Source: an uncultured Verrucomicrobiota bacterium
GTDB taxonomy: Bacteria > Verrucomicrobiota > Verrucomicrobiia > Limisphaerales > UBA1412
Reading direction: 5' to 3'
Length of the DNA: 64,000 nt
NCBI GenBank assembly: GCA_944389455.1
Contig: CALXMK010000015.1
Span: forward strand, 1-64,000
The notes under the pieces are model-generated. The model did not search any database and was not told the DNA's origin. It saw only the letters and a program-made list of their open reading frames with translations. Position 1 is the stretch's first letter; every line of letters begins with the position of its first letter. The translations under genes were made by a program, and so were the position numbers. Shown here one piece after another: positions 1 to 64,000 of this stretch.

Positions 1-1
1 A

Positions 2-214
2 AATGAGGAGAATCCGAGAGGAGAGAATCATGTGGCCTATTTAATGAGCTGCGGTACCGGTGAAAGCAAGGTCGTTAGTCAGTTTGATGGAAAGGGAGGC
101 TGGGTTTATAACCCGGAGAGCGGAGAGTTTGCGCTGAATCTAGAAGGGATGGAAGATTGTTCTACAAATCTGATTGCCTATATGGAAGAATGGAAAAAGA
201 ATACGCAGAGCTAA
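2..214 (+). CDS. Pseudopilin-like protein, C-terminal fragment (gene starts before the window)
   Basis: The reading frame is open from the left edge to a TAA at 212-214, so only about 70 C-terminal residues are seen; the GTG at 32 is internal rather than a start. The segment reading FDGKGGWVYNPESGEFALNL resembles the end of GspG/type II secretion pseudopilins and related prepilin-like proteins, where a GGW-Y-N/D-x-x-T/S-G-E beta-hairpin is common. The diagnostic N-terminal methylation segment lies outside the window, so the family assignment rests on this short pattern only. It would act as a periplasmic minor or major pilin-like subunit. Confidence 0.5.
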   Translation, partial: NEENPRGENHVAYLMSCGTGESKVVSQFDGKGGWVYNPESGEFALNLEGMEDCSTNLIAYMEEWKKNTQS

Positions 215-497
215 ATAGGAAGGGAATTTGTTTTAGTGATATTAAAGAGAAGAGAGTTACCTCTAGGCGGATAAAACTAATCTCCTTTATAAGCTTGTTC
301 AGGGATGGAGTCGTTGCTTTTTTGGGCTAGTTGGGGAATATTTAGCAGGTATCCTCTCTACATTACATGGAAAGAGTTTTCCCGTTTTTTATGATCTTTC
401 AGTATAGAGTTGCAGAAATTGAAGAAGCAAACGGGATATATTATTAGAATTTAGATTAAGATTGTTTATATAAGAAGATTAAGATAAAATTCAGAAG

Positions 498-1592
498 ATG
501 AGGAGATATTTTCGCATCGGGTACTATTCATTTTATCTGAGTCTGTTTTGTTTCGCCGGATGGCTGCTCCAAGAAGCAGAAGCTGCTGAGAGACTTTTCC
601 CATTAACACCTTCTTCGGTGACAAATGCTTATGTCTTGCCGGAGGGTTTTGAGCCACGAGTGATTGGAAAAGGTAAAGCAGAAGGCTGGAAAATTGAGAT
701 GGATGAAGCTCCCAGCTTTTTTGCTCCCTTATCTCCCGAGGCAAAATCCAACTCTAAGCAACCGGTGATTGCTCAGACCGCACGTGCTAAAGTGGAATCT
801 TTATATCCTGTTTTGATGTATGAGGATGAGGTGTTTGGGGATTTTACTTTGACTCTTAAGGTCAAGATGGTAGATGGAGAAATGTCTCAAGCGGTTGGAG
901 TGCTTTTTCGTGCTCAAAATATAGATAATTGTTATGGCATTATCGCAGATGCAAAAGAAGGTTCTTTCCGTTTTTTTAAAAGAGTAAATGGAGTTGAGTT
1001 TCCTTCCTTGAAAGGAAGCTGCAAGATTGAGAAAGGTGTTTGGTATGACCTGAGAGTGGAATGCAGAGGGAATCTGATTCGTTGTAAGTTGGGAGAGTGG
1101 TCCACTCCGGATATTACGGATACCTCTTATAACAGTGGAATGTTTGCTCTTTTAACACAGGCGGATTCAGTCAGTTATTTTTGCGAGTTGGGATTAGATT
1201 ATACTCCTCGCTATACTATAGCGGAGGTAGCCGTAGCCGCTGCCCTCAAGCGCTATGATAAATTAGAAGATTTAAAGCTTTTTGCTAAACCTCCTGGTAA
1301 AAATAATTATGAAGTAGTTGCTGCAAAGAATTCTGAGGATATCGGCTCTCCGGCTTCACAGGGAGCGTTGGACTGCATTCGGAACAATGCGATTTATACC
1401 GGAGAAACTCGCCGTTCCTGGACAGTAACGATGCCTTTGCATGATGAGAATGGAGATCCAATGGGAGCGGTAACGGTCGTATTAAAGAAGTTTATGGGGC
1501 AGACCAAGAAAAATGCTATAAACCGGGGAACTGCCGTGATGAAAAGAATCCAATCGCATGTTACCACAGCCGATGAGTTGCTGAGAAAATAG
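498..1592 (+). CDS. Exported protein with a concanavalin-like (DUF1080-type) domain and a C-terminal sensor-like domain
   Basis: This 364-residue protein starts with a signal peptide (hydrophobic run at residues 8-24, likely cleavage after QEAEA), so it is exported. Residues about 115-240 look like the beta-sandwich of LamG/3-keto-disaccharide-hydrolase (DUF1080) proteins: paired strands, a GVLFRAQ segment and a WYDLRVECRGN segment. Residues about 245-345 end in GDPMGAVTVVLKKFMGQ, which resembles the last strands of a PAS/Cache-like ligand-binding fold, followed by a helical tail. No catalytic residues can be assigned. It stands alone, with 283 bases of empty DNA before it. Fold recognition is tentative; export is well supported. 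Confidence 0.55.
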   Translation: MRRYFRIGYYSFYLSLFCFAGWLLQEAEAAERLFPLTPSSVTNAYVLPEGFEPRVIGKGKAEGWKIEMDEAPSFFAPLSPEAKSNSKQPVIAQTARAKVESLYPVLMYEDEVFGDFTLTLKVKMVDGEMSQAVGVLFRAQNIDNCYGIIADAKEGSFRFFKRVNGVEFPSLKGSCKIEKGVWYDLRVECRGNLIRCKLGEWSTPDITDTSYNSGMFALLTQADSVSYFCELGLDYTPRYTIAEVAVAAALKRYDKLEDLKLFAKPPGKNNYEVVAAKNSEDIGSPASQGALDCIRNNAIYTGETRRSWTVTMPLHDENGDPMGAVTVVLKKFMGQTKKNAINRGTAVMKRIQSHVTTADELLRK

Positions 1593-1823
1593 TATCCTGC
1601 TCAGGAAGGAGAAAAACAGCTGCGAAGAATTATCAGATTACTAAGGGATTGTTAAAGAATTATTAGATAGAGATTCTGTAAATAGAGAAAAGAGATTTAA
1701 AATTTAATTGCAGTTCTGAATAAATAGGAATAAAATTAGTTTCTGTGATAGATGTGTTAAGCAACTATTAACTTAATACTTCTCTCGAGGCATTAGCCTC
1801 ATGTGCATTTTCTAAAATTTATA

Positions 1824-2663
1824 ATGTTTAAAGTCATAGCTAATACTCAGTTAAGTCCCAATGTATGGAGATTGGATGTGATGGCTCCTCGGATTGCTCA
1901 GATCCGTCAAGCGGGACAGTTTGTAATTGTCTGCAAGGGTGAAAATTGTGAGAGAGTACCTCTGACAATTGCGGATGCCAGTCCTAAGGAGGGATGGATT
2001 TCACTGGTTATCCAAGCGATAGGGAAATCAACCCGTCAGTTGGTAGCTTTGCAGGCCGGTGAATTTATTCGTGATATTTCCGGTCCATTGGGCAAACCCA
2101 CTGAACTTGCAGCACCGGGACAGAAGGCTGTCTGTGTGGGTGGAGGAGTAGGTACCGGTGTTGTTCATCCTATTGCCCAAGGACTTCACGCCAAAGGAGT
2201 AAAAGTAGTTTCGGTTATCGGTGGTCGTTCCAAGCCTTGGGTCTTTTTCGAACAGGAGTTGAAGCGCTATGGAGAGGTAGTTGTCTGTACTGATGATGGC
2301 AGCTATGGGCGGAAAGGCTTTGTAACAGATGCTGTCAGAGAACAGTTGGAAGCAGGTGGAGTGGATACTGTCTATGCGGTGGGACCGGTTCCAATGATGA
2401 GGGCAATGGCACAGTTGACTAAGCCATTTGGGGTTCATACGGTTGTCTCACTTAATCCTATTATGGTAGATGGAACCGGAATGTGCGGCGGATGCCGTGT
2501 GACGGTAGGAAATGAAGTGAAGTTCGCTTGTGTGGATGGTCCAGAGTTTGACGGACATCAGGTGGATTTTGATAACTTATGGGATCGTCTCGGTTCCTAT
2601 AAAACTCAAGAGAAGGAGGCATTGGACCTGTTTTTACAGGAGTGCCAATGCGCAAAGCAGTAG
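1824..2663 (+). CDS. nfnA: NfnA/SudB-type ferredoxin-NADP reductase subunit alpha
   Basis: This 279-residue subunit contains an FAD-binding beta-barrel, an NAD(H)-binding domain with GGGVGTGVVHPIAQ, and a C-terminal [2Fe-2S] region reading DGTGMCGGCRV followed by a third cysteine (KFACVDGPEF). This is the layout of the NADH-binding subunit of NfnAB (NADH-dependent ferredoxin:NADP oxidoreductase) and of sulfide dehydrogenase SudB. With the next gene it would form a cytoplasmic electron-bifurcating flavoenzyme linking reduced ferredoxin, NADH and NADPH pools. I chose ATG 1824 because the homologous region starts there (MFKVIANTQL); an in-frame GTG at 1803 would add seven residues. A small GAGGC/GCCTC hairpin at 1787-1800 lies directly upstream. 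NfnA and SudB cannot be separated from sequence alone. Confidence 0.88.
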   Translation: MFKVIANTQLSPNVWRLDVMAPRIAQIRQAGQFVIVCKGENCERVPLTIADASPKEGWISLVIQAIGKSTRQLVALQAGEFIRDISGPLGKPTELAAPGQKAVCVGGGVGTGVVHPIAQGLHAKGVKVVSVIGGRSKPWVFFEQELKRYGEVVVCTDDGSYGRKGFVTDAVREQLEAGGVDTVYAVGPVPMMRAMAQLTKPFGVHTVVSLNPIMVDGTGMCGGCRVTVGNEVKFACVDGPEFDGHQVDFDNLWDRLGSYKTQEKEALDLFLQECQCAKQ

Positions 2664-2688
2664 TCAAGAAAATAGAAATAATTTAATA

Positions 2689-4092
2689 ATGGAAAAACTT
2701 TCAATAAAAGAACGCATGGCGATTGATCGCTGTGTCATGCCTGAGCAGGATCCATTGGAGAGGGCTGGGAATTTTAATGAGGTAAATCTGGGACTGGCGG
2801 AGGAGCTTGCTTTGCAAGAGGCTCAGCGCTGTCTGGAGTGTAAGAAGCCGGCATGTATGGAAGGATGTCCGGTTAATGTAAATATTCCCCGTTTTATCGG
2901 CAGATTGATAGAGCGTGATTTTGCAGGAGCGGCTGAATCTCTATCTTTGGATAACGCATTGCCTGCCATTACCGGACGTGTGTGTCCTCAGGAGACACAG
3001 TGTGAAAGTCAGTGCATACGTGGGAAGAAAGGAAAACCGGTTGCGATTGGCTATCTGGAACGTTTTGTAGCAGATTGGGCACGAGTGAATTCAAAGGGAG
3101 ATATTCTTAAGGCTCCCGCGAAAGGCAAAAAGGTAGCAGTAATTGGTGCCGGTCCTGCGGGGTTGACTGCTGCAGGAGAATTATCACGCAAAGGGTATGA
3201 AGTTACCGTATATGAAGCGCTGCAGAAAACAGGTGGTGTTCTGGTTTATGGAATTCCGGAGTTTCGTCTTCCAAAGAAAATTGTTCAGTCTGAAGTGGAT
3301 AGGTTGATTCAATCTGGGGTTAAGATTGAGACTAATACAGTTGTCGGACGTACCTGGACGCTCAATGAGCTCAGAGAGAAATTTGACGCTGTTTTTATTG
3401 CTAATGGGGCAGGATTGCCTGTCTTTATGAATGTTCCAGGAGAGAATCTCAAGGGAGTTTATTCTGCCAATGAATATTTAACCCGTGTTAATCTGATGGG
3501 AGCATGGAAGTTCCCGGAAAGTGATACACCGGTTATTTCCGGTAAGCGTGTATGTGTAGTCGGAGGAGGCAATGTCGCTATGGATGCGGTTCGTACCGCT
3601 AAGCGTCTGGGGGCTGAGGAGGCGATTATCGTCTATCGTCGCAGTAAGACAGAAATGCCTGCCCGTGTGGAGGAGGTTCATCATGCTGAAGCGGAGGGAA
3701 TCCGTTTTGAGATGCTAACTGCGCCTTTGGAAGTGCAAGGAAACGAAACTCATTGGGTATCCGGACTTAAATGCCAGAGAATGGAGTTAGGTGAGCCGGA
3801 TGCTTCGGGTCGCCGCCGTCCAGTACCAATTCCGGGGTCTGAATTTGTGATTCCATGTGATGTGGTTGTAGTGGCTATCGGTACCCGTGCTAATCCGCTG
3901 CTGACAGCAACTTGTCCGGAGATGAAGCTCAATCGTAAAGGTAATATCGAAGTGGATGAGAATGGAATGACCAGTATCCCAGGTGTTTTTGCAGGTGGAG
4001 ATATTGTTCGTGGTGCCGCTACAGTTATTTTGGCTATGGGTGACGGAAAGAGAACTGCAGCTGCTATCGATAATTATCTTTCTTCAAAATAG
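2689..4092 (+). CDS. nfnB: NfnB/SudA-type NADPH-dependent subunit (glutamate synthase small-subunit family)
   Basis: This 467-residue protein belongs to the GltD-like family. Its N-terminal domain has two cysteine clusters for [4Fe-4S] centres (CLECKKPACMEGCP and CPQETQCESQC). The FAD-binding motif VAVIGAGPAGLTAAG and the NADPH-binding motif VCVVGGGNVAMDAVRTA follow, and the closing FAD motif is GVFAGGDIVRGAATV. It starts 25 bases after nfnA, so the two are co-transcribed; that pairing favours NfnAB/SudAB over glutamate synthase, because no large gltB subunit is present. The frame is open upstream into nfnA, but the family start is the ATG at 2689. The likely role is NADPH-ferredoxin-NADH electron exchange, typical of anaerobes. 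Confidence 0.9.
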   Translation: MEKLSIKERMAIDRCVMPEQDPLERAGNFNEVNLGLAEELALQEAQRCLECKKPACMEGCPVNVNIPRFIGRLIERDFAGAAESLSLDNALPAITGRVCPQETQCESQCIRGKKGKPVAIGYLERFVADWARVNSKGDILKAPAKGKKVAVIGAGPAGLTAAGELSRKGYEVTVYEALQKTGGVLVYGIPEFRLPKKIVQSEVDRLIQSGVKIETNTVVGRTWTLNELREKFDAVFIANGAGLPVFMNVPGENLKGVYSANEYLTRVNLMGAWKFPESDTPVISGKRVCVVGGGNVAMDAVRTAKRLGAEEAIIVYRRSKTEMPARVEEVHHAEAEGIRFEMLTAPLEVQGNETHWVSGLKCQRMELGEPDASGRRRPVPIPGSEFVIPCDVVVVAIGTRANPLLTATCPEMKLNRKGNIEVDENGMTSIPGVFAGGDIVRGAATVILAMGDGKRTAAAIDNYLSSK

Positions 4093-4124
4093 AGTAAGTC
4101 AGAAATAATTTTTAAAAAAGCGAT

Positions 4125-4156
4125 AAGGAATAGGCAATATAAGCCTATTCCTTTTT
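4125..4156 (+). terminator. Rho-independent terminator of nfnAB
   Basis: GGAATAGGC (4127-4135) pairs perfectly with GCCTATTCC (4143-4151), followed by a T-run. It lies 33 bases after the nfnB stop. Confidence 0.88.
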
Positions 4157-4168
4157 GTTTAATTGAAT

Positions 4169-4207
4169 AAAAACGCCCACAAGTATTATCAACTTGCGGG
4201 CATTTTT
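4169..4207 (-). terminator. Terminator of hppA (bidirectional shape)
   Basis: A 16-base arm at 4169-4184 pairs with 4192-4207, with two G-T wobbles. It ends in T5 on both strands, so it can stop hppA transcripts from the right and nfnAB read-through from the left. Confidence 0.82.
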
Positions 4208-4261
4208 ATTCCAGTTCAATTTTGAGGAAGATTTTTCCCCAAAGAAGTCTTGCTCTGGTAA

Positions 4262-6748
4262 TTATCGCTTGATGTCTTCAGGAATTCTCATTCCAAAGAA
4301 GGAACGATAAACGAAGACCAGTGCGATCACCAGGAAGATAGTTCCAATTGTATAGCGTATGGTGGCATTCTGCATCATAACTGCAATTTCGACTGCTAGC
4401 AGACCGAAAAGAGTTGTGAATTTGATAACCGGGTTCAGAGAGACTGAAGAGGTATCTTTAAACGGATCCCCTACAGTATCCCCTACTACGGTGGCTGCAT
4501 GTAGTTCCGTGTTTTTGGCACGCAGATCAACTTCCACAATCTTCTTGGCATTATCCCATGCTCCGCCGGCGTTGGCCATAAAGACGGCCTGGAATAGACC
4601 AAAGAAGGCGATGGAAATCAGATAGCCGATAAAGAAGAAGGGATCAAAGAATGGCAGAGCCAAAGACATACAGAAGATTACAATAAAGATATTCCACATG
4701 CCACGTTGAGCATATTGAGTACATATTTTGACAACTTCTTTGCTGTCTTTGACAGAAGCCTTAGAGGAATCAAGCTTGATATTTTCCTTGATATAAACAA
4801 CGGCTTGATAGGCGCCGGTTACAACCGCTTGGGTAGAGGCGCCAGTGAACCAATAGATAATTGCTCCGCCAGCCAGCAGTCCAAAGAGAATAGGAGGTGC
4901 AACCAAGCTGAGTTTCTCAATGACGTTTTCTTTGCCATAGAGGTTGATCAGCAGCATGATAATACCAAAGATCATTGTGGTAGCTCCTACGACAGCCGTG
5001 CCAATAAGCACCGGTTTAGCTGTAGCTTTGAATGTATTGCCAGCGCCATCTCCTTTTTCAAGGAGGTATTTAGCTGTTTCGGTGTCGGGGGTAAATCCGT
5101 GTTCTTTCTTAATGTCTTCTTTCAGTGTAGGAATGGAATCTACCTGGCTGAGTTCATAGACGGACTGAGCGTTATCTGTTACAGGTCCATAGCTGTCTAC
5201 CGCAATAGTGACGGGTCCCATGCTCAGAAAGCCGAAAGCTACCAGACCAAAGGCAAAAATAGGAGCTGCAAAGGCAAACTGAGGCGGAAGCATTCCTGTC
5301 AAGGCGGGATTCATTGCCACTAAATAGGAGATAAACATCAGAACCATGATGCAACCACCTTTCCAGAAAGCGGAGAAGTTACCGGCTACAAGACCGGAGA
5401 GAATGTTCAAAGAGGCACCTCCTTGACGGGAAGCATTGACTACCTCTTGTACATGACGGGAGTTGGTGGAGGTGAAGACCTTCGTAAATTCAGGAATCAA
5501 TGCCCCGGCAACCGTACCGCAGCTGATAATGACCGAGAGTACCCACCAGAGGCTGCCTACAACTTTTTCGTAACCAGAGGCTATTAAAGTCTGATCGGCA
5601 ACATGCAGATTGCCCAAAAGCAGATAGCTTACACCAAAGGTTGCGAGAATGGAGACAGCGGAGGTTACCCAAACCAAATGGGTAAGAGGGGCTTCAAAAT
5701 CAAAATCCTTTTTACCTCCAAAAAGGGCTGAACTGATGAATTGGTTAATATAGTAAGAAACCAGAGATGTTACAATCATCAGAGCACGCATTGCAAAAAT
5801 CCAGATAATCAGCTGTGCGCAAAGTACAGGACTCACGGCTAGGGAGACAGCTAAGAAGGTGACCAAAGCTACACCGGTTACACCATAAGTTTCAAAACCA
5901 TCAGCGGTAGGTCCGACACTGTCGCCGGCATTGTCGCCGGTACAGTCTGCAATGACACCAGGATTTTTTGGATCGTCTTCGGGCAGTTTGAAGACAATTT
6001 TCATCAGGTCAGAACCGATATCTGCAATTTTGGTAAAGATACCGCCACAGATACGCAGAGCACTGGCTCCCAAGGATTCACCGATAGCAAAGCCGATGAA
6101 GCATGGACCTACCAGATCCTTGGGCAGGAAGGAAAGAATTGCGATCATGAAGAACAGTTCAATACAGACTAAGAGCAATCCTACGCTCATACCAGAGCGG
6201 AGAGGAATATTTAGGGTTACAAGCGGGTTTGCCCGAAAAGCGGAGAAAGCGGTACGACTATTGGCTTGGGTGTTAATTTTAATACCAAACCAAGCAACTC
6301 CATAAGAACCTAGAATACCAAAGATAGAGCATCCTAAGATAACAATGACTTGCCCAATAGATTTATGCTGGAGCATCCCAAAATAATAGAAGATGCAGAC
6401 AGCGATTAGAACCCACAGGATAACAAGGAATTTGCCTTGTTGAACCAGATAAGTTTTACAGGTTTCATAAATGAGGTTTGACACGTTGCGCATCGCCTCA
6501 TGAACAGGCAGATTTTTTGTCTGCGAATATTGGATCAATCCATAGATGGCACCCAGTGCACAGACAATCAAGCCGATATACATTAAAAGCATACCGCTGA
6601 TGGGTTGGCCAAAAATATGGAATTGAGCCGCTGTTAAATCAGGCAGATTGATATCTGCCTCTCCCGCATGCGCGGATAGGACTCCCATGGTTCCAACAAG
6701 GAATATGGGAAGTAACCGTTTAAATATATTAAGACTGTTACTTGACAT
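4262..6748 (-). CDS. hppA: Membrane-bound ion-translocating pyrophosphatase
   Basis: This 828-residue multi-pass protein pumps ions while hydrolysing cytoplasmic pyrophosphate. The substrate-site signature is clear: PEDDPKNPGVIADCTGDNAGD (residues 256-276) and GDTVGDPFKDTS near the C-terminus, with GGAWDNAKK before it. Residues 1-28 form an N-terminal segment ending in AHA that may be a cleaved leader. Lysine 574 in GNTFKAT sits where K+-independent members carry Lys and K+-dependent ones Ala, so I infer a K+-independent enzyme. The loop reading ADIGSDLMKIVFKL differs from the usual DVGADLVGKVE, which points to a divergent subfamily. It has its own terminator. The pumped ion (H+ or Na+) cannot be settled here. 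Confidence 0.93.
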   Translation of the reverse strand: MSSNSLNIFKRLLPIFLVGTMGVLSAHAGEADINLPDLTAAQFHIFGQPISGMLLMYIGLIVCALGAIYGLIQYSQTKNLPVHEAMRNVSNLIYETCKTYLVQQGKFLVILWVLIAVCIFYYFGMLQHKSIGQVIVILGCSIFGILGSYGVAWFGIKINTQANSRTAFSAFRANPLVTLNIPLRSGMSVGLLLVCIELFFMIAILSFLPKDLVGPCFIGFAIGESLGASALRICGGIFTKIADIGSDLMKIVFKLPEDDPKNPGVIADCTGDNAGDSVGPTADGFETYGVTGVALVTFLAVSLAVSPVLCAQLIIWIFAMRALMIVTSLVSYYINQFISSALFGGKKDFDFEAPLTHLVWVTSAVSILATFGVSYLLLGNLHVADQTLIASGYEKVVGSLWWVLSVIISCGTVAGALIPEFTKVFTSTNSRHVQEVVNASRQGGASLNILSGLVAGNFSAFWKGGCIMVLMFISYLVAMNPALTGMLPPQFAFAAPIFAFGLVAFGFLSMGPVTIAVDSYGPVTDNAQSVYELSQVDSIPTLKEDIKKEHGFTPDTETAKYLLEKGDGAGNTFKATAKPVLIGTAVVGATTMIFGIIMLLINLYGKENVIEKLSLVAPPILFGLLAGGAIIYWFTGASTQAVVTGAYQAVVYIKENIKLDSSKASVKDSKEVVKICTQYAQRGMWNIFIVIFCMSLALPFFDPFFFIGYLISIAFFGLFQAVFMANAGGAWDNAKKIVEVDLRAKNTELHAATVVGDTVGDPFKDTSSVSLNPVIKFTTLFGLLAVEIAVMMQNATIRYTIGTIFLVIALVFVYRSFFGMRIPEDIKR

Positions 6749-6955
6749 AATTTATAACAAAACAACTGTTCTTTTTGTCGCGCTCGTGTCAAGCATCCCG
6801 TTTTGCTGAATTTAGCCAGAATCCTGCATAGTTCTTTTTTATAATTAAAAATAAACAGAATCCATCTGCGGAGCAGTTACCGCGAACGCACGTTAGCAAT
6901 TATGTCTAAAAAAAAGAATAGGTCAAGTCTTGACTCCTCCAGAGAATACAATGCA

Positions 6956-8656
6956 TTAGCATCCCTCATCGGGCGGATTTTCTGAAGCTGGTGTATTTTC
7001 TTTTCTTTCTTTTTGGTTTTTCGGATGAGGCGAGGGGGATTTTTGGGAGCCGTCGAGTCTGTAGTTTTCTAAAACTTGGGTGCTGAGATATTGATCTGGG
7101 TTTTCTACAGCGTCAATATCCAGAATAAAGGGTTCGGTAGAGGGGTGAGTGTTGTTGTTGAGAATCAGTTTAAGCCCAAATTGATAGTCTTTAAAAGTCT
7201 GAGTGCAGTATTCACGCAAAGAGATTCCGGCTGCTTCAGCTTTTTCTGTAAGGAGAATAGCAGCACGGTCAGTGAATTGAATGGGTATGCCGTAAGATTG
7301 AGTGAAACGCTCTGCAAATTGGTGAACAACTGCACTGGAGACTTTAAAGCGTTCTTGTTCGCCTTCTTTAAGAAGAATTTGGAGTTGCTCCGTGGGGTGA
7401 AGAATGGTTTCAGCTGTTACGACGAAGCGCTTGATACTAGTGCTGGGTAATTCAAATTTATATTCTCGGAGTACCCGTTCGCAAATGGTCATCAGCCCTC
7501 GTGCACCAGTTTGTTCTTGTGCTGCTAAGCGAGCGATTTGGCGCAGGGCCTCATCATGGAAAAAGACTTCAATTTGGTAAGCTCCAAAGGATTGTTCATA
7601 TTGACGAATAATGCTTCCTTCGGAGGATTTTAGGATTTGATAGAGATCTTCTTCATTAAGAGGATTGCAAACGACTCTCACAGGAAGACGTCCAATAAAT
7701 TCAGGTTCAAAACCAAAGTCGATAAAGTCCCGTGTGGTAGCGTGTTGAAAAATATTTCCAGAGAGATAGTCCTCTGAGGAGGAGCGAGCAGAGGAAAATC
7801 CGATTGTACTTTCACGAAGACGCTTGGATATAATTTTTTCGAGTCCTTCGAAAGCTCCACTGACAATAAAGAGGATATGCCGAGTATTGATGGTTGATGG
7901 TTGTGGTTTGCCTCCAGAGCCTTCCATCATCATCATGAAGTGCGCGGCAATATCATTAGGTGCTCTTGTGGGAACTTCAGTTTCCTCCATCAATTTCAGA
8001 AGGTTTGTCTGGACTCCTCGTCCGCTTACATCGCGTCCGCCATGTGAGTTGGAGGCCGAAGCGATTTTATCAATTTCATCGATATAGATAATTCCGTATT
8101 GGGCAAGGCTGACATCTCCATTAGCTTGGCGAATGAGATTGCGGACTAGTTCTTCTACGTCGGCGCCCACATAGCCGGTCTCAGAGAATTTGGTAGCGTC
8201 TGCTTTAACAAAAGGTACTCCAATTAGATCTGCCATGCTGCGAACTAGGTAAGTTTTACCTACACCGGTGGGACCAAGCAGAATAACATTCTGTTTGGCG
8301 TAGTTCGATTGTGATTTGCCTTGATCAGCGAGGCGGATATGGTTGTAGTGGTCACAAAGGGCTACACTAAGAACCTTTTTGGCTTCATCCTGGCGAATGA
8401 CAAAGCGATCGAGATATTCTTTGACTTCACGAGGAGTTTTGTTGAAATTCAGGATATCTTTTATAGGGGAATCTTTTTTGGGGGGTGGGGAGTCCTGTTT
8501 TTTTTCTTTAGCCTCGTTGTTGTTGCCTCCCTCAGCTGCGGCTTTAGAGAAAAATGGATTATTGATTCCTATTTGTTTAAAGGCTTTTTCCAATTCTTTC
8601 TGCAATTCCTCCGGCAGACGTGGAGGAAATTTGTCGTTACGGATATCTTTATTCAT
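6956..8656 (-). CDS. ClpX-like AAA+ unfoldase lacking the zinc-binding domain, with a second small-domain copy
   Basis: This 566-residue protein has the ClpX AAA+ core: Walker A GPTGVGKT (128-135), pore loop GYVG (161-164), Walker B IIYIDEID (189-196), a ClpP-docking-type IGF (285-287) and sensor 2 TGARGL (383-388). It departs from ClpX in three ways. There is no four-cysteine zinc domain; the first 70 residues are charged and disordered-looking. The RKH substrate loop is replaced by GGKPQP. After the normal end of ClpX (about residue 405) come 160 extra residues in which 440-495 resemble a degenerate copy of the small AAA domain (compare YGIPIQFTDRAAILL with GAYQIEVFFHDEALRQI). IGF suggests a ClpP partner; no clpP is in the window. 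It may be a paralogue of a normal ClpX encoded elsewhere. Confidence 0.82.
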   Translation of the reverse strand: MNKDIRNDKFPPRLPEELQKELEKAFKQIGINNPFFSKAAAEGGNNNEAKEKKQDSPPPKKDSPIKDILNFNKTPREVKEYLDRFVIRQDEAKKVLSVALCDHYNHIRLADQGKSQSNYAKQNVILLGPTGVGKTYLVRSMADLIGVPFVKADATKFSETGYVGADVEELVRNLIRQANGDVSLAQYGIIYIDEIDKIASASNSHGGRDVSGRGVQTNLLKLMEETEVPTRAPNDIAAHFMMMMEGSGGKPQPSTINTRHILFIVSGAFEGLEKIISKRLRESTIGFSSARSSSEDYLSGNIFQHATTRDFIDFGFEPEFIGRLPVRVVCNPLNEEDLYQILKSSEGSIIRQYEQSFGAYQIEVFFHDEALRQIARLAAQEQTGARGLMTICERVLREYKFELPSTSIKRFVVTAETILHPTEQLQILLKEGEQERFKVSSAVVHQFAERFTQSYGIPIQFTDRAAILLTEKAEAAGISLREYCTQTFKDYQFGLKLILNNNTHPSTEPFILDIDAVENPDQYLSTQVLENYRLDGSQKSPSPHPKNQKERKENTPASENPPDEGC

Positions 8657-8763
8657 CTTAATTTTTTATAGATCCGATTCGGTTGGAGTAGGTTGGAAAT
8701 TGGAATTCTTTAAATAATAAGAACAATAATTCGATTAAATCAGATTGTCAGAGGAAAGGATAT

Positions 8764-9066
8764 CTATTTTTCCTCTACATTGGTGCAGGTTTGCACCGTG
8801 CAGGAGCTAAGGTATTGCTCTTGCTTGGCAAAAAGATCTTTTAGTTTTGGGGTTTCCAAGTGGGCATTGAGTTTATCCAAGCTAGCCCAGACTTCGATAA
8901 ACCAGAAGTGCCCCGGTTTATCCGTTTCCTCGTGAAGTTTGTAGCTGATGCAGCCGTCATCTTTGCGGGAAGGTTCCAGCAAAGCGGCAAGAAGTTCACG
9001 AGTTTGATCGATCATTTCCGGTTTGGAGATCATTGAGGCGATAACTGTTATCGTTTTAGCACTCAT
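8764..9066 (-). CDS. Antibiotic biosynthesis monooxygenase (ABM) fold protein, YgiN-like
   Basis: This protein of about 100 residues fits the dimeric alpha+beta barrel (ABM) family: KTITVIASMISKPE, then DDGCISYKLHEE, HFWFIEVWASLDKLNAHL and a C-terminal helix, KLKDLFAKQEQYL. Members include the quinol monooxygenase YgiN and heme-degrading or signalling proteins; function cannot be read from the fold. The assigned ATG (9066) begins the conserved region. The frame is open to an ATG at 9111 that would add 15 hydrophobic residues but brings the start closer to the oppositely oriented neighbour. No good ribosome binding site decides between them. Confidence 0.75.
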   Translation of the reverse strand: MSAKTITVIASMISKPEMIDQTRELLAALLEPSRKDDGCISYKLHEETDKPGHFWFIEVWASLDKLNAHLETPKLKDLFAKQEQYLSSCTVQTCTNVEEK

Positions 9067-9238
9067 AACAGAAATAATATGGCTCAAAAATAGATTTTTC
9101 GCAAGTTTCATCAGCGTGTTCTTGACATTATGCTCAGAAGAGAGTTTTCTTCTGGCCAGAGGGCGTAGAGTCGAGCCTTTGAGAAAGTCATCTCTAGAAG
9201 GCTTAAAGGACTTCTGTTGCCTGATCCATTCATTGGGT

Positions 9239-9784
9239 ATGTACGACGTAAATGATTTTGTAACAGGTGTTTGGGAGGGTGAAAGATCCCTGAGTGAAAA
9301 TAAAGCAGCGCTGTTGAGCGCATTGGATCCCTCTGTGAGGGCAATTATTAAGTCTCTCGATTATGAAGAGTTACTGAAGGATTTTGAGGAATCTATTTGG
9401 GAATTGTTTCAGGATGAAACTCCGGATGGCGGCATTAAGATTATTCATTTTGGACTTCGAGAGGCAGCTGATGGATGCTGTGTTTATGTTGCCGGAACAA
9501 AACAGAGAGAGGTGCCGGAATTTCGAGATTCGGATTGTTGGGATTGGATTACTCAGAATGGAGGATGCTTAAATCTGCCGATTTTAAACCGTTTATGGGA
9601 CCGTCTTTGCGGAACCCGAGAGGAAGAGTGGGAGGTTGTATTGTCGGTATTTATGATTCTGCTCAAAGCATATCTTGACGAGAAAGGAGAATCATTTTTA
9701 GAGACATCAGGTTTGTCTCGGGTGAGGGTTTCTGTCGGTTTTGATGACGGGGATATCTACGAGACTGACTTGCCGAAAGCGTAA
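9239..9784 (+). CDS. Uncharacterised acidic protein
   Basis: I do not recognise this protein (181 residues from ATG 9239). It is acidic and rich in Trp and Leu, with a likely helical C-terminal half (LPILNRLWDRL, VVLSVFMILLKAYLDE) and no signal peptide or membrane segment. The frame is open back to 9023, which would overlap the minus-strand ABM gene; that extension is hydrophobic and low in complexity, so I favour a start at 9239, although a non-ATG start nearer 9122 is possible. A clean terminator follows 39 bases after the stop, which supports a real transcript. Confidence 0.55.
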   Translation: MYDVNDFVTGVWEGERSLSENKAALLSALDPSVRAIIKSLDYEELLKDFEESIWELFQDETPDGGIKIIHFGLREAADGCCVYVAGTKQREVPEFRDSDCWDWITQNGGCLNLPILNRLWDRLCGTREEEWEVVLSVFMILLKAYLDEKGESFLETSGLSRVRVSVGFDDGDIYETDLPKA

Positions 9785-9822
9785 TAAGATTATCCTATAA
9801 AATTTATTGGATATTTAAAGAA

Positions 9823-9863
9823 GATAACTTATTAGTATTATGATAAGTTATCGGGATTTTTAT
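9823..9863 (+). terminator. Terminator of the uncharacterised gene
   Basis: GATAACTTAT (9823-9832) pairs perfectly with ATAAGTTATC (9843-9852), and the hairpin is followed by GGGATTTTTATTT. Confidence 0.75.
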
Positions 9864-9936
9864 TTGTTGAGAGAAGTGAATATTTTCTTTCCACTTATCA
9901 ATGAAAGATTTTATTTTTTAACAAAATCCTAAGTAA

Positions 9937-9971
9937 AAAATAGAGATGATTCTGATCAAATTCTCTATTTT
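9937..9971 (-). terminator. Terminator of the ftsK-SDR operon
   Basis: AAAATAGAGA (9937-9946) pairs perfectly with TCTCTATTTT (9962-9971). Read on the minus strand the hairpin continues into a T-run, about 50 bases beyond the SDR stop. Confidence 0.75.
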
Positions 9972-10022
9972 GTTATATTAGTTGGAAAATCAGGCGGGTT
10001 ACCTCAAAGAGACATATTGAGA

Positions 10023-10736
10023 TTATAGTCTTTTATAGAGAGTGAAGGGGAGGTATTTGAGAAGATAAGCCAAGGGGCGATAGCGTTTAGTTACAACGGC
10101 AATTCTCTGTTTTCGTTGAAGAGCTTTGAAGATTTGAGCAGCGACTTTGTCCGCAGGCATTACCCAGAAGAGTCCTTCTCCCTTAGCCATAGCCGTATCC
10201 ACAAAACCGGGACGAATATCCGAGATATAGAGGGGCAAGCGAGAACGGAAAGCTTTTTTCTGCAATCCTTCCAAATAATTGATTTGATAGGCCTTGGAGG
10301 CGCTGTATGCCGGAGCGGCAGGTTCGCCTCGTAATCCTCCCAGAGAGGTAATGGCGGCTATATGTCCCCCTTTTTGTTCTTCAAAGATGTTATAGAGAAG
10401 ATCTATCAAATGTGTCCACCCGCAAACATTTGTTTGAAGAGTTGGAGCTTCTTTCTCAAAATCAAGTTTTGGATTCAGTTCTCCAGTCCCTGCGCAGATG
10501 ATAGCCATATCAATTCGACCCAACCGCGCTCTTAAAGAGAGGATTGCTTCCTTTGTTTGAGAGTAGTCAGTAATATCCGCAGTGAGATAGAGATATTTTG
10601 GATTTGTTTCACACAGCTCTTCCAGAGAGCGAGTTCTGCGTGCAAGAGCTGCGACTGTCGCACCCTGTTGGAGATAGAGCAAGGCGAGTTCTTTACCAAT
10701 TCCGCTTGAGGCTCCGATGATAATAATCTTTTTCAA
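10023..10736 (-). CDS. Short-chain dehydrogenase/reductase
   Basis: This 237-residue classical SDR has the nucleotide-binding GASSGIG (8-14), a CAGTG variant of the NNAG motif (81-85), catalytic Ser131 and the YSASK motif with Tyr144 and Lys148. The arginines after the second strand (ALARRTR) suggest NADP(H) preference. The C-terminus (YRPLAYLLKYLPFTLYKRL) resembles SDRs that associate loosely with membranes. It starts with TTG at 10734-10736, which shares two bases with the TGA stop of ftsK (TTGA), so translation is probably coupled to ftsK. The substrate is unknown. Confidence 0.85.
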   Translation of the reverse strand: MKKIIIIGASSGIGKELALLYLQQGATVAALARRTRSLEELCETNPKYLYLTADITDYSQTKEAILSLRARLGRIDMAIICAGTGELNPKLDFEKEAPTLQTNVCGWTHLIDLLYNIFEEQKGGHIAAITSLGGLRGEPAAPAYSASKAYQINYLEGLQKKAFRSRLPLYISDIRPGFVDTAMAKGEGLFWVMPADKVAAQIFKALQRKQRIAVVTKRYRPLAYLLKYLPFTLYKRL

Positions 10737-13273
10737 TCGCGATTAAGAATCAGAATTTCGCGGTCTCGTGAACCCCGGCTAGGACCGACGATATTACGGC
10801 GTTCCAGAATATCCATAATGCGAGCGGCACGGTTGTATCCCAGACGAAGTTCTCTTTGGAGAATGGATACGCTGGCTCGTTTGCGGCGGATAATCACATC
10901 AATGCAATCCTGAATCAGATCCTCATCTTCTCCGGAGTCTTCTTCACTCACTTCATCTTCAGAGCGGTTGAGATGTTCCATGAAATCGGTAGAGAAATCA
11001 GGTTTGGCCTGTTCAGAGATAAAGTTCAGTACGGAGTTGAGTTCGCTATCAGTAATAAGAGCTCCCTGAATGCGTAGATTTCGTGCGATGCCCGGAGGAA
11101 GGAAGAGCATATCTCCCTTGCCTAGGAGCTTTTCGGCTCCCGTGCTGTCAAGGATAGTTCTCGAATCAATGGCGCTGGCGACTTGAAAGGCAATGCGAGA
11201 GGGGATATTAGATTTAATAACTCCGGTAATAATGTCAACACTTGGGCGTTGAGTTGCGACAATGCAGTGGATACCGGCCGCACGGGCCATCTGAGTCAGA
11301 CGGGTAATGAGGGTTTCCACATCTTTGCCGGCAACAACCATCAGATCTGCTAATTCATCGATAATCAGGACAATGTAGCTGAGTTTTTCCGGGATATTGA
11401 GCTCTTCATCCCGAGGTACCGTGATTTCTTTATCCATTTCTGCGGCCATTCCTTCAGGGGGAATCGAATTTTCTTCATCCTGATTTTCCAGTGAGAAATC
11501 ATCTTTTTGCTCAGGTTCTTCTGTGGGTGTTGGCTCAGGAGGTTTGATGGTCCGAGAGTTAAAGTCTTTGATATTACGAACGCCTACTTTGGCGAAAATC
11601 TGATAGCGTTTTTCCATCTCATTGACCAGCCATTTAAGGGTCAGAACGACCTTCTTGGGATCGGTGACAACCGGTACGATCATATGAGGGAGTATATTGT
11701 ATTGCTGGAGTTCAACTACCTTGGGATCCACCATTACAAAGCGGAGTTCTTCCGGAGAAAATTTATAGAGTAAAGAGGCTACGATGGCGTTAATACAGAC
11801 CGATTTGCCGGAGCCGGTGCTGCCGGCTACCAGAAGGTGAGGCATTTCAGCCAGATCTGCGATAATTGCTTTGCCATAGATGTTTTTGCCGAGTGCAATA
11901 GGAATTTTAGCTTTAGAGTTGATCCATTCAGGGGATTCTAATAGTTCCCTCATGACAACTTTTACTTTTTCTCGATTGGGCACTTCGATGCCGACAGTAC
12001 TTTTACCAGGAATAGGAGCTAAGATATTGATGCTGACAGCTTCAAGAGCGGCGGCCAGATTGTCGCTCAGAGTTGTAAAGCGAGACATTTTAATGCCGCG
12101 TGCCGGCTGGAATTCATAGAGGGTGACTGTTGGGCCCCGGGTAATTCCTCTTGGCTGAACTTCGACCTTAAATTCCGAGAGAGTTTGCCGAATGCATTCG
12201 GCATTGTTGATCATTTCTTCTTCAGCATCCTGGGGTTCGATCTGAATTTCAGGTTCGTCCAGCAGATCGCTTGGAGGAAGCTTATAATCGCCGACGACAC
12301 GGGGAGGTGGAATTACTCCGGTAATCTGTTTTTGAACACTGCCTATATTATTGGAATTGATAATCTTATAGGATCCATTTTGTTCAGAAGGGGGTTCACT
12401 CCCTTCTGGGAGATCTTCTTCATCAATCTGATAACTTTCTTCCAGAGAAGTAATTTCAGGTTTATCTTCACTGGAGTTTTTTTCTTCCGAATCGGCTGAT
12501 AGAGAAGAGAGGTCATTGGCCTTAGCCGCTGCGGCCGCTGCACGGGCGGCTTCTCGTTCTTGGCGAGCGGCTTGAGCATTGGCGCGTTTTTCTTCCAGGA
12601 GCAATTGTCGCCGCTCTCGTTCTTCGCTTTTCCTTTTAGCTTCCTCCGCCTTGCGTCTGGCCTCGCGCTCTTTGCGGCGACGGATCATCTCTATGCGCCA
12701 GAGACGATATCTTTCGAGGATAGAGTTACTTATATCGGCGATACTGATGTTGCTTAATAAGAGGATGCTCAGGAGATATAAAGCGAGTAATACGGTCGTT
12801 GCACCTACTTTGCCAAAAATAAAGAAAACATGTTCATAGAGCATGTATCCCAGATAACCTCCGCCATGGATAAGCATCATATTATCAATAATTTTCGACG
12901 GAAGAAGATTAGTGTGGATTTCCAGAATACAGCAGAGTGTAGCCATCAGCAGTATAATCCATGGCCAGCGAAGACGTATTTTTTTAAGGATAGGAATAGG
13001 GAGAGATAGCCCCAGACCGATAAAAATTAAAGGAATCAGGAAGGCACCTATTCCGAAGAGATTCAAAAATCCTTTGCCCAAATAAGCCCCTACGATGCCG
13101 ATGCAGTTATAAGATTGGTGAGCATTGGTCTCCGGCATAAAATCTCTTTTGTCAAAAGTGATTAAAGCCAAAAAAAGCATAAAGCCGAAGACAGCTATAG
13201 CTACTCCGACTAACTCCCAATGTTTTGAAACAGTTTTACCCTCGTTCTTTTGAGCGCGTTTTCTCGACGCCAT
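10733..13273 (-). CDS. ftsK: DNA translocase FtsK
   Basis: This 846-residue protein pumps chromosomal DNA at the division septum. It has about four N-terminal membrane helices (residues 20-175), a strongly charged Arg/Glu/Ala linker (190-250), the RecA-type motor with Walker A GSTGSGKS (484-491) and Walker B IVLIIDE (634-640), and a C-terminal winged-helix gamma domain (about 785-846) that reads orienting DNA motifs. An acidic, proline-rich insertion of about 55 residues (575-630) interrupts the motor between the Walker motifs. I chose ATG 13273 because upstream residues (to TTG 13612) would overlap the divergent phosphoesterase gene and precede the first membrane helix. It is expressed with the SDR through a TTGA overlap. 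Confidence 0.93.
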   Translation of the reverse strand: MASRKRAQKNEGKTVSKHWELVGVAIAVFGFMLFLALITFDKRDFMPETNAHQSYNCIGIVGAYLGKGFLNLFGIGAFLIPLIFIGLGLSLPIPILKKIRLRWPWIILLMATLCCILEIHTNLLPSKIIDNMMLIHGGGYLGYMLYEHVFFIFGKVGATTVLLALYLLSILLLSNISIADISNSILERYRLWRIEMIRRRKEREARRKAEEAKRKSEERERRQLLLEEKRANAQAARQEREAARAAAAAAKANDLSSLSADSEEKNSSEDKPEITSLEESYQIDEEDLPEGSEPPSEQNGSYKIINSNNIGSVQKQITGVIPPPRVVGDYKLPPSDLLDEPEIQIEPQDAEEEMINNAECIRQTLSEFKVEVQPRGITRGPTVTLYEFQPARGIKMSRFTTLSDNLAAALEAVSINILAPIPGKSTVGIEVPNREKVKVVMRELLESPEWINSKAKIPIALGKNIYGKAIIADLAEMPHLLVAGSTGSGKSVCINAIVASLLYKFSPEELRFVMVDPKVVELQQYNILPHMIVPVVTDPKKVVLTLKWLVNEMEKRYQIFAKVGVRNIKDFNSRTIKPPEPTPTEEPEQKDDFSLENQDEENSIPPEGMAAEMDKEITVPRDEELNIPEKLSYIVLIIDELADLMVVAGKDVETLITRLTQMARAAGIHCIVATQRPSVDIITGVIKSNIPSRIAFQVASAIDSRTILDSTGAEKLLGKGDMLFLPPGIARNLRIQGALITDSELNSVLNFISEQAKPDFSTDFMEHLNRSEDEVSEEDSGEDEDLIQDCIDVIIRRKRASVSILQRELRLGYNRAARIMDILERRNIVGPSRGSRDREILILNRD

Positions 13274-13394
13274 AGCTTTAAAAATAGAGTGAAATGTGCT
13301 TTTTTGCAACTGTTTTGAGAAGAACTTGACAAAAAACATAGAGAATGAGAGACTGAATAAGTAATAAGGAAAGATAAATAAAGGTTTTGATCTT

Positions 13395-14354
13395 ATGAAG
13401 AATGGAAAAAATTTTCTTAGAACCAGCCGTCGAGATTTTCTTACTTTTGGAGGAATGCTCGCGGTGATGGCTTCATCGAACTCAATTCTCCTGGCTGATC
13501 GTGAAGTAAAAGAGAGTAAGGAGACGAAGCCGGAGGTTTTCAAATTTGCATTTTTAACGGATGTACATTTAAGTAGAAATTTAGTTAATCGGGCGGATGA
13601 TGGATTGCGCAAAGCTCTTCGTCATGCCAAGGATCAAGGTGCGGAGTTTGTTCTCTTCGGCGGGGACAGCGCGCACGCGGATCAAGGAACCGATGAGGAG
13701 GTGGAGCAGGTGTGGAAACGGTTTATCTCAATTGTCAAAGAATCCGGTTTGCGTGCTTATCATACAATAGGCAATCATGATGGGCGTGTTTATTGGGATG
13801 AGGATCCTAAAAAGGCTTGTTACGATCGTGAGTATGAGATTTTCGAAAAATATTGCGGGCCTACTTATTATTCTTTTGATTATAAAGGAATTCATTTTGT
13901 GGTTCTCAATTCGCTTTATCACAATTCTGGTAAAGGATGGTATGGGATTGGTCCAGAGCAGCTGAAGTGGCTGAAAGCGGATTTGGATAAGACGGGAGAG
14001 CTGAAGCCGGTGATAGCAAGCTTGCATGTTCCAATACTTTCTCTTTATTGGCAAGTGACGGAAGGGACGAATAAAAATGTGGATATTATCGCTAATTATA
14101 AAGAAGTGATGGATTTATTCGATCAGTATAATGTGAAGATAGTTTTGCAGGGACATCAGCATATCCATGAGGAGATCATGGAGAAAAAACGTCATTATCT
14201 GACCGGAGGAGCCGTAAGCGCAAATTGGTGGAATGGTGAATATTTTGGAACAGAGGAGGGATATTTGCTGCTTGAGGCGGATGCCCGCGGTAAGATCAGC
14301 TGGGAGTATGTAGATTATGGATGGGATGGGAAAAATCACTGTTCTGCGGAGTAA
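13395..14354 (+). CDS. Tat-exported calcineurin-like metallophosphoesterase
   Basis: This 319-residue protein begins with a twin-arginine signal (SRRDFLTFGG, residues 10-19), so it is exported folded. The metallophosphoesterase motifs follow in order: DVH (first metal ligands), GGDS, GNHD, a histidine in ASLHVP, and GHQH. These define a di-metal site cleaving phosphomonoesters or diesters; the substrate is not evident. The gene is divergent from ftsK, with 121 bases between the starts, and lies 94 bases before another Tat-exported enzyme, so they may share a transcript. No terminator is evident between the two. Confidence 0.85.
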   Translation: MKNGKNFLRTSRRDFLTFGGMLAVMASSNSILLADREVKESKETKPEVFKFAFLTDVHLSRNLVNRADDGLRKALRHAKDQGAEFVLFGGDSAHADQGTDEEVEQVWKRFISIVKESGLRAYHTIGNHDGRVYWDEDPKKACYDREYEIFEKYCGPTYYSFDYKGIHFVVLNSLYHNSGKGWYGIGPEQLKWLKADLDKTGELKPVIASLHVPILSLYWQVTEGTNKNVDIIANYKEVMDLFDQYNVKIVLQGHQHIHEEIMEKKRHYLTGGAVSANWWNGEYFGTEEGYLLLEADARGKISWEYVDYGWDGKNHCSAE

Positions 14355-14448
14355 GAAGGAGATTTTTTAAGATTCGTTAGGGATGACTTGACAAACGGGA
14401 TCTAATTTGAATAATTGTGTGTGAAGGTAGAATTTATTTTTACACATT

Positions 14449-15756
14449 ATGAACAACGAAAAACGAGTCCTTAAAACAAACCGCAGGGAGTTTTTGAAAA
14501 CTTCTGGAGCGTTTGCTGTGACAGGAGCAATGATTTCACAAGCTCCCTTTATTCTTACGGGTAAAGCGGCAGCTGCAGGAACCTTGAAAGTAGGTTTGGT
14601 AGGCTGTGGTGGTCGTGGTATCGGCGCGGCCATGCAGGCAATGAATGCTGATCCTAATGTGGAGTTAACTGCAATAGGAGATGTCTTTGATTTCAGAGCA
14701 AAACAGGCGCTGGATCAGTTGAAGGGGAATGCTAGCCTTGCTTCTAAGGTTAAAGTAACTCCTGAGACAATGTTTGTCGGGTTAGATGCTTATAAGAAAG
14801 TTACCGATGCGGTGGATGTCGTTTTGTTGACAACTCCTCCGGGTTTCAGACCGATGCATCTGGAGTATGCCGTAGAGAAAGGAAAGCATATCTTCTGTGA
14901 AAAACCGATGGCCGTTGATGCGGTAGGTTATCGCCAAGCGTTAGCAGCTGCCCGAAAAGCTAAAGAGAAGAATCTTTCTTTGGTTTCCGGTTTTTGTTGG
15001 CGTTATGGAACTCCTGAACGCGAGATTATGAATCGTGTGCTGGGAGGGCAGATTGGTAAGGTGGTCGCTGTTTACTCGACCTATAATACAGGGCCGCTTT
15101 GGTGCTATCCTCGTCAGAAAGAGTGGAGTGATCTCTTCTATCAGATGAGAAATTGGTATTACTTCTCTTGGATCTCTGGTGATCATATTGTAGAACAAGC
15201 TTGTCATAGTGTAGATAAGTTAGTTTGGGCTTTGGGAGATCAGGATCCTGTTTCTGCATTGGCACATGGTGGACGGCAGCAGCGTATAGAAAGTCAGTAT
15301 GGAAATATTTATGATCACTTCTTTGTTGTCTATGACTTCAAGGGAGGTGAAAGGGGCTTCTTAGCTTGCCGCCAGATGGCTAATTGCAGTGGAGGTAATG
15401 ATGACTATATCATGGGAACCAAAGGCTGTGCTAAAATTCAGGCCTTTGGCTCAGAAGAGATTACTGGTGAGAATCCATGGCGCTTAGCCAAGCGTACCGG
15501 CGTGGATATGTATCAGCAGGAACATAATGAGCTCTTCAAGAGTATCCGTAACGGTGAGGCAAAAAATGATGGCGAGTGGATGATGCGCAGTACACTTATG
15601 GCGATCATGGGCCGCGAATCCGCTTATACAGGCCGCAGATTAACTTGGGATGATATCAAATCGTCTGAGCAGAAGTTAATGCCTGAGAGTTTGGCATGGG
15701 ATATGGAGTTGCCGGAGCCTCCGATCCCGATGCCCGGAGTAACTGAGTTTATTTAA
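14449..15756 (+). CDS. Tat-exported Gfo/Idh/MocA-family oxidoreductase
   Basis: This 435-residue protein carries a Tat signal (NRREFLKTSGAF, about residues 11-22), then a Rossmann fold starting VGLVGCGGRGIG, the family motif EKPMAV, and the C-terminal alpha/beta domain. Tat export lets the NAD(P) cofactor be loaded before transport, as in glucose-fructose oxidoreductase. Exported Gfo/Idh/MocA proteins are highly expanded in Verrucomicrobiota and Planctomycetota, where they act on sugars or glycosides outside the cytoplasm. The exact substrate cannot be given. The SHSVDKLVW segment supplies a histidine typical of the catalytic region. It is followed by a hairpin-rich noncoding region. Confidence 0.85.
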   Translation: MNNEKRVLKTNRREFLKTSGAFAVTGAMISQAPFILTGKAAAAGTLKVGLVGCGGRGIGAAMQAMNADPNVELTAIGDVFDFRAKQALDQLKGNASLASKVKVTPETMFVGLDAYKKVTDAVDVVLLTTPPGFRPMHLEYAVEKGKHIFCEKPMAVDAVGYRQALAAARKAKEKNLSLVSGFCWRYGTPEREIMNRVLGGQIGKVVAVYSTYNTGPLWCYPRQKEWSDLFYQMRNWYYFSWISGDHIVEQACHSVDKLVWALGDQDPVSALAHGGRQQRIESQYGNIYDHFFVVYDFKGGERGFLACRQMANCSGGNDDYIMGTKGCAKIQAFGSEEITGENPWRLAKRTGVDMYQQEHNELFKSIRNGEAKNDGEWMMRSTLMAIMGRESAYTGRRLTWDDIKSSEQKLMPESLAWDMELPEPPIPMPGVTEFI

Positions 15757-16521
15757 GTCCGGATTTTCCCCCTCTTTGACGGCGATTTGCTGTAGAGGGG
15801 GGAATTGTTTATTCCTATTCTTCGCTGAAGAATGGGAACATGAAATACGCACGAATTGTAAAAAATGTAAAACCCCCTGCTTTATGGAACAGGGGGGAAC
15901 AAAGACAGACAATCTTTGTTTAGAGTTATGATTTATTAGTAGTACGTATTGGATGGAGCCTTGATGCAAAAAGGCTCCATCTTTTCTTATTTATGATGCC
16001 TTAATAAGAAAATTCCTATTGATATCCTCCTGAATTTCAAATTTTACCTATTAAAATTAAGAAAAGGTTAAAAATTAATTCCTATTTGAAGAGTTTAAAC
16101 CGGAATGTAGTTCGTTGTAGATAAAACCTTAATCCTTAAAAAGGAGGAGTTATATAAATTACTTTTTTAAAGAACGCATGCTCGGATGCTTTTATATGTC
16201 GCCTTGATTAATATCCCATGAAAGGATATTTAATTTAAAATAACAAAAGTGATGAAAAATACAAGCCCTAGATGTGTTTTTTAATAAATAAATTGGATTT
16301 TTCGATGTTGAAAGAGGAGAAATTAGAAATCAGAAAATTAGAGGAATATTTCAATAGGTGTTTTTAATATTCTAATTTATGAACATAGATATAAAATCCT
16401 CCAAACCGATAAGTGGGATTGGAAATTCGGTATAAAAAATGCTATCCTTATTTGGGAAATGGGTGAAATTAGATAATAGATTTGTAATGAAGATGGAATC
16501 TGCTATATTAAATTGGCGTTT
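15757..16521. other. 765-base noncoding region with four hairpins, then AT-rich DNA
   Basis: The first 230 bases hold four well-formed hairpins: 15768-15802 (C5TCT/AGAG6), 15812-15838 (12-bp stem with one wobble), 15873-15896 (CCCCCTG/CAGGGGG) and 15952-15981. The rest (about 15990-16520) is AT-rich. I see no convincing gene there: AAGGAGGAG at 16141 precedes only a nine-codon frame. Confidence 0.6.
15952..15987 (+). terminator. Terminator closing the hairpin-rich region
   Basis: GATGGAGCC (15952-15960) pairs perfectly with GGCTCCATC (15973-15981), followed by TTTTCTT. It isolates the CotH cluster from upstream transcription. Confidence 0.75.
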
Positions 16522-19500
16522 ATGACAAGAGTTTGTTTTTTATTAATTGTAATTTTTTTGAGTGGTTGGATAAATAGGGAAGTTGTTGCTGAAACTAGAA
16601 CTCTTGTATCTTCAGGCTCAGAATGGCGTTATTTTAAAGGAACTCGGGAACCTGGAGTAGGCTTTAATTATTGGAAGAGCCTTGCTTATGATGACAGTAA
16701 CTGGGATTGTGGAGCGAGTCCTATTTATTACGGTGGAGGAATTAGCGATGGAACGCAGCTTGCGGATATGAAGGGAAATTATTCGAGTGTTTATTTTCGC
16801 AAGACTTTTTTTCTTGAGGATGGCAATTATACATCGCTTAAACTTAGAGTATTATGTGATGATGGGTGTATTGTTTGGCTTAATGGCAGAGAAATCCTTC
16901 GTTTTAATACTCCTGAAGGAGATTTAGCCTACGATGCGGTGGCTTCTGAGTTGATAACCTCTGCAAGTTGGAAGGAGTATGATATCAGTGATTTTATTTC
17001 TGTTCTTTGGGAGAATGAGAATAATATATTGGCTATTCATGGGTTAAATGTGAGTCTAGATAATAGCAGCGATTTTGTATTGGATATGGAGTTGGAGGCG
17101 GAGAGCATTAATGATTGGCAGCCCCCGAGAATAGCGGAGATTTTGCCTGAGGAGGGAACTTTTGTGGGGAATCCACCCAGTGTGAGCGTAATTTTCAATG
17201 AACCCGTAAAAGGAGTAAAATCGGATGATTTGTTCTGTAACGGAGTGAGTGCGAGAGAGGTGAGACAAATCAATGAGATGTGGTATCAGTTTGATTTTGA
17301 TGTGCAAGAAGAGGGAAGTTCACTTCAGTTTGAATGGAATCCTGAAGCAGAGATCTGTGATTTATCCGGTTTGGATAATCAGTTTATTCCGGATGTAAAT
17401 CCCTGGTGGTGTGAGGTTCATTCTGGGAAATGGAGAGGGAGTGTGATTATCAGTGAGATTATGACGGATAATGATTCTACTCTCAAGACATGGAACGGAA
17501 TGTATGAGGATTGGATCGAATTGTATAATCCGGGGATTGCAGCTGTTGATCTTAGTGGATGGTATTTGACTGATTCGAAGGGGGATTTAACTTGTTGGCA
17601 GTTTCCGGAGGGGACGGAACTGGGAGCGGGGGAGTGTATGATTGTTTTTTGTGATGGGACAGAGGGACAACCTTATATCAATCGGGAATATCATGCGAAT
17701 TTCAGTTTGAATAAGGAAGGAGAGTATTTGGCTTTGGTTTATAAGGATGGTGAGACTATAATTCATGAATTTGCCCCGGTCTATCCGGAGCTGAGGACCG
17801 ATTGTTCTTATGGAATAGGAGGTTTTTATTATTTGGATCCAAGCCCGGGACAGGTCAATGGGATAGGATTGTATGCACCGGTAGGAGAAATTCAGTTTAG
17901 TGAGCCTCGGGGCTATAAAGATAGCCCTTTTACGTTAACTTTAAGTACCGCAGATGAAGGAGCCAGAATTTATTATACGCTAGATGGAACTGTTCCCTCC
18001 AAGGAGAATGGACAGTTGTATAGGGAGCCACTCTATATTGATCGGATTACATGTCTGCGAGCTATTGCAATCAAAGAGGGGCATTTGGATTCAGAGGTAG
18101 TCACAAGAACATGGTTATTTTTGGAGGAGGTCTTAACTCAATCGGCATCGACTCCGGAGGGATGGCCGGCTTCTTATGCGGTGAATGGTCACAAAATGGA
18201 ATATGGAATGAATCCCGCTATTGTTAATTCCTCAAAATACAGCGAGGATATACGTAAGGGTTTTATGAGCATAGATACAATTTCCATGGTGACGGATTTA
18301 AAGAATTTATTCGATCCGACGATTGGTATTTATGTGAATCCTTCTGGCAGTGGAGAAGATTGGGAGAGACCAGCTTCTTTGGAATTAATAGATCCTGATG
18401 GGGGAGAGGAATTCCAGTTGGAATCTGGAATTCGTTTACGTGGTTCTGCCAGCCGTACGGCCAGTAATCCTAAGCATTCTTTTCGATTCTTTTTTCGTTC
18501 TCGTTACGGAGGAACATTGAAATTCCCGCTTTTTGGAGAAGAAGGTGCTCTTGAGTTTGATAAGGTGGATTTGAGAACTTCCCAAAATTACTCTTGGGCA
18601 TATGAGATTACTCCTTATGATACTTTTATTCGAGAGACTTTTGCGCGAGATTCTCAGCGGGATGTGGGAATGCCTTATACCCGGAGCCGTTATTATCATC
18701 TGTTCATCAACGGACAGTACTGGGGATTATATCAGACTCAGGAGCGCAGTGAGACCAGCTACGCAGAGACTTATTTAGGCGGAAATAAAGAGGATTGGGA
18801 TTTGCTCAAGACAGAGTCTTCTAATCGGAATACGGTTGTTTCAGAGGGAACGGATGAAGCCTCATATGAATTGCATCGGATTACCATTGAAGAAGGGTTT
18901 GCGGGCGATTATGCAACAAATTATTGGAGAATTAAGGGGTTGAATCCAGATGGAACTTATAATGCTAATTTACCTTGTTATTTGGATGAGAAGAATTTGC
19001 AGGAATACATGCTCAACGTCTATATGACGAGTGATACCGATTCTCCGATTTCGGTATGGGGAGGATTCGCAAATAATATTTTTGGACTTTATAACAGGGT
19101 TAATCCCAGTGGATTTAAATGGTTTAGACATGATGGTGAACATTGTCTCGGAGGACGTCGCTATCTGGGATACGGAGAGGCTTTTGACCTAATTGCCTGT
19201 GGCTGGGACTATAATGATTTTATTCGGTTTAATCCTATGCGTTTGCATCAGAGGCTAATGGATCATCCAGATTATAGAATGAATTTTATCGATCTCATTC
19301 AAAAGAGGGTTTTGAATGATGATGGGGAGTTTACAATAGAGGCTAATCGCGCTCGTTGGAAAAAACGGCAGGAGGAATTAGTGACCCCAATTGTAGCGGA
19401 ATCAGCTCGTTGGGGGCATGGTTATACTCGGGAGGATTGGTATAAAGAGTGTGATTATGTACTTAATACCTTTTTCACAGAACATCCTGCATACTTGATG

Positions 19501-21084
19501 ACACAATTAAAAGCTTATGGATGGTTTCCATCATTGGATGCGCCAGAGTTTTCTCGAACTGGCGGGGAGATGCCCTCTGCCGAGAATCCAGTGAGCCTTG
19601 GTGGAAGAGGAAAGATTTATTGTACAACAGATGGAAGTGATCCACGTTTAATTGGTGGAAAGTTAAATCCGGAAGCTATTCTTTTGGATATGGGGGATAC
19701 GGATGTGGTAACTTTGATTCCGAAAGGAGCTTCCTGGAAGTACTATGACGCGGGGCAAGCGCCCGAGCGGTTGAATGGAACCTCTTGGTATTTAGCTCGT
19801 TATGATGATTCCGATTGGCACAGTGGAATAGGGACTTTAGGTTTTGGAGGAAAAGAGAATACGACAGTTGCCAGCTTAGGCGCTGAGACAGGAGAGGCGG
19901 TCAATACTGTTTATTTCCGTTATAGTTTTGATTTAGGAGATCTCAGCCTTAGCTCTTTGAAATTGAATTTGAGATGTGATGACGGTGCAGTGGTTTATCT
20001 TAATGGGGGGATTATTCTTCGATTGAATATGCCGGATTCTTCGCAATATTCTACTCCTGCCGAATCTGAAGTAACAGGATTGAATGAAGATGAATATCAG
20101 ACTTTTGTTTTTTCTCCACAGAATTTAAATCAGAGAAATAATTTATTAGCAGTGGAAGTACACCAATCTTCTGAAAAAGGGGATCTTTATTTCGATCTTT
20201 CCTTGGAAGGAGAAGGAATGAATTCTTCTGGTGAAATTTCCTTTATAAATTTGCCCAATGAACAGCTAAGTAATCTGGAAGGGGTTTTATTAAGAGCCAG
20301 AGCATATAATGGGATAGAGTGGAGTGCAATTGCAGAGGCTGATTTTTCTCTTCCAGGAGATATTCATGATTTGAGGGTTACAGAGATGATGTATTCTCCT
20401 GTACTGACTCCAGAAGCGGAGAACCGAGGTTGGAACAGAGATGATTTAGCTTGGTTGGAGTTAAGAAATACAGGTGAAGGAGTATTGGATTTGAACGGGG
20501 TGAGATTCGGCTCCGGGATAGATTATACTTTTGGAGAAGTAATACTTCGAGCGGGTGAGCACCTTATTTTAGCAAAGAATCGGGAGGCGTTTCTCTTCGC
20601 GAATGGAAGTAGTTATGATTTAGGAGTGCAATTATTGGATGGATATTCCGGTAACTTGGCTAGAAAGGGAGAATTGATTTCGTTGTTGTCTGCTGATGGT
20701 GAATCGATTTTAAGTTATACCTATTCAAACCAATGGTATCCCGAGACAGATCAAGGAGGATATTCACTTGTTGTCGTAGATCCGAGATCAGAGGAAGCTC
20801 TCTGGAGTACGGAGCAGAATTGGCGTCCCAGCGCTAATTTGGGAGGAAGTCCTGGAATGATGGAATCGGTAATTGATTGCAAACTGGAGAATTTTGTCTT
20901 TTTACCAGATGGAAAGTTATCATTTGGGATAGGTGAGCTATCGGAGGTATTTGAGATTGAGGTTTCGAATGACTTAAAAAATTGGATTTTGTTTGAAAAT
21001 TGGAATGTGGAAAATGGACAAGTAATACTAGACTTGACCGGTACTGAAGGAGAAGATGCCCTTTTCTTTAGATTAAAATTATAA
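16522..21084 (+). CDS. Giant secreted CotH-kinase protein 1
   Basis: This is a 1520-residue exported protein (signal peptide ending near VVAE). Domains in order, approximate residues: galactose-binding-like sandwich with DDGCIVWLNG (20-193); Ig-like domain (197-303); lamin-tail domain (306-430); chitobiase/hexosaminidase C-terminal-type domain, YYTLDGTVPS (456-535); CotH kinase domain (556-995) with GIRLRGSASR, SFRFFF, TRSRYYHLFINGQYWG and HDGEH (870-874); second chitobiase-like segment CTTDGSDPR (1013-1053); second sandwich DDGAVVYLNG (1060-1230); second lamin-tail domain (1280-1450); and a C-terminal tail with SNDLKNW ending FFRLKL. CotH proteins are secretory-pathway-type or spore-coat kinases; activity here is inferred. 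ATG 16522 is preferred over the TTG at 16513. It is first of three tandem paralogues. Confidence 0.85.
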   Translation: MTRVCFLLIVIFLSGWINREVVAETRTLVSSGSEWRYFKGTREPGVGFNYWKSLAYDDSNWDCGASPIYYGGGISDGTQLADMKGNYSSVYFRKTFFLEDGNYTSLKLRVLCDDGCIVWLNGREILRFNTPEGDLAYDAVASELITSASWKEYDISDFISVLWENENNILAIHGLNVSLDNSSDFVLDMELEAESINDWQPPRIAEILPEEGTFVGNPPSVSVIFNEPVKGVKSDDLFCNGVSAREVRQINEMWYQFDFDVQEEGSSLQFEWNPEAEICDLSGLDNQFIPDVNPWWCEVHSGKWRGSVIISEIMTDNDSTLKTWNGMYEDWIELYNPGIAAVDLSGWYLTDSKGDLTCWQFPEGTELGAGECMIVFCDGTEGQPYINREYHANFSLNKEGEYLALVYKDGETIIHEFAPVYPELRTDCSYGIGGFYYLDPSPGQVNGIGLYAPVGEIQFSEPRGYKDSPFTLTLSTADEGARIYYTLDGTVPSKENGQLYREPLYIDRITCLRAIAIKEGHLDSEVVTRTWLFLEEVLTQSASTPEGWPASYAVNGHKMEYGMNPAIVNSSKYSEDIRKGFMSIDTISMVTDLKNLFDPTIGIYVNPSGSGEDWERPASLELIDPDGGEEFQLESGIRLRGSASRTASNPKHSFRFFFRSRYGGTLKFPLFGEEGALEFDKVDLRTSQNYSWAYEITPYDTFIRETFARDSQRDVGMPYTRSRYYHLFINGQYWGLYQTQERSETSYAETYLGGNKEDWDLLKTESSNRNTVVSEGTDEASYELHRITIEEGFAGDYATNYWRIKGLNPDGTYNANLPCYLDEKNLQEYMLNVYMTSDTDSPISVWGGFANNIFGLYNRVNPSGFKWFRHDGEHCLGGRRYLGYGEAFDLIACGWDYNDFIRFNPMRLHQRLMDHPDYRMNFIDLIQKRVLNDDGEFTIEANRARWKKRQEELVTPIVAESARWGHGYTREDWYKECDYVLNTFFTEHPAYLMTQLKAYGWFPSLDAPEFSRTGGEMPSAENPVSLGGRGKIYCTTDGSDPRLIGGKLNPEAILLDMGDTDVVTLIPKGASWKYYDAGQAPERLNGTSWYLARYDDSDWHSGIGTLGFGGKENTTVASLGAETGEAVNTVYFRYSFDLGDLSLSSLKLNLRCDDGAVVYLNGGIILRLNMPDSSQYSTPAESEVTGLNEDEYQTFVFSPQNLNQRNNLLAVEVHQSSEKGDLYFDLSLEGEGMNSSGEISFINLPNEQLSNLEGVLLRARAYNGIEWSAIAEADFSLPGDIHDLRVTEMMYSPVLTPEAENRGWNRDDLAWLELRNTGEGVLDLNGVRFGSGIDYTFGEVILRAGEHLILAKNREAFLFANGSSYDLGVQLLDGYSGNLARKGELISLLSADGESILSYTYSNQWYPETDQGGYSLVVVDPRSEEALWSTEQNWRPSANLGGSPGMMESVIDCKLENFVFLPDGKLSFGIGELSEVFEIEVSNDLKNWILFENWNVENGQVILDLTGTEGEDALFFRLKL

Positions 21085-21110
21085 ATTGAATTGATATAAT
21101 CCATTAATAT

Positions 21111-21118
21111 AGAGAGGA
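21111..21118 (+). promoter_or_regulatory. Ribosome binding site of CotH protein 2
   Basis: AGAGAGGA lies 8 bases before ATG 21127 in a 42-base intergenic gap, fixing the start and supporting co-transcription with the upstream paralogue. Confidence 0.7.
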
Positions 21119-21126
21119 ATAATAGA

Positions 21127-24100
21127 ATGAATTTATTAAAAATAATGGCAATGCTTTGCGGAGCATTTTATGCTTTCAGTGTATTAGCAGAGCCTGTCAT
21201 ATTGCTTGAAAGCGGAGTTTCATGGTCTTTATTCAAAGGAACCGAAGAGCCGAGTAATCCCTCGAATGCTTGGCGTGAGCGTGGATTTGATGATAGTGCT
21301 TGGTCAAGAAGCAATGCTCCGTTTTATTATGGTGAAGCAGCTGAATCGGGAACAGAGCTCACGGATATGCGTTATAATTACTCCAGCATTTATCTGAGAA
21401 AGAATTTTGAGCTTCAAAGCGGTTCATATGAGGATTTGCAGCTTAGACATTATTGTGATGATGGTTTTATTCTCTGGATTAACGGAACGGAGATCTATCG
21501 CTTTAATGTAGGAGAGGGAGAGAAGACTCATGATTCATTGTCGAGTGCGGTAGTTTCATCTCCTAGATGGGAGACCATTGATTTGAGTTCTTGGAGTCGA
21601 GTTTTAATCCCTGGTGCAACCAATTGTATAGCAATTCAAGCTTTTAATATTACATTGAGCAACAGCTCTGATTTTGCAATCGATATAGAATTGACAGCTA
21701 ATCAGACAGAGGATAGGACTCCTCCAACGGTCAGCATTGTTTCCCCAGCAGAAGGTACCTTGATTTCAAATCCCCCAAAAATTTCGGTTGTTTTTTCTGA
21801 GGGGGTTACCGGAGTAGACACTAATAGTATATGGGCTGATGGAATTCCGGCTATAGAGGTAACAGAGCTTTCTCCGGACCGGTACTTTTTCACTTTTGCA
21901 GAAGTGGAAGAGGATTGTGAAATTACTTTGTCATGGAATTCGGAGACAAAGATTTACGATCGTTCAGGTTATCAAAATGTATTTGTGCCTCCACAGAGTA
22001 GTTGGAGTTATTTTGTCAGCACGAGCATGGTAGATAGCGATGTTATTATTAATGAGTTCCTTACTTCCAATAATAAGGGATTAACAACTCAGTCAGGAAA
22101 ACATACTGATTGGATAGAACTTTATAATAAAGGAGAATCGGCAGTGGATATTGGGGGATGGTATTTAACGGATTCTGAGGATAATTTAACTAAATGGAAG
22201 GTGCCTGCAGGAACTATATTACCTCCAGATGGATATTTAGTTATTTTTTGTGATGATTCAGCTGAAAGCTCAATTGTCAATGGAGAGTATTTTGCCAATT
22301 TCAATTTAAGCAAAGCAGGTGAGTATTTGGCCCTAGTTTGTGCAGATGGGGTGACGATTGCGAGCCAGTTTGCACCTTCTTATCCTCCGCAGTATAGTGA
22401 TATTTCTTATGATGGAACTTGGTATTATAAGGAACCGACTCCCGGTCAGGCCAATGGGCAAGGTTATTTGGAGCCTGTGGGAGAGGTGATTTTTAGTGAG
22501 AGTCGTGGGTATAAGAGCGGACCATTTACACTGACATTGGATTGCGCTACACCGGAGGCCATTATCTATTATACTCTGGATGGAACGGTTCCGACTACTT
22601 CTTCTATTCGTTATACGGAGCCGTTGACTATTGATAAAATAACCTATATCCGTGCGTTGGCTGTGAAGGAGGGGCATATAGATTCTAAAGTGGTGACAAG
22701 AACTTGGCTTTTTGCGGAGGAGGCTTTGACCCAGAGTCCAAATACGCCAAATGGATGGCCTGATTCGTATCAGGTTAATAATCATCGTATGGTTTATGGT
22801 TTGAATGCTGATGTAGTAAATGATCCCTTTTATGCGGAAGGAGTCAGAGAGGGGTTGACAAATATACCTACAATTTCCATGGTAACAGATTTGGAAAATC
22901 TTTTTAATAGTTCTTCTGGGATTTATGTAAATCCGGGTGGAGACGGTATTCTTTGGGAGCGGCCAGCTTCTCTGGAGTTAATAGATCCGAACGGAGGAGA
23001 TGAATTTCAGATTGAAGCGGGAATCCGTATTCGCGGCGGATTCAGTCGCTCTTCGTCTAATCCGAAACATTCTTTCCGATTTTTTTTCCGAAATGAGTAT
23101 GGAGGAAAATTAAATTTTCCGCTTTTTGGAGAAGAGGGAGCAGATGTATTTGATAAAGTAGATTTGCGTACTTCGCAAAATTATGCCTGGTCATATCTGG
23201 CAGGTAATCCGCCAGAGTATAATACTTTTATTCGAGAAACTTTTGCGAGAGATTCTCAGAGGGATGTGGGGATGCCTTATACTCGAAGCCGTTATTATCA
23301 TCTTTTTATCAATGGACAGTACTGGGGGTTGTACCAGACCCAAGAGCGCAGTGAGGCTGATTTTGCGGAGACGTACTTAGGAGGTAATAGTGATGATTGG
23401 GATTGTATTAAGTCGGGAGCTGTAGCTTCAGACGGAAATGCAGAGGCGTTTACAGAATTGCATAGAATTGCTATTTCGGAAGGATTTGCCGGTAATTATG
23501 CCGATAATTATTATCGTATCAAGGGATTAAATCCGGATGGAACGCCTAATCCAGATTATCCACAGTATTTAGATGAGGATAACTTAATTCAATTTATACT
23601 GAATTATTATTATACGGCTGATCCAGATTCTCCTATTGGTTTAGGGGGAAGTGGTCCGAATAATCTTTATGGACTTTACAATAGAGTAAATCCAAGTGGT
23701 TTTACATGGTATCGGCATGATGCAGAGCATAGTATGGGGGCATATCGTAATTCTGGAATTAGTTATAATTATGATATGACTTCTCGTGGAGCAGGAGAGA
23801 CTTCCTTGGGGAATTTCACTCCGGTTCAATTGCATCAAAAGTTGATGGATCATCCTGATTATAAAATGCGCTTTATTGATTTATTTCAGAGTACCTATTT
23901 AAATGAAAATGGAGCGATGTCTTTAAGCAGCAATCTTTTCCGCTGGAATGTGCGGCAACAGGAGCTAGATAAGGCTATTTATACAGAGTCGGCTCGTTGG
24001 GCTCGAGATTGTGATATGCGTTATGAAGATTGGATTGCTGAGTGCAATTGGGTAAAGAATGTTTTTATTACTAATCGTCAGTTATGTTTGGAGGCCCATT

Positions 24101-27100
24101 TGAAAAATCGAGGATGGTACCCGTCAGAATCTATTTGTCCGCAGATTTTTCCGAATGGAGGTGAATTTGAGAGTCAAATTCAGGTGGAAATAGTAGGAAG
24201 TGGTGTTGTTTATTATACTACTGATGGCAGTGATCCCCGTTTGCCAGGAGGAGATGTGAATAGTTCTGTTCAGACTTTAGCTGAAGTTTATTCAGAAGGT
24301 AAGATTTTGTTGGAGAGAGGAAGTGAGTGGAATTATTATGATCTGGGAACAACTCCAGAGCTCCAGAATGGTCACCTCTGGTATCAGGTTGAATATCCTT
24401 CTATTGGCTGGAAGCAGGGAAACGCTCGGTTTGGTTTTGGTCCGGGAGAGGTTGCCACAGAGATCAACCAAGTAAAGTCTGGAACGACAGAGAATCTGAT
24501 TACAGCTTATTTTACAAAGAGATTTCAGGTGAATTCAGTTATAAGCATTCCGGAATTGATATTGCATTTAAATTGTGATGATGGTGCAGTTATTTATATC
24601 AATGGGCGGAGGGTGGTTAATCATAATATGCCTAATGATTATCTGACGGAGAATTTATATGCCGCCTCAGATGTTTCTGATGAGAATGAGAGTGTTTATG
24701 TAAGTTATCAATTGGATCCTTCGATTCTTGTTACAGGAGAAAATGTCATTGCTGTAGAAGTGCACCAAAGTGCTTCCGGAAATGAGGATTTGTATTTTGA
24801 TCTTGAATTGGAGTCTTCTTCAGGATATATCGGTTCAAAATCAGCCGGTATTATTAACGTATTCCCTGGAACGATAATTAAGGCGCGTTCGTTGAGCTCA
24901 AAAGGTGAGTGGAGTGCTTTGGCTGAGGCTGATTTTACAGTCTATGCTGAGCCTACGGATTTGAAGGTGACAGAGATGATGTATTCCGCTGAAGTACCTA
25001 TAGGAGCAGAAGATAAAGGTTGGTCTCGGGATGATTATGCTTGGATAGAACTTCAGAATATAGGTAATGGGGAATTGCGGTTGGATGGAATCAAGTTTGT
25101 GGAAGGTATTGAGTATATATTCCCGAAGATGATGCTTTCAGCAGGTGAATATGTAGTTTTAGTGAAGAATCTGGAAGCTTTTTCCACGTTGTATGACACT
25201 AATGGGTTGAATATTCTAAGTGGGTATTCAGGTAATTTATCTCGTAAAGGAGAGACAATTACATTGCAAACAGCCCAAGGAGAGCATATCTTAAGCTATA
25301 CCTATTCCAATAGCTGGTATCCACAGACCGATGAAGGGGGGTATTCACTGAAGGTAAATAATGTTTTGGCTGAGGAGTCTTTATGGAGTACTGCAGAGAA
25401 TTGGTCTCCGTCAGAAGTATCCGGAGGAAGTCCTGGCTGTGAAACTTTGAGCGAAATAGATCCACCTACGGTTAGTATTATTTCTCCAGGAGTGGATGGA
25501 ATGTTGACATTGTCGAAAGGGGAAGCGCTTTCGCTAAGTGTTGAGGTTGGAGGAAGTCGTCCGTTGAGCTGCCAATGGTACAAGGATGATGAACCAATTC
25601 CAGGGGCAACAGAAATCCATTATTTAGTCCAGCAATCTCAGGAGAGTGATTCCGGGGTCTATACAGTGAGTGTAAGTAATCGAGCAGGCAGTGTGCTGAG
25701 TCAACCGTTGAGTGTAACTGTAGAGTTTATTCTCAAAGTTGTTTCGAGCAGTATTAATGGTCCTTCCGAAGTAGAAGTTGGACGAAATGCTCTCTATACC
25801 TGCCAAGTGAATTTTAATGATGGAACATCCGATGCTGTTCAGCCGAGTTGGAATGTAAGTCCGGCTGAATGTGCTTCAATTACAGAAAGTGGGGAGCTGA
25901 CGGGGCTAGCAACAGGAAGTATTGTTCTGACAGCTCTCTATACGTTAGACGGCGTGACTAATTCGATCAGCAAGATGATTGAGATTGTGAGTTCAGAGTT
26001 GGCACCTCAAATTATTACTCAGCCTGAATCTGTTGCTCTTCGAGTAGGGCAATCGACAGCTTTTACAGTGGAAGCGATCGGGGCAAGTCCTCTGAGTTAC
26101 CAGTGGTATGTGAATAATGTGGCTATTACAAAAGGGGTGGAATCTACTTTTGTCATTACAAATATTACTCAGAGAAATGCAGGATATTATACAGTTGAAG
26201 TTCGAAATGACTATGGTTCTGTAGTGAGTGACAGTGTAGAACTTATAGTTCTAAACCAGCCAGAACCAGAATTGCTTCTTGATTATCAATTTAATGAAGG
26301 CGAAGGCAATACAACTGTGGATTCTGTTTCCCAGATTATAGCCAGTTTACCCAATACAGGGATTGCTGAAAATCCTTGGATTACAACTGAGAGTCCATCA
26401 GGGTTAGCAGGTGATCATGCAATAGAGTTAACCAATGGCCGTTGGTTGTTAGGAACTTTTGAGAATGAGCCTTTGAAGCGTACGGAACCTTTTACTTGGG
26501 AAGGCTGGGTCAATGTGGGAGAAAACGAGCAGGATTATCGAGATTTGATGCGTCTTGGAGGTATCTTTAAGGTGGGATTTCCCAAGAATAATAATCAATT
26601 TCAGGCGACATTTCTCGGGAAAATAGATATGACTTCTTCAATTGTTGTTCCGACAGGGAAATGGGTTCACTTGGCTTGTGCTTGGGAGCCTGATGTGGGA
26701 GTTCATTTTTATTTGAATGGGGTTTATGTGGAAACTTATTGGACTTCTGATTTCCCACTTTTTTATCAGAATTCGAATATAACAATTGGTGCTGATGACA
26801 ATGGAACATGTGTTTATGCAGGAATGATGGATCGTGTCAGAATTCATCAGGCTTTATTAAAAGAGGAAGATTTGGATTCAGATGCTGAGAATCCTAAATC
26901 ACTCCGCGAAGATACAATTTTTTGCTATGATTTTGAGCAAAATGAGATTCCTTTTCTTGATAAGGGAAGTGCTGGAATCTCTCTTTATGATGGATCTGGT
27001 GGAGGAAATATCACTAATAATGCGGTTAATTGGAGCTTTTCGACTCCAATATCGGATTATTCCTCGGAGGAGGGAACTGGAGATTATTCTCTGAGATTAA

Positions 27101-28548
27101 GTCATTCGGCTTCGACGAGTTATACTTCAGAGGTGATCTCTTTTCCTCCGGAAGAATTGAGTTATTCGAGTCAGTTAAATAAAAGCTTTTCTGTAGAGGC
27201 TTGGCTCAAAGGAGTTAAACCGCGCCAGGTTAAACAGGTGTTCTTGCAGATTCTGGGCAGCAGGAATGGGGATGTGCCCAGTGTTTCCTTTGCTGTCGGG
27301 GAAGATATGAAGGTAGTTATTACTACAATGGGAATTGTGGATTTCAAGACAGATCTTGTTTTCCCGGAAGATGATATTTGGCATCATTTAGCATGCGTTT
27401 ATGATGATATAAATCAAATGTTTTATGTTTATCTGGATGGGGCTCTGGGAAGTGAAGCTTCTTATACTCAAGGGGTTGATTTTACAACAAGAGATCAGGA
27501 ATTGAGAGCTGCCATTGGAAGCGAGTGTTCAGGTTATGCTCCTTTTGTAGGATATATTGATCGTCTCCGTTTTTATAAGGGAATATTGACACTCCAAGAT
27601 TTGGATTATAATGATTATTCGCCGGCATTGGAGTCTCCAGTTATTACCAGAGCCCCTTCTTCTCAAACAGTTAATGAAGGGCAGAGTGTAACACTCAGTG
27701 TAGAGGCTAGCGGAACTGAACCGCTAATTTATCAATGGTATAAAAATGGGGATCCGATAAATGGTGCAGTAACATCAGCTTATACTATTAAATCGGTAAA
27801 TCTGTTAGATGCAGGTAATTATACTGTTAAGATTATAAATGAGGCGGGTGAAACAGAGAGTGATTCGGTAATTCTTAGGGTGAATGCTGCGCAGGAACTT
27901 CAAGTTATTGTTGATTCTGTAAGCAGAGTTTATGGAGAGCCTAATCCTTCCTTTACTTATCAAATTTTAGATGAGAATGGAGTTGATATGACTGGTGTTT
28001 TATCGGGATCTCCTGAATTGACAACAACAGCTTTGCCAGGCAGTAATGTCGGTGAGTATCCTATTATGGTTTCGCAGGGAAGTTTGCCTGTAGAATATAA
28101 ATACCGGTTCCAAGATGGGGTCCTTACGATTCTTCGTGCTAAGCCACAATTGGTTTGGTCAACACCGGAAAGTGTTATCGAAGGAACTATTTTGGGTGAG
28201 GAACAGTTGAATGCTTCAGCTGATGTAGAGGGAGAATTTGAGTATACTCCTTCGGCTGGAACGGTGTTATCGGCTGGTGAATACACTTTGAGCGTACTTT
28301 TTACTCCGATCAATATAGAAAATTATGAAACAGTCCAAGCATCAGTTTTACTGAGGGTTTTGACTTTACAACCTCAAGCTCTCTTGAATTATCAGGTCAA
28401 CGGAAATCAATTAATCTTGATCTTTGAAGGAGTTTTAGAGGAAAGTGAAGATCTGACGAGTTGGACTCGGGTTGAAAATGCGGCTGAGCCTTATATTATA
28501 GATATGTCACAAGCGAAGATGAAATTTTATCGTGCAGTTGGTAATTAG
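21127..28548 (+). CDS. Giant secreted CotH-kinase protein 2 with Ig, LamG and MBG modules
   Basis: This 2473-residue paralogue of the previous gene has a signal peptide ending near VLAE. The front half repeats the same order: galactose-binding-like (20-195), Ig-like (200-300), lamin tail (302-425), chitobiase-like (452-530), CotH kinase (552-1000, with HDAEH), chitobiase-like (1010-1045), sandwich (1060-1230), lamin tail (1275-1438). The back half is new: Ig (1449-1533, CQWYKDDEPI), a bacterial Ig-like domain (1533-1625), Ig (1627-1710, QWYVNN), two LamG domains (1715-1925, 1928-2168), Ig (2172-2255), an MBG domain (2258-2337, YGEPNPSFTY), a related repeat (2340-2413) and the C-terminal tail with SEDLTSW ending FYRAVGN. 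The LamG pair plus Ig matches the repeat unit of the protein at 54194. The role is probably cell-surface or extracellular, binding glycans. Confidence 0.85.
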   Translation: MNLLKIMAMLCGAFYAFSVLAEPVILLESGVSWSLFKGTEEPSNPSNAWRERGFDDSAWSRSNAPFYYGEAAESGTELTDMRYNYSSIYLRKNFELQSGSYEDLQLRHYCDDGFILWINGTEIYRFNVGEGEKTHDSLSSAVVSSPRWETIDLSSWSRVLIPGATNCIAIQAFNITLSNSSDFAIDIELTANQTEDRTPPTVSIVSPAEGTLISNPPKISVVFSEGVTGVDTNSIWADGIPAIEVTELSPDRYFFTFAEVEEDCEITLSWNSETKIYDRSGYQNVFVPPQSSWSYFVSTSMVDSDVIINEFLTSNNKGLTTQSGKHTDWIELYNKGESAVDIGGWYLTDSEDNLTKWKVPAGTILPPDGYLVIFCDDSAESSIVNGEYFANFNLSKAGEYLALVCADGVTIASQFAPSYPPQYSDISYDGTWYYKEPTPGQANGQGYLEPVGEVIFSESRGYKSGPFTLTLDCATPEAIIYYTLDGTVPTTSSIRYTEPLTIDKITYIRALAVKEGHIDSKVVTRTWLFAEEALTQSPNTPNGWPDSYQVNNHRMVYGLNADVVNDPFYAEGVREGLTNIPTISMVTDLENLFNSSSGIYVNPGGDGILWERPASLELIDPNGGDEFQIEAGIRIRGGFSRSSSNPKHSFRFFFRNEYGGKLNFPLFGEEGADVFDKVDLRTSQNYAWSYLAGNPPEYNTFIRETFARDSQRDVGMPYTRSRYYHLFINGQYWGLYQTQERSEADFAETYLGGNSDDWDCIKSGAVASDGNAEAFTELHRIAISEGFAGNYADNYYRIKGLNPDGTPNPDYPQYLDEDNLIQFILNYYYTADPDSPIGLGGSGPNNLYGLYNRVNPSGFTWYRHDAEHSMGAYRNSGISYNYDMTSRGAGETSLGNFTPVQLHQKLMDHPDYKMRFIDLFQSTYLNENGAMSLSSNLFRWNVRQQELDKAIYTESARWARDCDMRYEDWIAECNWVKNVFITNRQLCLEAHLKNRGWYPSESICPQIFPNGGEFESQIQVEIVGSGVVYYTTDGSDPRLPGGDVNSSVQTLAEVYSEGKILLERGSEWNYYDLGTTPELQNGHLWYQVEYPSIGWKQGNARFGFGPGEVATEINQVKSGTTENLITAYFTKRFQVNSVISIPELILHLNCDDGAVIYINGRRVVNHNMPNDYLTENLYAASDVSDENESVYVSYQLDPSILVTGENVIAVEVHQSASGNEDLYFDLELESSSGYIGSKSAGIINVFPGTIIKARSLSSKGEWSALAEADFTVYAEPTDLKVTEMMYSAEVPIGAEDKGWSRDDYAWIELQNIGNGELRLDGIKFVEGIEYIFPKMMLSAGEYVVLVKNLEAFSTLYDTNGLNILSGYSGNLSRKGETITLQTAQGEHILSYTYSNSWYPQTDEGGYSLKVNNVLAEESLWSTAENWSPSEVSGGSPGCETLSEIDPPTVSIISPGVDGMLTLSKGEALSLSVEVGGSRPLSCQWYKDDEPIPGATEIHYLVQQSQESDSGVYTVSVSNRAGSVLSQPLSVTVEFILKVVSSSINGPSEVEVGRNALYTCQVNFNDGTSDAVQPSWNVSPAECASITESGELTGLATGSIVLTALYTLDGVTNSISKMIEIVSSELAPQIITQPESVALRVGQSTAFTVEAIGASPLSYQWYVNNVAITKGVESTFVITNITQRNAGYYTVEVRNDYGSVVSDSVELIVLNQPEPELLLDYQFNEGEGNTTVDSVSQIIASLPNTGIAENPWITTESPSGLAGDHAIELTNGRWLLGTFENEPLKRTEPFTWEGWVNVGENEQDYRDLMRLGGIFKVGFPKNNNQFQATFLGKIDMTSSIVVPTGKWVHLACAWEPDVGVHFYLNGVYVETYWTSDFPLFYQNSNITIGADDNGTCVYAGMMDRVRIHQALLKEEDLDSDAENPKSLREDTIFCYDFEQNEIPFLDKGSAGISLYDGSGGGNITNNAVNWSFSTPISDYSSEEGTGDYSLRLSHSASTSYTSEVISFPPEELSYSSQLNKSFSVEAWLKGVKPRQVKQVFLQILGSRNGDVPSVSFAVGEDMKVVITTMGIVDFKTDLVFPEDDIWHHLACVYDDINQMFYVYLDGALGSEASYTQGVDFTTRDQELRAAIGSECSGYAPFVGYIDRLRFYKGILTLQDLDYNDYSPALESPVITRAPSSQTVNEGQSVTLSVEASGTEPLIYQWYKNGDPINGAVTSAYTIKSVNLLDAGNYTVKIINEAGETESDSVILRVNAAQELQVIVDSVSRVYGEPNPSFTYQILDENGVDMTGVLSGSPELTTTALPGSNVGEYPIMVSQGSLPVEYKYRFQDGVLTILRAKPQLVWSTPESVIEGTILGEEQLNASADVEGEFEYTPSAGTVLSAGEYTLSVLFTPINIENYETVQASVLLRVLTLQPQALLNYQVNGNQLILIFEGVLEESEDLTSWTRVENAAEPYIIDMSQAKMKFYRAVGN

Positions 28549-28584
28549 AGGCTGGTATTGCATGAGGGTAAGTACATTGAAAAT

Positions 28585-31500
28585 ATGAGAGAATTGAAAG
28601 AAGTGAGAAAGTATATCTTGAAGGGAATGTTCTGGTGGTTTTGTTTAATAGTTATATGTACATTCCAGGGTATGTTTTGCAGGGCTGCTGAGTATGAAGG
28701 AGCAGAGTATATACAGATTACGGAATTGGTAGCAGATAATTATTCCGGACTTAAAACCAGAAAAGGAGAGTGTGAAGATTGGATTGAGCTTCATAATTCA
28801 GGGGATTCAGCGGTTGATTTAGGAGGATGGTATTTAAGTGACAGTGAGGATCTTCTCACTCGTTGGCAATTTCCTCAAGGAACTGTGATAGAGCCGGGAG
28901 GGTGGTTGATTGTTTTTTGTGACAGTTGGCAGGAGGAACAGCCTGTCGGAGAGCTCCATGCTAATTTTAGTTTGAGTAAAGAGGGAGAATATCTGGCATT
29001 GACGCTTCCGGATGGGGTGAGTATTGTGCAGCAATTTTACCCTTCATATCCACCTCAATATACTGATATTTCTTATGGGTTAGCAGAGATCGAAGAGAAA
29101 TATATTTTGGAAAAGGATGTATATTGGGAGATTCCAAATGAGATAGGAAGCACCGGACTCAAGAGCGGAGCCTTTCCTTTAGGAATTGTTTCACAGAGTT
29201 CCGGTTTCCTTGTGAAGTATTATGAGGTCTCACGTGAGATAGCTTCCGTTACTCAAGCTGTAGCCTGTGCAGGGAATCCGAATGTTTGGGCGGAAGGGTT
29301 TGAAATGATAGAGGGAAATTATTCCACGCTTAATTTTAGCGAAGGCGATTCGAGAGGACGTTTTGACAAGGATGAAATTTTCCCTGGGCATACTTCTTTT
29401 GAGGAGGATCGGAATTTGTTTGTCATTATTGCCGAGGCTCAGGTGCTAATTCCAGAAGCGGGAGAATGGACTTTTGGGGTTCGCAGTGATGATGGTTTCA
29501 GATTGACTCTTGTCAGTATGGATGGGAGTGAGAGGACTTTCACCAGTGAGTATTCATTTAATCGTTCCGAAGATGAGACTTTGGCTGTTTTTGATTTTCC
29601 AGAGGCAGGGTTCTATCAGCTGAAATTAGAGTATTATGATAGCTCCGGAGATGCTCTTTTAGAATTATATGCTGCTCAGGGAGCTCAAAGTGAGAGTTCT
29701 GAAGATTTTCGTCTGGTAGGGGATACGGCGGCAGGAGGACTTTCTGTTGGAGGTTTTTTGGGCGGAGAAATTAATACGGATCTTGCGGCGGATATGCTTG
29801 GTATCAATTCGCGCGTAGATGTTATTAAGTCTTTTACGCTGCATAGAATTCCTCAAAATGAGGAGGAGGTTAGCTGTCGTATTAGGTTTGCCGATGGTTT
29901 TGTTGCCAAGCTTAATGGGAAACAATTTGCTTCTTATAATGCGCCAGAGGTGTTGGAATGGAATAGCTGTGCCGAAGCAAAACGAAGCGCAGAAGTGGCT
30001 CAACAATGGATGGAGCTGGAAATTCCGCTAGGCTTTTTTGTCCTAGGTGAGAATGAATTGATAATAACCGGATTAAATGACCTCTCTGAAGATGAAGAGT
30101 TTATTTTAGATTTGGAGCTCTCCTTCAGTTATATGGAGAATCAGTGGAGATATTTCACAGAACCAACTCCTAATGCCGAAAATCAAGGAAATTCTTATCA
30201 GGAGCGCGTGGGTGCGGTTGTTTTCAGTGAGTCGGCAGGGTATAAGAATGAGCCATTTACTTTGGAACTAATTTCTCCATCAGAGGGAAGTGCTATTCAT
30301 TATACGCTTGATGGAACGGTGCCGACGGCGGAATCTCCTTTGTATACAGAGCCGTTGGAAATAAATCGGATTACCTGTATTCGCGCGATTGCTACTCGAG
30401 AAGGTTATTTAGATTCCGTAGTAACGACTAGGACTTGGCTTTTCCCTGAAGAGGTATTGAGTCAGTCTTCGGAAACTCCGGAAGGGTGGCCTGATTCTTA
30501 TGAGATTAACGATCATAAGATGGAGTATGGAATGAATGCGAGTTTAGTTCGCCAAGAGAGAGAAGAGATGCTTTTGGGTTTGCAATCAATTGATACTATT
30601 TCAATTGTAACGGATCTGAAGAATCTCTTTGATAAACAGACAGGTATCTATGTTAATCCCAGAGGAGATGGGACAGATTGGGAGCGTCCTGTTTCAATAG
30701 AGTTAATCAGTTCTACAGGAGAGGATGGATTTCAGATTGAAGGAGGATTGAGAATTCGCGGAGCCTATAGCCGAAGCAATTCAAATCCTAAACATTCATT
30801 TAGGCTTTTTTTCCGCGATCGGTACGGCGGAAAGTTGATTTATCCGCTTTTTGGGGCAGAGGGAGCGGAAGAGTTTGATAAGGTGGATTTGAGAACTTCT
30901 CAAAATTTCTCGTGGTCTTTTGAGAGTTCAGATTACAATACATTTATTCGAGAAACTTTTTCACGCGATTCACAACGAGATATGGGAGTGCCTTATACTC
31001 GGAGCCGTTATTATCATCTCTATATTAATGGGCAATATTGGGGATTGTATCAGACTCAAGAGCGGAGTGACGCTGATTATGCCCAGACTTATTTAGGGGG
31101 TGTAAGTGATGATTGGGATTGCATTAAGACCAATGGGGATGGTTATAGAACGGAGGCGTCTGATGGAACAATAGATGCTTTTTATGATTTTCATCATATT
31201 GCTGTTGAAGAGGGGTTCTCCGGTATTTATGCGACCAATTATTATTGGATTCGCGGTATGGATGAGGATGGAAATCGCATTGAGGGCTCTCCGGTTTATC
31301 TGGATGAGGATAATCTGATTAATTATATGCTGATTACTTATTTCACGCGTGATCCGGATTGTCCTGTGGCGGTTAACAGTCATGTAAATAATCTTTATGG
31401 ACTCTATAATCGTGTGGACCCCAGCGGCTTTAAGTGGTTTAAGCATGATGGAGAGCATTCAATGGCGGCCAATCGCTCATATCCGGTAACAACGGATTTG

Positions 31501-34500
31501 ACGGCACATGGTTGGCAACTGAATAGTCGGGATCAATTTAATCCGATGCGATTGCATCAGAAATTAATGGAGCATCCGGATTATAGAATGCGTTGGATTG
31601 ATGCTGTGCAGCGGGAGCTCATTGACGAGGGAGGAGCTCTCTCTCTGAGTAATAGTCTGGCACGTTGGAATCAGCGTCAAGAGGAGCTTGATTATGCTAT
31701 TCAATTGGAAGCAGCTCGCTGGGGCCATGGTAAGACAAAGCAAACATGGCTGACGGAGTGTGATTATGTAAAGAATTCTTTTATTGCATTGAGTGCGGAT
31801 TATCTTTTGCCGCAGTTGCGCAACCGTGGCTGGTTCCCTGAGATAAACGCTCCTGTTTTTACTGACTTGGTTCAGACGGAGGATCAGATTGATGTCACTG
31901 TGATTGGAGAAGGAGAGCTTTATTATACAATTGACGGCAGCGATCCACGGCTGCCAAGCGGGGAATTAAATCCCTTTGCCATCAGAATGATTCCGGATGC
32001 CTTAGCACAAGAGGTTTTAATTTCAAGAGGTTCGGAATGGTTCTATTATGATAGAGGTAATCCGGGCAGAGACAGTAACGAGCTTTATTATTTTCAAAAA
32101 GGATATAATTGTGAGGATTGGAGCAGAGGAGACGCTCGTTTAGGGTTTGGTCCCCGTCCGGTTCAGACCCAAGTCAATCGATATCATCCTCAGACGGGTG
32201 AACCTCTGGTAACAGTCTACTTTGCTCGCAGTTTTTATATTGAATCCTCTTTGCTGTTTTCCGGATTGGTTTTGAATCTCAATGCCGATGATGCAGCTGT
32301 AGTATTTATTAACGGCCGTCGCCTTATATTGCAGAATATCAGTACGGGACATAGTGATTCAACCTTTGCTCTTAGCGATATTTCCGGAGAAGATGAGAAT
32401 AAGTATCAATCTTATGAATTAGATGCGAGCTGCTTGGTAGATGGTGAAAATTGGATTACAGTGGAAGTTCATCAGAGCAGTGATCAGAGCGATGATCTTT
32501 ATTTCGATTTAGAGCTTTTGGCTGAGGCTGATGAAAATTCTTCTGGAATAAGAAGCCATCTGACAGTTGCTCCCGGAACAAACCTGAAAATCAGAGCTTG
32601 GAACGGAGTGGAATGGAGTGCCTTAGCAGAGAAAGATTTTACTGTTTATGGGGAATATTCGGATTTCAAGGTTACAGAAATGATGTACGCGGCAGCACTT
32701 CCGACCGGGGCTGAAGAACAAGGTTGGAGCCGTGATGATTATGCTTGGCTGGAGCTTCAGAATACAGGAGCAGGAATTCTGAATTTGGAAGGAATTCAAT
32801 TTACAAGCGGAATTGAATATGTCTTTCCGAAGTTTTATCTCTATCCGAGTGAATCGATTGTATTAGTAAAGAATATTGAGGCATTCTCTACTCTTTATAA
32901 TACGAATGGGATGAATATTTTAACTGGGTATTCAGGAAATTTGGCACGCAATGGGGAGGAAATTGTATTAAGTTCACCTCAGGGAGAGCCTCTCCTGAGT
33001 TATACGTATTCTAATAAATGGTATCCAGAGACGGATCGAGGCGGATATTCCTTGGTGGTTGTTGATACTTCTGCCGAGGAGCCGCTTTGGAGTACGGCAG
33101 AAAATTGGAAACTCAGCTCCAATTTACAAGGAAGTCCCTGTACTTCAGATGGTATTTCGGGGGCTATTGCACCTATCATCAAGGTGCAGCCTCGGAATAC
33201 CTGGGTGGTAGAAAGAGAACAGGTGCTTTTAAGTGTTACGGCGGGAGGAACTCCTCCACTGAGTTATCAATGGTATAAGAATGGTTCCTTAATAGAAGGT
33301 GCCAATGAAACTCAATTAGTGATTGAGTCAGCCGTGTTGAGTGATGCAGGAGAATATCATGTAGTTATCAGCAATGAGGTGGATAGTACTGAAAGTAAAA
33401 CAGCAGTTCTCAAAGTAGATTTGTTTGTACCGGATCCTCCTGTTATTTTACAGCAGCCGTCTTGGGCAATGGTTATGCCGGGAGAAAATGCATCTTTTTC
33501 AGTTGCCGTGACAGGTTCTAATCCTTTGATTTATCAATGGTATGTGAATGGGATTCCAATTGAGGGAGCGAATCGAAGTAGTTATTTTATTGATAACGTC
33601 ACTGTAGAGGATTCTTTGAATTTTTATTCGGTGACAGTAAGTAATGAGGCGGGGTCAGTGACTTCAGAGAGCGTTGGTTTAAATCTCATTAATGCGAATT
33701 TACTGCGCCAAGGTGATTTTATTATAGCAGTCGGAGCCAATAACAGTTCATATCCGGATAATGAGAATCCTCCGTTGGCTCTTGATTTGAATCCAGAGAC
33801 AAAATACCTTAATTTTGGTGGGATTGGAGCTGGTTTTATTGTGACTCCTTCAGGAGGTGTATCCATTGCCAAAGCGTTTCAGATAACAACGGCTAACGAT
33901 GCCGAGAAAAGAGATCCCGCTGCTTATGAGCTCTATGGTACAAATGATGAAATTCTCAGCAAGGAGAATAGTTCCGGTACGGATGAAGAGTGGACATGGA
34001 TTTCGTCTGGGAGTATTACTCTTCCAAATGAGCGTTTTACGGCAGGAGAGATTGTCGCTTTTGAGAACCAGCAGCCTTATCGTTCTTATAAGGTTATTTT
34101 CACCGAGCTGAAAGATGCGTCGGCGGGAATGTTCCAATTATCTGAGTTTCAGCTTTTGGGTTCTTTCCATCAGGAAGGGGCTCCTAATGTTTATGTCTCT
34201 TCTCAGTGGTCTGCTGTAGAAGGGGATACCGTTTATCTGAGATGTTATGCGAATGGTTCTATGCCTCTGATTTATCAGTGGTATAAAGACGGAGTTCAAA
34301 TAGAGAGGGCCATAGAGGATATATTGGTTTTGGAGAATGTCCTCCAAGGAGATTCTGGTATCTATACGGTTCGTGTGGAGAATGAGGATGGAGAGGTGGA
34401 GAGTGATCCGATTTATTTGGAAGTTGGTTCTCAGGAAGTAGAGCCTCCTCAATTAAGTTGGAGTATAGAAGAAGGTTTACTGATTCTATATTATGAGGGC

Positions 34501-34620
34501 ATTCTTTTAGAAAGTGAGGATCTTCTGCAATGGAATGCGGTAGAGGAAGCTGCTGGTTCGACGTATCAGATTGAGTTGAATCAAGGTGGTTCCAGATATT
34601 ATAGAGTGGTGCGTCCTTAG
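28585..34620 (+). CDS. Giant secreted CotH-kinase protein 3 with PA14-like and discoidin-like modules
   Basis: This third paralogue (about 2011 residues) has a membrane-inserting leader ending near FCRAA. It lacks the N-terminal sandwich of its neighbours and begins directly with a lamin-tail domain (42-160), then a PA14-like domain (206-370, GVRSDDGFRL), a sandwich (389-515), chitobiase-like (542-622), CotH kinase (642-1085, with HDGEH), chitobiase-like (1092-1135), sandwich (1145-1315) and lamin tail (1355-1520). Two Ig domains, an F5/8-discoidin-like domain (1708-1862), another Ig and the C-terminal tail (SEDLLQW, ending YYRVVRP) follow. ATG 28585 is chosen over the TTG at 28558; ATG 28627 is also possible. 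It begins 36 bases after the previous stop, so the three genes form an operon. Confidence 0.83.
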   Translation: MRELKEVRKYILKGMFWWFCLIVICTFQGMFCRAAEYEGAEYIQITELVADNYSGLKTRKGECEDWIELHNSGDSAVDLGGWYLSDSEDLLTRWQFPQGTVIEPGGWLIVFCDSWQEEQPVGELHANFSLSKEGEYLALTLPDGVSIVQQFYPSYPPQYTDISYGLAEIEEKYILEKDVYWEIPNEIGSTGLKSGAFPLGIVSQSSGFLVKYYEVSREIASVTQAVACAGNPNVWAEGFEMIEGNYSTLNFSEGDSRGRFDKDEIFPGHTSFEEDRNLFVIIAEAQVLIPEAGEWTFGVRSDDGFRLTLVSMDGSERTFTSEYSFNRSEDETLAVFDFPEAGFYQLKLEYYDSSGDALLELYAAQGAQSESSEDFRLVGDTAAGGLSVGGFLGGEINTDLAADMLGINSRVDVIKSFTLHRIPQNEEEVSCRIRFADGFVAKLNGKQFASYNAPEVLEWNSCAEAKRSAEVAQQWMELEIPLGFFVLGENELIITGLNDLSEDEEFILDLELSFSYMENQWRYFTEPTPNAENQGNSYQERVGAVVFSESAGYKNEPFTLELISPSEGSAIHYTLDGTVPTAESPLYTEPLEINRITCIRAIATREGYLDSVVTTRTWLFPEEVLSQSSETPEGWPDSYEINDHKMEYGMNASLVRQEREEMLLGLQSIDTISIVTDLKNLFDKQTGIYVNPRGDGTDWERPVSIELISSTGEDGFQIEGGLRIRGAYSRSNSNPKHSFRLFFRDRYGGKLIYPLFGAEGAEEFDKVDLRTSQNFSWSFESSDYNTFIRETFSRDSQRDMGVPYTRSRYYHLYINGQYWGLYQTQERSDADYAQTYLGGVSDDWDCIKTNGDGYRTEASDGTIDAFYDFHHIAVEEGFSGIYATNYYWIRGMDEDGNRIEGSPVYLDEDNLINYMLITYFTRDPDCPVAVNSHVNNLYGLYNRVDPSGFKWFKHDGEHSMAANRSYPVTTDLTAHGWQLNSRDQFNPMRLHQKLMEHPDYRMRWIDAVQRELIDEGGALSLSNSLARWNQRQEELDYAIQLEAARWGHGKTKQTWLTECDYVKNSFIALSADYLLPQLRNRGWFPEINAPVFTDLVQTEDQIDVTVIGEGELYYTIDGSDPRLPSGELNPFAIRMIPDALAQEVLISRGSEWFYYDRGNPGRDSNELYYFQKGYNCEDWSRGDARLGFGPRPVQTQVNRYHPQTGEPLVTVYFARSFYIESSLLFSGLVLNLNADDAAVVFINGRRLILQNISTGHSDSTFALSDISGEDENKYQSYELDASCLVDGENWITVEVHQSSDQSDDLYFDLELLAEADENSSGIRSHLTVAPGTNLKIRAWNGVEWSALAEKDFTVYGEYSDFKVTEMMYAAALPTGAEEQGWSRDDYAWLELQNTGAGILNLEGIQFTSGIEYVFPKFYLYPSESIVLVKNIEAFSTLYNTNGMNILTGYSGNLARNGEEIVLSSPQGEPLLSYTYSNKWYPETDRGGYSLVVVDTSAEEPLWSTAENWKLSSNLQGSPCTSDGISGAIAPIIKVQPRNTWVVEREQVLLSVTAGGTPPLSYQWYKNGSLIEGANETQLVIESAVLSDAGEYHVVISNEVDSTESKTAVLKVDLFVPDPPVILQQPSWAMVMPGENASFSVAVTGSNPLIYQWYVNGIPIEGANRSSYFIDNVTVEDSLNFYSVTVSNEAGSVTSESVGLNLINANLLRQGDFIIAVGANNSSYPDNENPPLALDLNPETKYLNFGGIGAGFIVTPSGGVSIAKAFQITTANDAEKRDPAAYELYGTNDEILSKENSSGTDEEWTWISSGSITLPNERFTAGEIVAFENQQPYRSYKVIFTELKDASAGMFQLSEFQLLGSFHQEGAPNVYVSSQWSAVEGDTVYLRCYANGSMPLIYQWYKDGVQIERAIEDILVLENVLQGDSGIYTVRVENEDGEVESDPIYLEVGSQEVEPPQLSWSIEEGLLILYYEGILLESEDLLQWNAVEEAAGSTYQIELNQGGSRYYRVVRP

Positions 34621-34641
34621 GAGAAGATGAGAGATTAGTTG

Positions 34642-35343
34642 ATGGATTCTAAAGAAAAGTCTATCGGGAGAGAAAAGTTTCCTCGAGCAGAAGAACGGTT
34701 CGCATATGAGCGTCAATTATTGACTGTTGGAGATAATTATCCTATTGCAGGGGTGGATGAGGCGGGGAGAGGCCCTCTGGCGGGGCCGGTAGCAGCAGCA
34801 GCAGTGGTTTTCCCACGTGAATGGATCATGGAAGGTATGCCAGATAGTTTGTGTGAGCTGAATGATTCCAAGCAGTTAAGTCATTCAAAAAGAGAGTATT
34901 TTTATGAGGAACTTCAATCCCGTTCAGAGGTGATAAAAGCGGTTGTTATGATTGAAGCAGCGGAGATTGATCGTCTTAATATTCTTCGAGCAACTCATTT
35001 GGCTATGGTCAGAGCATTAGAGGCAATTGCCTTGCAAGGGGTTATGCTTCGCCATGTGTTGGTGGATGGGTTGGATGTCAAAGCGATCTCTCTTCCTCAT
35101 ACACCTCTGGTTCGGGGAGATTCCAAAAGTTACTCTATCGCGGCAGCCAGTATTTTAGCTAAAGTAGAACGGGATCGGTTGATGATGGAGTATGATCAAC
35201 ACTGGCCGGAATATGGTTTTGCTTTGCATAAGGGCTATGGAACAAAGTCTCATCTGCGTGCTTTAAAGGAGAAGGGATTGTGTCCAATCCATCGCAGAAC
35301 ATTTATTCACTTGTATGAACAGGGAACATTGGAGCTCTTTTAA
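34642..35343 (+). CDS. rnhB: Ribonuclease HII
   Basis: This 233-residue enzyme removes ribonucleotides and RNA primers from DNA-RNA hybrids. The family signature GVDEAGRGPLAGPV (catalytic Asp39 and Glu40), NDSKQLS, AAASILAKVERD (third acidic residue) and HKGYGTKSHL are all present. It has about 30 extra N-terminal residues before the catalytic core. ATG 34642 is used; a TTG lies just before it. The gene starts 21 bases after the third CotH gene with no terminator between them, so it may be read from the same transcript although the functions look unrelated. Confidence 0.93.
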   Translation: MDSKEKSIGREKFPRAEERFAYERQLLTVGDNYPIAGVDEAGRGPLAGPVAAAAVVFPREWIMEGMPDSLCELNDSKQLSHSKREYFYEELQSRSEVIKAVVMIEAAEIDRLNILRATHLAMVRALEAIALQGVMLRHVLVDGLDVKAISLPHTPLVRGDSKSYSIAAASILAKVERDRLMMEYDQHWPEYGFALHKGYGTKSHLRALKEKGLCPIHRRTFIHLYEQGTLELF

Positions 35344-35440
35344 GAAAAGAAGAACTGAGTTCAGAGTAGACAATTTGAGCTAAATCAATCACAATACCGG
35401 TGAGGCCGATTCTTTTAGATCATAGGCAGAAAGGTTTAAT

Positions 35441-36511
35441 GTGGATAGAAATTTAAATAATCCAGATATTTTACGGCAGGATCATTATCTCTATCGAATG
35501 CCAGCAGAGTGGGAACCTCATGTAGGGGTATGGTTTTCATGGCCTCGGCCCGAAGGGATTAGTTTTCCAGATAAATATGAGCCTATTCCGCATGTGTATG
35601 CACGCTTGGTTCGAGAACTTCTTTTTTCGGAAGAGGTTCATATCAATGTTTGGAATAAGGAGATGGAGGAGAGTGTATATGGTTTTTTGAAGGAGAGAGA
35701 AGCGGTTTCATCTCGGCTCTTTTTCCATCATTTTCCTGCTTATGAACCCTGGTGTAGAGATCATGGTCCGATTTTTGTGGTGAGAGAGCAGAAAGGAGAA
35801 CGCTTTCGTGCTGTGATTGATTGGAATTACAATGCCTGGGGAGGGAAGTATCCGCCCTATGATTTGGATGATGAGATTCCTGTACATGTAGCAGAATATC
35901 GAAACCTGCCTCTTTTCCAACCCGGAATGATTTTGGAGGGAGGATCGATTGATGTAAATGGACAAGGAACGCTGTTGACAACCAGTTCTTGTCTTCTCAA
36001 TCCCAATCGTAATCCCAATTTAACCAGAGAGCAGATTGAGGAAAAGCTCTGCTCTTATTTAGGTGTCAGGAATATTCTCTGGCTTGAGGAGGGGATCGTA
36101 GGAGATGATACAGATGGGCATATAGATGATATTACGCGCTTTGTTTCACCGAATACTGTCGTCACAGCGGTAGAGACTAATCCGGAGGATGAGAATTATC
36201 AGCCGCTTCAGAGAAATTTGGAGTTGCTAAAGGAGATGAGGGATCAGGAAGGAAATCCATTGAACGTGGTTGAGATACCGATGCCTGAGCCTGTTTATTA
36301 TGATGGACAGCGATTGCCAGCTTCTTATGCCAATTTTTATATTGCCAATCACGCTGTAATTGTCCCGACTTATCGTTGCTCTCGTGATGTCGAAGTGCTG
36401 GGGATTCTCAAAGAGCTGTTTCCGGATCGAGAGGTTGTCGGGATAGATAGTACGGATTTGATTTGGGGATTGGGATCGTTCCATTGTATATCCCAGCAGG
36501 AGCCGCTTTAG
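35441..36511 (+). CDS. Agmatine deiminase family protein (guanidino-group-modifying enzyme)
   Basis: This 356-residue protein fits the agmatine deiminase/peptidyl-arginine deiminase family. Visible motifs are PHVGVWFSWP near the N-terminus, WCRDHGPIFVV, WNYNAWGGKYPPYD, LEGGSIDVNGQGTLLTT, DDTDGHIDDITRF, and the C-terminal nucleophile in FHCISQQEP (Cys349). Free-standing enzymes of this size convert agmatine to N-carbamoylputrescine. The cysteine is preceded by LGSF, where many members have GGGN, so substrate could differ. GTG 35441 is the start: the ATG at 35439 is out of frame and stops after five codons. AGAAAGG lies about 7 bases upstream of the GTG. No carbamoylputrescine amidase gene is adjacent. 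Confidence 0.85.
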   Translation: MDRNLNNPDILRQDHYLYRMPAEWEPHVGVWFSWPRPEGISFPDKYEPIPHVYARLVRELLFSEEVHINVWNKEMEESVYGFLKEREAVSSRLFFHHFPAYEPWCRDHGPIFVVREQKGERFRAVIDWNYNAWGGKYPPYDLDDEIPVHVAEYRNLPLFQPGMILEGGSIDVNGQGTLLTTSSCLLNPNRNPNLTREQIEEKLCSYLGVRNILWLEEGIVGDDTDGHIDDITRFVSPNTVVTAVETNPEDENYQPLQRNLELLKEMRDQEGNPLNVVEIPMPEPVYYDGQRLPASYANFYIANHAVIVPTYRCSRDVEVLGILKELFPDREVVGIDSTDLIWGLGSFHCISQQEPL

Positions 36512-36521
36512 GAGATATCAC

Positions 36522-36527
36522 AGGAGG
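36522..36527 (+). promoter_or_regulatory. Consensus ribosome binding site of trxB
   Basis: AGGAGG lies 6 bases before ATG 36534 and supports the longer start, even though the conserved domain begins about 33 residues later. Confidence 0.7.
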
Positions 36528-36533
36528 AAAAAG

Positions 36534-37574
36534 ATGGAGAATATTATTGTGAATGCGGTTCATTTGAGAAATCCCTATGAGCTGTCATTAGGCAAAGAAG
36601 AGAAAATGAGTGAAATAATTTCAAAAATGATAGAAAACGTTGTAATTATCGGAGCCGGTTGTGCCGGTTTGACTGCTGCAGTTTATGCAGCGCGTGCTGA
36701 TTTAAAACCTTTGGTTATTGCGGGGCCTATGCCTGGCGGATTGATTACTACGACAGGAGTTGTAGAGAATTTTGCTGGGTTTCCGGAAGGAGTGGAAGGT
36801 TTTGATTTGGTTTCAAAGATTCAGGCTCAGGCGGAGCGTTTTGGTGCTCGTATTGAGTATGGGAATGTGGAGTCGATCGATCTGAGTATGAAGCCCTTTG
36901 AGCTTAAAGTGGATGGTGCATCTCTCAGGAGTCTCTCTATTATTATTGCTACCGGAGCTGGACATCGTCATTTGGGGTTAGATTCTGAGGTTCAATTGGA
37001 AAAGAAAGGTGTAACTTATTGTGCGACTTGTGATGGAGCTTTGCCAATTTTCCGTAATCAGCCGCTGGTAGTTGTGGGAGGAGGCGATTCTGCTTGTGAA
37101 GAGGCTTTGCATTTGACCCATTTTGGTTCAGAAGTCTATTTAATTCATCGTCGAGATACACTGAGAGCTTCCAAGATTATGGCGGAAAGGGTCTTGAATC
37201 ATCCTAAGATTAAACCGGTTTGGGATTCAGTAGTGGTAGATATCCTTGATGTGGCTCAGAACAAGGTTACAGGAGTTCGGCTCAGAAATGTGAAAACGAA
37301 TGCCGAAAGTACGCTCAGTTGCGCTGGTGTTTTCATTGCTATTGGACATGTTCCTAATACGGCACTATTTGAGGGCCAATTAGAGATGGATGAAGCAGGA
37401 TATATTCTTCGGAAGAATGGAACCAGCGCGACGAGTATTCCTGGGGTATTTGTTGCGGGGGATTGCACTGATTCACGTTATAGACAGGCGATTACAGCAG
37501 CAGGAATGGGAGCCGCTGCGGCAATTGATGCGGGACGCTGGATTGGAGAAATGGCCGCAGCTGATTTGAAATAG
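36534..37574 (+). CDS. trxB: Thioredoxin reductase
   Basis: This 346-residue flavoprotein transfers electrons from NAD(P)H through FAD to thioredoxin. It has the FAD motif VVIIGAGCAGLTAAVYAARA (35-54), the redox-active CATC (Cys163, Cys166), the NADPH-binding VVVGGGDSACEEAL followed by HRRDTLRASKI, and the final FAD motif GVFVAGDCTD. The N-terminus is about 25 residues longer than usual; an internal ATG at 36606 would give the typical length, but only the first ATG has a consensus ribosome binding site. The gene is followed by terminators and converges with rhaB. No thioredoxin gene is nearby. Confidence 0.93.
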   Translation: MENIIVNAVHLRNPYELSLGKEEKMSEIISKMIENVVIIGAGCAGLTAAVYAARADLKPLVIAGPMPGGLITTTGVVENFAGFPEGVEGFDLVSKIQAQAERFGARIEYGNVESIDLSMKPFELKVDGASLRSLSIIIATGAGHRHLGLDSEVQLEKKGVTYCATCDGALPIFRNQPLVVVGGGDSACEEALHLTHFGSEVYLIHRRDTLRASKIMAERVLNHPKIKPVWDSVVVDILDVAQNKVTGVRLRNVKTNAESTLSCAGVFIAIGHVPNTALFEGQLEMDEAGYILRKNGTSATSIPGVFVAGDCTDSRYRQAITAAGMGAAAAIDAGRWIGEMAAADLK

Positions 37575-37615
37575 AGCTCAGGTTTTTTATCAGGAGTTTT
37601 TCCTGAAATTTTAGT

Positions 37616-37656
37616 AAAAAGAGAGTAGATGAGAATAAGAATTTGCTCTCTTTTTC
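37616..37656 (+). terminator. Terminator of trxB
   Basis: AAAAAGAGAG (37616-37625) pairs perfectly with CTCTCTTTTT (37646-37655) across a 20-base loop. A weaker hairpin (TCAGGA/TCCTGA, 37590-37606) precedes it. Confidence 0.65.
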
Positions 37657-37666
37657 TATTAAGAAG

Positions 37667-37697
37667 GAAAAAAAGCGACAGAGGAATCTCTGTCGCT
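37667..37697 (-). terminator. Terminator of the rhamnose operon
   Basis: AGCGACAGAG (37674-37683) pairs perfectly with CTCTGTCGCT (37688-37697) across a 4-base loop. On the minus strand it runs into seven T's, about 55 bases after the rhaB stop. Confidence 0.92.
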
Positions 37698-37751
37698 GAA
37701 GTGTTTTTAAGTTTTTATAGAATCTTTTTTAATAGAATAAATTCTGCCGAC

Positions 37752-39248
37752 CTAAGATTTGCGAAGTTTTTTGAGTTCGTCAAATCGAGCAATTCCCTCT
37801 GCCCATGCAGAATTAGCTGTCGGTTCAAAGGTACGAACAATGCTGGAGGCGCGGACAGCTTCGCGCAGATCGGCCAGACTGGAGAGTTCTCCGTCGGCGC
37901 GAGCCTGAGTGAGGAGGTTGCCGATAACGGTCCCTTCTACGGGACCTGTCATAACCGGAATTCCACATAAATCTGCTGTCATTTGATTGAGAAGAATATC
38001 TTTGGAGCCTCCTCCGACAATGTGAAGAACTTCTATTTTCTCGCCGGTTAGATCGTTGAGAGAGAGCATTGTTTCGCGATATTTTAGAGCAAGGCTTTCG
38101 CGGGCGCAGCGCATTAGTTCGCCTTCCGTTTCAGGGATAGGCTGATTGGTTTGAGCGCAGTATTCTCTCATAGCAGTGGGCATATCAGCCGGATTGAGGA
38201 ATCGATTATCATCCGGATCGATAATCGAGCGGAGCGGAGCGGATTTGGAAGCCATTTGCTCCAATTCGGCGTAAGAATAATTCTTGCCTTGGCGTTCAAA
38301 TGATTTTTTGCTCTGCTGAATGAGCCACATTCCCATGATGTTCTTGAGAAGACGGTAAGTATCGTCTACACCTCCCTCATTGGTCATATTGTAGGCCAGC
38401 GTCTGAGGAGTCAAAGATGCTTTTTGGATTTCTGCACCCATTAGGGACCAAGTTCCTGAGCTAAGATAAGCCCAGTTGGCAGAACCGGTTCGTCTGGTTG
38501 GGATAGCGGCAACGGCTGCGCCGGTATCATGCGTAGGCGGAGCGATTACTTTAATCTTACCCAGCCCGGTTTTTGCACAGAGATTATCTCTTAATGAGCC
38601 TAATGAGCTTCCTGGCTTAACAATAGAGGGAAGAAAATGGCTGGGAATTCCAAGTTTGTTCAAAAGTCCTTTACTCCAATTCCGTTCAACCGCGTTGACA
38701 AATTGGGTGGTGGTTGCATTTGTAAATTCAACCACTTTAGAACCGCACAGACACCAGTGAAGGAAATCTGGCATCATGAGGAAGGTTTGTGCCTTATCCA
38801 GAATAGCCGGACAATGTTTCTTCCAAGCATAAAGCTGGTATAGAGAGTTAAATTGCATGAATTGCAGTCCCGTTTCTGCGAAAATATCAGCTTTGGGGAC
38901 GATCTGGAAGACTTCTTCCATGAGCCCATTGGTGCGGTCATCCCTATAGTGATAGGGTTGTCCCAGGATTTCTTCTTCTTTGTTGAGGAGGACGAAGTCT
39001 ACTCCCCATGTATCGGCTCCGATGGAGATGATATCATTACCAAATTTCCTGGCAGCAATCGCCATGCCGGTTTGAATTTCGGACCAAAGTCCCATGATGT
39101 TCCAACGAATGGAGTTTCCCAGGAGAACTGGTCCGTTGCCAAAACGGTGTATTTCTTCCAGTGTAAGTTTAGAGCCATCCCAGAGGCCGGCGATTAATCG
39201 GCCGCTTTCGGCACCCAGATCAATTCCTAAATAGACTTTTTGTTTCAT
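37752..39248 (-). CDS. rhaB: Rhamnulokinase
   Basis: This 498-residue FGGY-family kinase phosphorylates L-rhamnulose to L-rhamnulose 1-phosphate. It shows the N-terminal phosphate motif YLGIDLGAESGR, the sugar-binding GADTWGVDF, the region PPTHDTGAAVAAIP with YLSSGTWSLMG, and the C-terminal adenosine motif HIVGGGSKD. ATG 39248 begins the kinase fold; the frame is open upstream into rhaT, but those residues are not conserved. It starts 28 bases after rhaT, is the last gene of the operon and is followed by a strong terminator. No rhamnulose-1-phosphate aldolase (rhaD) is in the window. Confidence 0.93.
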   Translation of the reverse strand: MKQKVYLGIDLGAESGRLIAGLWDGSKLTLEEIHRFGNGPVLLGNSIRWNIMGLWSEIQTGMAIAARKFGNDIISIGADTWGVDFVLLNKEEEILGQPYHYRDDRTNGLMEEVFQIVPKADIFAETGLQFMQFNSLYQLYAWKKHCPAILDKAQTFLMMPDFLHWCLCGSKVVEFTNATTTQFVNAVERNWSKGLLNKLGIPSHFLPSIVKPGSSLGSLRDNLCAKTGLGKIKVIAPPTHDTGAAVAAIPTRRTGSANWAYLSSGTWSLMGAEIQKASLTPQTLAYNMTNEGGVDDTYRLLKNIMGMWLIQQSKKSFERQGKNYSYAELEQMASKSAPLRSIIDPDDNRFLNPADMPTAMREYCAQTNQPIPETEGELMRCARESLALKYRETMLSLNDLTGEKIEVLHIVGGGSKDILLNQMTADLCGIPVMTGPVEGTVIGNLLTQARADGELSSLADLREAVRASSIVRTFEPTANSAWAEGIARFDELKKLRKS

Positions 39249-39276
39249 AAAAGTGTCTTTTATCTCTTTTAATGAG

Positions 39277-40569
39277 TTAATTTGCAGAGGGTCTATCCGC
39301 ACTGGGGCCAGGTTGAGAGCCGGAAACTTCTATTGGAGAAGGTGGGATAGGCGCGTTGGTTAGAGAAGGATTGTTAGTAAGAATTACTGTGGTATTTTTC
39401 AGAGATTCAGCAGCATTTTGAATGTTTGTTTGGACTTCTTCAATGTCGCTTACTAAGTCTGTCACTACTTGGTCTATGGAATCCGCGTTAGATTGCTGTT
39501 GTACGGCGGGAAGCTGTTTTTTGAGGTAACCGCTCCATCCGGTAATAACGGAGGAGCCGAGCAGTACCAGAATGCCAATGGCCAAGAGGACCTTTGTACG
39601 TGAGCCGGTTCCTTTCCATTCCCCGAGGAGAATTCCAAGAATGGTAGAGAAAAGAATAGAAGAAGCCATCAGAACGGCCCATCCGACATAGGCTAGATCT
39701 CCCATGGAAGGCTCGCCTGTTTTATTACAGACAAATTGCATGACCCAGATGGCGCCAGCGATAGCGGCGAAGATGATGTTGCCGATCAAAGGGGCCTTAG
39801 GGTTAGTGTAATCACTGAGAGTTTTATTCTTGATATTGAGGCAGATGCACCAGATACCGTTAACAGTAAATCCTCCTAGAAGAACAACTACCAGAACGGG
39901 CATTCCCTGCCATGTAACAGAGGTGCCTCCATCAAGTGCTAGCTGTTGGATTTGGGAGCCGCTATTGAGACCAAATGCCATGCCGGCACTCATTAGACCA
40001 GAGAAAAGAGCGGCAAAAATTCCCTTCTTAAAATTGTATTCGGCAACTGCTTTTTTCTTCTCTTCTTCGGGAAGTTCTTTTTCTTTGGAGATGCCCGCTC
40101 CGCCAATGAGAACGATTCCTACTACGGAGACAACGACTCCAAAGAGAGCCATTTGCGCGCTGGCATCAGCGGTCAAAGCGTCAATTTGTCCTTTGAAAAT
40201 AGGAGGAAGGAGTGTGCCGGCAGCCGAACAGATGCCGCAGCCTAGTGCTAATCCTAAGCCCACACCCAAATAACGAATCATCAATCCCCAGGTAAGCCCT
40301 CCGAATCCCCACATGGCTCCGAAAATATAGCAGAAGAAAAGTTCTTTGCCGGGAGCATTACTCAGAACGGAAATAACATTGGGAGAGGTGATAAAGGTGA
40401 GGATCCAGGGAACGATTACAAGACCGAAGAGAGCGTACACAAACCAGTAGCTTTCCCAGGCCCATTGGGTGACTTTTTTAAATGGCAGATAGAACACGGC
40501 ACCTGCCAAACCTCCCAGCATGAAGATAATAATTCCCAATGCCGGGTTTACACTTACAGCAGTATCCAT
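39277..40569 (-). CDS. rhaT: L-rhamnose-proton symporter, RhaT-like, with C-terminal extension
   Basis: This 430-residue protein has about ten membrane helices. The pattern YWFVYALFGLVIVPWILTF and the MWGFGGLTWGL segment are characteristic of RhaT, which imports L-rhamnose with protons. E. coli RhaT has about 344 residues; here roughly 70 extra residues follow the last helix. They are polar and partly helical (DSIDQVVTDLVSDIEEVQTN), then Pro/Ser/Asn-rich. A soluble tail of this kind is unusual. It lies between the isomerase and kinase genes of the same pathway, which strongly supports the substrate. Confidence 0.92.
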   Translation of the reverse strand: MDTAVSVNPALGIIIFMLGGLAGAVFYLPFKKVTQWAWESYWFVYALFGLVIVPWILTFITSPNVISVLSNAPGKELFFCYIFGAMWGFGGLTWGLMIRYLGVGLGLALGCGICSAAGTLLPPIFKGQIDALTADASAQMALFGVVVSVVGIVLIGGAGISKEKELPEEEKKKAVAEYNFKKGIFAALFSGLMSAGMAFGLNSGSQIQQLALDGGTSVTWQGMPVLVVVLLGGFTVNGIWCICLNIKNKTLSDYTNPKAPLIGNIIFAAIAGAIWVMQFVCNKTGEPSMGDLAYVGWAVLMASSILFSTILGILLGEWKGTGSRTKVLLAIGILVLLGSSVITGWSGYLKKQLPAVQQQSNADSIDQVVTDLVSDIEEVQTNIQNAAESLKNTTVILTNNPSLTNAPIPPSPIEVSGSQPGPSADRPSAN

Positions 40570-40638
40570 AAAATAGTTTATCTCAATTGATTAGGGTTAA
40601 AAAAGGTAGAGTTGAGGCCGGAGAGGCCTTTTAAAATT

Positions 40639-40670
40639 GGGAAGCCCTCCCCGTGAAGGGAGGGACTTCC
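40639..40670 (-). terminator. Intercistronic hairpin between rhaA and rhaT
   Basis: On the minus strand GGAAG(T)CCCTCCC pairs with GGGAGGG(C)TTCC, followed by CAATTTTAAAAGG. The T-run is weak, so it may be a partial terminator or an mRNA-stability element giving more rhaA than rhaT-rhaB. A second, shorter GC hairpin (AGGCC/GGCCT, 40615-40629) follows. Confidence 0.5.
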
Positions 40671-40686
40671 TCTAATTTAGAATCTG

Positions 40687-41940
40687 TTATCTTTTAGAGA
40701 GAACTTCTTTTTCGTATTTTTTCACTTCATCCAGCCAGGCAATACCTACAGGAACGTTCTTGGTTTGGCAATAGTAATCCCATACAGCGGCATAAGGAAG
40801 AGTTTTAAGTTCTTCCATCAGAGCCAGGCGAGAGGTGTAGTCACCACTCATTTCATAATCGCAGAGCTTTTTATAGGGCTCCAGCATTGCCAACATGAGA
40901 GCCTTAATCATATTGCGGGTACCGATTGTCCAAGCAGCCAAACGATTGATACTGGCGTCAAAGAAATCCAATCCTATATGGGTACGTCCAAGATAATTAC
41001 CGCGAACAAGTTCTTGGGCGATAGCTTGGAGATCGTCATTGAGAATAACCACATGATCGCTATCCCAGCGGACTCCGCGGCTGACATGCAGTAGAATTTC
41101 ATCTACAAAAGGAAAAATACTGGTGATTTTATCAGCAATGGTTTCCGTTGGATGATAGTGGCCGCTGTCCAAAGTGACAAGTTTGTTATGCTTGACGGCG
41201 TAAGCCAAGTAGAACTCGTGAGAGCCAACCGTGAAGCTTTCCAAACCCATGCCAAAGAGTTTGCCTTCAATAGCATCTAGGTGATATTTTGTATCTATCT
41301 CTTTAGCAAAGATTTTGTCAAGAGAATTAACAAGAAGTTCACGGAAATATTTGCGATTGGCAGGAGTATCCTTCATTCCATCGGGAATCCAGACATTAGT
41401 GACCGTGGCAGATCCCAGAGCTTTGCCAAAGGCTGCGCCTATTTCACGGCAGGCGATACCATGTTCAATCCAAAAATTGCGGATACCTTCATCCGGATGA
41501 GTCAAGGTTAATCCATCTGCGGCTTTAGGGTGTGCGAAGAAGGTTGGATTGAAATCTAAACCGATTTGCAGTCCTTTAGCCCAGTCAATCCAGGTTTGAA
41601 AATGCTCGGGAGCAATCTGATTTCGTTCAACTTTTTTATCCGTATCAATATAGCAGGCATGAAGATTGAAACGGTGTTTGCCGGGAATAAGTGAGAAAGC
41701 TTTTTCGGCGTCAGCTCTCAATTCATCGGGGGTTCTTGCTTTACCGGGATAGTTTCCTGTGACAGCTAACCCTCCACCGATGGCATCTGCTTTAGATTCA
41801 AATCCGCATACGTCATCACCCTGCCAGCAGTGAAGGGAGATGGCTACAGATTCTAGTTTTTTTAAGACCGCATCGGTATCTACTCCAAAAGCAGCGTATT
41901 GCTCTTTTGCCAGTTTATAAGCATTATCAATTTGTGACAT
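40687..41940 (-). CDS. rhaA: L-rhamnose isomerase
   Basis: This 417-residue TIM-barrel isomerase converts L-rhamnose to L-rhamnulose. It matches the E. coli RhaA type in length and in [23 protein letters not shown], the metal-binding stretch [11 protein letters not shown] and the [16 protein letters not shown] segment. It is the first gene of the operon. It is divergent from a Sel1 lipoprotein gene across a 400-base regulatory region, but I see no adjacent rhamnose regulator gene. Confidence 0.95.
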
Positions 41941-42163
41941 AAAATAAATGCGCTGAAATTATTTTTAATTTTTTCGACATTTCCTGCAAGTGAAAATAGA
42001 GAGTAAAACGAGAATTTTTAGTATCCTTTGAAAGAAAATGATAGATTTTCCATTTTTGGGAGATGACAAAAAAGAGAAATGGAGTGAGTTTGGATTTGAG
42101 CTCAATTGTAAAGGTTAGTATTGCGTTGAAGTGATTTAAAAGAATTCTCTTTTACTAAGGCTA

Positions 42164-42191
42164 TTGACATTTTTTTGATACAGAGTAATAT
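42164..42191 (+). promoter_or_regulatory. Sigma-70-type promoter
   Basis: TTGACA (42164-42169) and TAATAT (42186-42191) with a 16-base spacer. Transcription would begin near 42198, giving a leader of about 150 bases before the lipoprotein gene. Confidence 0.72.
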
Positions 42192-42198
42192 CAAGAAA

Positions 42199-42217
42199 GT
42201 ATTTCTTTAAGAAATAC
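42199..42217. promoter_or_regulatory. Perfect palindrome at the predicted transcription start
   Basis: GTATTTCTT and AAGAAATAC (9+1+9) are exact inverted repeats beginning at about +1 of the promoter. The position suits a repressor operator; as RNA it would form a 5' end hairpin. Confidence 0.5.
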
Positions 42218-42230
42218 GTGACTGAGTTTG

Positions 42231-42297
42231 GCTCGGTTCCTATGCATTTCTTCAGAGGGGTTCCTCACCCCCACCTCCTTGGTGTATAGAGCCGAGC
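42231..42297 (+). ncRNA. Structured leader RNA or small RNA, family not recognised
   Basis: Nested pairing: GCTCGG (42231-42236) with CCGAGC (42292-42297), then CTATGCA (42240-42246) with TGTATAG (42283-42289, one wobble), then GGGG (42257-42260) with CCCC (42268-42271) around a 7-base loop. I do not recognise it as a tRNA, SRP RNA, 6S RNA or a riboswitch class. It could be a cis-acting leader of the lipoprotein gene. Confidence 0.45.
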
Positions 42298-42350
42298 TTC
42301 ATTTATAAAGTTTTCTTGCAGAAGTACTCATATTGTGGCAAAATAATTTT

Positions 42351-43616
42351 ATGTTTTGGTGCAGAAGCAGCAGATTAACAGGAGTATTTATAATCACTCT
42401 TTTATGTGGTTTGGTTTTATCTGGTTGTAAAAAGGAGCCTGAACAATTGGAGCCCTCGACCAGTGATACTAATATAATTTCTTCTAATCAGGTATCGGAA
42501 GCTCCTTCTGAAGTTTCTCAAATTGGGGAGGTTTCTAATTCGGAAAAGTCATTAGATTCGGAAAAGAACCTTCCTTCTCAGTCTGAGCAGAAACCTGAGA
42601 GTGAGAATCAAGTTCCGGAGACGGAGGTGGCTGATTCCGAGACAAAAGGCCCGGCCTCAGAGGAGCAATTGATTGCGGAGAGAGCAGAGATAGAAGAGTT
42701 GTTTCTCCGCGGAATAATGGCTTATAAAGGGGATGGTGAACCAAAAGATAATGTGAAGGCTCGGAAATACTTTGAACAGGCAGCGGAAAAGGGACACGAG
42801 CAGGCGTTAATCAACTTGGGTGCTTTGTGTCTTTTGGGAATTGGTGGAGAGACAAATAATCTCAAAGGGGTAGAGTGTTATGAAAAGGCAGCTGATATGG
42901 GGAACGCAGATGCAGCCTTCAGTTTAGCGTATCTTTATGCTAAGGGGATTGGTGTTGAGAGAGACATGAAGAAATCAGCTCAATACACGCTTGAGGCTTC
43001 CAAAGCAGGTATTCCAGAGGCTGTGTATCAGATGGGAACTCTTTATGCTTCAGGAAAAGGAGTGGAAAAGGATGACGCTAAGGCGTTTGCTTGTTTTAAA
43101 GAAACAGCCGAGCAGGGATACGTTCAAGCTCAGTCAAATTTAGGATACTATTATGTAAATGGACTTGGAACAGAGGCTAATCCTAAAGAGGGCGAGAAAT
43201 GGTTTCTTAAGGCTGCTCAGCAGGGATATTCTACGGCACAATTTAATTTAGGTATTTTTTATGCCAACGGCAAAGGAGGAGAGACAAATCTGGCAGAGGC
43301 TTACAAGTGGTGTACATTGGCTGCCTGGCAAGGGGATAAGGATGCAGCCTATAAGAGGAATGCCTTGCTGGTAGAAATGTCTCCGAAGCAGATTTCCGAC
43401 GGAGTTCGTGGTGCTTCTAACTTTGTTCTGGAAAAAGCGAAAGAACTGCGTTCGGAAGGTATTTTTCTGATAGATCCAAAGGAAATCAAGCCGATTGTTA
43501 TTCAGACAAATGAGGTTTCAGAGAATAGAAAAGTATTGGAAGAGATTTTGCCAACGCATGTGAAACCTGTCTTGGAAAATCCTCAGGAGCCGGTAAAGGC
43601 AAAGGATTTTGAATAA
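42351..43616 (+). CDS. Lipoprotein with Sel1-like repeats
   Basis: This is an exported lipoprotein of about 421 residues. The signal peptide ends in a lipobox, VLSGC, followed by a Ser/Glu/Asn-rich low-complexity linker of about 90 residues. At least six Sel1-like repeats then follow (for example KARKYFEQAAEKGHEQALIN, AAFSLAYLYAKGIGVERD, AQFNLGIFYANGKGGETN), each forming a helical hairpin for protein-protein contacts. An unrelated charged C-terminus ends at KDFE. I use ATG 42351; an in-frame TTG at 42333 would add six residues and neither has a good ribosome binding site. Its transcript appears to carry a structured leader. The interaction partner is unknown. Confidence 0.8.
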   Translation: MFWCRSSRLTGVFIITLLCGLVLSGCKKEPEQLEPSTSDTNIISSNQVSEAPSEVSQIGEVSNSEKSLDSEKNLPSQSEQKPESENQVPETEVADSETKGPASEEQLIAERAEIEELFLRGIMAYKGDGEPKDNVKARKYFEQAAEKGHEQALINLGALCLLGIGGETNNLKGVECYEKAADMGNADAAFSLAYLYAKGIGVERDMKKSAQYTLEASKAGIPEAVYQMGTLYASGKGVEKDDAKAFACFKETAEQGYVQAQSNLGYYYVNGLGTEANPKEGEKWFLKAAQQGYSTAQFNLGIFYANGKGGETNLAEAYKWCTLAAWQGDKDAAYKRNALLVEMSPKQISDGVRGASNFVLEKAKELRSEGIFLIDPKEIKPIVIQTNEVSENRKVLEEILPTHVKPVLENPQEPVKAKDFE

Positions 43617-43696
43617 TCGTAGAATAAGGATTCAAGGAAGAGCTCCTATATAATGGAAGATGTCTTGCCAAATTTTGTCAAAAGAGGTATAGATAT

Positions 43697-44197
43697 TTGA
43701 AAATGAGTTGTGAGGAGAAGATAATTCCTCTGAGTCAGTTAAAGAGTTGGCGACGGAAGCTCAGGGAGAGCGGAGCACGGCTGGCCGTGACGAATGGCTG
43801 TTTCGATATTCTCCATGCCGGACATGTGCTTTATCTGGAGAGAGCGCGGCAAGAGGCAGATTTCCTCTTAGTGGGATTGGATAGCGATATCTCCGTTCGA
43901 GCTTTGAAAGGGGAGGGGCGTCCAGTCAACAGTCAAAGAGAGCGGGCACTTGTTTTAGCCGGATTGGAATCGGTAAGTGCTGTATGTATTTTTGAGGGGA
44001 TTGGCGCTTTGGGTTTTTTAAAAGAGGTGATGCCGGATGTTTACGTTAAGGGCGGAGATTATACTTTGGAGACCATTGTGCAGGAGGAGAGACACTTTAT
44101 GGAATCCGCAGGGATTCGGATTGTACTCCCTCCGGGAGCTCCGGGATTGTCTACGACACGGATTTTAGAAAAGATTCATCGAAATTCGCTCCATTAG
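43697..44197 (+). CDS. RfaE2-like adenylyltransferase (D-glycero-beta-D-manno-heptose 1-phosphate adenylyltransferase type)
   Basis: This 166-residue cytidylyltransferase-like protein has the nucleotide-binding NGCFDILHAGHVLYL with the HAGH motif, a LVGLDSDISVRALKGEGRPVN segment, VYVKGGDYT and a C-terminal STTRILEKI. This matches the stand-alone second domain of HldE/RfaE, which activates heptose 1-phosphate with ATP to make ADP-heptose for the LPS inner core. The TTG at 43697 is 8-9 bases from AGAGG; the ATG two codons later (43703) is an alternative. A GT9 heptosyltransferase-like gene downstream supports a role in LPS synthesis. No kinase domain is fused. Confidence 0.85.
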   Translation: MKMSCEEKIIPLSQLKSWRRKLRESGARLAVTNGCFDILHAGHVLYLERARQEADFLLVGLDSDISVRALKGEGRPVNSQRERALVLAGLESVSAVCIFEGIGALGFLKEVMPDVYVKGGDYTLETIVQEERHFMESAGIRIVLPPGAPGLSTTRILEKIHRNSLH

Positions 44198-44268
44198 TAT
44201 TAATGGAATTGAAATGAAAAGGATAAATTATCTTTGTTAACAATTTTTAGAATAAAATTTATTGAGTT

Positions 44269-45144
44269 ATGAAAAAATTATTTTCGGTTATGGCTGCATT
44301 GTGTATTGCCTTTGCGGGAGTTCAATCAGCTTGGGCAGATAAAAGTCTTGAAAATAAGGCGTGCCGCAGTGTTCATTTGTGGTATGATGCTCCAGAAGGG
44401 GTTGCTTTTTTCACGGAAATGAAGGTTGAGCAATCCTATAAAGGATCCTATTTCATGGCGACCGGGTTCAATATGGGATATTATGGAATTCAGGAACTTT
44501 ATGATGGCAAAAAACTCCTGATTTTCAGTATCTGGGATCCTGTCGGACAGGGAGATCAGGTGAATCCTGATTCCGTGGAAGCTGAAAAGCGGGTCAAATT
44601 GCTCTATAAAGATGAGAAGGTGAGGGTAGGACGATTTGGCTATGAGGGGACAGGGGGACAGTCTTTCTATGATTATGATTGGAAAGTAGGAGAAACTTAT
44701 CGCTTTTGTGTCAGCGCGGTTCCTAATGGAGAGAGAACGGAGTATACAGGATGGTTTTTTGTTCCGGAGGAGAAGTCTTGGAAGAAATTAGTGACTTTTT
44801 CTACGATTACAGGTGGCAAATACCTGAGTGGATACTATTCATTTGTGGAAGATTTTCTTCGCAATGGGGTTTCCGCCAAACAGATGCGTCGAGCTTCTTA
44901 TGGAAACGGGTGGGTGCTGGATAAAAAGGGTCGTTGGCATGCGTTGACTCAGGCCCGTTTTACAGGAGACAGCAATCCGATGATGAATATTAATTCAGGA
45001 GTTAAGAATGAAAGATTTTATCTCCAAACCGGAGGTGAGACCGTCAATGATGATAATCCTCTCTGGGGAACTATGAATCGGGCTCCTGAAGGATTACCAC
45101 TTCCGGATTTTAACTTCAAGCCGGAGAGCAAAGAGGATAAATAG
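44269..45144 (+). CDS. Exported DUF3472 protein
   Basis: This 291-residue protein has a signal peptide (cleavage near SAWA). The rest fits DUF3472: GYYGIQELYDGKKLLIFSIWDP, the YDYDWKVGETYRFCV strand and GWFFVPEEKSWKKLVTFST. These proteins are predicted beta-sandwiches found mainly in Bacteroidota and PVC bacteria, often near glycan-processing genes; no activity is established to my knowledge. It ends 23 bases before the GT9 gene. Confidence 0.78.
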   Translation: MKKLFSVMAALCIAFAGVQSAWADKSLENKACRSVHLWYDAPEGVAFFTEMKVEQSYKGSYFMATGFNMGYYGIQELYDGKKLLIFSIWDPVGQGDQVNPDSVEAEKRVKLLYKDEKVRVGRFGYEGTGGQSFYDYDWKVGETYRFCVSAVPNGERTEYTGWFFVPEEKSWKKLVTFSTITGGKYLSGYYSFVEDFLRNGVSAKQMRRASYGNGWVLDKKGRWHALTQARFTGDSNPMMNINSGVKNERFYLQTGGETVNDDNPLWGTMNRAPEGLPLPDFNFKPESKEDK

Positions 45145-45167
45145 AGCGTTCTTAGGGTGCGATTATA

Positions 45168-46229
45168 TTGAAAGAAGCCTCTTCTTTTTTTAGTCAGACT
45201 TATCAAGCCCGGAAGATTGTCGTTGTAGACTTCGGTTTTTTGGGCGATACGGTTCATTTGATACCGGCACTTTGGGATTTACAGAGCAATTATCCTGAGG
45301 CGGAGCTGCATGTCGTGACCACAGAGGTGGGTGGGGAAGTATTAAAAATGGCTCCTTGTGTACAGAAGGTATGGACATATAAGCTGACTAATCCGAGTCC
45401 TCCTTGGTATAAGAGTTTGGGATTAGTTTGGCAGCTGAGAAAAGAGAAATTCGACGCACTTTTTAATTTCAGCGGTGCTGACAGAACTGTTTATTTGGGA
45501 GCAACATTGGGAGTAAAAAATAAGTTAACGCAGAGAACTCACAGATGGCATTTTTATAATCCGCTTTTAAGTCGTTACTGGGCGCCGGAGCACAATTCGG
45601 AAGATACACGGAGTGTTTATCAGCTTCGGAGACAAATGTTGAGGGCTGGCGGTCTGCATTTAGGACTTGATCGATTTGAGCTTCGAATTCCAGAGGAGAT
45701 TTACACGGAAGTGAGTGAATGGATTTGTGAGGGCGCTATTCATCTATCTCCCAACACGAGCAGCTTTTTCAAAGAATGGCCTGTTAATCGTTGGGCAGAG
45801 TTGATTCGGCTTATTTCCGCTCGTTGCCCAAGTGAGGTAATGCTGATGAGCTGTTCGGGAGCAGAGAGAGAGCAGGAGAGAGTTAATGCCATTGTTTCCA
45901 AAGCGAATTGCTCACAATTAAAACTTTTACCGCCAGGAATGAAGATTCTGCAATTGGCAGCTGTAATAAGCCGCTGCAAGCTTCATATAGGCGGTGATTC
46001 AGGTCCACTGCATTTGGCATGGGCTTTGAAGGTGCCGACAATTACGATTTGCCGCAATTATTCAGATATGGAACAGTGGATGCCTAAGGGCAAAGAGCAT
46101 GAAAGGCTTACTTGCAAGTGTTACTGTATGAATACTGCTAATCCGGAATGTGTTTTGAGGAAGGAATCACTTTGTCTGTCAGATATCAGTGCAGAAAAAG
46201 TATTTGAAGTTTTGATGAAAAAAATATAG
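45168..46229 (+). CDS. Glycosyltransferase family 9 (heptosyltransferase-like)
   Basis: This 353-residue GT-B enzyme shows the family 9 landmarks: IVVVDFGFLGDTVHLIPAL near the N-terminus (the GxLGD motif) and HIGGDSGPLHLAWAL near the C-terminus for ADP-heptose binding. It probably adds a heptose to the LPS core. The C-terminus has extra cysteines (CKCYCMNTANPEC), unusual for the family. It starts with TTG at 45168, with AGGGTG about 9 bases upstream; there is no nearby in-frame ATG. Context with the RfaE2-like gene supports the assignment. Confidence 0.85.
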   Translation: MKEASSFFSQTYQARKIVVVDFGFLGDTVHLIPALWDLQSNYPEAELHVVTTEVGGEVLKMAPCVQKVWTYKLTNPSPPWYKSLGLVWQLRKEKFDALFNFSGADRTVYLGATLGVKNKLTQRTHRWHFYNPLLSRYWAPEHNSEDTRSVYQLRRQMLRAGGLHLGLDRFELRIPEEIYTEVSEWICEGAIHLSPNTSSFFKEWPVNRWAELIRLISARCPSEVMLMSCSGAEREQERVNAIVSKANCSQLKLLPPGMKILQLAAVISRCKLHIGGDSGPLHLAWALKVPTITICRNYSDMEQWMPKGKEHERLTCKCYCMNTANPECVLRKESLCLSDISAEKVFEVLMKKI

Positions 46230-46356
46230 TTCCTTTTCTGTTCTTCTTATATGCTTGGTTGTTAGGAAAGGAGTTTATATAAAGTTGGTGTTTAATAGTT
46301 GACCGAAAAGAGTTATAATTGTATGCTCTTACGCAGATTGCGAAGCATGAAGCATT

Positions 46357-49305
46357 ATGTCTGATAATCTTTATAAAACAAAATTGCCCTGGATATTAGG
46401 GTTGGTTTTTTTTGCTATTTATTTTATTAGCCTTAATTATTGGGTATCTGTAGATACTCTCAGTGTATTGGCTCCAGTAATGGGTTGGGATTTTTGGAGT
46501 TTGCAGATGAATCACCCTATTTTCCAGTTGATTATGCTGCCTTTCTCCATTTTGCCGGAAAGATTGGCGATAATAGGGATTAATTTATTAGGTGCGTTTT
46601 TGGCATCAATGACGCTGGTTTGGCTGGCCCGCTCGGTTATGTTATTGCCGCAGGATCGTTTTTATGATCAGTCGATTCGTAATGATGATCCAGATGGGAT
46701 TTATGAGGGTAAGTTTTTCTGGCTACCACCCGTTTTAGCGGTTTGCTCTCTGGGATTACTTTTTAATTTTTGGGTGGGAGCTACGAATATTCTTCCCCAG
46801 ATACTTAATGTATTCTTTCTTTCTTATATTATCCGTAATACTTTGGAACATAGGCTCGATGATGAAGATCACTGGATATACAAGGCCGCGGTTGTTTATA
46901 GTATAGCATTGGTAAATAATTGGTTAATGGTGCTCTTTTTCCCGCTTTGGGTAGGAGCAATTTTATGGATTAATATAGATGATCCTCGCCGTTTTCTCCG
47001 TTTGATGATTCGTTCATTCTTCTTTTTCTTGCCAGGACTGATTTTCTTTCTTTATATTCCTATAGCAGAGGCGATTGCGGCAAAATCGGATTTGGGCTTT
47101 TGGGATTTGCTCAAGATGAGCTTGGGAATTTATGTTCGTTCAGTGGCATCGATCCCGCTCTATATGCTCTTTATTTTTTCGACTTTCTCTATAATCCCAT
47201 TGATTTTCTTAAGTATTCGCTGGGATGCTAAAAGTGATGGAGGAAATGGATTTGACGCAATTCTGACTCGGGGAGGCCTCGGAGCGATGAATCTGATTTT
47301 CTTCTTTTATTCAATGGCGATTGCGTTTGATTTACCTCTTTGTCCTCGATATCTTTCTCCTGGATTTTATGGATTGGAATTTCACCTGATCGCGGCTTTG
47401 GTAATGGGCTATACGGCCGGATATCTAATGGTCGTTTTTGGTGAGAAAATTGTGGATAGTAGGAAAAAACGCGAGAAAACGGGAATATTCATGAAAATTT
47501 TTAGTCCTCTAATGTTGGGGATTGTATTCATTACCGGTGTGGGGATGATTGGGGGATTGATTTATCTAAATTATCCGGTGGTGAAAGCATATCAGGGTGA
47601 TTCACTCTATCTTTTAGGGAAGAATTTCCTGCAGGATATTAATAAGAATCGGGAGTTGGAGCCGGATAAGGGGATGACTCTCTTTGCAGATGAGGCGCGC
47701 TTGATTTATTTGGTAAAGGCAACTCAGGCCCGCATGGGAGATACTCATAAAGATATTTTTGTCAATACACAATATATTTCCTATCCATGGTATCATCGGA
47801 GAATGGAGAAGTTTTTCCCAGATCGCTGGAAGGATTTAACAGCAGATGCGCCTCGTAAAATTTATTATTTGGATAATCCAATGGTGATTCAGTGGATGTA
47901 TTCCTATTCCAAGACAGAGGAAATCTATTATCTTCACCCAAGTTTTGGATATTTCTTTGAGGCTTGCCGTCCGACACCTGCCGGAATTTTAACGAAATTG
48001 ACTCCTTATGATGATAAGGACTTGAGCCTTTGGAAGCTAACTCCAGAAGAAGCTCAGCAGGCGATTGAGTATTGGAAAGGGATTGAGGATACCATAGTAA
48101 ATACTTTGCATCCGGTTCAAGAGGATGTGAAGGGAATTAATAATCCGGAAGATTATGTTTCATACTATTATTCTAGAGTGTTAAATAATTATGGGGTGGA
48201 GCTTAACAAAATTGGCATGAAGGAGCAATCGCTTGATTTCTGTCGTAAAGCCTTAGAGCTCAATCCCAATAATCTCTCAGCCATGCTTAATTTGAATTTT
48301 TATGAAACCGGGGCTGAAAATTTAGATGATGAGGCTACTCGCAAGAAGGAGAAGATATTCTCTATGTATCGCTCTGAGTGGCCGCTTGTACTGACCTATT
48401 GCGGCGTATTGGATGTTCCGACCATTCTATCTCAACAAGGTTTATTTTATACACAGGGACATTTATGGAGACAGGCATTCCAATGTTTTCTCCGTGTAGA
48501 GGAATTTGCTCCGGACAATATTCATAATATGATTTCATTGGCCTATGCTGATTTTATGATCGGTGAGAGCGAACGTGCCTTGAGTTTGATTCGTAAAGCT
48601 AAAGACGGATTGCAGAAAGCTAAGCCGAATGATCCTGGTATGGCAACTCTGACCTTACAGGAGGCAGGTTGCTTAATTACATTAGGCAGATTAGATGAGG
48701 CACGTGCATTATTGGATAAGTTGCGCTTGGATTATCCTGCGGATAATCGTATTGAGCAGACTTTGATTAGATTGCTTTTTGAGCGTAAAGAATATGATCT
48801 GGTTTTGCCGATGATTGATCGACAGCTGAAAATTGCTCCGGATGATCCTCAGCTCCGTTATCGTAAAGCTTTGTGTTTATTAGGACTGGAGCGTGACAGC
48901 GAGGCTTTGACGCTTCTTGACGGACTTTATCATAAAAATCCTGATCTCACTCAGGTTTCACAGCTGCGCCGTTCTGTACTCTTGAAGATGGGGAAATTTA
49001 AAGAAGTACGTGAGGAGTATGAATCAGATCTGATCAGGAATGAAAATAATGTTCGCGCGATGATGGGATTGGGAGATGTGGCGGAACGCGAGGGGAGAAA
49101 AGAAGATGCCTTGGAGTGGTATAATAAAGCCATGACTAATCGTGCCGCCGTTCCTTATCAAATTGAGTGGATTGAAGATCGCTTGAATAAAATGACTAAT
49201 GGATCGTCGATTTCTACTAACAATGTGCCTCCGGTGGATGAATTGTTCTCTGAACCAGGGAATCAATTGACCAATACAGGGGCGTTGAAAGTTTTTTCTA
49301 AGTGA
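46357..49305 (+). CDS. DUF2723-like polytopic membrane protein fused to TPR repeats
   Basis: This 982-residue protein has about ten N-terminal membrane helices (residues about 12-430). They resemble the DUF2723/GT-C-like family, where MGWDFWSLQMNHPIFQLI recalls the substrate-binding loop near the first helices. A soluble region of about 150 residues follows, then TPR-type helical repeats from about 610 to 960 (for example ALELNPNNLSAMLNLNF, LLERDSEALTLL-like units). GT-C-like proteins move lipid-linked sugars onto acceptors at the outer face of the membrane; glycosyl transfer is inferred from fold and from the GT9 and GT4 neighbours. A TATAAT lies at 46314-46319 and a small hairpin (46323-46348) just before the ATG. 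Confidence 0.72.
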   Translation: MSDNLYKTKLPWILGLVFFAIYFISLNYWVSVDTLSVLAPVMGWDFWSLQMNHPIFQLIMLPFSILPERLAIIGINLLGAFLASMTLVWLARSVMLLPQDRFYDQSIRNDDPDGIYEGKFFWLPPVLAVCSLGLLFNFWVGATNILPQILNVFFLSYIIRNTLEHRLDDEDHWIYKAAVVYSIALVNNWLMVLFFPLWVGAILWINIDDPRRFLRLMIRSFFFFLPGLIFFLYIPIAEAIAAKSDLGFWDLLKMSLGIYVRSVASIPLYMLFIFSTFSIIPLIFLSIRWDAKSDGGNGFDAILTRGGLGAMNLIFFFYSMAIAFDLPLCPRYLSPGFYGLEFHLIAALVMGYTAGYLMVVFGEKIVDSRKKREKTGIFMKIFSPLMLGIVFITGVGMIGGLIYLNYPVVKAYQGDSLYLLGKNFLQDINKNRELEPDKGMTLFADEARLIYLVKATQARMGDTHKDIFVNTQYISYPWYHRRMEKFFPDRWKDLTADAPRKIYYLDNPMVIQWMYSYSKTEEIYYLHPSFGYFFEACRPTPAGILTKLTPYDDKDLSLWKLTPEEAQQAIEYWKGIEDTIVNTLHPVQEDVKGINNPEDYVSYYYSRVLNNYGVELNKIGMKEQSLDFCRKALELNPNNLSAMLNLNFYETGAENLDDEATRKKEKIFSMYRSEWPLVLTYCGVLDVPTILSQQGLFYTQGHLWRQAFQCFLRVEEFAPDNIHNMISLAYADFMIGESERALSLIRKAKDGLQKAKPNDPGMATLTLQEAGCLITLGRLDEARALLDKLRLDYPADNRIEQTLIRLLFERKEYDLVLPMIDRQLKIAPDDPQLRYRKALCLLGLERDSEALTLLDGLYHKNPDLTQVSQLRRSVLLKMGKFKEVREEYESDLIRNENNVRAMMGLGDVAEREGRKEDALEWYNKAMTNRAAVPYQIEWIEDRLNKMTNGSSISTNNVPPVDELFSEPGNQLTNTGALKVFSK

Positions 49306-49388
49306 TAATTCTTATTTTAGGTATTGCTCCTAAGTAGAGGTGAAGGGGGCTTGAATTAGCTATAGGATGTTGATATAGCTGGAAATTG

Positions 49389-50564
49389 ATGGGAATCCGG
49401 ATAGAGCATGTTATTACACGTTTAATTGTGGGAGGCGCTCAGGAGAATACTCTTTCTACGGTATTATATTTGCGCAAAATTCCTCAATTGGAGGTGACTC
49501 TGACTGCGGGCCCCTCGGAGGGGCCAGAGGGGAGTTTAGAGTCATTAGCCCGAGCTCAGAAGGGATTATTTCATTTGGAGCCACGTTTAGTCAGACCGGT
49601 TTCCCCGGTGAGTGATTTGAGTTGTCTACTCTCGCTGACACGGCGTTTCCAGCGGCTTAAACCGCAGATTGTTCATACTCACAGCGGTAAAGCCGGGTTG
49701 ATTGGACGGATGGCGGCCGCTTTTGCTGGGGTTCCTGTGGTGTTTCATACAATTCATGGACCTTCTTTTGGGGCATTTCAGGGAGCGGGTGCGAACTTAA
49801 TTTATACTAATGCAGAGAGGTTGGCTGGGCGTTTTACGGATCATTTTATCGTTGTAGCCAATGCGATGAGAGATCAGTATCTTGCAGCTGGAATTGGAAA
49901 ACCGGAGGAATATACACGTGTTTTTTCCGGTTTTAGTTTAGAACCGTATTTGCGGGCCGGCAATGATTTAAAGCTCAGAGCCAAATATGGATTGGAGCCG
50001 GATGATGTTGTAATAGGTAAGATTGCCCGTCTTTTTCACTTGAAGGGACATGATGTACTTTTCCAGATAGCTCCTCGGATTATCCAAGCGGAGCCCAGAG
50101 TAAAGTTTCTTTTAGTTGGTGATGGTATTCTGCGTGAGCAATTTGAGCGAATACTGCGTGAAAAGGGGATTTTAGATCATTTTGTTTTTACTGGATTAGT
50201 CCCTCCGAGTGATGTTCCTTCTTTGACAGGAGTTATGGATATTTTAATTCATCTTTCTGAACGGGAAGGTCTTCCAAGGGCTCTTGCGCAGGCTTTAGCG
50301 GCGGCCAGACCTGTGATTTCATTTGATCGAGACGGAGCTCGTGAAATTTGTCTTAATGAGGAGACTGGATTACTCATTGCGCCAAATGATCTTGCTGGGT
50401 TGGAGCGTGGATTGCTTCGATTAATTCGTGATCCGGATTTACGTTATAAATTAGGTAAACGAGGCCGTGCTTATGTTCAGGAACATTTTCCCGAGAGAAA
50501 GATGGGAAATGAGATTTATAATCTTTATCGTCAATTTTTTCCGGAGCAGCTTCCTCCTCATTAG
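49389..50564 (+). CDS. Glycosyltransferase family 4
   Basis: This 391-residue GT-B enzyme has the N-terminal acceptor domain (HVITRLIVGGAQENTLS, with HTHSGKAGLIGR) and the C-terminal donor domain with VIGKIARLFHLKGHDVL, FLLVGDGILREQFE, VFTGLVPPSDVPSL and the EREGLPRALAQALAAARPVI segment, which carries the E-x7-E-like signature for nucleotide-sugar binding. It most resembles transferases of exopolysaccharide or glycolipid synthesis. ATG 49389 is preferred over the TTG at 49386. It is transcribed towards mutY and closes the envelope-sugar gene series. Confidence 0.85.
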   Translation: MGIRIEHVITRLIVGGAQENTLSTVLYLRKIPQLEVTLTAGPSEGPEGSLESLARAQKGLFHLEPRLVRPVSPVSDLSCLLSLTRRFQRLKPQIVHTHSGKAGLIGRMAAAFAGVPVVFHTIHGPSFGAFQGAGANLIYTNAERLAGRFTDHFIVVANAMRDQYLAAGIGKPEEYTRVFSGFSLEPYLRAGNDLKLRAKYGLEPDDVVIGKIARLFHLKGHDVLFQIAPRIIQAEPRVKFLLVGDGILREQFERILREKGILDHFVFTGLVPPSDVPSLTGVMDILIHLSEREGLPRALAQALAAARPVISFDRDGAREICLNEETGLLIAPNDLAGLERGLLRLIRDPDLRYKLGKRGRAYVQEHFPERKMGNEIYNLYRQFFPEQLPPH

Positions 50565-50608
50565 GATTATAAATGGTATTAAAGGTGATTGGCGGTTTAT
50601 AGGAAAAC

Positions 50609-51739
50609 TCAGAAGAGTTTTTCTTCCATTTTTTTTAGGAGTTTGCGGTGAGAGTGGGTGACAGGGAGAGCTTTGAGTTCTTCCTCGGAGACAAATCTTA
50701 AGTTTTCATCGAGAGAAAGTTTCCCATCGACCTGGCCAGGATAGAGAAATACGGTAATTTGGTAACGGGTAATATTATGAGAAACTTTGCAGAGAAGTCC
50801 TTTGCCAAGAATGAGGTTAATTTTAGCGAATTGATGATAGGCTGCTTCCCATTTTATCTCTTCAAGCATAGGCAGTTGCCAGAATCCGTGATTTCGGACA
50901 CCGGGAGGACGACGGCTGATTAGAACCCGGCCTTTCGAATCACGACAGTAGAGAGCTATATCTTCGCGCCGGATAAGCGGAGGCGCACTTTTTCGGAGAG
51001 GGTAATCGAGTGGATTACCTTGTTGGAATGCGCTGCAGAGTTTTGTCAACGGGCAGTGATTGCAGTCAGGAGATTGAGGCGTGCAGAGTGTAGCTCCCAT
51101 ATCCATCATGGCCTGATTAAAGAAACTGCATCCCATGGGATGATGGATTTTATCAGCAGACTGAACCAGTTCTGCACTGAGTTGCCAGATCGGTTCAGAA
51201 GTTTTAGAGCTTGCCGTGGCTGCGGGAATAGACAGCGCATACAGGCGGCAGAGCAATCGAATGACATTGCCGTCTACAATGGGGCAGGGAAGGTTATAAG
51301 CAATGCTGCAGATGGCTCCTGCCGTATAGCGGCCGATACCGGCCAATGCGATAATTTCTTCAGGATGTTTGGGGAAGATTCCTTTGTAATGAGTGCAGAT
51401 AAATCGTGCGGCTTTGAGGATATTGCGAGCACGGTTATAATAGCCCAAGCCTTCCCATAGTTTAATTACTTCTTCTTCACGAGCTCTGGCCAGGGTGGAA
51501 ATATCGGGCAGAGTCTTCATCCAGCGCTTCCAGTAGGGAATGACTGTGGCTACCTGAGTTTGTTGGAGCATGATTTCCGATATCCAGATACCGTAAGCGG
51601 AGGGGAGTGGCCCCTCTGGATCGAGTGTTCGCCAGGGCATAGGGCGTGCCGCAGGATTGAACCAGGTGAGGAGTTTTTCGGCAATAATTTCTGGTGCAGG
51701 TTTGGAAAAGTTTCCGGTTTGAGTTGAATTTATTATCAT
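50609..51739 (-). CDS. mutY: A/G-specific adenine DNA glycosylase
   Basis: This 376-residue base-excision enzyme removes adenine paired with 8-oxoguanine. It has WISEIMLQQTQVATVIPYW (catalytic Glu), the helix-hairpin-helix AGIGRYTAGAI, the catalytic Asp in CPIVDGNVIRLL, a four-cysteine [4Fe-4S] motif CTPQSPDCNHCPLTKLC and a C-terminal NUDIX-like domain (RVLISRRPPGVRNHGFWQLP) that reads 8-oxoG. It is the last gene of the rpoZ-smpB-epimerase-mutY series, 34 bases after the epimerase. Confidence 0.93.
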   Translation of the reverse strand: MIINSTQTGNFSKPAPEIIAEKLLTWFNPAARPMPWRTLDPEGPLPSAYGIWISEIMLQQTQVATVIPYWKRWMKTLPDISTLARAREEEVIKLWEGLGYYNRARNILKAARFICTHYKGIFPKHPEEIIALAGIGRYTAGAICSIAYNLPCPIVDGNVIRLLCRLYALSIPAATASSKTSEPIWQLSAELVQSADKIHHPMGCSFFNQAMMDMGATLCTPQSPDCNHCPLTKLCSAFQQGNPLDYPLRKSAPPLIRREDIALYCRDSKGRVLISRRPPGVRNHGFWQLPMLEEIKWEAAYHQFAKINLILGKGLLCKVSHNITRYQITVFLYPGQVDGKLSLDENLRFVSEEELKALPVTHSHRKLLKKMEEKLF

Positions 51740-51773
51740 TGCCGGGTGTAAGTGAAAGATGATTGGAACAAAA

Positions 51774-52763
51774 TCATCTGATGGAATTGCAGGAGATAGA
51801 GTGTGCGATATCCCGAATGATATCTTCCAAACTGTATTTTGGAGAAAAATTTATCCTGGCACGGATTTTATCAATAGAGGGTTTGCGCCGAGCCATATCC
51901 TGAAAGCCGGGAGGATAGGCTTTTTCATAGGGAATAAATTCAATCTGTGATTTAGAGCGAGTCAGAGAGATAACCTTGCGTGCTAAATCTGCAATAGATA
52001 TTTCGGAGTCAGCACCAATATTGAAAATTTCGCCTACTCCGGTGGGAGGAGACCCTTCTAGAAGGAGTGCAATAGCCTGGACAGCGTCGGCTACATGGCA
52101 AAAACAGCGTGTTTGAGTGCCGTCTCCATAAACAGAGAGGGGGGATCCCTCAAGGGCTGCTTTGACGAATCTGGGAAGCACCATTCCATAACGGCCGCTT
52201 TGACGAGGTCCTACTATATTAAAAAGACGAGCAATGACAATAGGTGTTTTATATTCACGCCAGGAGGCTATGGCCATAAACTCATCCATTAGTTTAGAGC
52301 AGGCATAATTCCAGCGCAGGAGAGCGGGTTGACCTATATAAAGGTCATCACTTTCAGAAAATCTGGATTTGGCACTTTTGCCATAGACTTCCGAGGTTGA
52401 GGCCAAAAGAAAGCTTTTTTTATATTTAGAGGCCAGAGTTAGAATGCACTCGGTTTCGTGTAAGTTATTATGTATGCTGTAGAGCGGTCTTTCAATGATA
52501 AGCTTGACTCCCACAGCGGCTGCCAGATGAAAGATACCATCGCATTCTTCAATGTATCTTTCAAGATCAGTGGTTTCAGATACTTTTGAACGGATAAAAT
52601 GAACCTCTTTGCGTTTAATAAGAGCATGGATATTGGATAGGCTGCCAGTAGAGAGGTCGTCAATTAAGGTAACTCGGTGGCCGTTTTGCAACAAGAGTTC
52701 GGCCAGATGGGATCCAATAAAACCGGCACCGCCGCTGATCAGGTAATGTTTGCTTAAGCTCAA
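51774..52763 (-). CDS. NAD-dependent sugar epimerase/dehydratase (UDP-glucuronate decarboxylase-like)
   Basis: This 329-residue extended SDR has the NAD-binding motif GGAGFIGSHLAE, the catalytic STSEVYGKS and YACSK segments, and RLFNIVGPRQSGRYGMVLPRF, a signature shared by UDP-glucuronate decarboxylases and dTDP-glucose dehydratases. It converts a nucleotide sugar, probably for surface polysaccharide synthesis. The R-[FW]-N-x-x-GPRQ pattern slightly favours the UDP-xylose synthase type. It lies 46 bases after smpB, an unexpected neighbour for housekeeping genes. Confidence 0.8.
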   Translation of the reverse strand: MSLSKHYLISGGAGFIGSHLAELLLQNGHRVTLIDDLSTGSLSNIHALIKRKEVHFIRSKVSETTDLERYIEECDGIFHLAAAVGVKLIIERPLYSIHNNLHETECILTLASKYKKSFLLASTSEVYGKSAKSRFSESDDLYIGQPALLRWNYACSKLMDEFMAIASWREYKTPIVIARLFNIVGPRQSGRYGMVLPRFVKAALEGSPLSVYGDGTQTRCFCHVADAVQAIALLLEGSPPTGVGEIFNIGADSEISIADLARKVISLTRSKSQIEFIPYEKAYPPGFQDMARRKPSIDKIRARINFSPKYSLEDIIRDIAHSISCNSIR

Positions 52764-52809
52764 AGGAAATCGGAATAATGCGGTGAGTGTATCAGTATTG
52801 AAAGGGAGA

Positions 52810-53265
52810 TCAGCGATTTTTCAGTCGAACGCTCATGGCCCGGCGTAGCTCTTTATCCGATTCGCGTTTTTTAATATCATCCCTCTTATCGTATTCGGCT
52901 TTGCCTTTCCCAAGTGCTAGACGGACTTTTACGCGATTCTTTTTCCAATACAAGCCGAGAGGGACAATAGCATGGCCTTTTGCCATCACCTTAAGTTCCA
53001 GCCGGCGGATTTCATTTTTATGGAGAAGCAATCGACGGCAAGCTTTAGGATCATGATTCATGCGATTGCCGAAGTTGTATTCATCGATGTGGGCGTTATA
53101 GAGGTTAATTTGCCCATTTTCGATACGGGCAAAGGCATCACGAATTTGTCCTCGGCCAGCTCGCAGCGATTTAACCTCTGTGCCCCTCAGGACGATTCCG
53201 GCCTCCATAGTTTCGAGAATGAAGTAATCTCGGCGTGCTTTTGAGTTAGAGATAATATCGCCCAT
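52810..53265 (-). CDS. smpB: SsrA-binding protein
   Basis: This 151-residue protein carries tmRNA to stalled ribosomes. Motifs are KARRDYFILETMEAGIVLRGTEVKS, FARIENGQINLYNAHI, RRLLLHKNEI and the basic C-terminal tail KRDDIKKRESDKELRRAM that folds in the decoding centre. It follows rpoZ by about 56 bases. The tmRNA gene itself is not seen in this window. Confidence 0.96.
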   Translation of the reverse strand: MGDIISNSKARRDYFILETMEAGIVLRGTEVKSLRAGRGQIRDAFARIENGQINLYNAHIDEYNFGNRMNHDPKACRRLLLHKNEIRRLELKVMAKGHAIVPLGLYWKKNRVKVRLALGKGKAEYDKRDDIKKRESDKELRRAMSVRLKNR

Positions 53266-53275
53266 ATAGATTAGA

Positions 53276-53312
53276 GAGCCGGAGCTTATATAGATGGTAT
53301 ATGCTCCGGTTC
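53276..53312 (-). other. Hairpin between rpoZ and smpB
   Basis: A ten-base arm at 53276-53285 pairs with 53303-53312 (one wobble), with further A/T pairing in the loop. There is no T-run, so it looks like an intercistronic RNA structure rather than a terminator. Confidence 0.45.
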
Positions 53313-53321
53313 GGGAAAAAA

Positions 53322-53573
53322 TTAAGCTCTCCGTTTACGGCGCAGATTTGCCGTATAGACAGGAGCATCGTTGGTGAATTCGGTTTCTTCCCAAGAGAGC
53401 TTATCCTCTATTAGCTCAGTCATCGCAATATCTGCCGCACCCATATTTTCTACTCCATTTAGCAACGGACGGCTGCCGGAGTTCAATTGGCGAACACGTT
53501 TTGATATGATATTGATTAAGGTGTTGGCGTCGCCCACCTTTTCCAAAGCTTGTTTGCAAATTTCAGGATTCAA
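53322..53573 (-). CDS. rpoZ: RNA polymerase omega subunit
   Basis: This 83-residue protein has the omega core: GDANTLINIISKRVRQLNSG, RPLLNG, then an ADIAMTELIEDKLSW helix. Omega stabilises the beta-prime subunit and assists assembly. It starts with TTG, supported by GAGG a few bases upstream. The C-terminal basic tail (RRKRRA) is typical of small omega subunits. It is the first gene of the minus-strand series with smpB. Confidence 0.85.
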   Translation of the reverse strand: MNPEICKQALEKVGDANTLINIISKRVRQLNSGSRPLLNGVENMGAADIAMTELIEDKLSWEETEFTNDAPVYTANLRRKRRA

Positions 53574-54193
53574 TTTATCCTCTTTAAAAAATGGTTTTAT
53601 CCTTGGCTTAGGGTACAGGCCCTCCCCGTACCGGCAAGGTCTCTTATTATGAATAAAAGCAAAAGAGAAAGCAATATGATAATTGATGGAAATCTCTTAT
53701 TCTTTAAAAAGCGTTTTAGAAAGAGGGTTATAAGTAGATAGTTTCCTTTAATTTTCTTTGATTAAACTATGAGGAAAAAAGAGAGAATAGAAGGAGAATA
53801 TTACTCTTTGAACCCAAATCAAGATGAAAAAACAGTAAAAACTAATTTGAAAAAAATAAATGTTCAAGCTTTTTTTAATCAATCTTGAAAAGCAAAATAA
53901 GCTGTTTTAATAAAAAAAATAAGAAAACAAAATTTATTAAAAAATAATTCATTTGTTTTTATTTTTATAACTTATTTTATTTAAGTATGTTATACTGTAT
54001 TCTTTTGAAGAAATAGGCGTTTTTATTTAAAGGCAGTTTTTTAAATTCTGTTTTTTTAAGAAAATTTAAAAATATCGACTCTGGAATTGACAAGTATACG
54101 AAAAACTGGATAATTACTTCCTGTAATTGCAGAGTGAATGGAAAATATAAGCGCCCTGCAAAGAAATGCTAACAATTATTTGTTTAATGACGT
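53574..54193. other. 620-base noncoding region, strongly AT-rich on the right
   Basis: The stretch from about 53740 to 54080 is very AT-rich with long A and T runs and no plausible gene. It should contain the rpoZ promoter on the minus strand and the promoter of the LamG giant on the plus strand. Confidence 0.6.
54087..54114 (+). promoter_or_regulatory. Candidate sigma-70 promoter of the LamG giant
   Basis: TTGACA (54087-54092) and GATAAT (54109-54114), 16-base spacer, about 80 bases before ATG 54194. Confidence 0.6.
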
Positions 54194-57100
54194 ATGAGTA
54201 TCAAGAATCATTGGGCAGTTCGATCTGCCGGCAGCGCAGTGGCGCTGTTGACATCAGTGATGGTAGCCGCCGCTGCTGATCCTCAACTGGTGTTAGATTT
54301 CCAATTCAATGAGGGGACAGGTACAACTACTACCAGTTCTACAGAGTTTGGAAATGCTGTATTGCACTTGACTCCGCCTAACGAAGAAGGATGGGTTGTA
54401 ACCAGCAGCAGTAATTCGCCGTCAGGAAAGTCCGGCGATATGTCTGCCAGTTTTGAAAGTCATGGTTATCTAGTCGCAGATATTGATTATTCTGAGTTGG
54501 ATTTAACTCAAGCTTTTACTTGGGAAGGATGGATTAATCCAGATCCAAATGATACCCGAGGCCGAGCAGAAAATATATTTGATTTTGGTGGAGCTTTTGA
54601 AATCTGCCTTGACGCAGATGGTCAATTATATGTCTATTTCCCGACCTCCGGGATAACAATGGAATCAGGGATTACTGTAACGGCGGGAGAATGGCATCAT
54701 TATGCCGTTGTTTATAGTCCTGCATCGATGGGGGTATCTTTCTATGTTGACGGGGAGTATTGGAATTTTGGGAGTATAGAATCACTTGCCTATGCAGGAA
54801 ATGGATTTCAAGTTAAGAAAGTTTCGTTAGGAGCAAATGCTATTGGCGGCTATGCGTTCCAAGGAAATATAGACCGTGTGCGTTTACATCAGGCAGAGTT
54901 TTATAGTTCTGCCGATATGGATATCGATGCAGCCAATCCTAAAGCGGCACGCTCGGATACGATTTATTGTTGGAATTTCGATGAAGCGTCGTTGCCTTAT
55001 GCTTCCTCTGCAAAAGCAAAGACTTTGGTTGATGGATTAACTAATCCTGTTTCAAGAATTGATTTTGCTTCCACAACTCCGGCCAGAGATATAGATAGTA
55101 CTCTGACTAATGATTTTTCAGTCTATATCGATAACAGTGCCCGCGCTGGCAATGATGGCTGGAATGTCGGTTGGTTAGAGCTGAGTGATGTGGATTGGGG
55201 CGATACTGATCCAAGCTTTACGATTGAAACCTGGGTTAAAGGGCTAAGTAAAGCCAGTGGAGTTAAAGAGGTTTTCTTCCAAAGCTGGTCTCATCCGGAA
55301 GGAAAATTCCCGCGCTTGGCTTTTGCAGTATCGGATAAGTTCACAGTTTTCATAACGACGATGGGAATTTCGGATATTGATACCGGTGTAGCGATTCCGG
55401 AGGATGGCGGATGGCATCATATTGCAGTGGCCTATGATCATCCTAATGGGGTAATGAATGTCTATATCGATGGAGAGCTTGGAGGAAAAGTAGCATATAG
55501 CAGTGGTGTAAATTTCCAGGCTCAGAGTGATTCATATAGCACTTGGGTGCCAAATTTGAATCATTCAAATCTGGCGACGATAGGAGCCGAACACACAGGT
55601 TATGCTCCGTTTACGGGAAACATTGATCGCCTCCGTTTCTGGAAGGGAGCTTTGACAGCTGATCAGCTGGATTATGCCTACTATGGAGATCCAATTATCC
55701 CTCCCACAATTCAAGATCCTTATACGACAAACTATATCCAGCCGACCGGTGCTAAGGTTAATTTGGCTCCGAAGGTAATTGGTACTGATACGGAAGATAT
55801 TCCAATGACCTACCAATGGTTTAAGGATGGAGTAGAGATTAGTGGAGCCACCAATGCTAATTATATTGTAGATGTATCATCTTCTACAGCGGGTGTCTAC
55901 ACTTTGTTTGCTTCAAATAAGAAAGGTGACTTAGGAGGAGAAGCGACTTCTAATGGATATACGATTACTGTGGATGATGCTTCTTTTACGGGGGCCTCGA
56001 CACTCTTTGATTTTGAGTTTAATGAGGGTGAAGGCGTGATTTCTACCAGTGAAGTCAATGGCTGGGTTGCTACTATCGGAAAGGAATATCAGCCGGAATT
56101 AGCTCCCTATGCTACAAATAATACGTATACGCAGATTCCCGGAGATATGGCCTGTGTTTTCACGGGAACAGGATCTTTACTTGGGTGGACTGATTTAGAA
56201 GTTGATTTAAGTGAAGGTTTTACCATAGAAACATGGTTATATATTGATCCCAATAATGACAAAGAGGCTGAAGGATTCTTCAGCTATGGCAATTCCATTA
56301 AGTTAGGGTGTAATATTAACCATGAACTGGTATTGACTTTTATGGGAGTTTTGGATTTTAACTCAAAAATAATACCTTCCGCTGGGGGGTGGATGCATGT
56401 AGCTGCTGCATGGGATCCTGCTAGTGCAATGATTAATTTCTATCTAAATGGTATCGAGTCCGCAAATGTTTCAACAGAAAATTATCTTCCTCCATCTTTA
56501 ACTAAACAGAGTGATAAGGAGGGGTTCCCTTATAGGATTACAATTGGTTCTGAAGCAGAAGGACAACCAACTATGGGGATGCTTGATCGCGTTCGTTTCC
56601 ATAAGGGTGTATTTACGGCAGATCAGTTGGATTATGATCCTATGAATAAGAAGCCGCTGACAGCCGATAATTACTTTGCCTTTGACTTTGATAATGGTGA
56701 AACAGCTATTCCTTTCACCAGCACTTCAACCAATCCTGTAATTGTGTTGGATAGAGATTTAGCTGAAATCACAAGCATTGCCAATAATCTGAGTTGGAGC
56801 AATGACTCGCCGACTAGCAGATTAGATGAATATTCCGTTCGTAATCCGGGCAAAGGTCACTATGGGACTATTCCTATTGAAGCTTCGGTATTGGATGTTT
56901 CCAATCCCAGTTTCACGATTGAGGCTTGGATCAAGCCCGATGGTTTGACGAAAAATCGCCAAATTATCTATGCCAGTGATGGTACAGGCCGTTTCTCCTA
57001 TTGGATTGATAGTTTCGGTCAACTGGGATGGACGGCATATAGTATTGAGGATATTTACTGCAATGCCCCAGTACCTATTGATGGCAAGTGGCATCATACG

Positions 57101-59149
57101 GCCCTGAGCTATGATCATACTAATCAACGAATCATTTGTTATGTGGATGGTATGGTTTCAACAATTCGTTCCTATACGGGAGGAATCAAGACCGATGGGG
57201 CATGGGATGTAAGTTTGATAGCCGCTGAAAACTATAATTCGGACTTTAACTTGATTGGATTGGTTGATGGATTGAGATTACATCGCGGGATACTTCATCC
57301 TTCTAAACTGGGATATTGGGAAGTTGCCAATGCGGTTCCTCCCGAAATAACCAGTCTGAATATTCCCACTACACTTATCGCCGGTCAGAAGTTGGAGATG
57401 AGCGTAGAGGCTGAAGGTCAAGGAAACGTTTACCAATGGATGCTTAACGGGAATAAGATTGAAGGGGCAACCAACGCTGTCTATACGATTGAAAATGCCG
57501 AGACCGCTAATGCGGGTCTTTATTCGGTCGTCGTCTCGAACGATGAAGGGGCTATTACCAGTGATACGGGTGCGGTCATGATTCAGACAAATCCCGAAGA
57601 TCTGGTAAGACTCTTGGAATTCAAGATGGATGAAGGTTCAGGAACAAGTACAGTCAGTGAATATAGTTCTGCAGTTGCTACTTTTGGAGTGGAAACGGAT
57701 CCTACACTTGTAACATCCGTTGCAGGTCCTTCAGGAGCGGCCAATGATTACGCAGTGAGCTTAAATAAGAATAGTAATTCTTATCTGATTGGTGATTTTG
57801 GATCGGATACTATTATAGATCGGACGCAGCCATTTACGATCGAAGCTTGGGTCTATATGAATGCTGCAGACAATACTTATAGAGATTTTGTCCGTATTGG
57901 CGATTCAATCAAGGTCGGGATGGACACTACTGGCCAATTTACAGGCACCTATCTGGGTGTGATAGATGCTGAAGCAGGAACAGTTCTTGCCGAACAGACG
58001 TGGACTCATATTGCATATGTTTTCAATCCAGGAACAGACATTATTGCGTATGTAAATGGCGTAAGCACCGCGACAACAAGTGTCAGCGGATTGGCTAATG
58101 CATTCTCCAAGAGTATAGTCACAATTGGATCGGATAATGGGGGTGGAGCACTCTTCAATGGAGCTTTGGATCGTGTGCGTATCCACCAGAAAGCTCTGAG
58201 TCAATCTGAGCTTGATTCTGTTGCAAATTCTCCGAAGGGAGTATTGCCCGAAACAATCTTGGCTTATGACTTCAATGAAAGCTCAAGTCCCTATCTCAGC
58301 ACGGGTACTTATGATATAGTAATGACTCCTATGTCCGAGTATGTCTCCAGTCAGTCTGTACCGGAATGGGTAGAAGGTCCTTATGGAGTATTCTATCCCG
58401 GAAAGGGAGGGGATTATGCTCTGAAGTTCAGTACCTATAGTTCGGCTCTGTTCAATACGGATGGAATCAACTTTGGCGATAAGGAAGATCAAAGCTTCTC
58501 ACTCGAAGCATGGGTGAAGGATATTGCCTATTCCTCTTCACGACAGGTTCTTGTCCAGATTCCCGGTAATGATGCGGGAACTTGTCCGTCGGTATCTCTT
58601 TCGATAGATGCCAATCACTATGTTTTCTTTACGACTATGGGCAAGAACGATATCTTGACGAGCGCGCAGATTCCTGTAGATAGCAACTGGCACCATATTG
58701 CGGTGGCATACAATGCGCCGGCAGGAATCTATTTTGTCTATGTGGATGGAGTTATGGCTGCTTCAGGAAGTTATACTAATGGAGTAAATATGACTTATCC
58801 AAACTGGTGGGACAGTTTGAATAATACCGGCAGTATTGGCAGAGAAGTTCCGAATAGTCTCCCGTCATCGGGTATTATTGATCGTGTTCGCTTATGGAAA
58901 GGTGTAGTTGGTCCTTATTCGATAGATTATCCGCCGAGTGAACCTTCCGGAGAGCCTCCAGTCCAAGGACCTGAATTGGAATGGACAGTGGAAGATGGTA
59001 ATCTGATCATTAGTTGGACAGCTGGTTCATTGGAAGTTGCAGAAACTGCTGAAGGCCCATGGACAGCGGTGGAACAGCTATCACCGTTAACAGTGGAGCT
59101 GGGGACATCTGCTGGAACACAATTCTATCGTCTGAATGCAACAGAATAG
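54194..59149 (+). CDS. Giant exported LamG/Ig repeat protein
   Basis: This 1651-residue protein has a signal peptide (cleavage near VAAA). It consists of three tandem units of about 500 residues, each with two different LamG (concanavalin-like) domains followed, in the first two, by an Ig domain. Approximate positions: LamG 30-243 and 256-496, Ig 499-595 (YQWFKDGVEI); LamG 600-815 and 829-1045, Ig 1049-1132 (YQWMLNGNKI); LamG 1139-1350 and 1354-1579. Each first LamG begins with an F-x-F-N-E-G-x-G-type strand, and each second ends near IDRxRxxKG. The C-terminal tail (1592-1651) ends FYRLNATE. The same LamG-LamG-Ig unit occurs in CotH protein 2. It is likely a surface adhesin or matrix protein binding polysaccharide. 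No catalytic domain is visible. Confidence 0.82.
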   Translation: MSIKNHWAVRSAGSAVALLTSVMVAAAADPQLVLDFQFNEGTGTTTTSSTEFGNAVLHLTPPNEEGWVVTSSSNSPSGKSGDMSASFESHGYLVADIDYSELDLTQAFTWEGWINPDPNDTRGRAENIFDFGGAFEICLDADGQLYVYFPTSGITMESGITVTAGEWHHYAVVYSPASMGVSFYVDGEYWNFGSIESLAYAGNGFQVKKVSLGANAIGGYAFQGNIDRVRLHQAEFYSSADMDIDAANPKAARSDTIYCWNFDEASLPYASSAKAKTLVDGLTNPVSRIDFASTTPARDIDSTLTNDFSVYIDNSARAGNDGWNVGWLELSDVDWGDTDPSFTIETWVKGLSKASGVKEVFFQSWSHPEGKFPRLAFAVSDKFTVFITTMGISDIDTGVAIPEDGGWHHIAVAYDHPNGVMNVYIDGELGGKVAYSSGVNFQAQSDSYSTWVPNLNHSNLATIGAEHTGYAPFTGNIDRLRFWKGALTADQLDYAYYGDPIIPPTIQDPYTTNYIQPTGAKVNLAPKVIGTDTEDIPMTYQWFKDGVEISGATNANYIVDVSSSTAGVYTLFASNKKGDLGGEATSNGYTITVDDASFTGASTLFDFEFNEGEGVISTSEVNGWVATIGKEYQPELAPYATNNTYTQIPGDMACVFTGTGSLLGWTDLEVDLSEGFTIETWLYIDPNNDKEAEGFFSYGNSIKLGCNINHELVLTFMGVLDFNSKIIPSAGGWMHVAAAWDPASAMINFYLNGIESANVSTENYLPPSLTKQSDKEGFPYRITIGSEAEGQPTMGMLDRVRFHKGVFTADQLDYDPMNKKPLTADNYFAFDFDNGETAIPFTSTSTNPVIVLDRDLAEITSIANNLSWSNDSPTSRLDEYSVRNPGKGHYGTIPIEASVLDVSNPSFTIEAWIKPDGLTKNRQIIYASDGTGRFSYWIDSFGQLGWTAYSIEDIYCNAPVPIDGKWHHTALSYDHTNQRIICYVDGMVSTIRSYTGGIKTDGAWDVSLIAAENYNSDFNLIGLVDGLRLHRGILHPSKLGYWEVANAVPPEITSLNIPTTLIAGQKLEMSVEAEGQGNVYQWMLNGNKIEGATNAVYTIENAETANAGLYSVVVSNDEGAITSDTGAVMIQTNPEDLVRLLEFKMDEGSGTSTVSEYSSAVATFGVETDPTLVTSVAGPSGAANDYAVSLNKNSNSYLIGDFGSDTIIDRTQPFTIEAWVYMNAADNTYRDFVRIGDSIKVGMDTTGQFTGTYLGVIDAEAGTVLAEQTWTHIAYVFNPGTDIIAYVNGVSTATTSVSGLANAFSKSIVTIGSDNGGGALFNGALDRVRIHQKALSQSELDSVANSPKGVLPETILAYDFNESSSPYLSTGTYDIVMTPMSEYVSSQSVPEWVEGPYGVFYPGKGGDYALKFSTYSSALFNTDGINFGDKEDQSFSLEAWVKDIAYSSSRQVLVQIPGNDAGTCPSVSLSIDANHYVFFTTMGKNDILTSAQIPVDSNWHHIAVAYNAPAGIYFVYVDGVMAASGSYTNGVNMTYPNWWDSLNNTGSIGREVPNSLPSSGIIDRVRLWKGVVGPYSIDYPPSEPSGEPPVQGPELEWTVEDGNLIISWTAGSLEVAETAEGPWTAVEQLSPLTVELGTSAGTQFYRLNATE

Positions 59150-59160
59150 AGTTAGAAAAT

Positions 59161-59200
59161 ATTTTCTCCGTTTTCTCTGAAAAAGAGGAGCGGAGAAAAT
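59161..59200 (+). other. Long hairpin in the LamG-pseudopilin intergenic region
   Basis: ATTTTCTCCG (59161-59170) pairs perfectly with CGGAGAAAAT (59191-59200), with inner CTCT/AGAG pairing. No T-run follows. CTCGG/CCGAG (59208-59224) and GGCTC/GAGCC (59206-59239) form alternative stems just downstream, before the pseudopilin start. Confidence 0.5.
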
Positions 59201-59275
59201 GAGATGGCTCGGGGAATTTCCGAGTAGGAGCCCTGAGCCGCTTTGCTCATTAGAAATATAAATTATTAACGGAGT

Positions 59276-60172
59276 ATGAGAACAATCCGGAATGAGAAAG
59301 AGAAGGGTGGATTCACCCTGATTGAACTGCTAGTAGTCATTGCTATTATCGCTATTTTAGCGGGAATGTTGCTGCCGGCGTTGAGTAAGGCTAAAACCAA
59401 AGCACAAGGTATCGCCTGTATGAATAATCATAAGCAGTTGGCTTTAGCCTGGCAGCTTTATTCGGGGGATAATAATGACAATATTATCTTCGCATATGCT
59501 ACTCCGGAAGGGAATGTTGGAACGGCGACTTATGAGAAAGGGAAATCATTTATTGGAGGAAGTATGAATTATGATGGGAACAATCCCTGTAATTACGAGA
59601 TTACCAATAATATTACTCGTTCTCCTCTTTATGATTACTCAAAAGCTCCCGCTATCTGGCAGTGTCCGGGAGATAAATCGACGGTAAATGTTACCGCAGG
59701 CAGGACAAGCGGAACCAAGCGTCGCATTCGCTCGATGAGTTGTAATAACTATGTAGGAGGCCAGACAGATGACTATGTGAATGTAGATGCTGGTGGTTGG
59801 GCAGATGACGCTGTTTTATTCACTAAGCTTACTCAGATGCGTACGCCGACCAGAACTTGGATAATTTGTGACGAACGAGAGGATAGTATCAATGACGCCG
59901 TATTTGTTGTAGATATGGAGGGTTTTGCCGACAATCAAACTGATTATTCAAGTGTCTCAATTATTGATTATCCAGCCGCTTATCACGGAAATGCGGGGGG
60001 ATTTTCTTTTGCAGATGGACATTCGGAACTGAAGCGTTGGACTGATTCGCGGACGATGCCTCCACTGGTTCAGGGAGGTCTTTTGGATTACTCAACTCCT
60101 TCGCCGAATAATCCGGATGTACAATGGATGAGAGAGAGAACCTCTATTCCTAAAGAAGGAGGACGAAGATAG
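59276..60172 (+). CDS. Prepilin-type pseudopilin with H-X9-DG motif
   Basis: This 298-residue protein has a classical type IV/type II prepilin leader: a charged N-terminus, [25 protein letters not shown] (cleavage after the Gly, methylated Phe, Glu at position 5) and a coiled helix. The C-terminal H-X9-DG motif appears as the His in YHGN and DG in FADGH. These proteins are massively expanded in Planctomycetota, Verrucomicrobiota and Lentisphaerota. Their role is assumed to be in pilin-like surface or secretion structures. It follows the LamG giant, a possible partner. GGAG is only one base from the ATG, too close to be a normal ribosome binding site. Confidence 0.9.
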
Positions 60173-60204
60173 AGAATAAGTAGTAAGCTTATTTTATTTT
60201 TACG

Positions 60205-60240
60205 AAGAGGGGGATGAGTGATTATTCTCCTCTTTTTTTA
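60205..60240 (+). terminator. Terminator of the pseudopilin gene
   Basis: A ten-base arm at 60205-60214 pairs with 60225-60234 (two wobbles), followed by T's, about 33 bases after the stop. Confidence 0.78.
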
Positions 60241-60390
60241 ATCATGAGAAAAAGAAGACTTCAGAGAGCAAAAATTTAAGATAATAACGGAGAAAAAGAA
60301 AGTTTTTGATAAAGGAATAGATTTTTTCATTGCCGAAATTAGAGGTTCATTTGATACTAGGAGTGCAGTGATTTAGAAAGGCAACTGAAG

Positions 60391-61545
60391 ATGAATAAAG
60401 TTAGAATAGGAATTGTCGGTTTAGGCAACATGGGACGTTTCCATGCGGATTATCTGCTCAAAGGGGAAGTTCAGAATGCAGTTTTGACAGCTGTGAGTGA
60501 TACATTCACGCGAAATTTGGATTTTTATCGTGGAAAGGTAGCTGTCTTTGAAGATTGTTCGCAAATGATCCGTTCAGGGATGATTGACGCGATTATTATC
60601 GCTACGCCTCATTATTTGCATACTGTGCTGGGGATAGACGCTTTGGAGAATGGATTGCATGTATTGACAGAGAAACCGATTTCCGTCCATAAGGCCGATT
60701 GCGAGCGTTTGATTGCAGCGCATCAGAAGCCGGGGCAGATTTTTGCTGCGATGTTCCAGCTGAGAACAGATCCCAAGTTTATTAAAATTAAGCACTTAAT
60801 TGATTCCGGAGAATTGGGGCAGATTGTTCGAATCAATTGGATCAATACAGATTGGTTCCGTACAGAGGCTTATTATGCCAGTGGAGGCTGGCGTGCTACA
60901 TGGAAAGGAGAGGGAGGCGGAGTATTGCTGAATCAGTGTCCGCATAATTTGGATTTGATGCAGTGGTTTTTTGGAATGCCGTCGAAAGTGAGAGGCTTTT
61001 GCCAACTGGGACGTTACCATGATATTGAGGTGGAGGATAATGTTACGGCTTATTTTGAGTATCATAATGGTGCCACCGGTATTTTTATAACGAGTACGGG
61101 AGAAACTCCTGGAACGAACCGTTTGGAGATTGCTGCTACCCGCGGACGGTTGGTGTTTGAGAATGGGAATTTGCTTTTTACTAGGAATGAGAAGGATATG
61201 AAAGAGTTTTGCCAGGAGTGTAAGATTGGTTTTGCCAAACCGGATGTTTGGAATATAGAAGTTCCTTATGCTAAGACCGGAGCAGAACATAAGCTGGTGA
61301 CTCAAAATTTTGTTAATGCTATTTTGAATGGAGAGACTTTGATTGCGCCAGCCTCGGAAGGGATTTATTCGGTGGAGCTGGCCAATAGCATTCTTTATAG
61401 TTCATTAATCGGAGAGATGGTGGAACTGCCTCTGGATAGTTCAGCCTATGAGGCTAAATTGAAGGATCTTATTGAACATTCTACCCATGTAAAGAAGGTT
61501 CGAGAGGTAGTGACGGAAGATTTTTCAAAATCATTCTCTCAATAG
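60391..61545 (+). CDS. Cytoplasmic Gfo/Idh/MocA-family oxidoreductase
   Basis: This 384-residue enzyme has no signal peptide. It has the Rossmann motif VGIVGLGNMG-type start (IGIVGLGNMGRFHADYLL), the TEKPISVH motif with the conserved Lys, and a C-terminal domain with NQCPHNLDLMQWFFG, where the His of QCPHNLD matches the catalytic region. It probably oxidises a hydroxyl of a sugar or inositol with NAD(P). It begins a three-gene set with a sugar isomerase-like and a GHMP kinase gene, suggesting a single catabolic route. The substrate is unknown. Confidence 0.85.
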   Translation: MNKVRIGIVGLGNMGRFHADYLLKGEVQNAVLTAVSDTFTRNLDFYRGKVAVFEDCSQMIRSGMIDAIIIATPHYLHTVLGIDALENGLHVLTEKPISVHKADCERLIAAHQKPGQIFAAMFQLRTDPKFIKIKHLIDSGELGQIVRINWINTDWFRTEAYYASGGWRATWKGEGGGVLLNQCPHNLDLMQWFFGMPSKVRGFCQLGRYHDIEVEDNVTAYFEYHNGATGIFITSTGETPGTNRLEIAATRGRLVFENGNLLFTRNEKDMKEFCQECKIGFAKPDVWNIEVPYAKTGAEHKLVTQNFVNAILNGETLIAPASEGIYSVELANSILYSSLIGEMVELPLDSSAYEAKLKDLIEHSTHVKKVREVVTEDFSKSFSQ

Positions 61546-61602
61546 ACTAAAGAATGAAATGAGATAAACTTAAAAAATAAACAGAAAGGAATTAAAAGAA
61601 TT

Positions 61603-62478
61603 ATGATTTTGATGGGTATTAGTGACGAAGCAGGGACTGCAATCGAAACACAGATTCAGGCAACGCGAGAGCTGGGATGGAATGCGATTGAGGCTCGTGC
61701 TGTAGAGGTAGAAGGGTTCCCAAAAGGGAATATTCATGATATTCCGGAAGAAGCGTTTTTTAAAGTAGAGAAAGCAATTAAGGATTCCGGGATAGAGGTT
61801 TATTGTTTTGGGTCTACGATTGGTAATTGGGCCAAAAAGATTACAGAACCTTTTGAGCCTACTTTAGAGGAGGTTAAACGCTCTATAAATCGAATGAAAC
61901 GTTTGGGAACCAAGTATATCCGGGTGATGAGTTTTGCTATTGAACCCGGTTTTGAACAATATGAGCAAGAGCGTTTCTCCCGGATGAGAGAGATCACTCG
62001 GCGTTTTTTGGATGAAGGGTTTACCCCGTTGCATGAGAATTGCATGAATTATGGGGGAATGAGCAAGGATCATGCTCTGAAGCTGCTGGAGAATGTCCCC
62101 GGTTTGAAGTGGGTTTTTGATACGGGAAATCCAGTTTTTAATGATGACAGAAGCAAACCGGAGCCGTATCCAAAGCAAAATGCTTGGGAGTTTTATCAGG
62201 CAGTGAAACCTTATATTGAGCATATTCATATTAAGGATGCAGTGTGGGATACTCGAAAAGGAGAGCCCATTTATACTTTCCCCGGGGAGGGTGAAGGATA
62301 TGTAAGGGAAATTTTGCGGGATTTACATCGGAGTGGCTATACCAAAGGGGTGAGTATTGAGCCGCATATTGCCGTTGTGTTCCATGATAGTCAGGTGAGT
62401 GCCTCAGCTGAGCGTCAGTATAATTCCTATCTGGAATATGGAAGAGAGCTCAATCATATCATAGATGAATTGGGTTAA
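61603..62478 (+). CDS. Sugar isomerase/epimerase, xylose isomerase-like TIM barrel
   Basis: This 291-residue protein fits the AP-endonuclease-2/xylose isomerase-like fold. The expected metal ligands appear in LHENCMNYGG (Glu), VFDTGNP (Asp), HIHIKDAVWD (His) and SIEPHIA (Glu). Members isomerise or epimerise ketoses, or dehydrate inositols (IolE type). It lies 57 bases after the oxidoreductase and 21 bases before the GHMP kinase, so the three are likely one operon. The exact reaction is not determinable. Confidence 0.85.
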   Translation: MILMGISDEAGTAIETQIQATRELGWNAIEARAVEVEGFPKGNIHDIPEEAFFKVEKAIKDSGIEVYCFGSTIGNWAKKITEPFEPTLEEVKRSINRMKRLGTKYIRVMSFAIEPGFEQYEQERFSRMREITRRFLDEGFTPLHENCMNYGGMSKDHALKLLENVPGLKWVFDTGNPVFNDDRSKPEPYPKQNAWEFYQAVKPYIEHIHIKDAVWDTRKGEPIYTFPGEGEGYVREILRDLHRSGYTKGVSIEPHIAVVFHDSQVSASAERQYNSYLEYGRELNHIIDELG

Positions 62479-62499
62479 ACCAAAGAGAGAAAAGAGAAA

Positions 62500-63516
62500 A
62501 TGATTATTAATTCTATTGCGTATCCGAGGGCGGGGTTAGTAGGCAATCCCTCCGATGGTTATCATGGAAAAACCATCGCTTTTACATTCAGTAATTTTTC
62601 CGCAAAAGTTGTTTTGTATCAGACCCCAAGATTGGAAATATTGCCAACGACGAGGGATGTTTCCCATTTTGACAATATCCAGTCATTGGTCGAGGATGTG
62701 CGGATAAACGGGTATTATGGAGGGATCCGTCTGCTTAAAGCGACAATTAAGAGGTTCTATGATTATTGCCGCACCTGCCAAATCAAATTAGATGATCGGA
62801 ATTTTACTCTGCAATATCAGACGGATATTCCCAGCCGGGTTGGGATGGCAGGATCGAGTGCGATTATTACGGCGTGTCTGCGTGCTCTGATGGCTTTTTA
62901 TGGTGTCCATATATCGAGACCAGTGCAGGCCAATTTAATCTTATCGGTGGAGAATTGTGAGCTGGGAATACCGGCCGGTTTACAAGATAGAGTAGCTCAG
63001 GTTTATCAAGGGGTAGTTTATATGGATTTTAATAAAAAGCTAATGGAGGAACAGGGCTATGGGAAATATGAACTCCTATCTTATAAACAGCTTCCTCCAA
63101 TCTATTTAGCTTATAGAGACGATATGAGCGAGGGAACAGAGATTTTCCATAATGATTTGAGAGGGCGTTTTAACAGAGGCGAACCTGACGTAGTACAGGC
63201 AATGGAGTTTTGGGCTAATCTGACCGACCAAGTGAAAGAGGCTATTCTGGCAGGAGAAGGTCATGAGCGGATTGGGCCGCTTTTGAATTCCAATTTTGAT
63301 AAGCGCAAGGAGCTTTATCAAATTAGTAAGGGAAATCTTGAGATGGTTGCCGCGGCCCGTTCGGTAGGAGCCAGCGCCAAGTTCTGCGGTTCAGGCGGTG
63401 CTATTGTGGGAACCTATCGAGATGAGCAGATGTATCAAAAGTTGGAATCGACTCTAAAACAATTGGGAATATCAGTATTGAAGCCGAAATTTGTAGAGCC
63501 TTCTTTAACCATGTAA
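62500..63516 (+). CDS. GHMP kinase, glucuronokinase-like
   Basis: This 338-residue kinase has the GHMP fold: the N-terminal RAGLVGNPSDGYHGKTIAFT, the ATP-binding glycine-serine loop SRVGMAGSSAIITACL, and a C-terminal motif AKFCGSGGAIVG. The start GLVGNPSDGYxGKTI resembles plant glucuronokinases, which phosphorylate D-glucuronate at C1. I infer a sugar-acid or hexose 1-kinase, with glucuronate as one possibility. It is the last gene of the three-gene sugar set. Confidence 0.82.
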   Translation: MIINSIAYPRAGLVGNPSDGYHGKTIAFTFSNFSAKVVLYQTPRLEILPTTRDVSHFDNIQSLVEDVRINGYYGGIRLLKATIKRFYDYCRTCQIKLDDRNFTLQYQTDIPSRVGMAGSSAIITACLRALMAFYGVHISRPVQANLILSVENCELGIPAGLQDRVAQVYQGVVYMDFNKKLMEEQGYGKYELLSYKQLPPIYLAYRDDMSEGTEIFHNDLRGRFNRGEPDVVQAMEFWANLTDQVKEAILAGEGHERIGPLLNSNFDKRKELYQISKGNLEMVAAARSVGASAKFCGSGGAIVGTYRDEQMYQKLESTLKQLGISVLKPKFVEPSLTM

Positions 63517-63626
63517 TTATTCCAGGAAAGAGTGCTTGAGCTTATTTGGAGATTGAAATTTGTTGCCCGGTTGCTTATGGTGAGGAGGTGATGATTATCT
63601 CAGTGTCAGATGAGTCCTGAGTTTTT

Positions 63627-64000
63627 ATGGGATTTTTAGATTTAGTTTTAAATATTATTGCAGTGCTTTTATGGATAAACTGGAGAGTGGATCGCTCTCT
63701 AGTGAGTCTAGGAACAGGGCATGGCCATATTTCACATTTGGAGTTGAGTTCTTCTTCGATGGGAAGAGTCAATAGCAGGAGGGGGTTTTCGGGTTGGAAG
63801 AAGGCGGTAATACCAGCGCGACAGACTTTATTTGGTTTGGGGTTAATATTGTTGGGGAAGCCTTTAATCTATCATTACATGCTGCGTCACATGATGGAGT
63901 GGAATCCGATGCTCAAGCTGGGAGTTGTTTCTATTCCTTTTAGTATGGATTACTTGGGACAGATGTATCTGTTCTCTATTGCCAGCTTTATATTGACATT
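63627..64000 (+). CDS. YggT-like membrane protein, truncated by the window end
   Basis: The frame opens with ATG 63627 and runs off the right edge (at least 124 residues). It has an N-terminal membrane helix (FLDLVLNIIAVLLWINWR), a polar loop, a second hydrophobic segment (ARQTLFGLGLILLGKPLIYH) and a third starting YLGQMYLFSIASFILT. The pattern resembles a YggT-like family of Verrucomicrobiota membrane proteins. The rest of the protein is not visible and the function is unknown. Confidence 0.6.
   Translation, partial: MGFLDLVLNIIAVLLWINWRVDRSLVSLGTGHGHISHLELSSSSMGRVNSRRGFSGWKKAVIPARQTLFGLGLILLGKPLIYHYMLRHMMEWNPMLKLGVVSIPFSMDYLGQMYLFSIASFILT

Follow-up and report, generated by a model that had tools for sequence, protein, structure and literature searches.

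Three giant genes, each encoding a protein with a CotH kinase domain, lie side by side in the genome of a rumen-type Verrucomicrobiota bacterium, raising the question of whether they encode working kinases and, if so, what those kinases would phosphorylate. We analysed them within the whole 64,000-nucleotide stretch of DNA that contains them (hereafter the window). The ORF listing and translations bear out the earlier note's description of three adjacent genes on the same strand, with the lengths given below and gaps of 42 bases between CotH1 and CotH2 and 36 bases between CotH2 and CotH3.

15951..15982, + strand: terminator-like hairpin between the GFO/IDH gene and CotH1 (consensus match only)
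16522..21084, + strand: CotH1, 1520 aa, ATG start at 16522
21127..28548, + strand: CotH2, 2473 aa, ATG start at 21127
28585..34620, + strand: CotH3, 2011 aa, ATG start at 28585

The array is preceded by genes for FtsK, a metallophosphoesterase and a GFO/IDH oxidoreductase, and followed by genes for RNase HII and a member of the Porphyromonas-type peptidyl-arginine deiminase family. The upstream hairpin suggests that the array is a transcription unit of its own and, together with the short gaps and an RBS-like AGAGAGGAA ahead of CotH2, makes a CotH1-CotH2-CotH3 operon plausible; the RNase HII gene, which starts at 34639, 18 bases past CotH3, may be co-transcribed with it. The deiminase-family gene (window 35441-36511; PF04371, E 2e-121) may encode an agmatine deiminase. 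The metallophosphoesterase (window 13395-14354) has a twin-arginine-like N-terminus and was not found in a syntenic sister contig (L077), in which FtsK adjoins GFO/IDH.

Domain architecture and the kinase core

17437..17760, + strand: first lamin-tail domain (LTD) of CotH1, PF00932
17908..18105, + strand: CHB_HEX_C_1/Fn3_assoc of CotH1, PF13290 and PF13287
18430..19494, + strand: CotH kinase domain of CotH1 (PF08757, 5jd9 profile match, Foldseek), with K651, E741, D840, N852 and D871 (HDGEH)
23023..24117, + strand: CotH kinase domain of CotH2 (Pfam), with K647, E740, D834, N846 and D865 (HDAEH)
30748..31776, + strand: CotH kinase domain of CotH3 (Pfam), with K736, E826, D925, N936 and D955 (HDGEH)

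CotH1 is laid out as sandwich, LTD, CHB_HEX_C_1, CotH, sandwich and LTD; in CotH2 the second LTD is followed by further Ig, LamG and MBG domains (Pfam); and CotH3 reads LTD, PA14, CHB_HEX_C_1, CotH, sandwich, LTD and Ig domains. The earlier note had the three proteins sharing their modules in the same order, which holds for the LTD (two stretches in each protein), CHB_HEX_C_1/Fn3_assoc, CotH and second LTD, all above the curated Pfam cut-offs, but not for the N-terminal sandwich, found in CotH1 and CotH2 and absent from CotH3, which starts with its lamin-tail domain and carries a PA14 insertion. NCBIfam gave no name to any of the three. Their N-termini, judged by eye, resemble Sec signal peptides, so that CotH1-3 look like exported proteins.

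PF08757 matches CotH1, CotH2 and CotH3 with E-values of 7e-19, 4e-18 and 4e-20 (66-73 bits in all three, against a curated cut-off of 23.8). A phmmer search of the PDB with CotH1 as the sole query returned no match; a 27-sequence profile retrieved Bacillus cereus CotH (5jd9/5jda) at E=4.5e-45. Structure was predicted for the CotH1 core among the three, and the AlphaFold model, built on the 27-sequence alignment, has a pLDDT of 91.6 and a pTM of 0.90. Foldseek with this model places 5jd9 first (E 8.8e-13), followed by 5jda (E 1.0e-12), with TM scores of 0.62/0.77 and all remaining matches above E 0.001, corroborating the earlier assignment of the domain; identity between Bacillus CotH and the model in the structural alignment is about 14%. 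The Lys, Glu, catalytic Asp, Asn and metal Asp of Bacillus CotH align with those of CotH1-3, and within the modelled segment K99, E189, D288 and D319 are invariant in the 27-sequence alignment, with N300 conserved at 90% or more. The earlier note would have regarded cores without nucleotide- and metal-binding residues as structural only; at the sequence level, all five residues are present in each of the three proteins. CotH1, CotH2 and CotH3 thus each have a true CotH kinase fold whose nucleotide- and metal-binding residues are intact.

The roles of the Lys, Glu and Asn are those we assume from the kinase fold in general, and those of the two Asp residues are taken from PMC7821199 and the alignment. 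Either substitution, D228Q or D251A, inactivates B. subtilis CotH (PMC7821199), and the aligned catalytic and metal Asp of B. cereus CotH (5jd9) lie 23 residues apart, as do D228 and D251, a correspondence drawn from spacing and from alignment to B. cereus, the B. subtilis sequence being outside the alignment.

An HDxE subfamily in tandem arrays

In a tree of 75 rows, built by a quick method with SH-aLRT as its support measure, CotH1-3 fall within a 40-row clade on a long branch (1.75), which has members from Verrucomicrobiota and Planctomycetota. The signature of this clade is HDxE, as against WDxD in Bacillus and most others: the 40 clade rows have Glu as second acid of the metal motif, and the remaining 36 rows, B. 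cereus CotH among them, have Asp or Asn. Asp at this position of WDxD is a typical, not a known defining, feature, and CotH1-3 have Glu there. All five core residues are retained in nearly all 40 clade rows and, judged from the alignment, HDxE is the mark of a subfamily in which the core is not lost. The loop between the catalytic Asp and the Asn is also longer in CotH1-3 than in Bacillus CotH, and, given this loop and the Glu for Asp, the chemistry may differ. Members of the same clade (for example L080-L085) share the core and HDxE with CotH1-3, and several have a lamin-tail domain ahead of the core; they differ in that the three-gene array with these flanks is seen only in species close to that of the window. 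In a separate CotH clade (L033, L035, L036, L037), all five rows have Gly for the metal Asp (for example PSGxDQ), so that their chemistry is probably different or lost.

A special status for the array is not supported by the relatives. This 2.6-Mb genome has nine CotH matches, CotH occurs in 34 of 40 relatives across the order at up to 44 per genome, and tandem arrays recur in the genus (three neighbouring genes in G003:C214, two in G000:C23); genes this numerous in relatives are ordinary. The array itself is old, and two congeners share it at least in part: one contig of the sister species G005 has the order FtsK-GFO-CotH1-CotH2 and a second the junction of the CotH2 end with CotH3, and G003 has a CotH2-like/CotH3 junction. 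Each of the three proteins groups one to one with its sister-species orthologues (SH-aLRT 97-100). Between the window and G005 the CotH cores are 77-79% identical (77% for the CotH1 orthologue in L059/L077) and most other stretches 40-60%; the core is conserved far above the rest of the proteins.

Two further observations concern variation among CotH paralogues. L041 (G003:C7), in a congener, resembles CotH2 up to and including the kinase core (64%) and ends like the short CotH1, with a frame break or contig error between, which suggests module shuffling among tandem paralogues. In L004 (G000:C23:34978-35679) the catalytic Asp is replaced by Glu and the Asn by Asp, and the core Lys is missing; L004 lies directly upstream of L001 (G000:C23:41303-42343), a CotH that keeps the Lys, Glu and both Asp and has Ser for Asn; L070 and L038 were noted alongside this arrangement. 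The pair is reminiscent of the Fam20A pseudokinase and Fam20C kinase.

Substrate context and a C-terminal module

Bacillus CotH shares the fold of CotH1-3 but is a spore-coat protein of about 360 aa with CotB/CotG neighbours, whereas CotH1-3 are giant, modular and apparently exported. Neither Spo0A_C nor Dockerin_1 was found in the genome (93% complete), in agreement with the earlier note's view that spore and cellulosome genes are absent, and no Ser/Lys/Arg-rich CotB/CotG-like repeat protein is present among the window genes; the top Ser/Lys/Arg-rich frames there were rejected as alternative frames of other genes. Since Spo0A_C and Dockerin_1 are missing, spore-coat and cellulosome substrates do not fit, and a substrate of another class is a reasonable expectation from the gene content; the surface glycoproteins proposed in the earlier note are a hypothetical example. 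Cellulosomal CotH proteins of anaerobic fungi and bacteria likewise are exported, in plant-degrading gut communities, and whether they are structural parts or kinases is unsettled (PMC12484212, PMC10978972); they differ in the dockerin, which is found neither on CotH1-3 nor elsewhere in this genome. The genes beside the array encode no obvious substrate, and a literature search on CotH function in Verrucomicrobiota gave nothing relevant. A link between CotH and VTC (polyphosphate polymerase) was rejected: the sole VTC of the genome is far from the array, on contig C7, where the CotH gene about 46 kb away is another one.

Candidates may instead come from a C-terminal module of about 60 aa, located by profile:

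28369..28545, + strand: C-terminal module of CotH2
34438..34617, + strand: C-terminal module of CotH3
58964-59140: C-terminal module of the LamG giant (54194-59149)

The module (consensus LILxFTGxLxESxDLxxW...FYR) ends CotH2 and CotH3, and CotH1 has a diverged form of it. Its profile has 24-27 matches in the genome, depending on threshold, and 17-54 in each congener genome; with one exception, the module ends no more than 14 residues before the stop in the retrieved frames. It is carried by about 25 exported proteins of this genome, among them further CotH proteins, the LamG giant, a subtilase and BspA-type LRR_5 proteins (loci L087-L104, L063-L065). Pfam and NCBIfam hold no named family that matches it, and its predicted model, a small beta-sandwich, has no significant match among PDB folds. 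We infer that it is a candidate sorting or anchoring signal; if it does sort, the kinases and the carrier proteins would meet at the same place, giving a testable list of substrates. Exported carriers are candidate CotH substrates because they share their tail with CotH2 and CotH3.

Possible functions of CotH1-3

On balance, we favour CotH1-3 as exported, surface-directed kinases of the CotH family that phosphorylate surface proteins. This reading is based on Pfam and fold membership, the core residues, the conservation of the core and the synteny of the array in sister species; within it we infer export, activity, substrate, site of action and ATP supply. After Sec export, the core would bind ATP with Mg or Mn and transfer phosphate to Ser/Thr residues of further exported proteins at the surface. 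Its positioning, on the envelope or on partners, would fall to the lamin-tail, chitobiase-C, Ig, LamG and PA14 modules. Candidate substrates would be the BspA-type LRR, LamG and Ig proteins with the same C-terminal module, which probably reach the same place as the kinases, and the three paralogues may share one chemistry yet differ in where they are placed or which substrates they choose. Support for a kinase role comes from the core. Against our favoured reading stand the scarcity of ATP outside the cytoplasm, the Glu in the metal motif, the longer loop, the lack of a nearby CotB/CotG-like protein and the diverged tail of CotH1; the best-studied bacterial CotH, that of the B. subtilis spore coat, acts in the mother-cell cytoplasm. 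The distantly related, atypical Fam20 kinases (Fam20C; the Fam20A/Fam20C pair) do act on secreted proteins (PMC7821199, PMC4421793), but in the eukaryotic secretory pathway with luminal ATP, and belong to a different sequence family.

The related secretory kinases Fam20B and POMK phosphorylate sugars, and CotH1-3 could likewise be active on glycans, either of surface glycoproteins or of host or plant polysaccharide, guided by their carbohydrate-binding-like modules. The CHB_HEX_C_1, LamG and PA14 modules around the core (Pfam) and an active-site loop unlike that of Bacillus CotH are consistent with such a role, which we nevertheless consider unlikely: these modules are common, generic surface modules, and the bacterial CotH that has been characterised acts as a protein kinase (PMC7821199). 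It is similarly improbable that CotH1-3 are giant adhesins or scaffolds whose kinase core serves as a structural or ligand-binding module and no longer transfers phosphate. Some mucoralean CotH proteins serve as surface ligands (PMC9973265), the Ig, LamG and LTD architecture is adhesin-like, an ATP source is not obvious, and the same genome holds a CotH paralogue with lost catalytic residues (L004); yet CotH1-3 retain the five core residues, as do nearly all rows of the 40-row clade, and the core is the best conserved part of the proteins.

Returning to phosphorylation of surface proteins, its fullest form is a speculation to which we give rather little credence: that gut Verrucomicrobiota have an extracellular phosphorylation system, in which exported CotH kinases of a distinct HDxE subfamily, from conserved tandem arrays, would be directed by a C-terminal module not described before to the same surface as the BspA-type LRR and LamG proteins and phosphorylate them with ATP from outside the cytoplasm. 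Little attention has been paid to phosphorylation that bacteria carry out beyond the cytoplasm. Verrucomicrobiota have many exported CotH domains, for which the literature searched reports no substrate. The array offers three conserved, apparently intact kinase cores together with a defined set of surface proteins that may be sorted with them.
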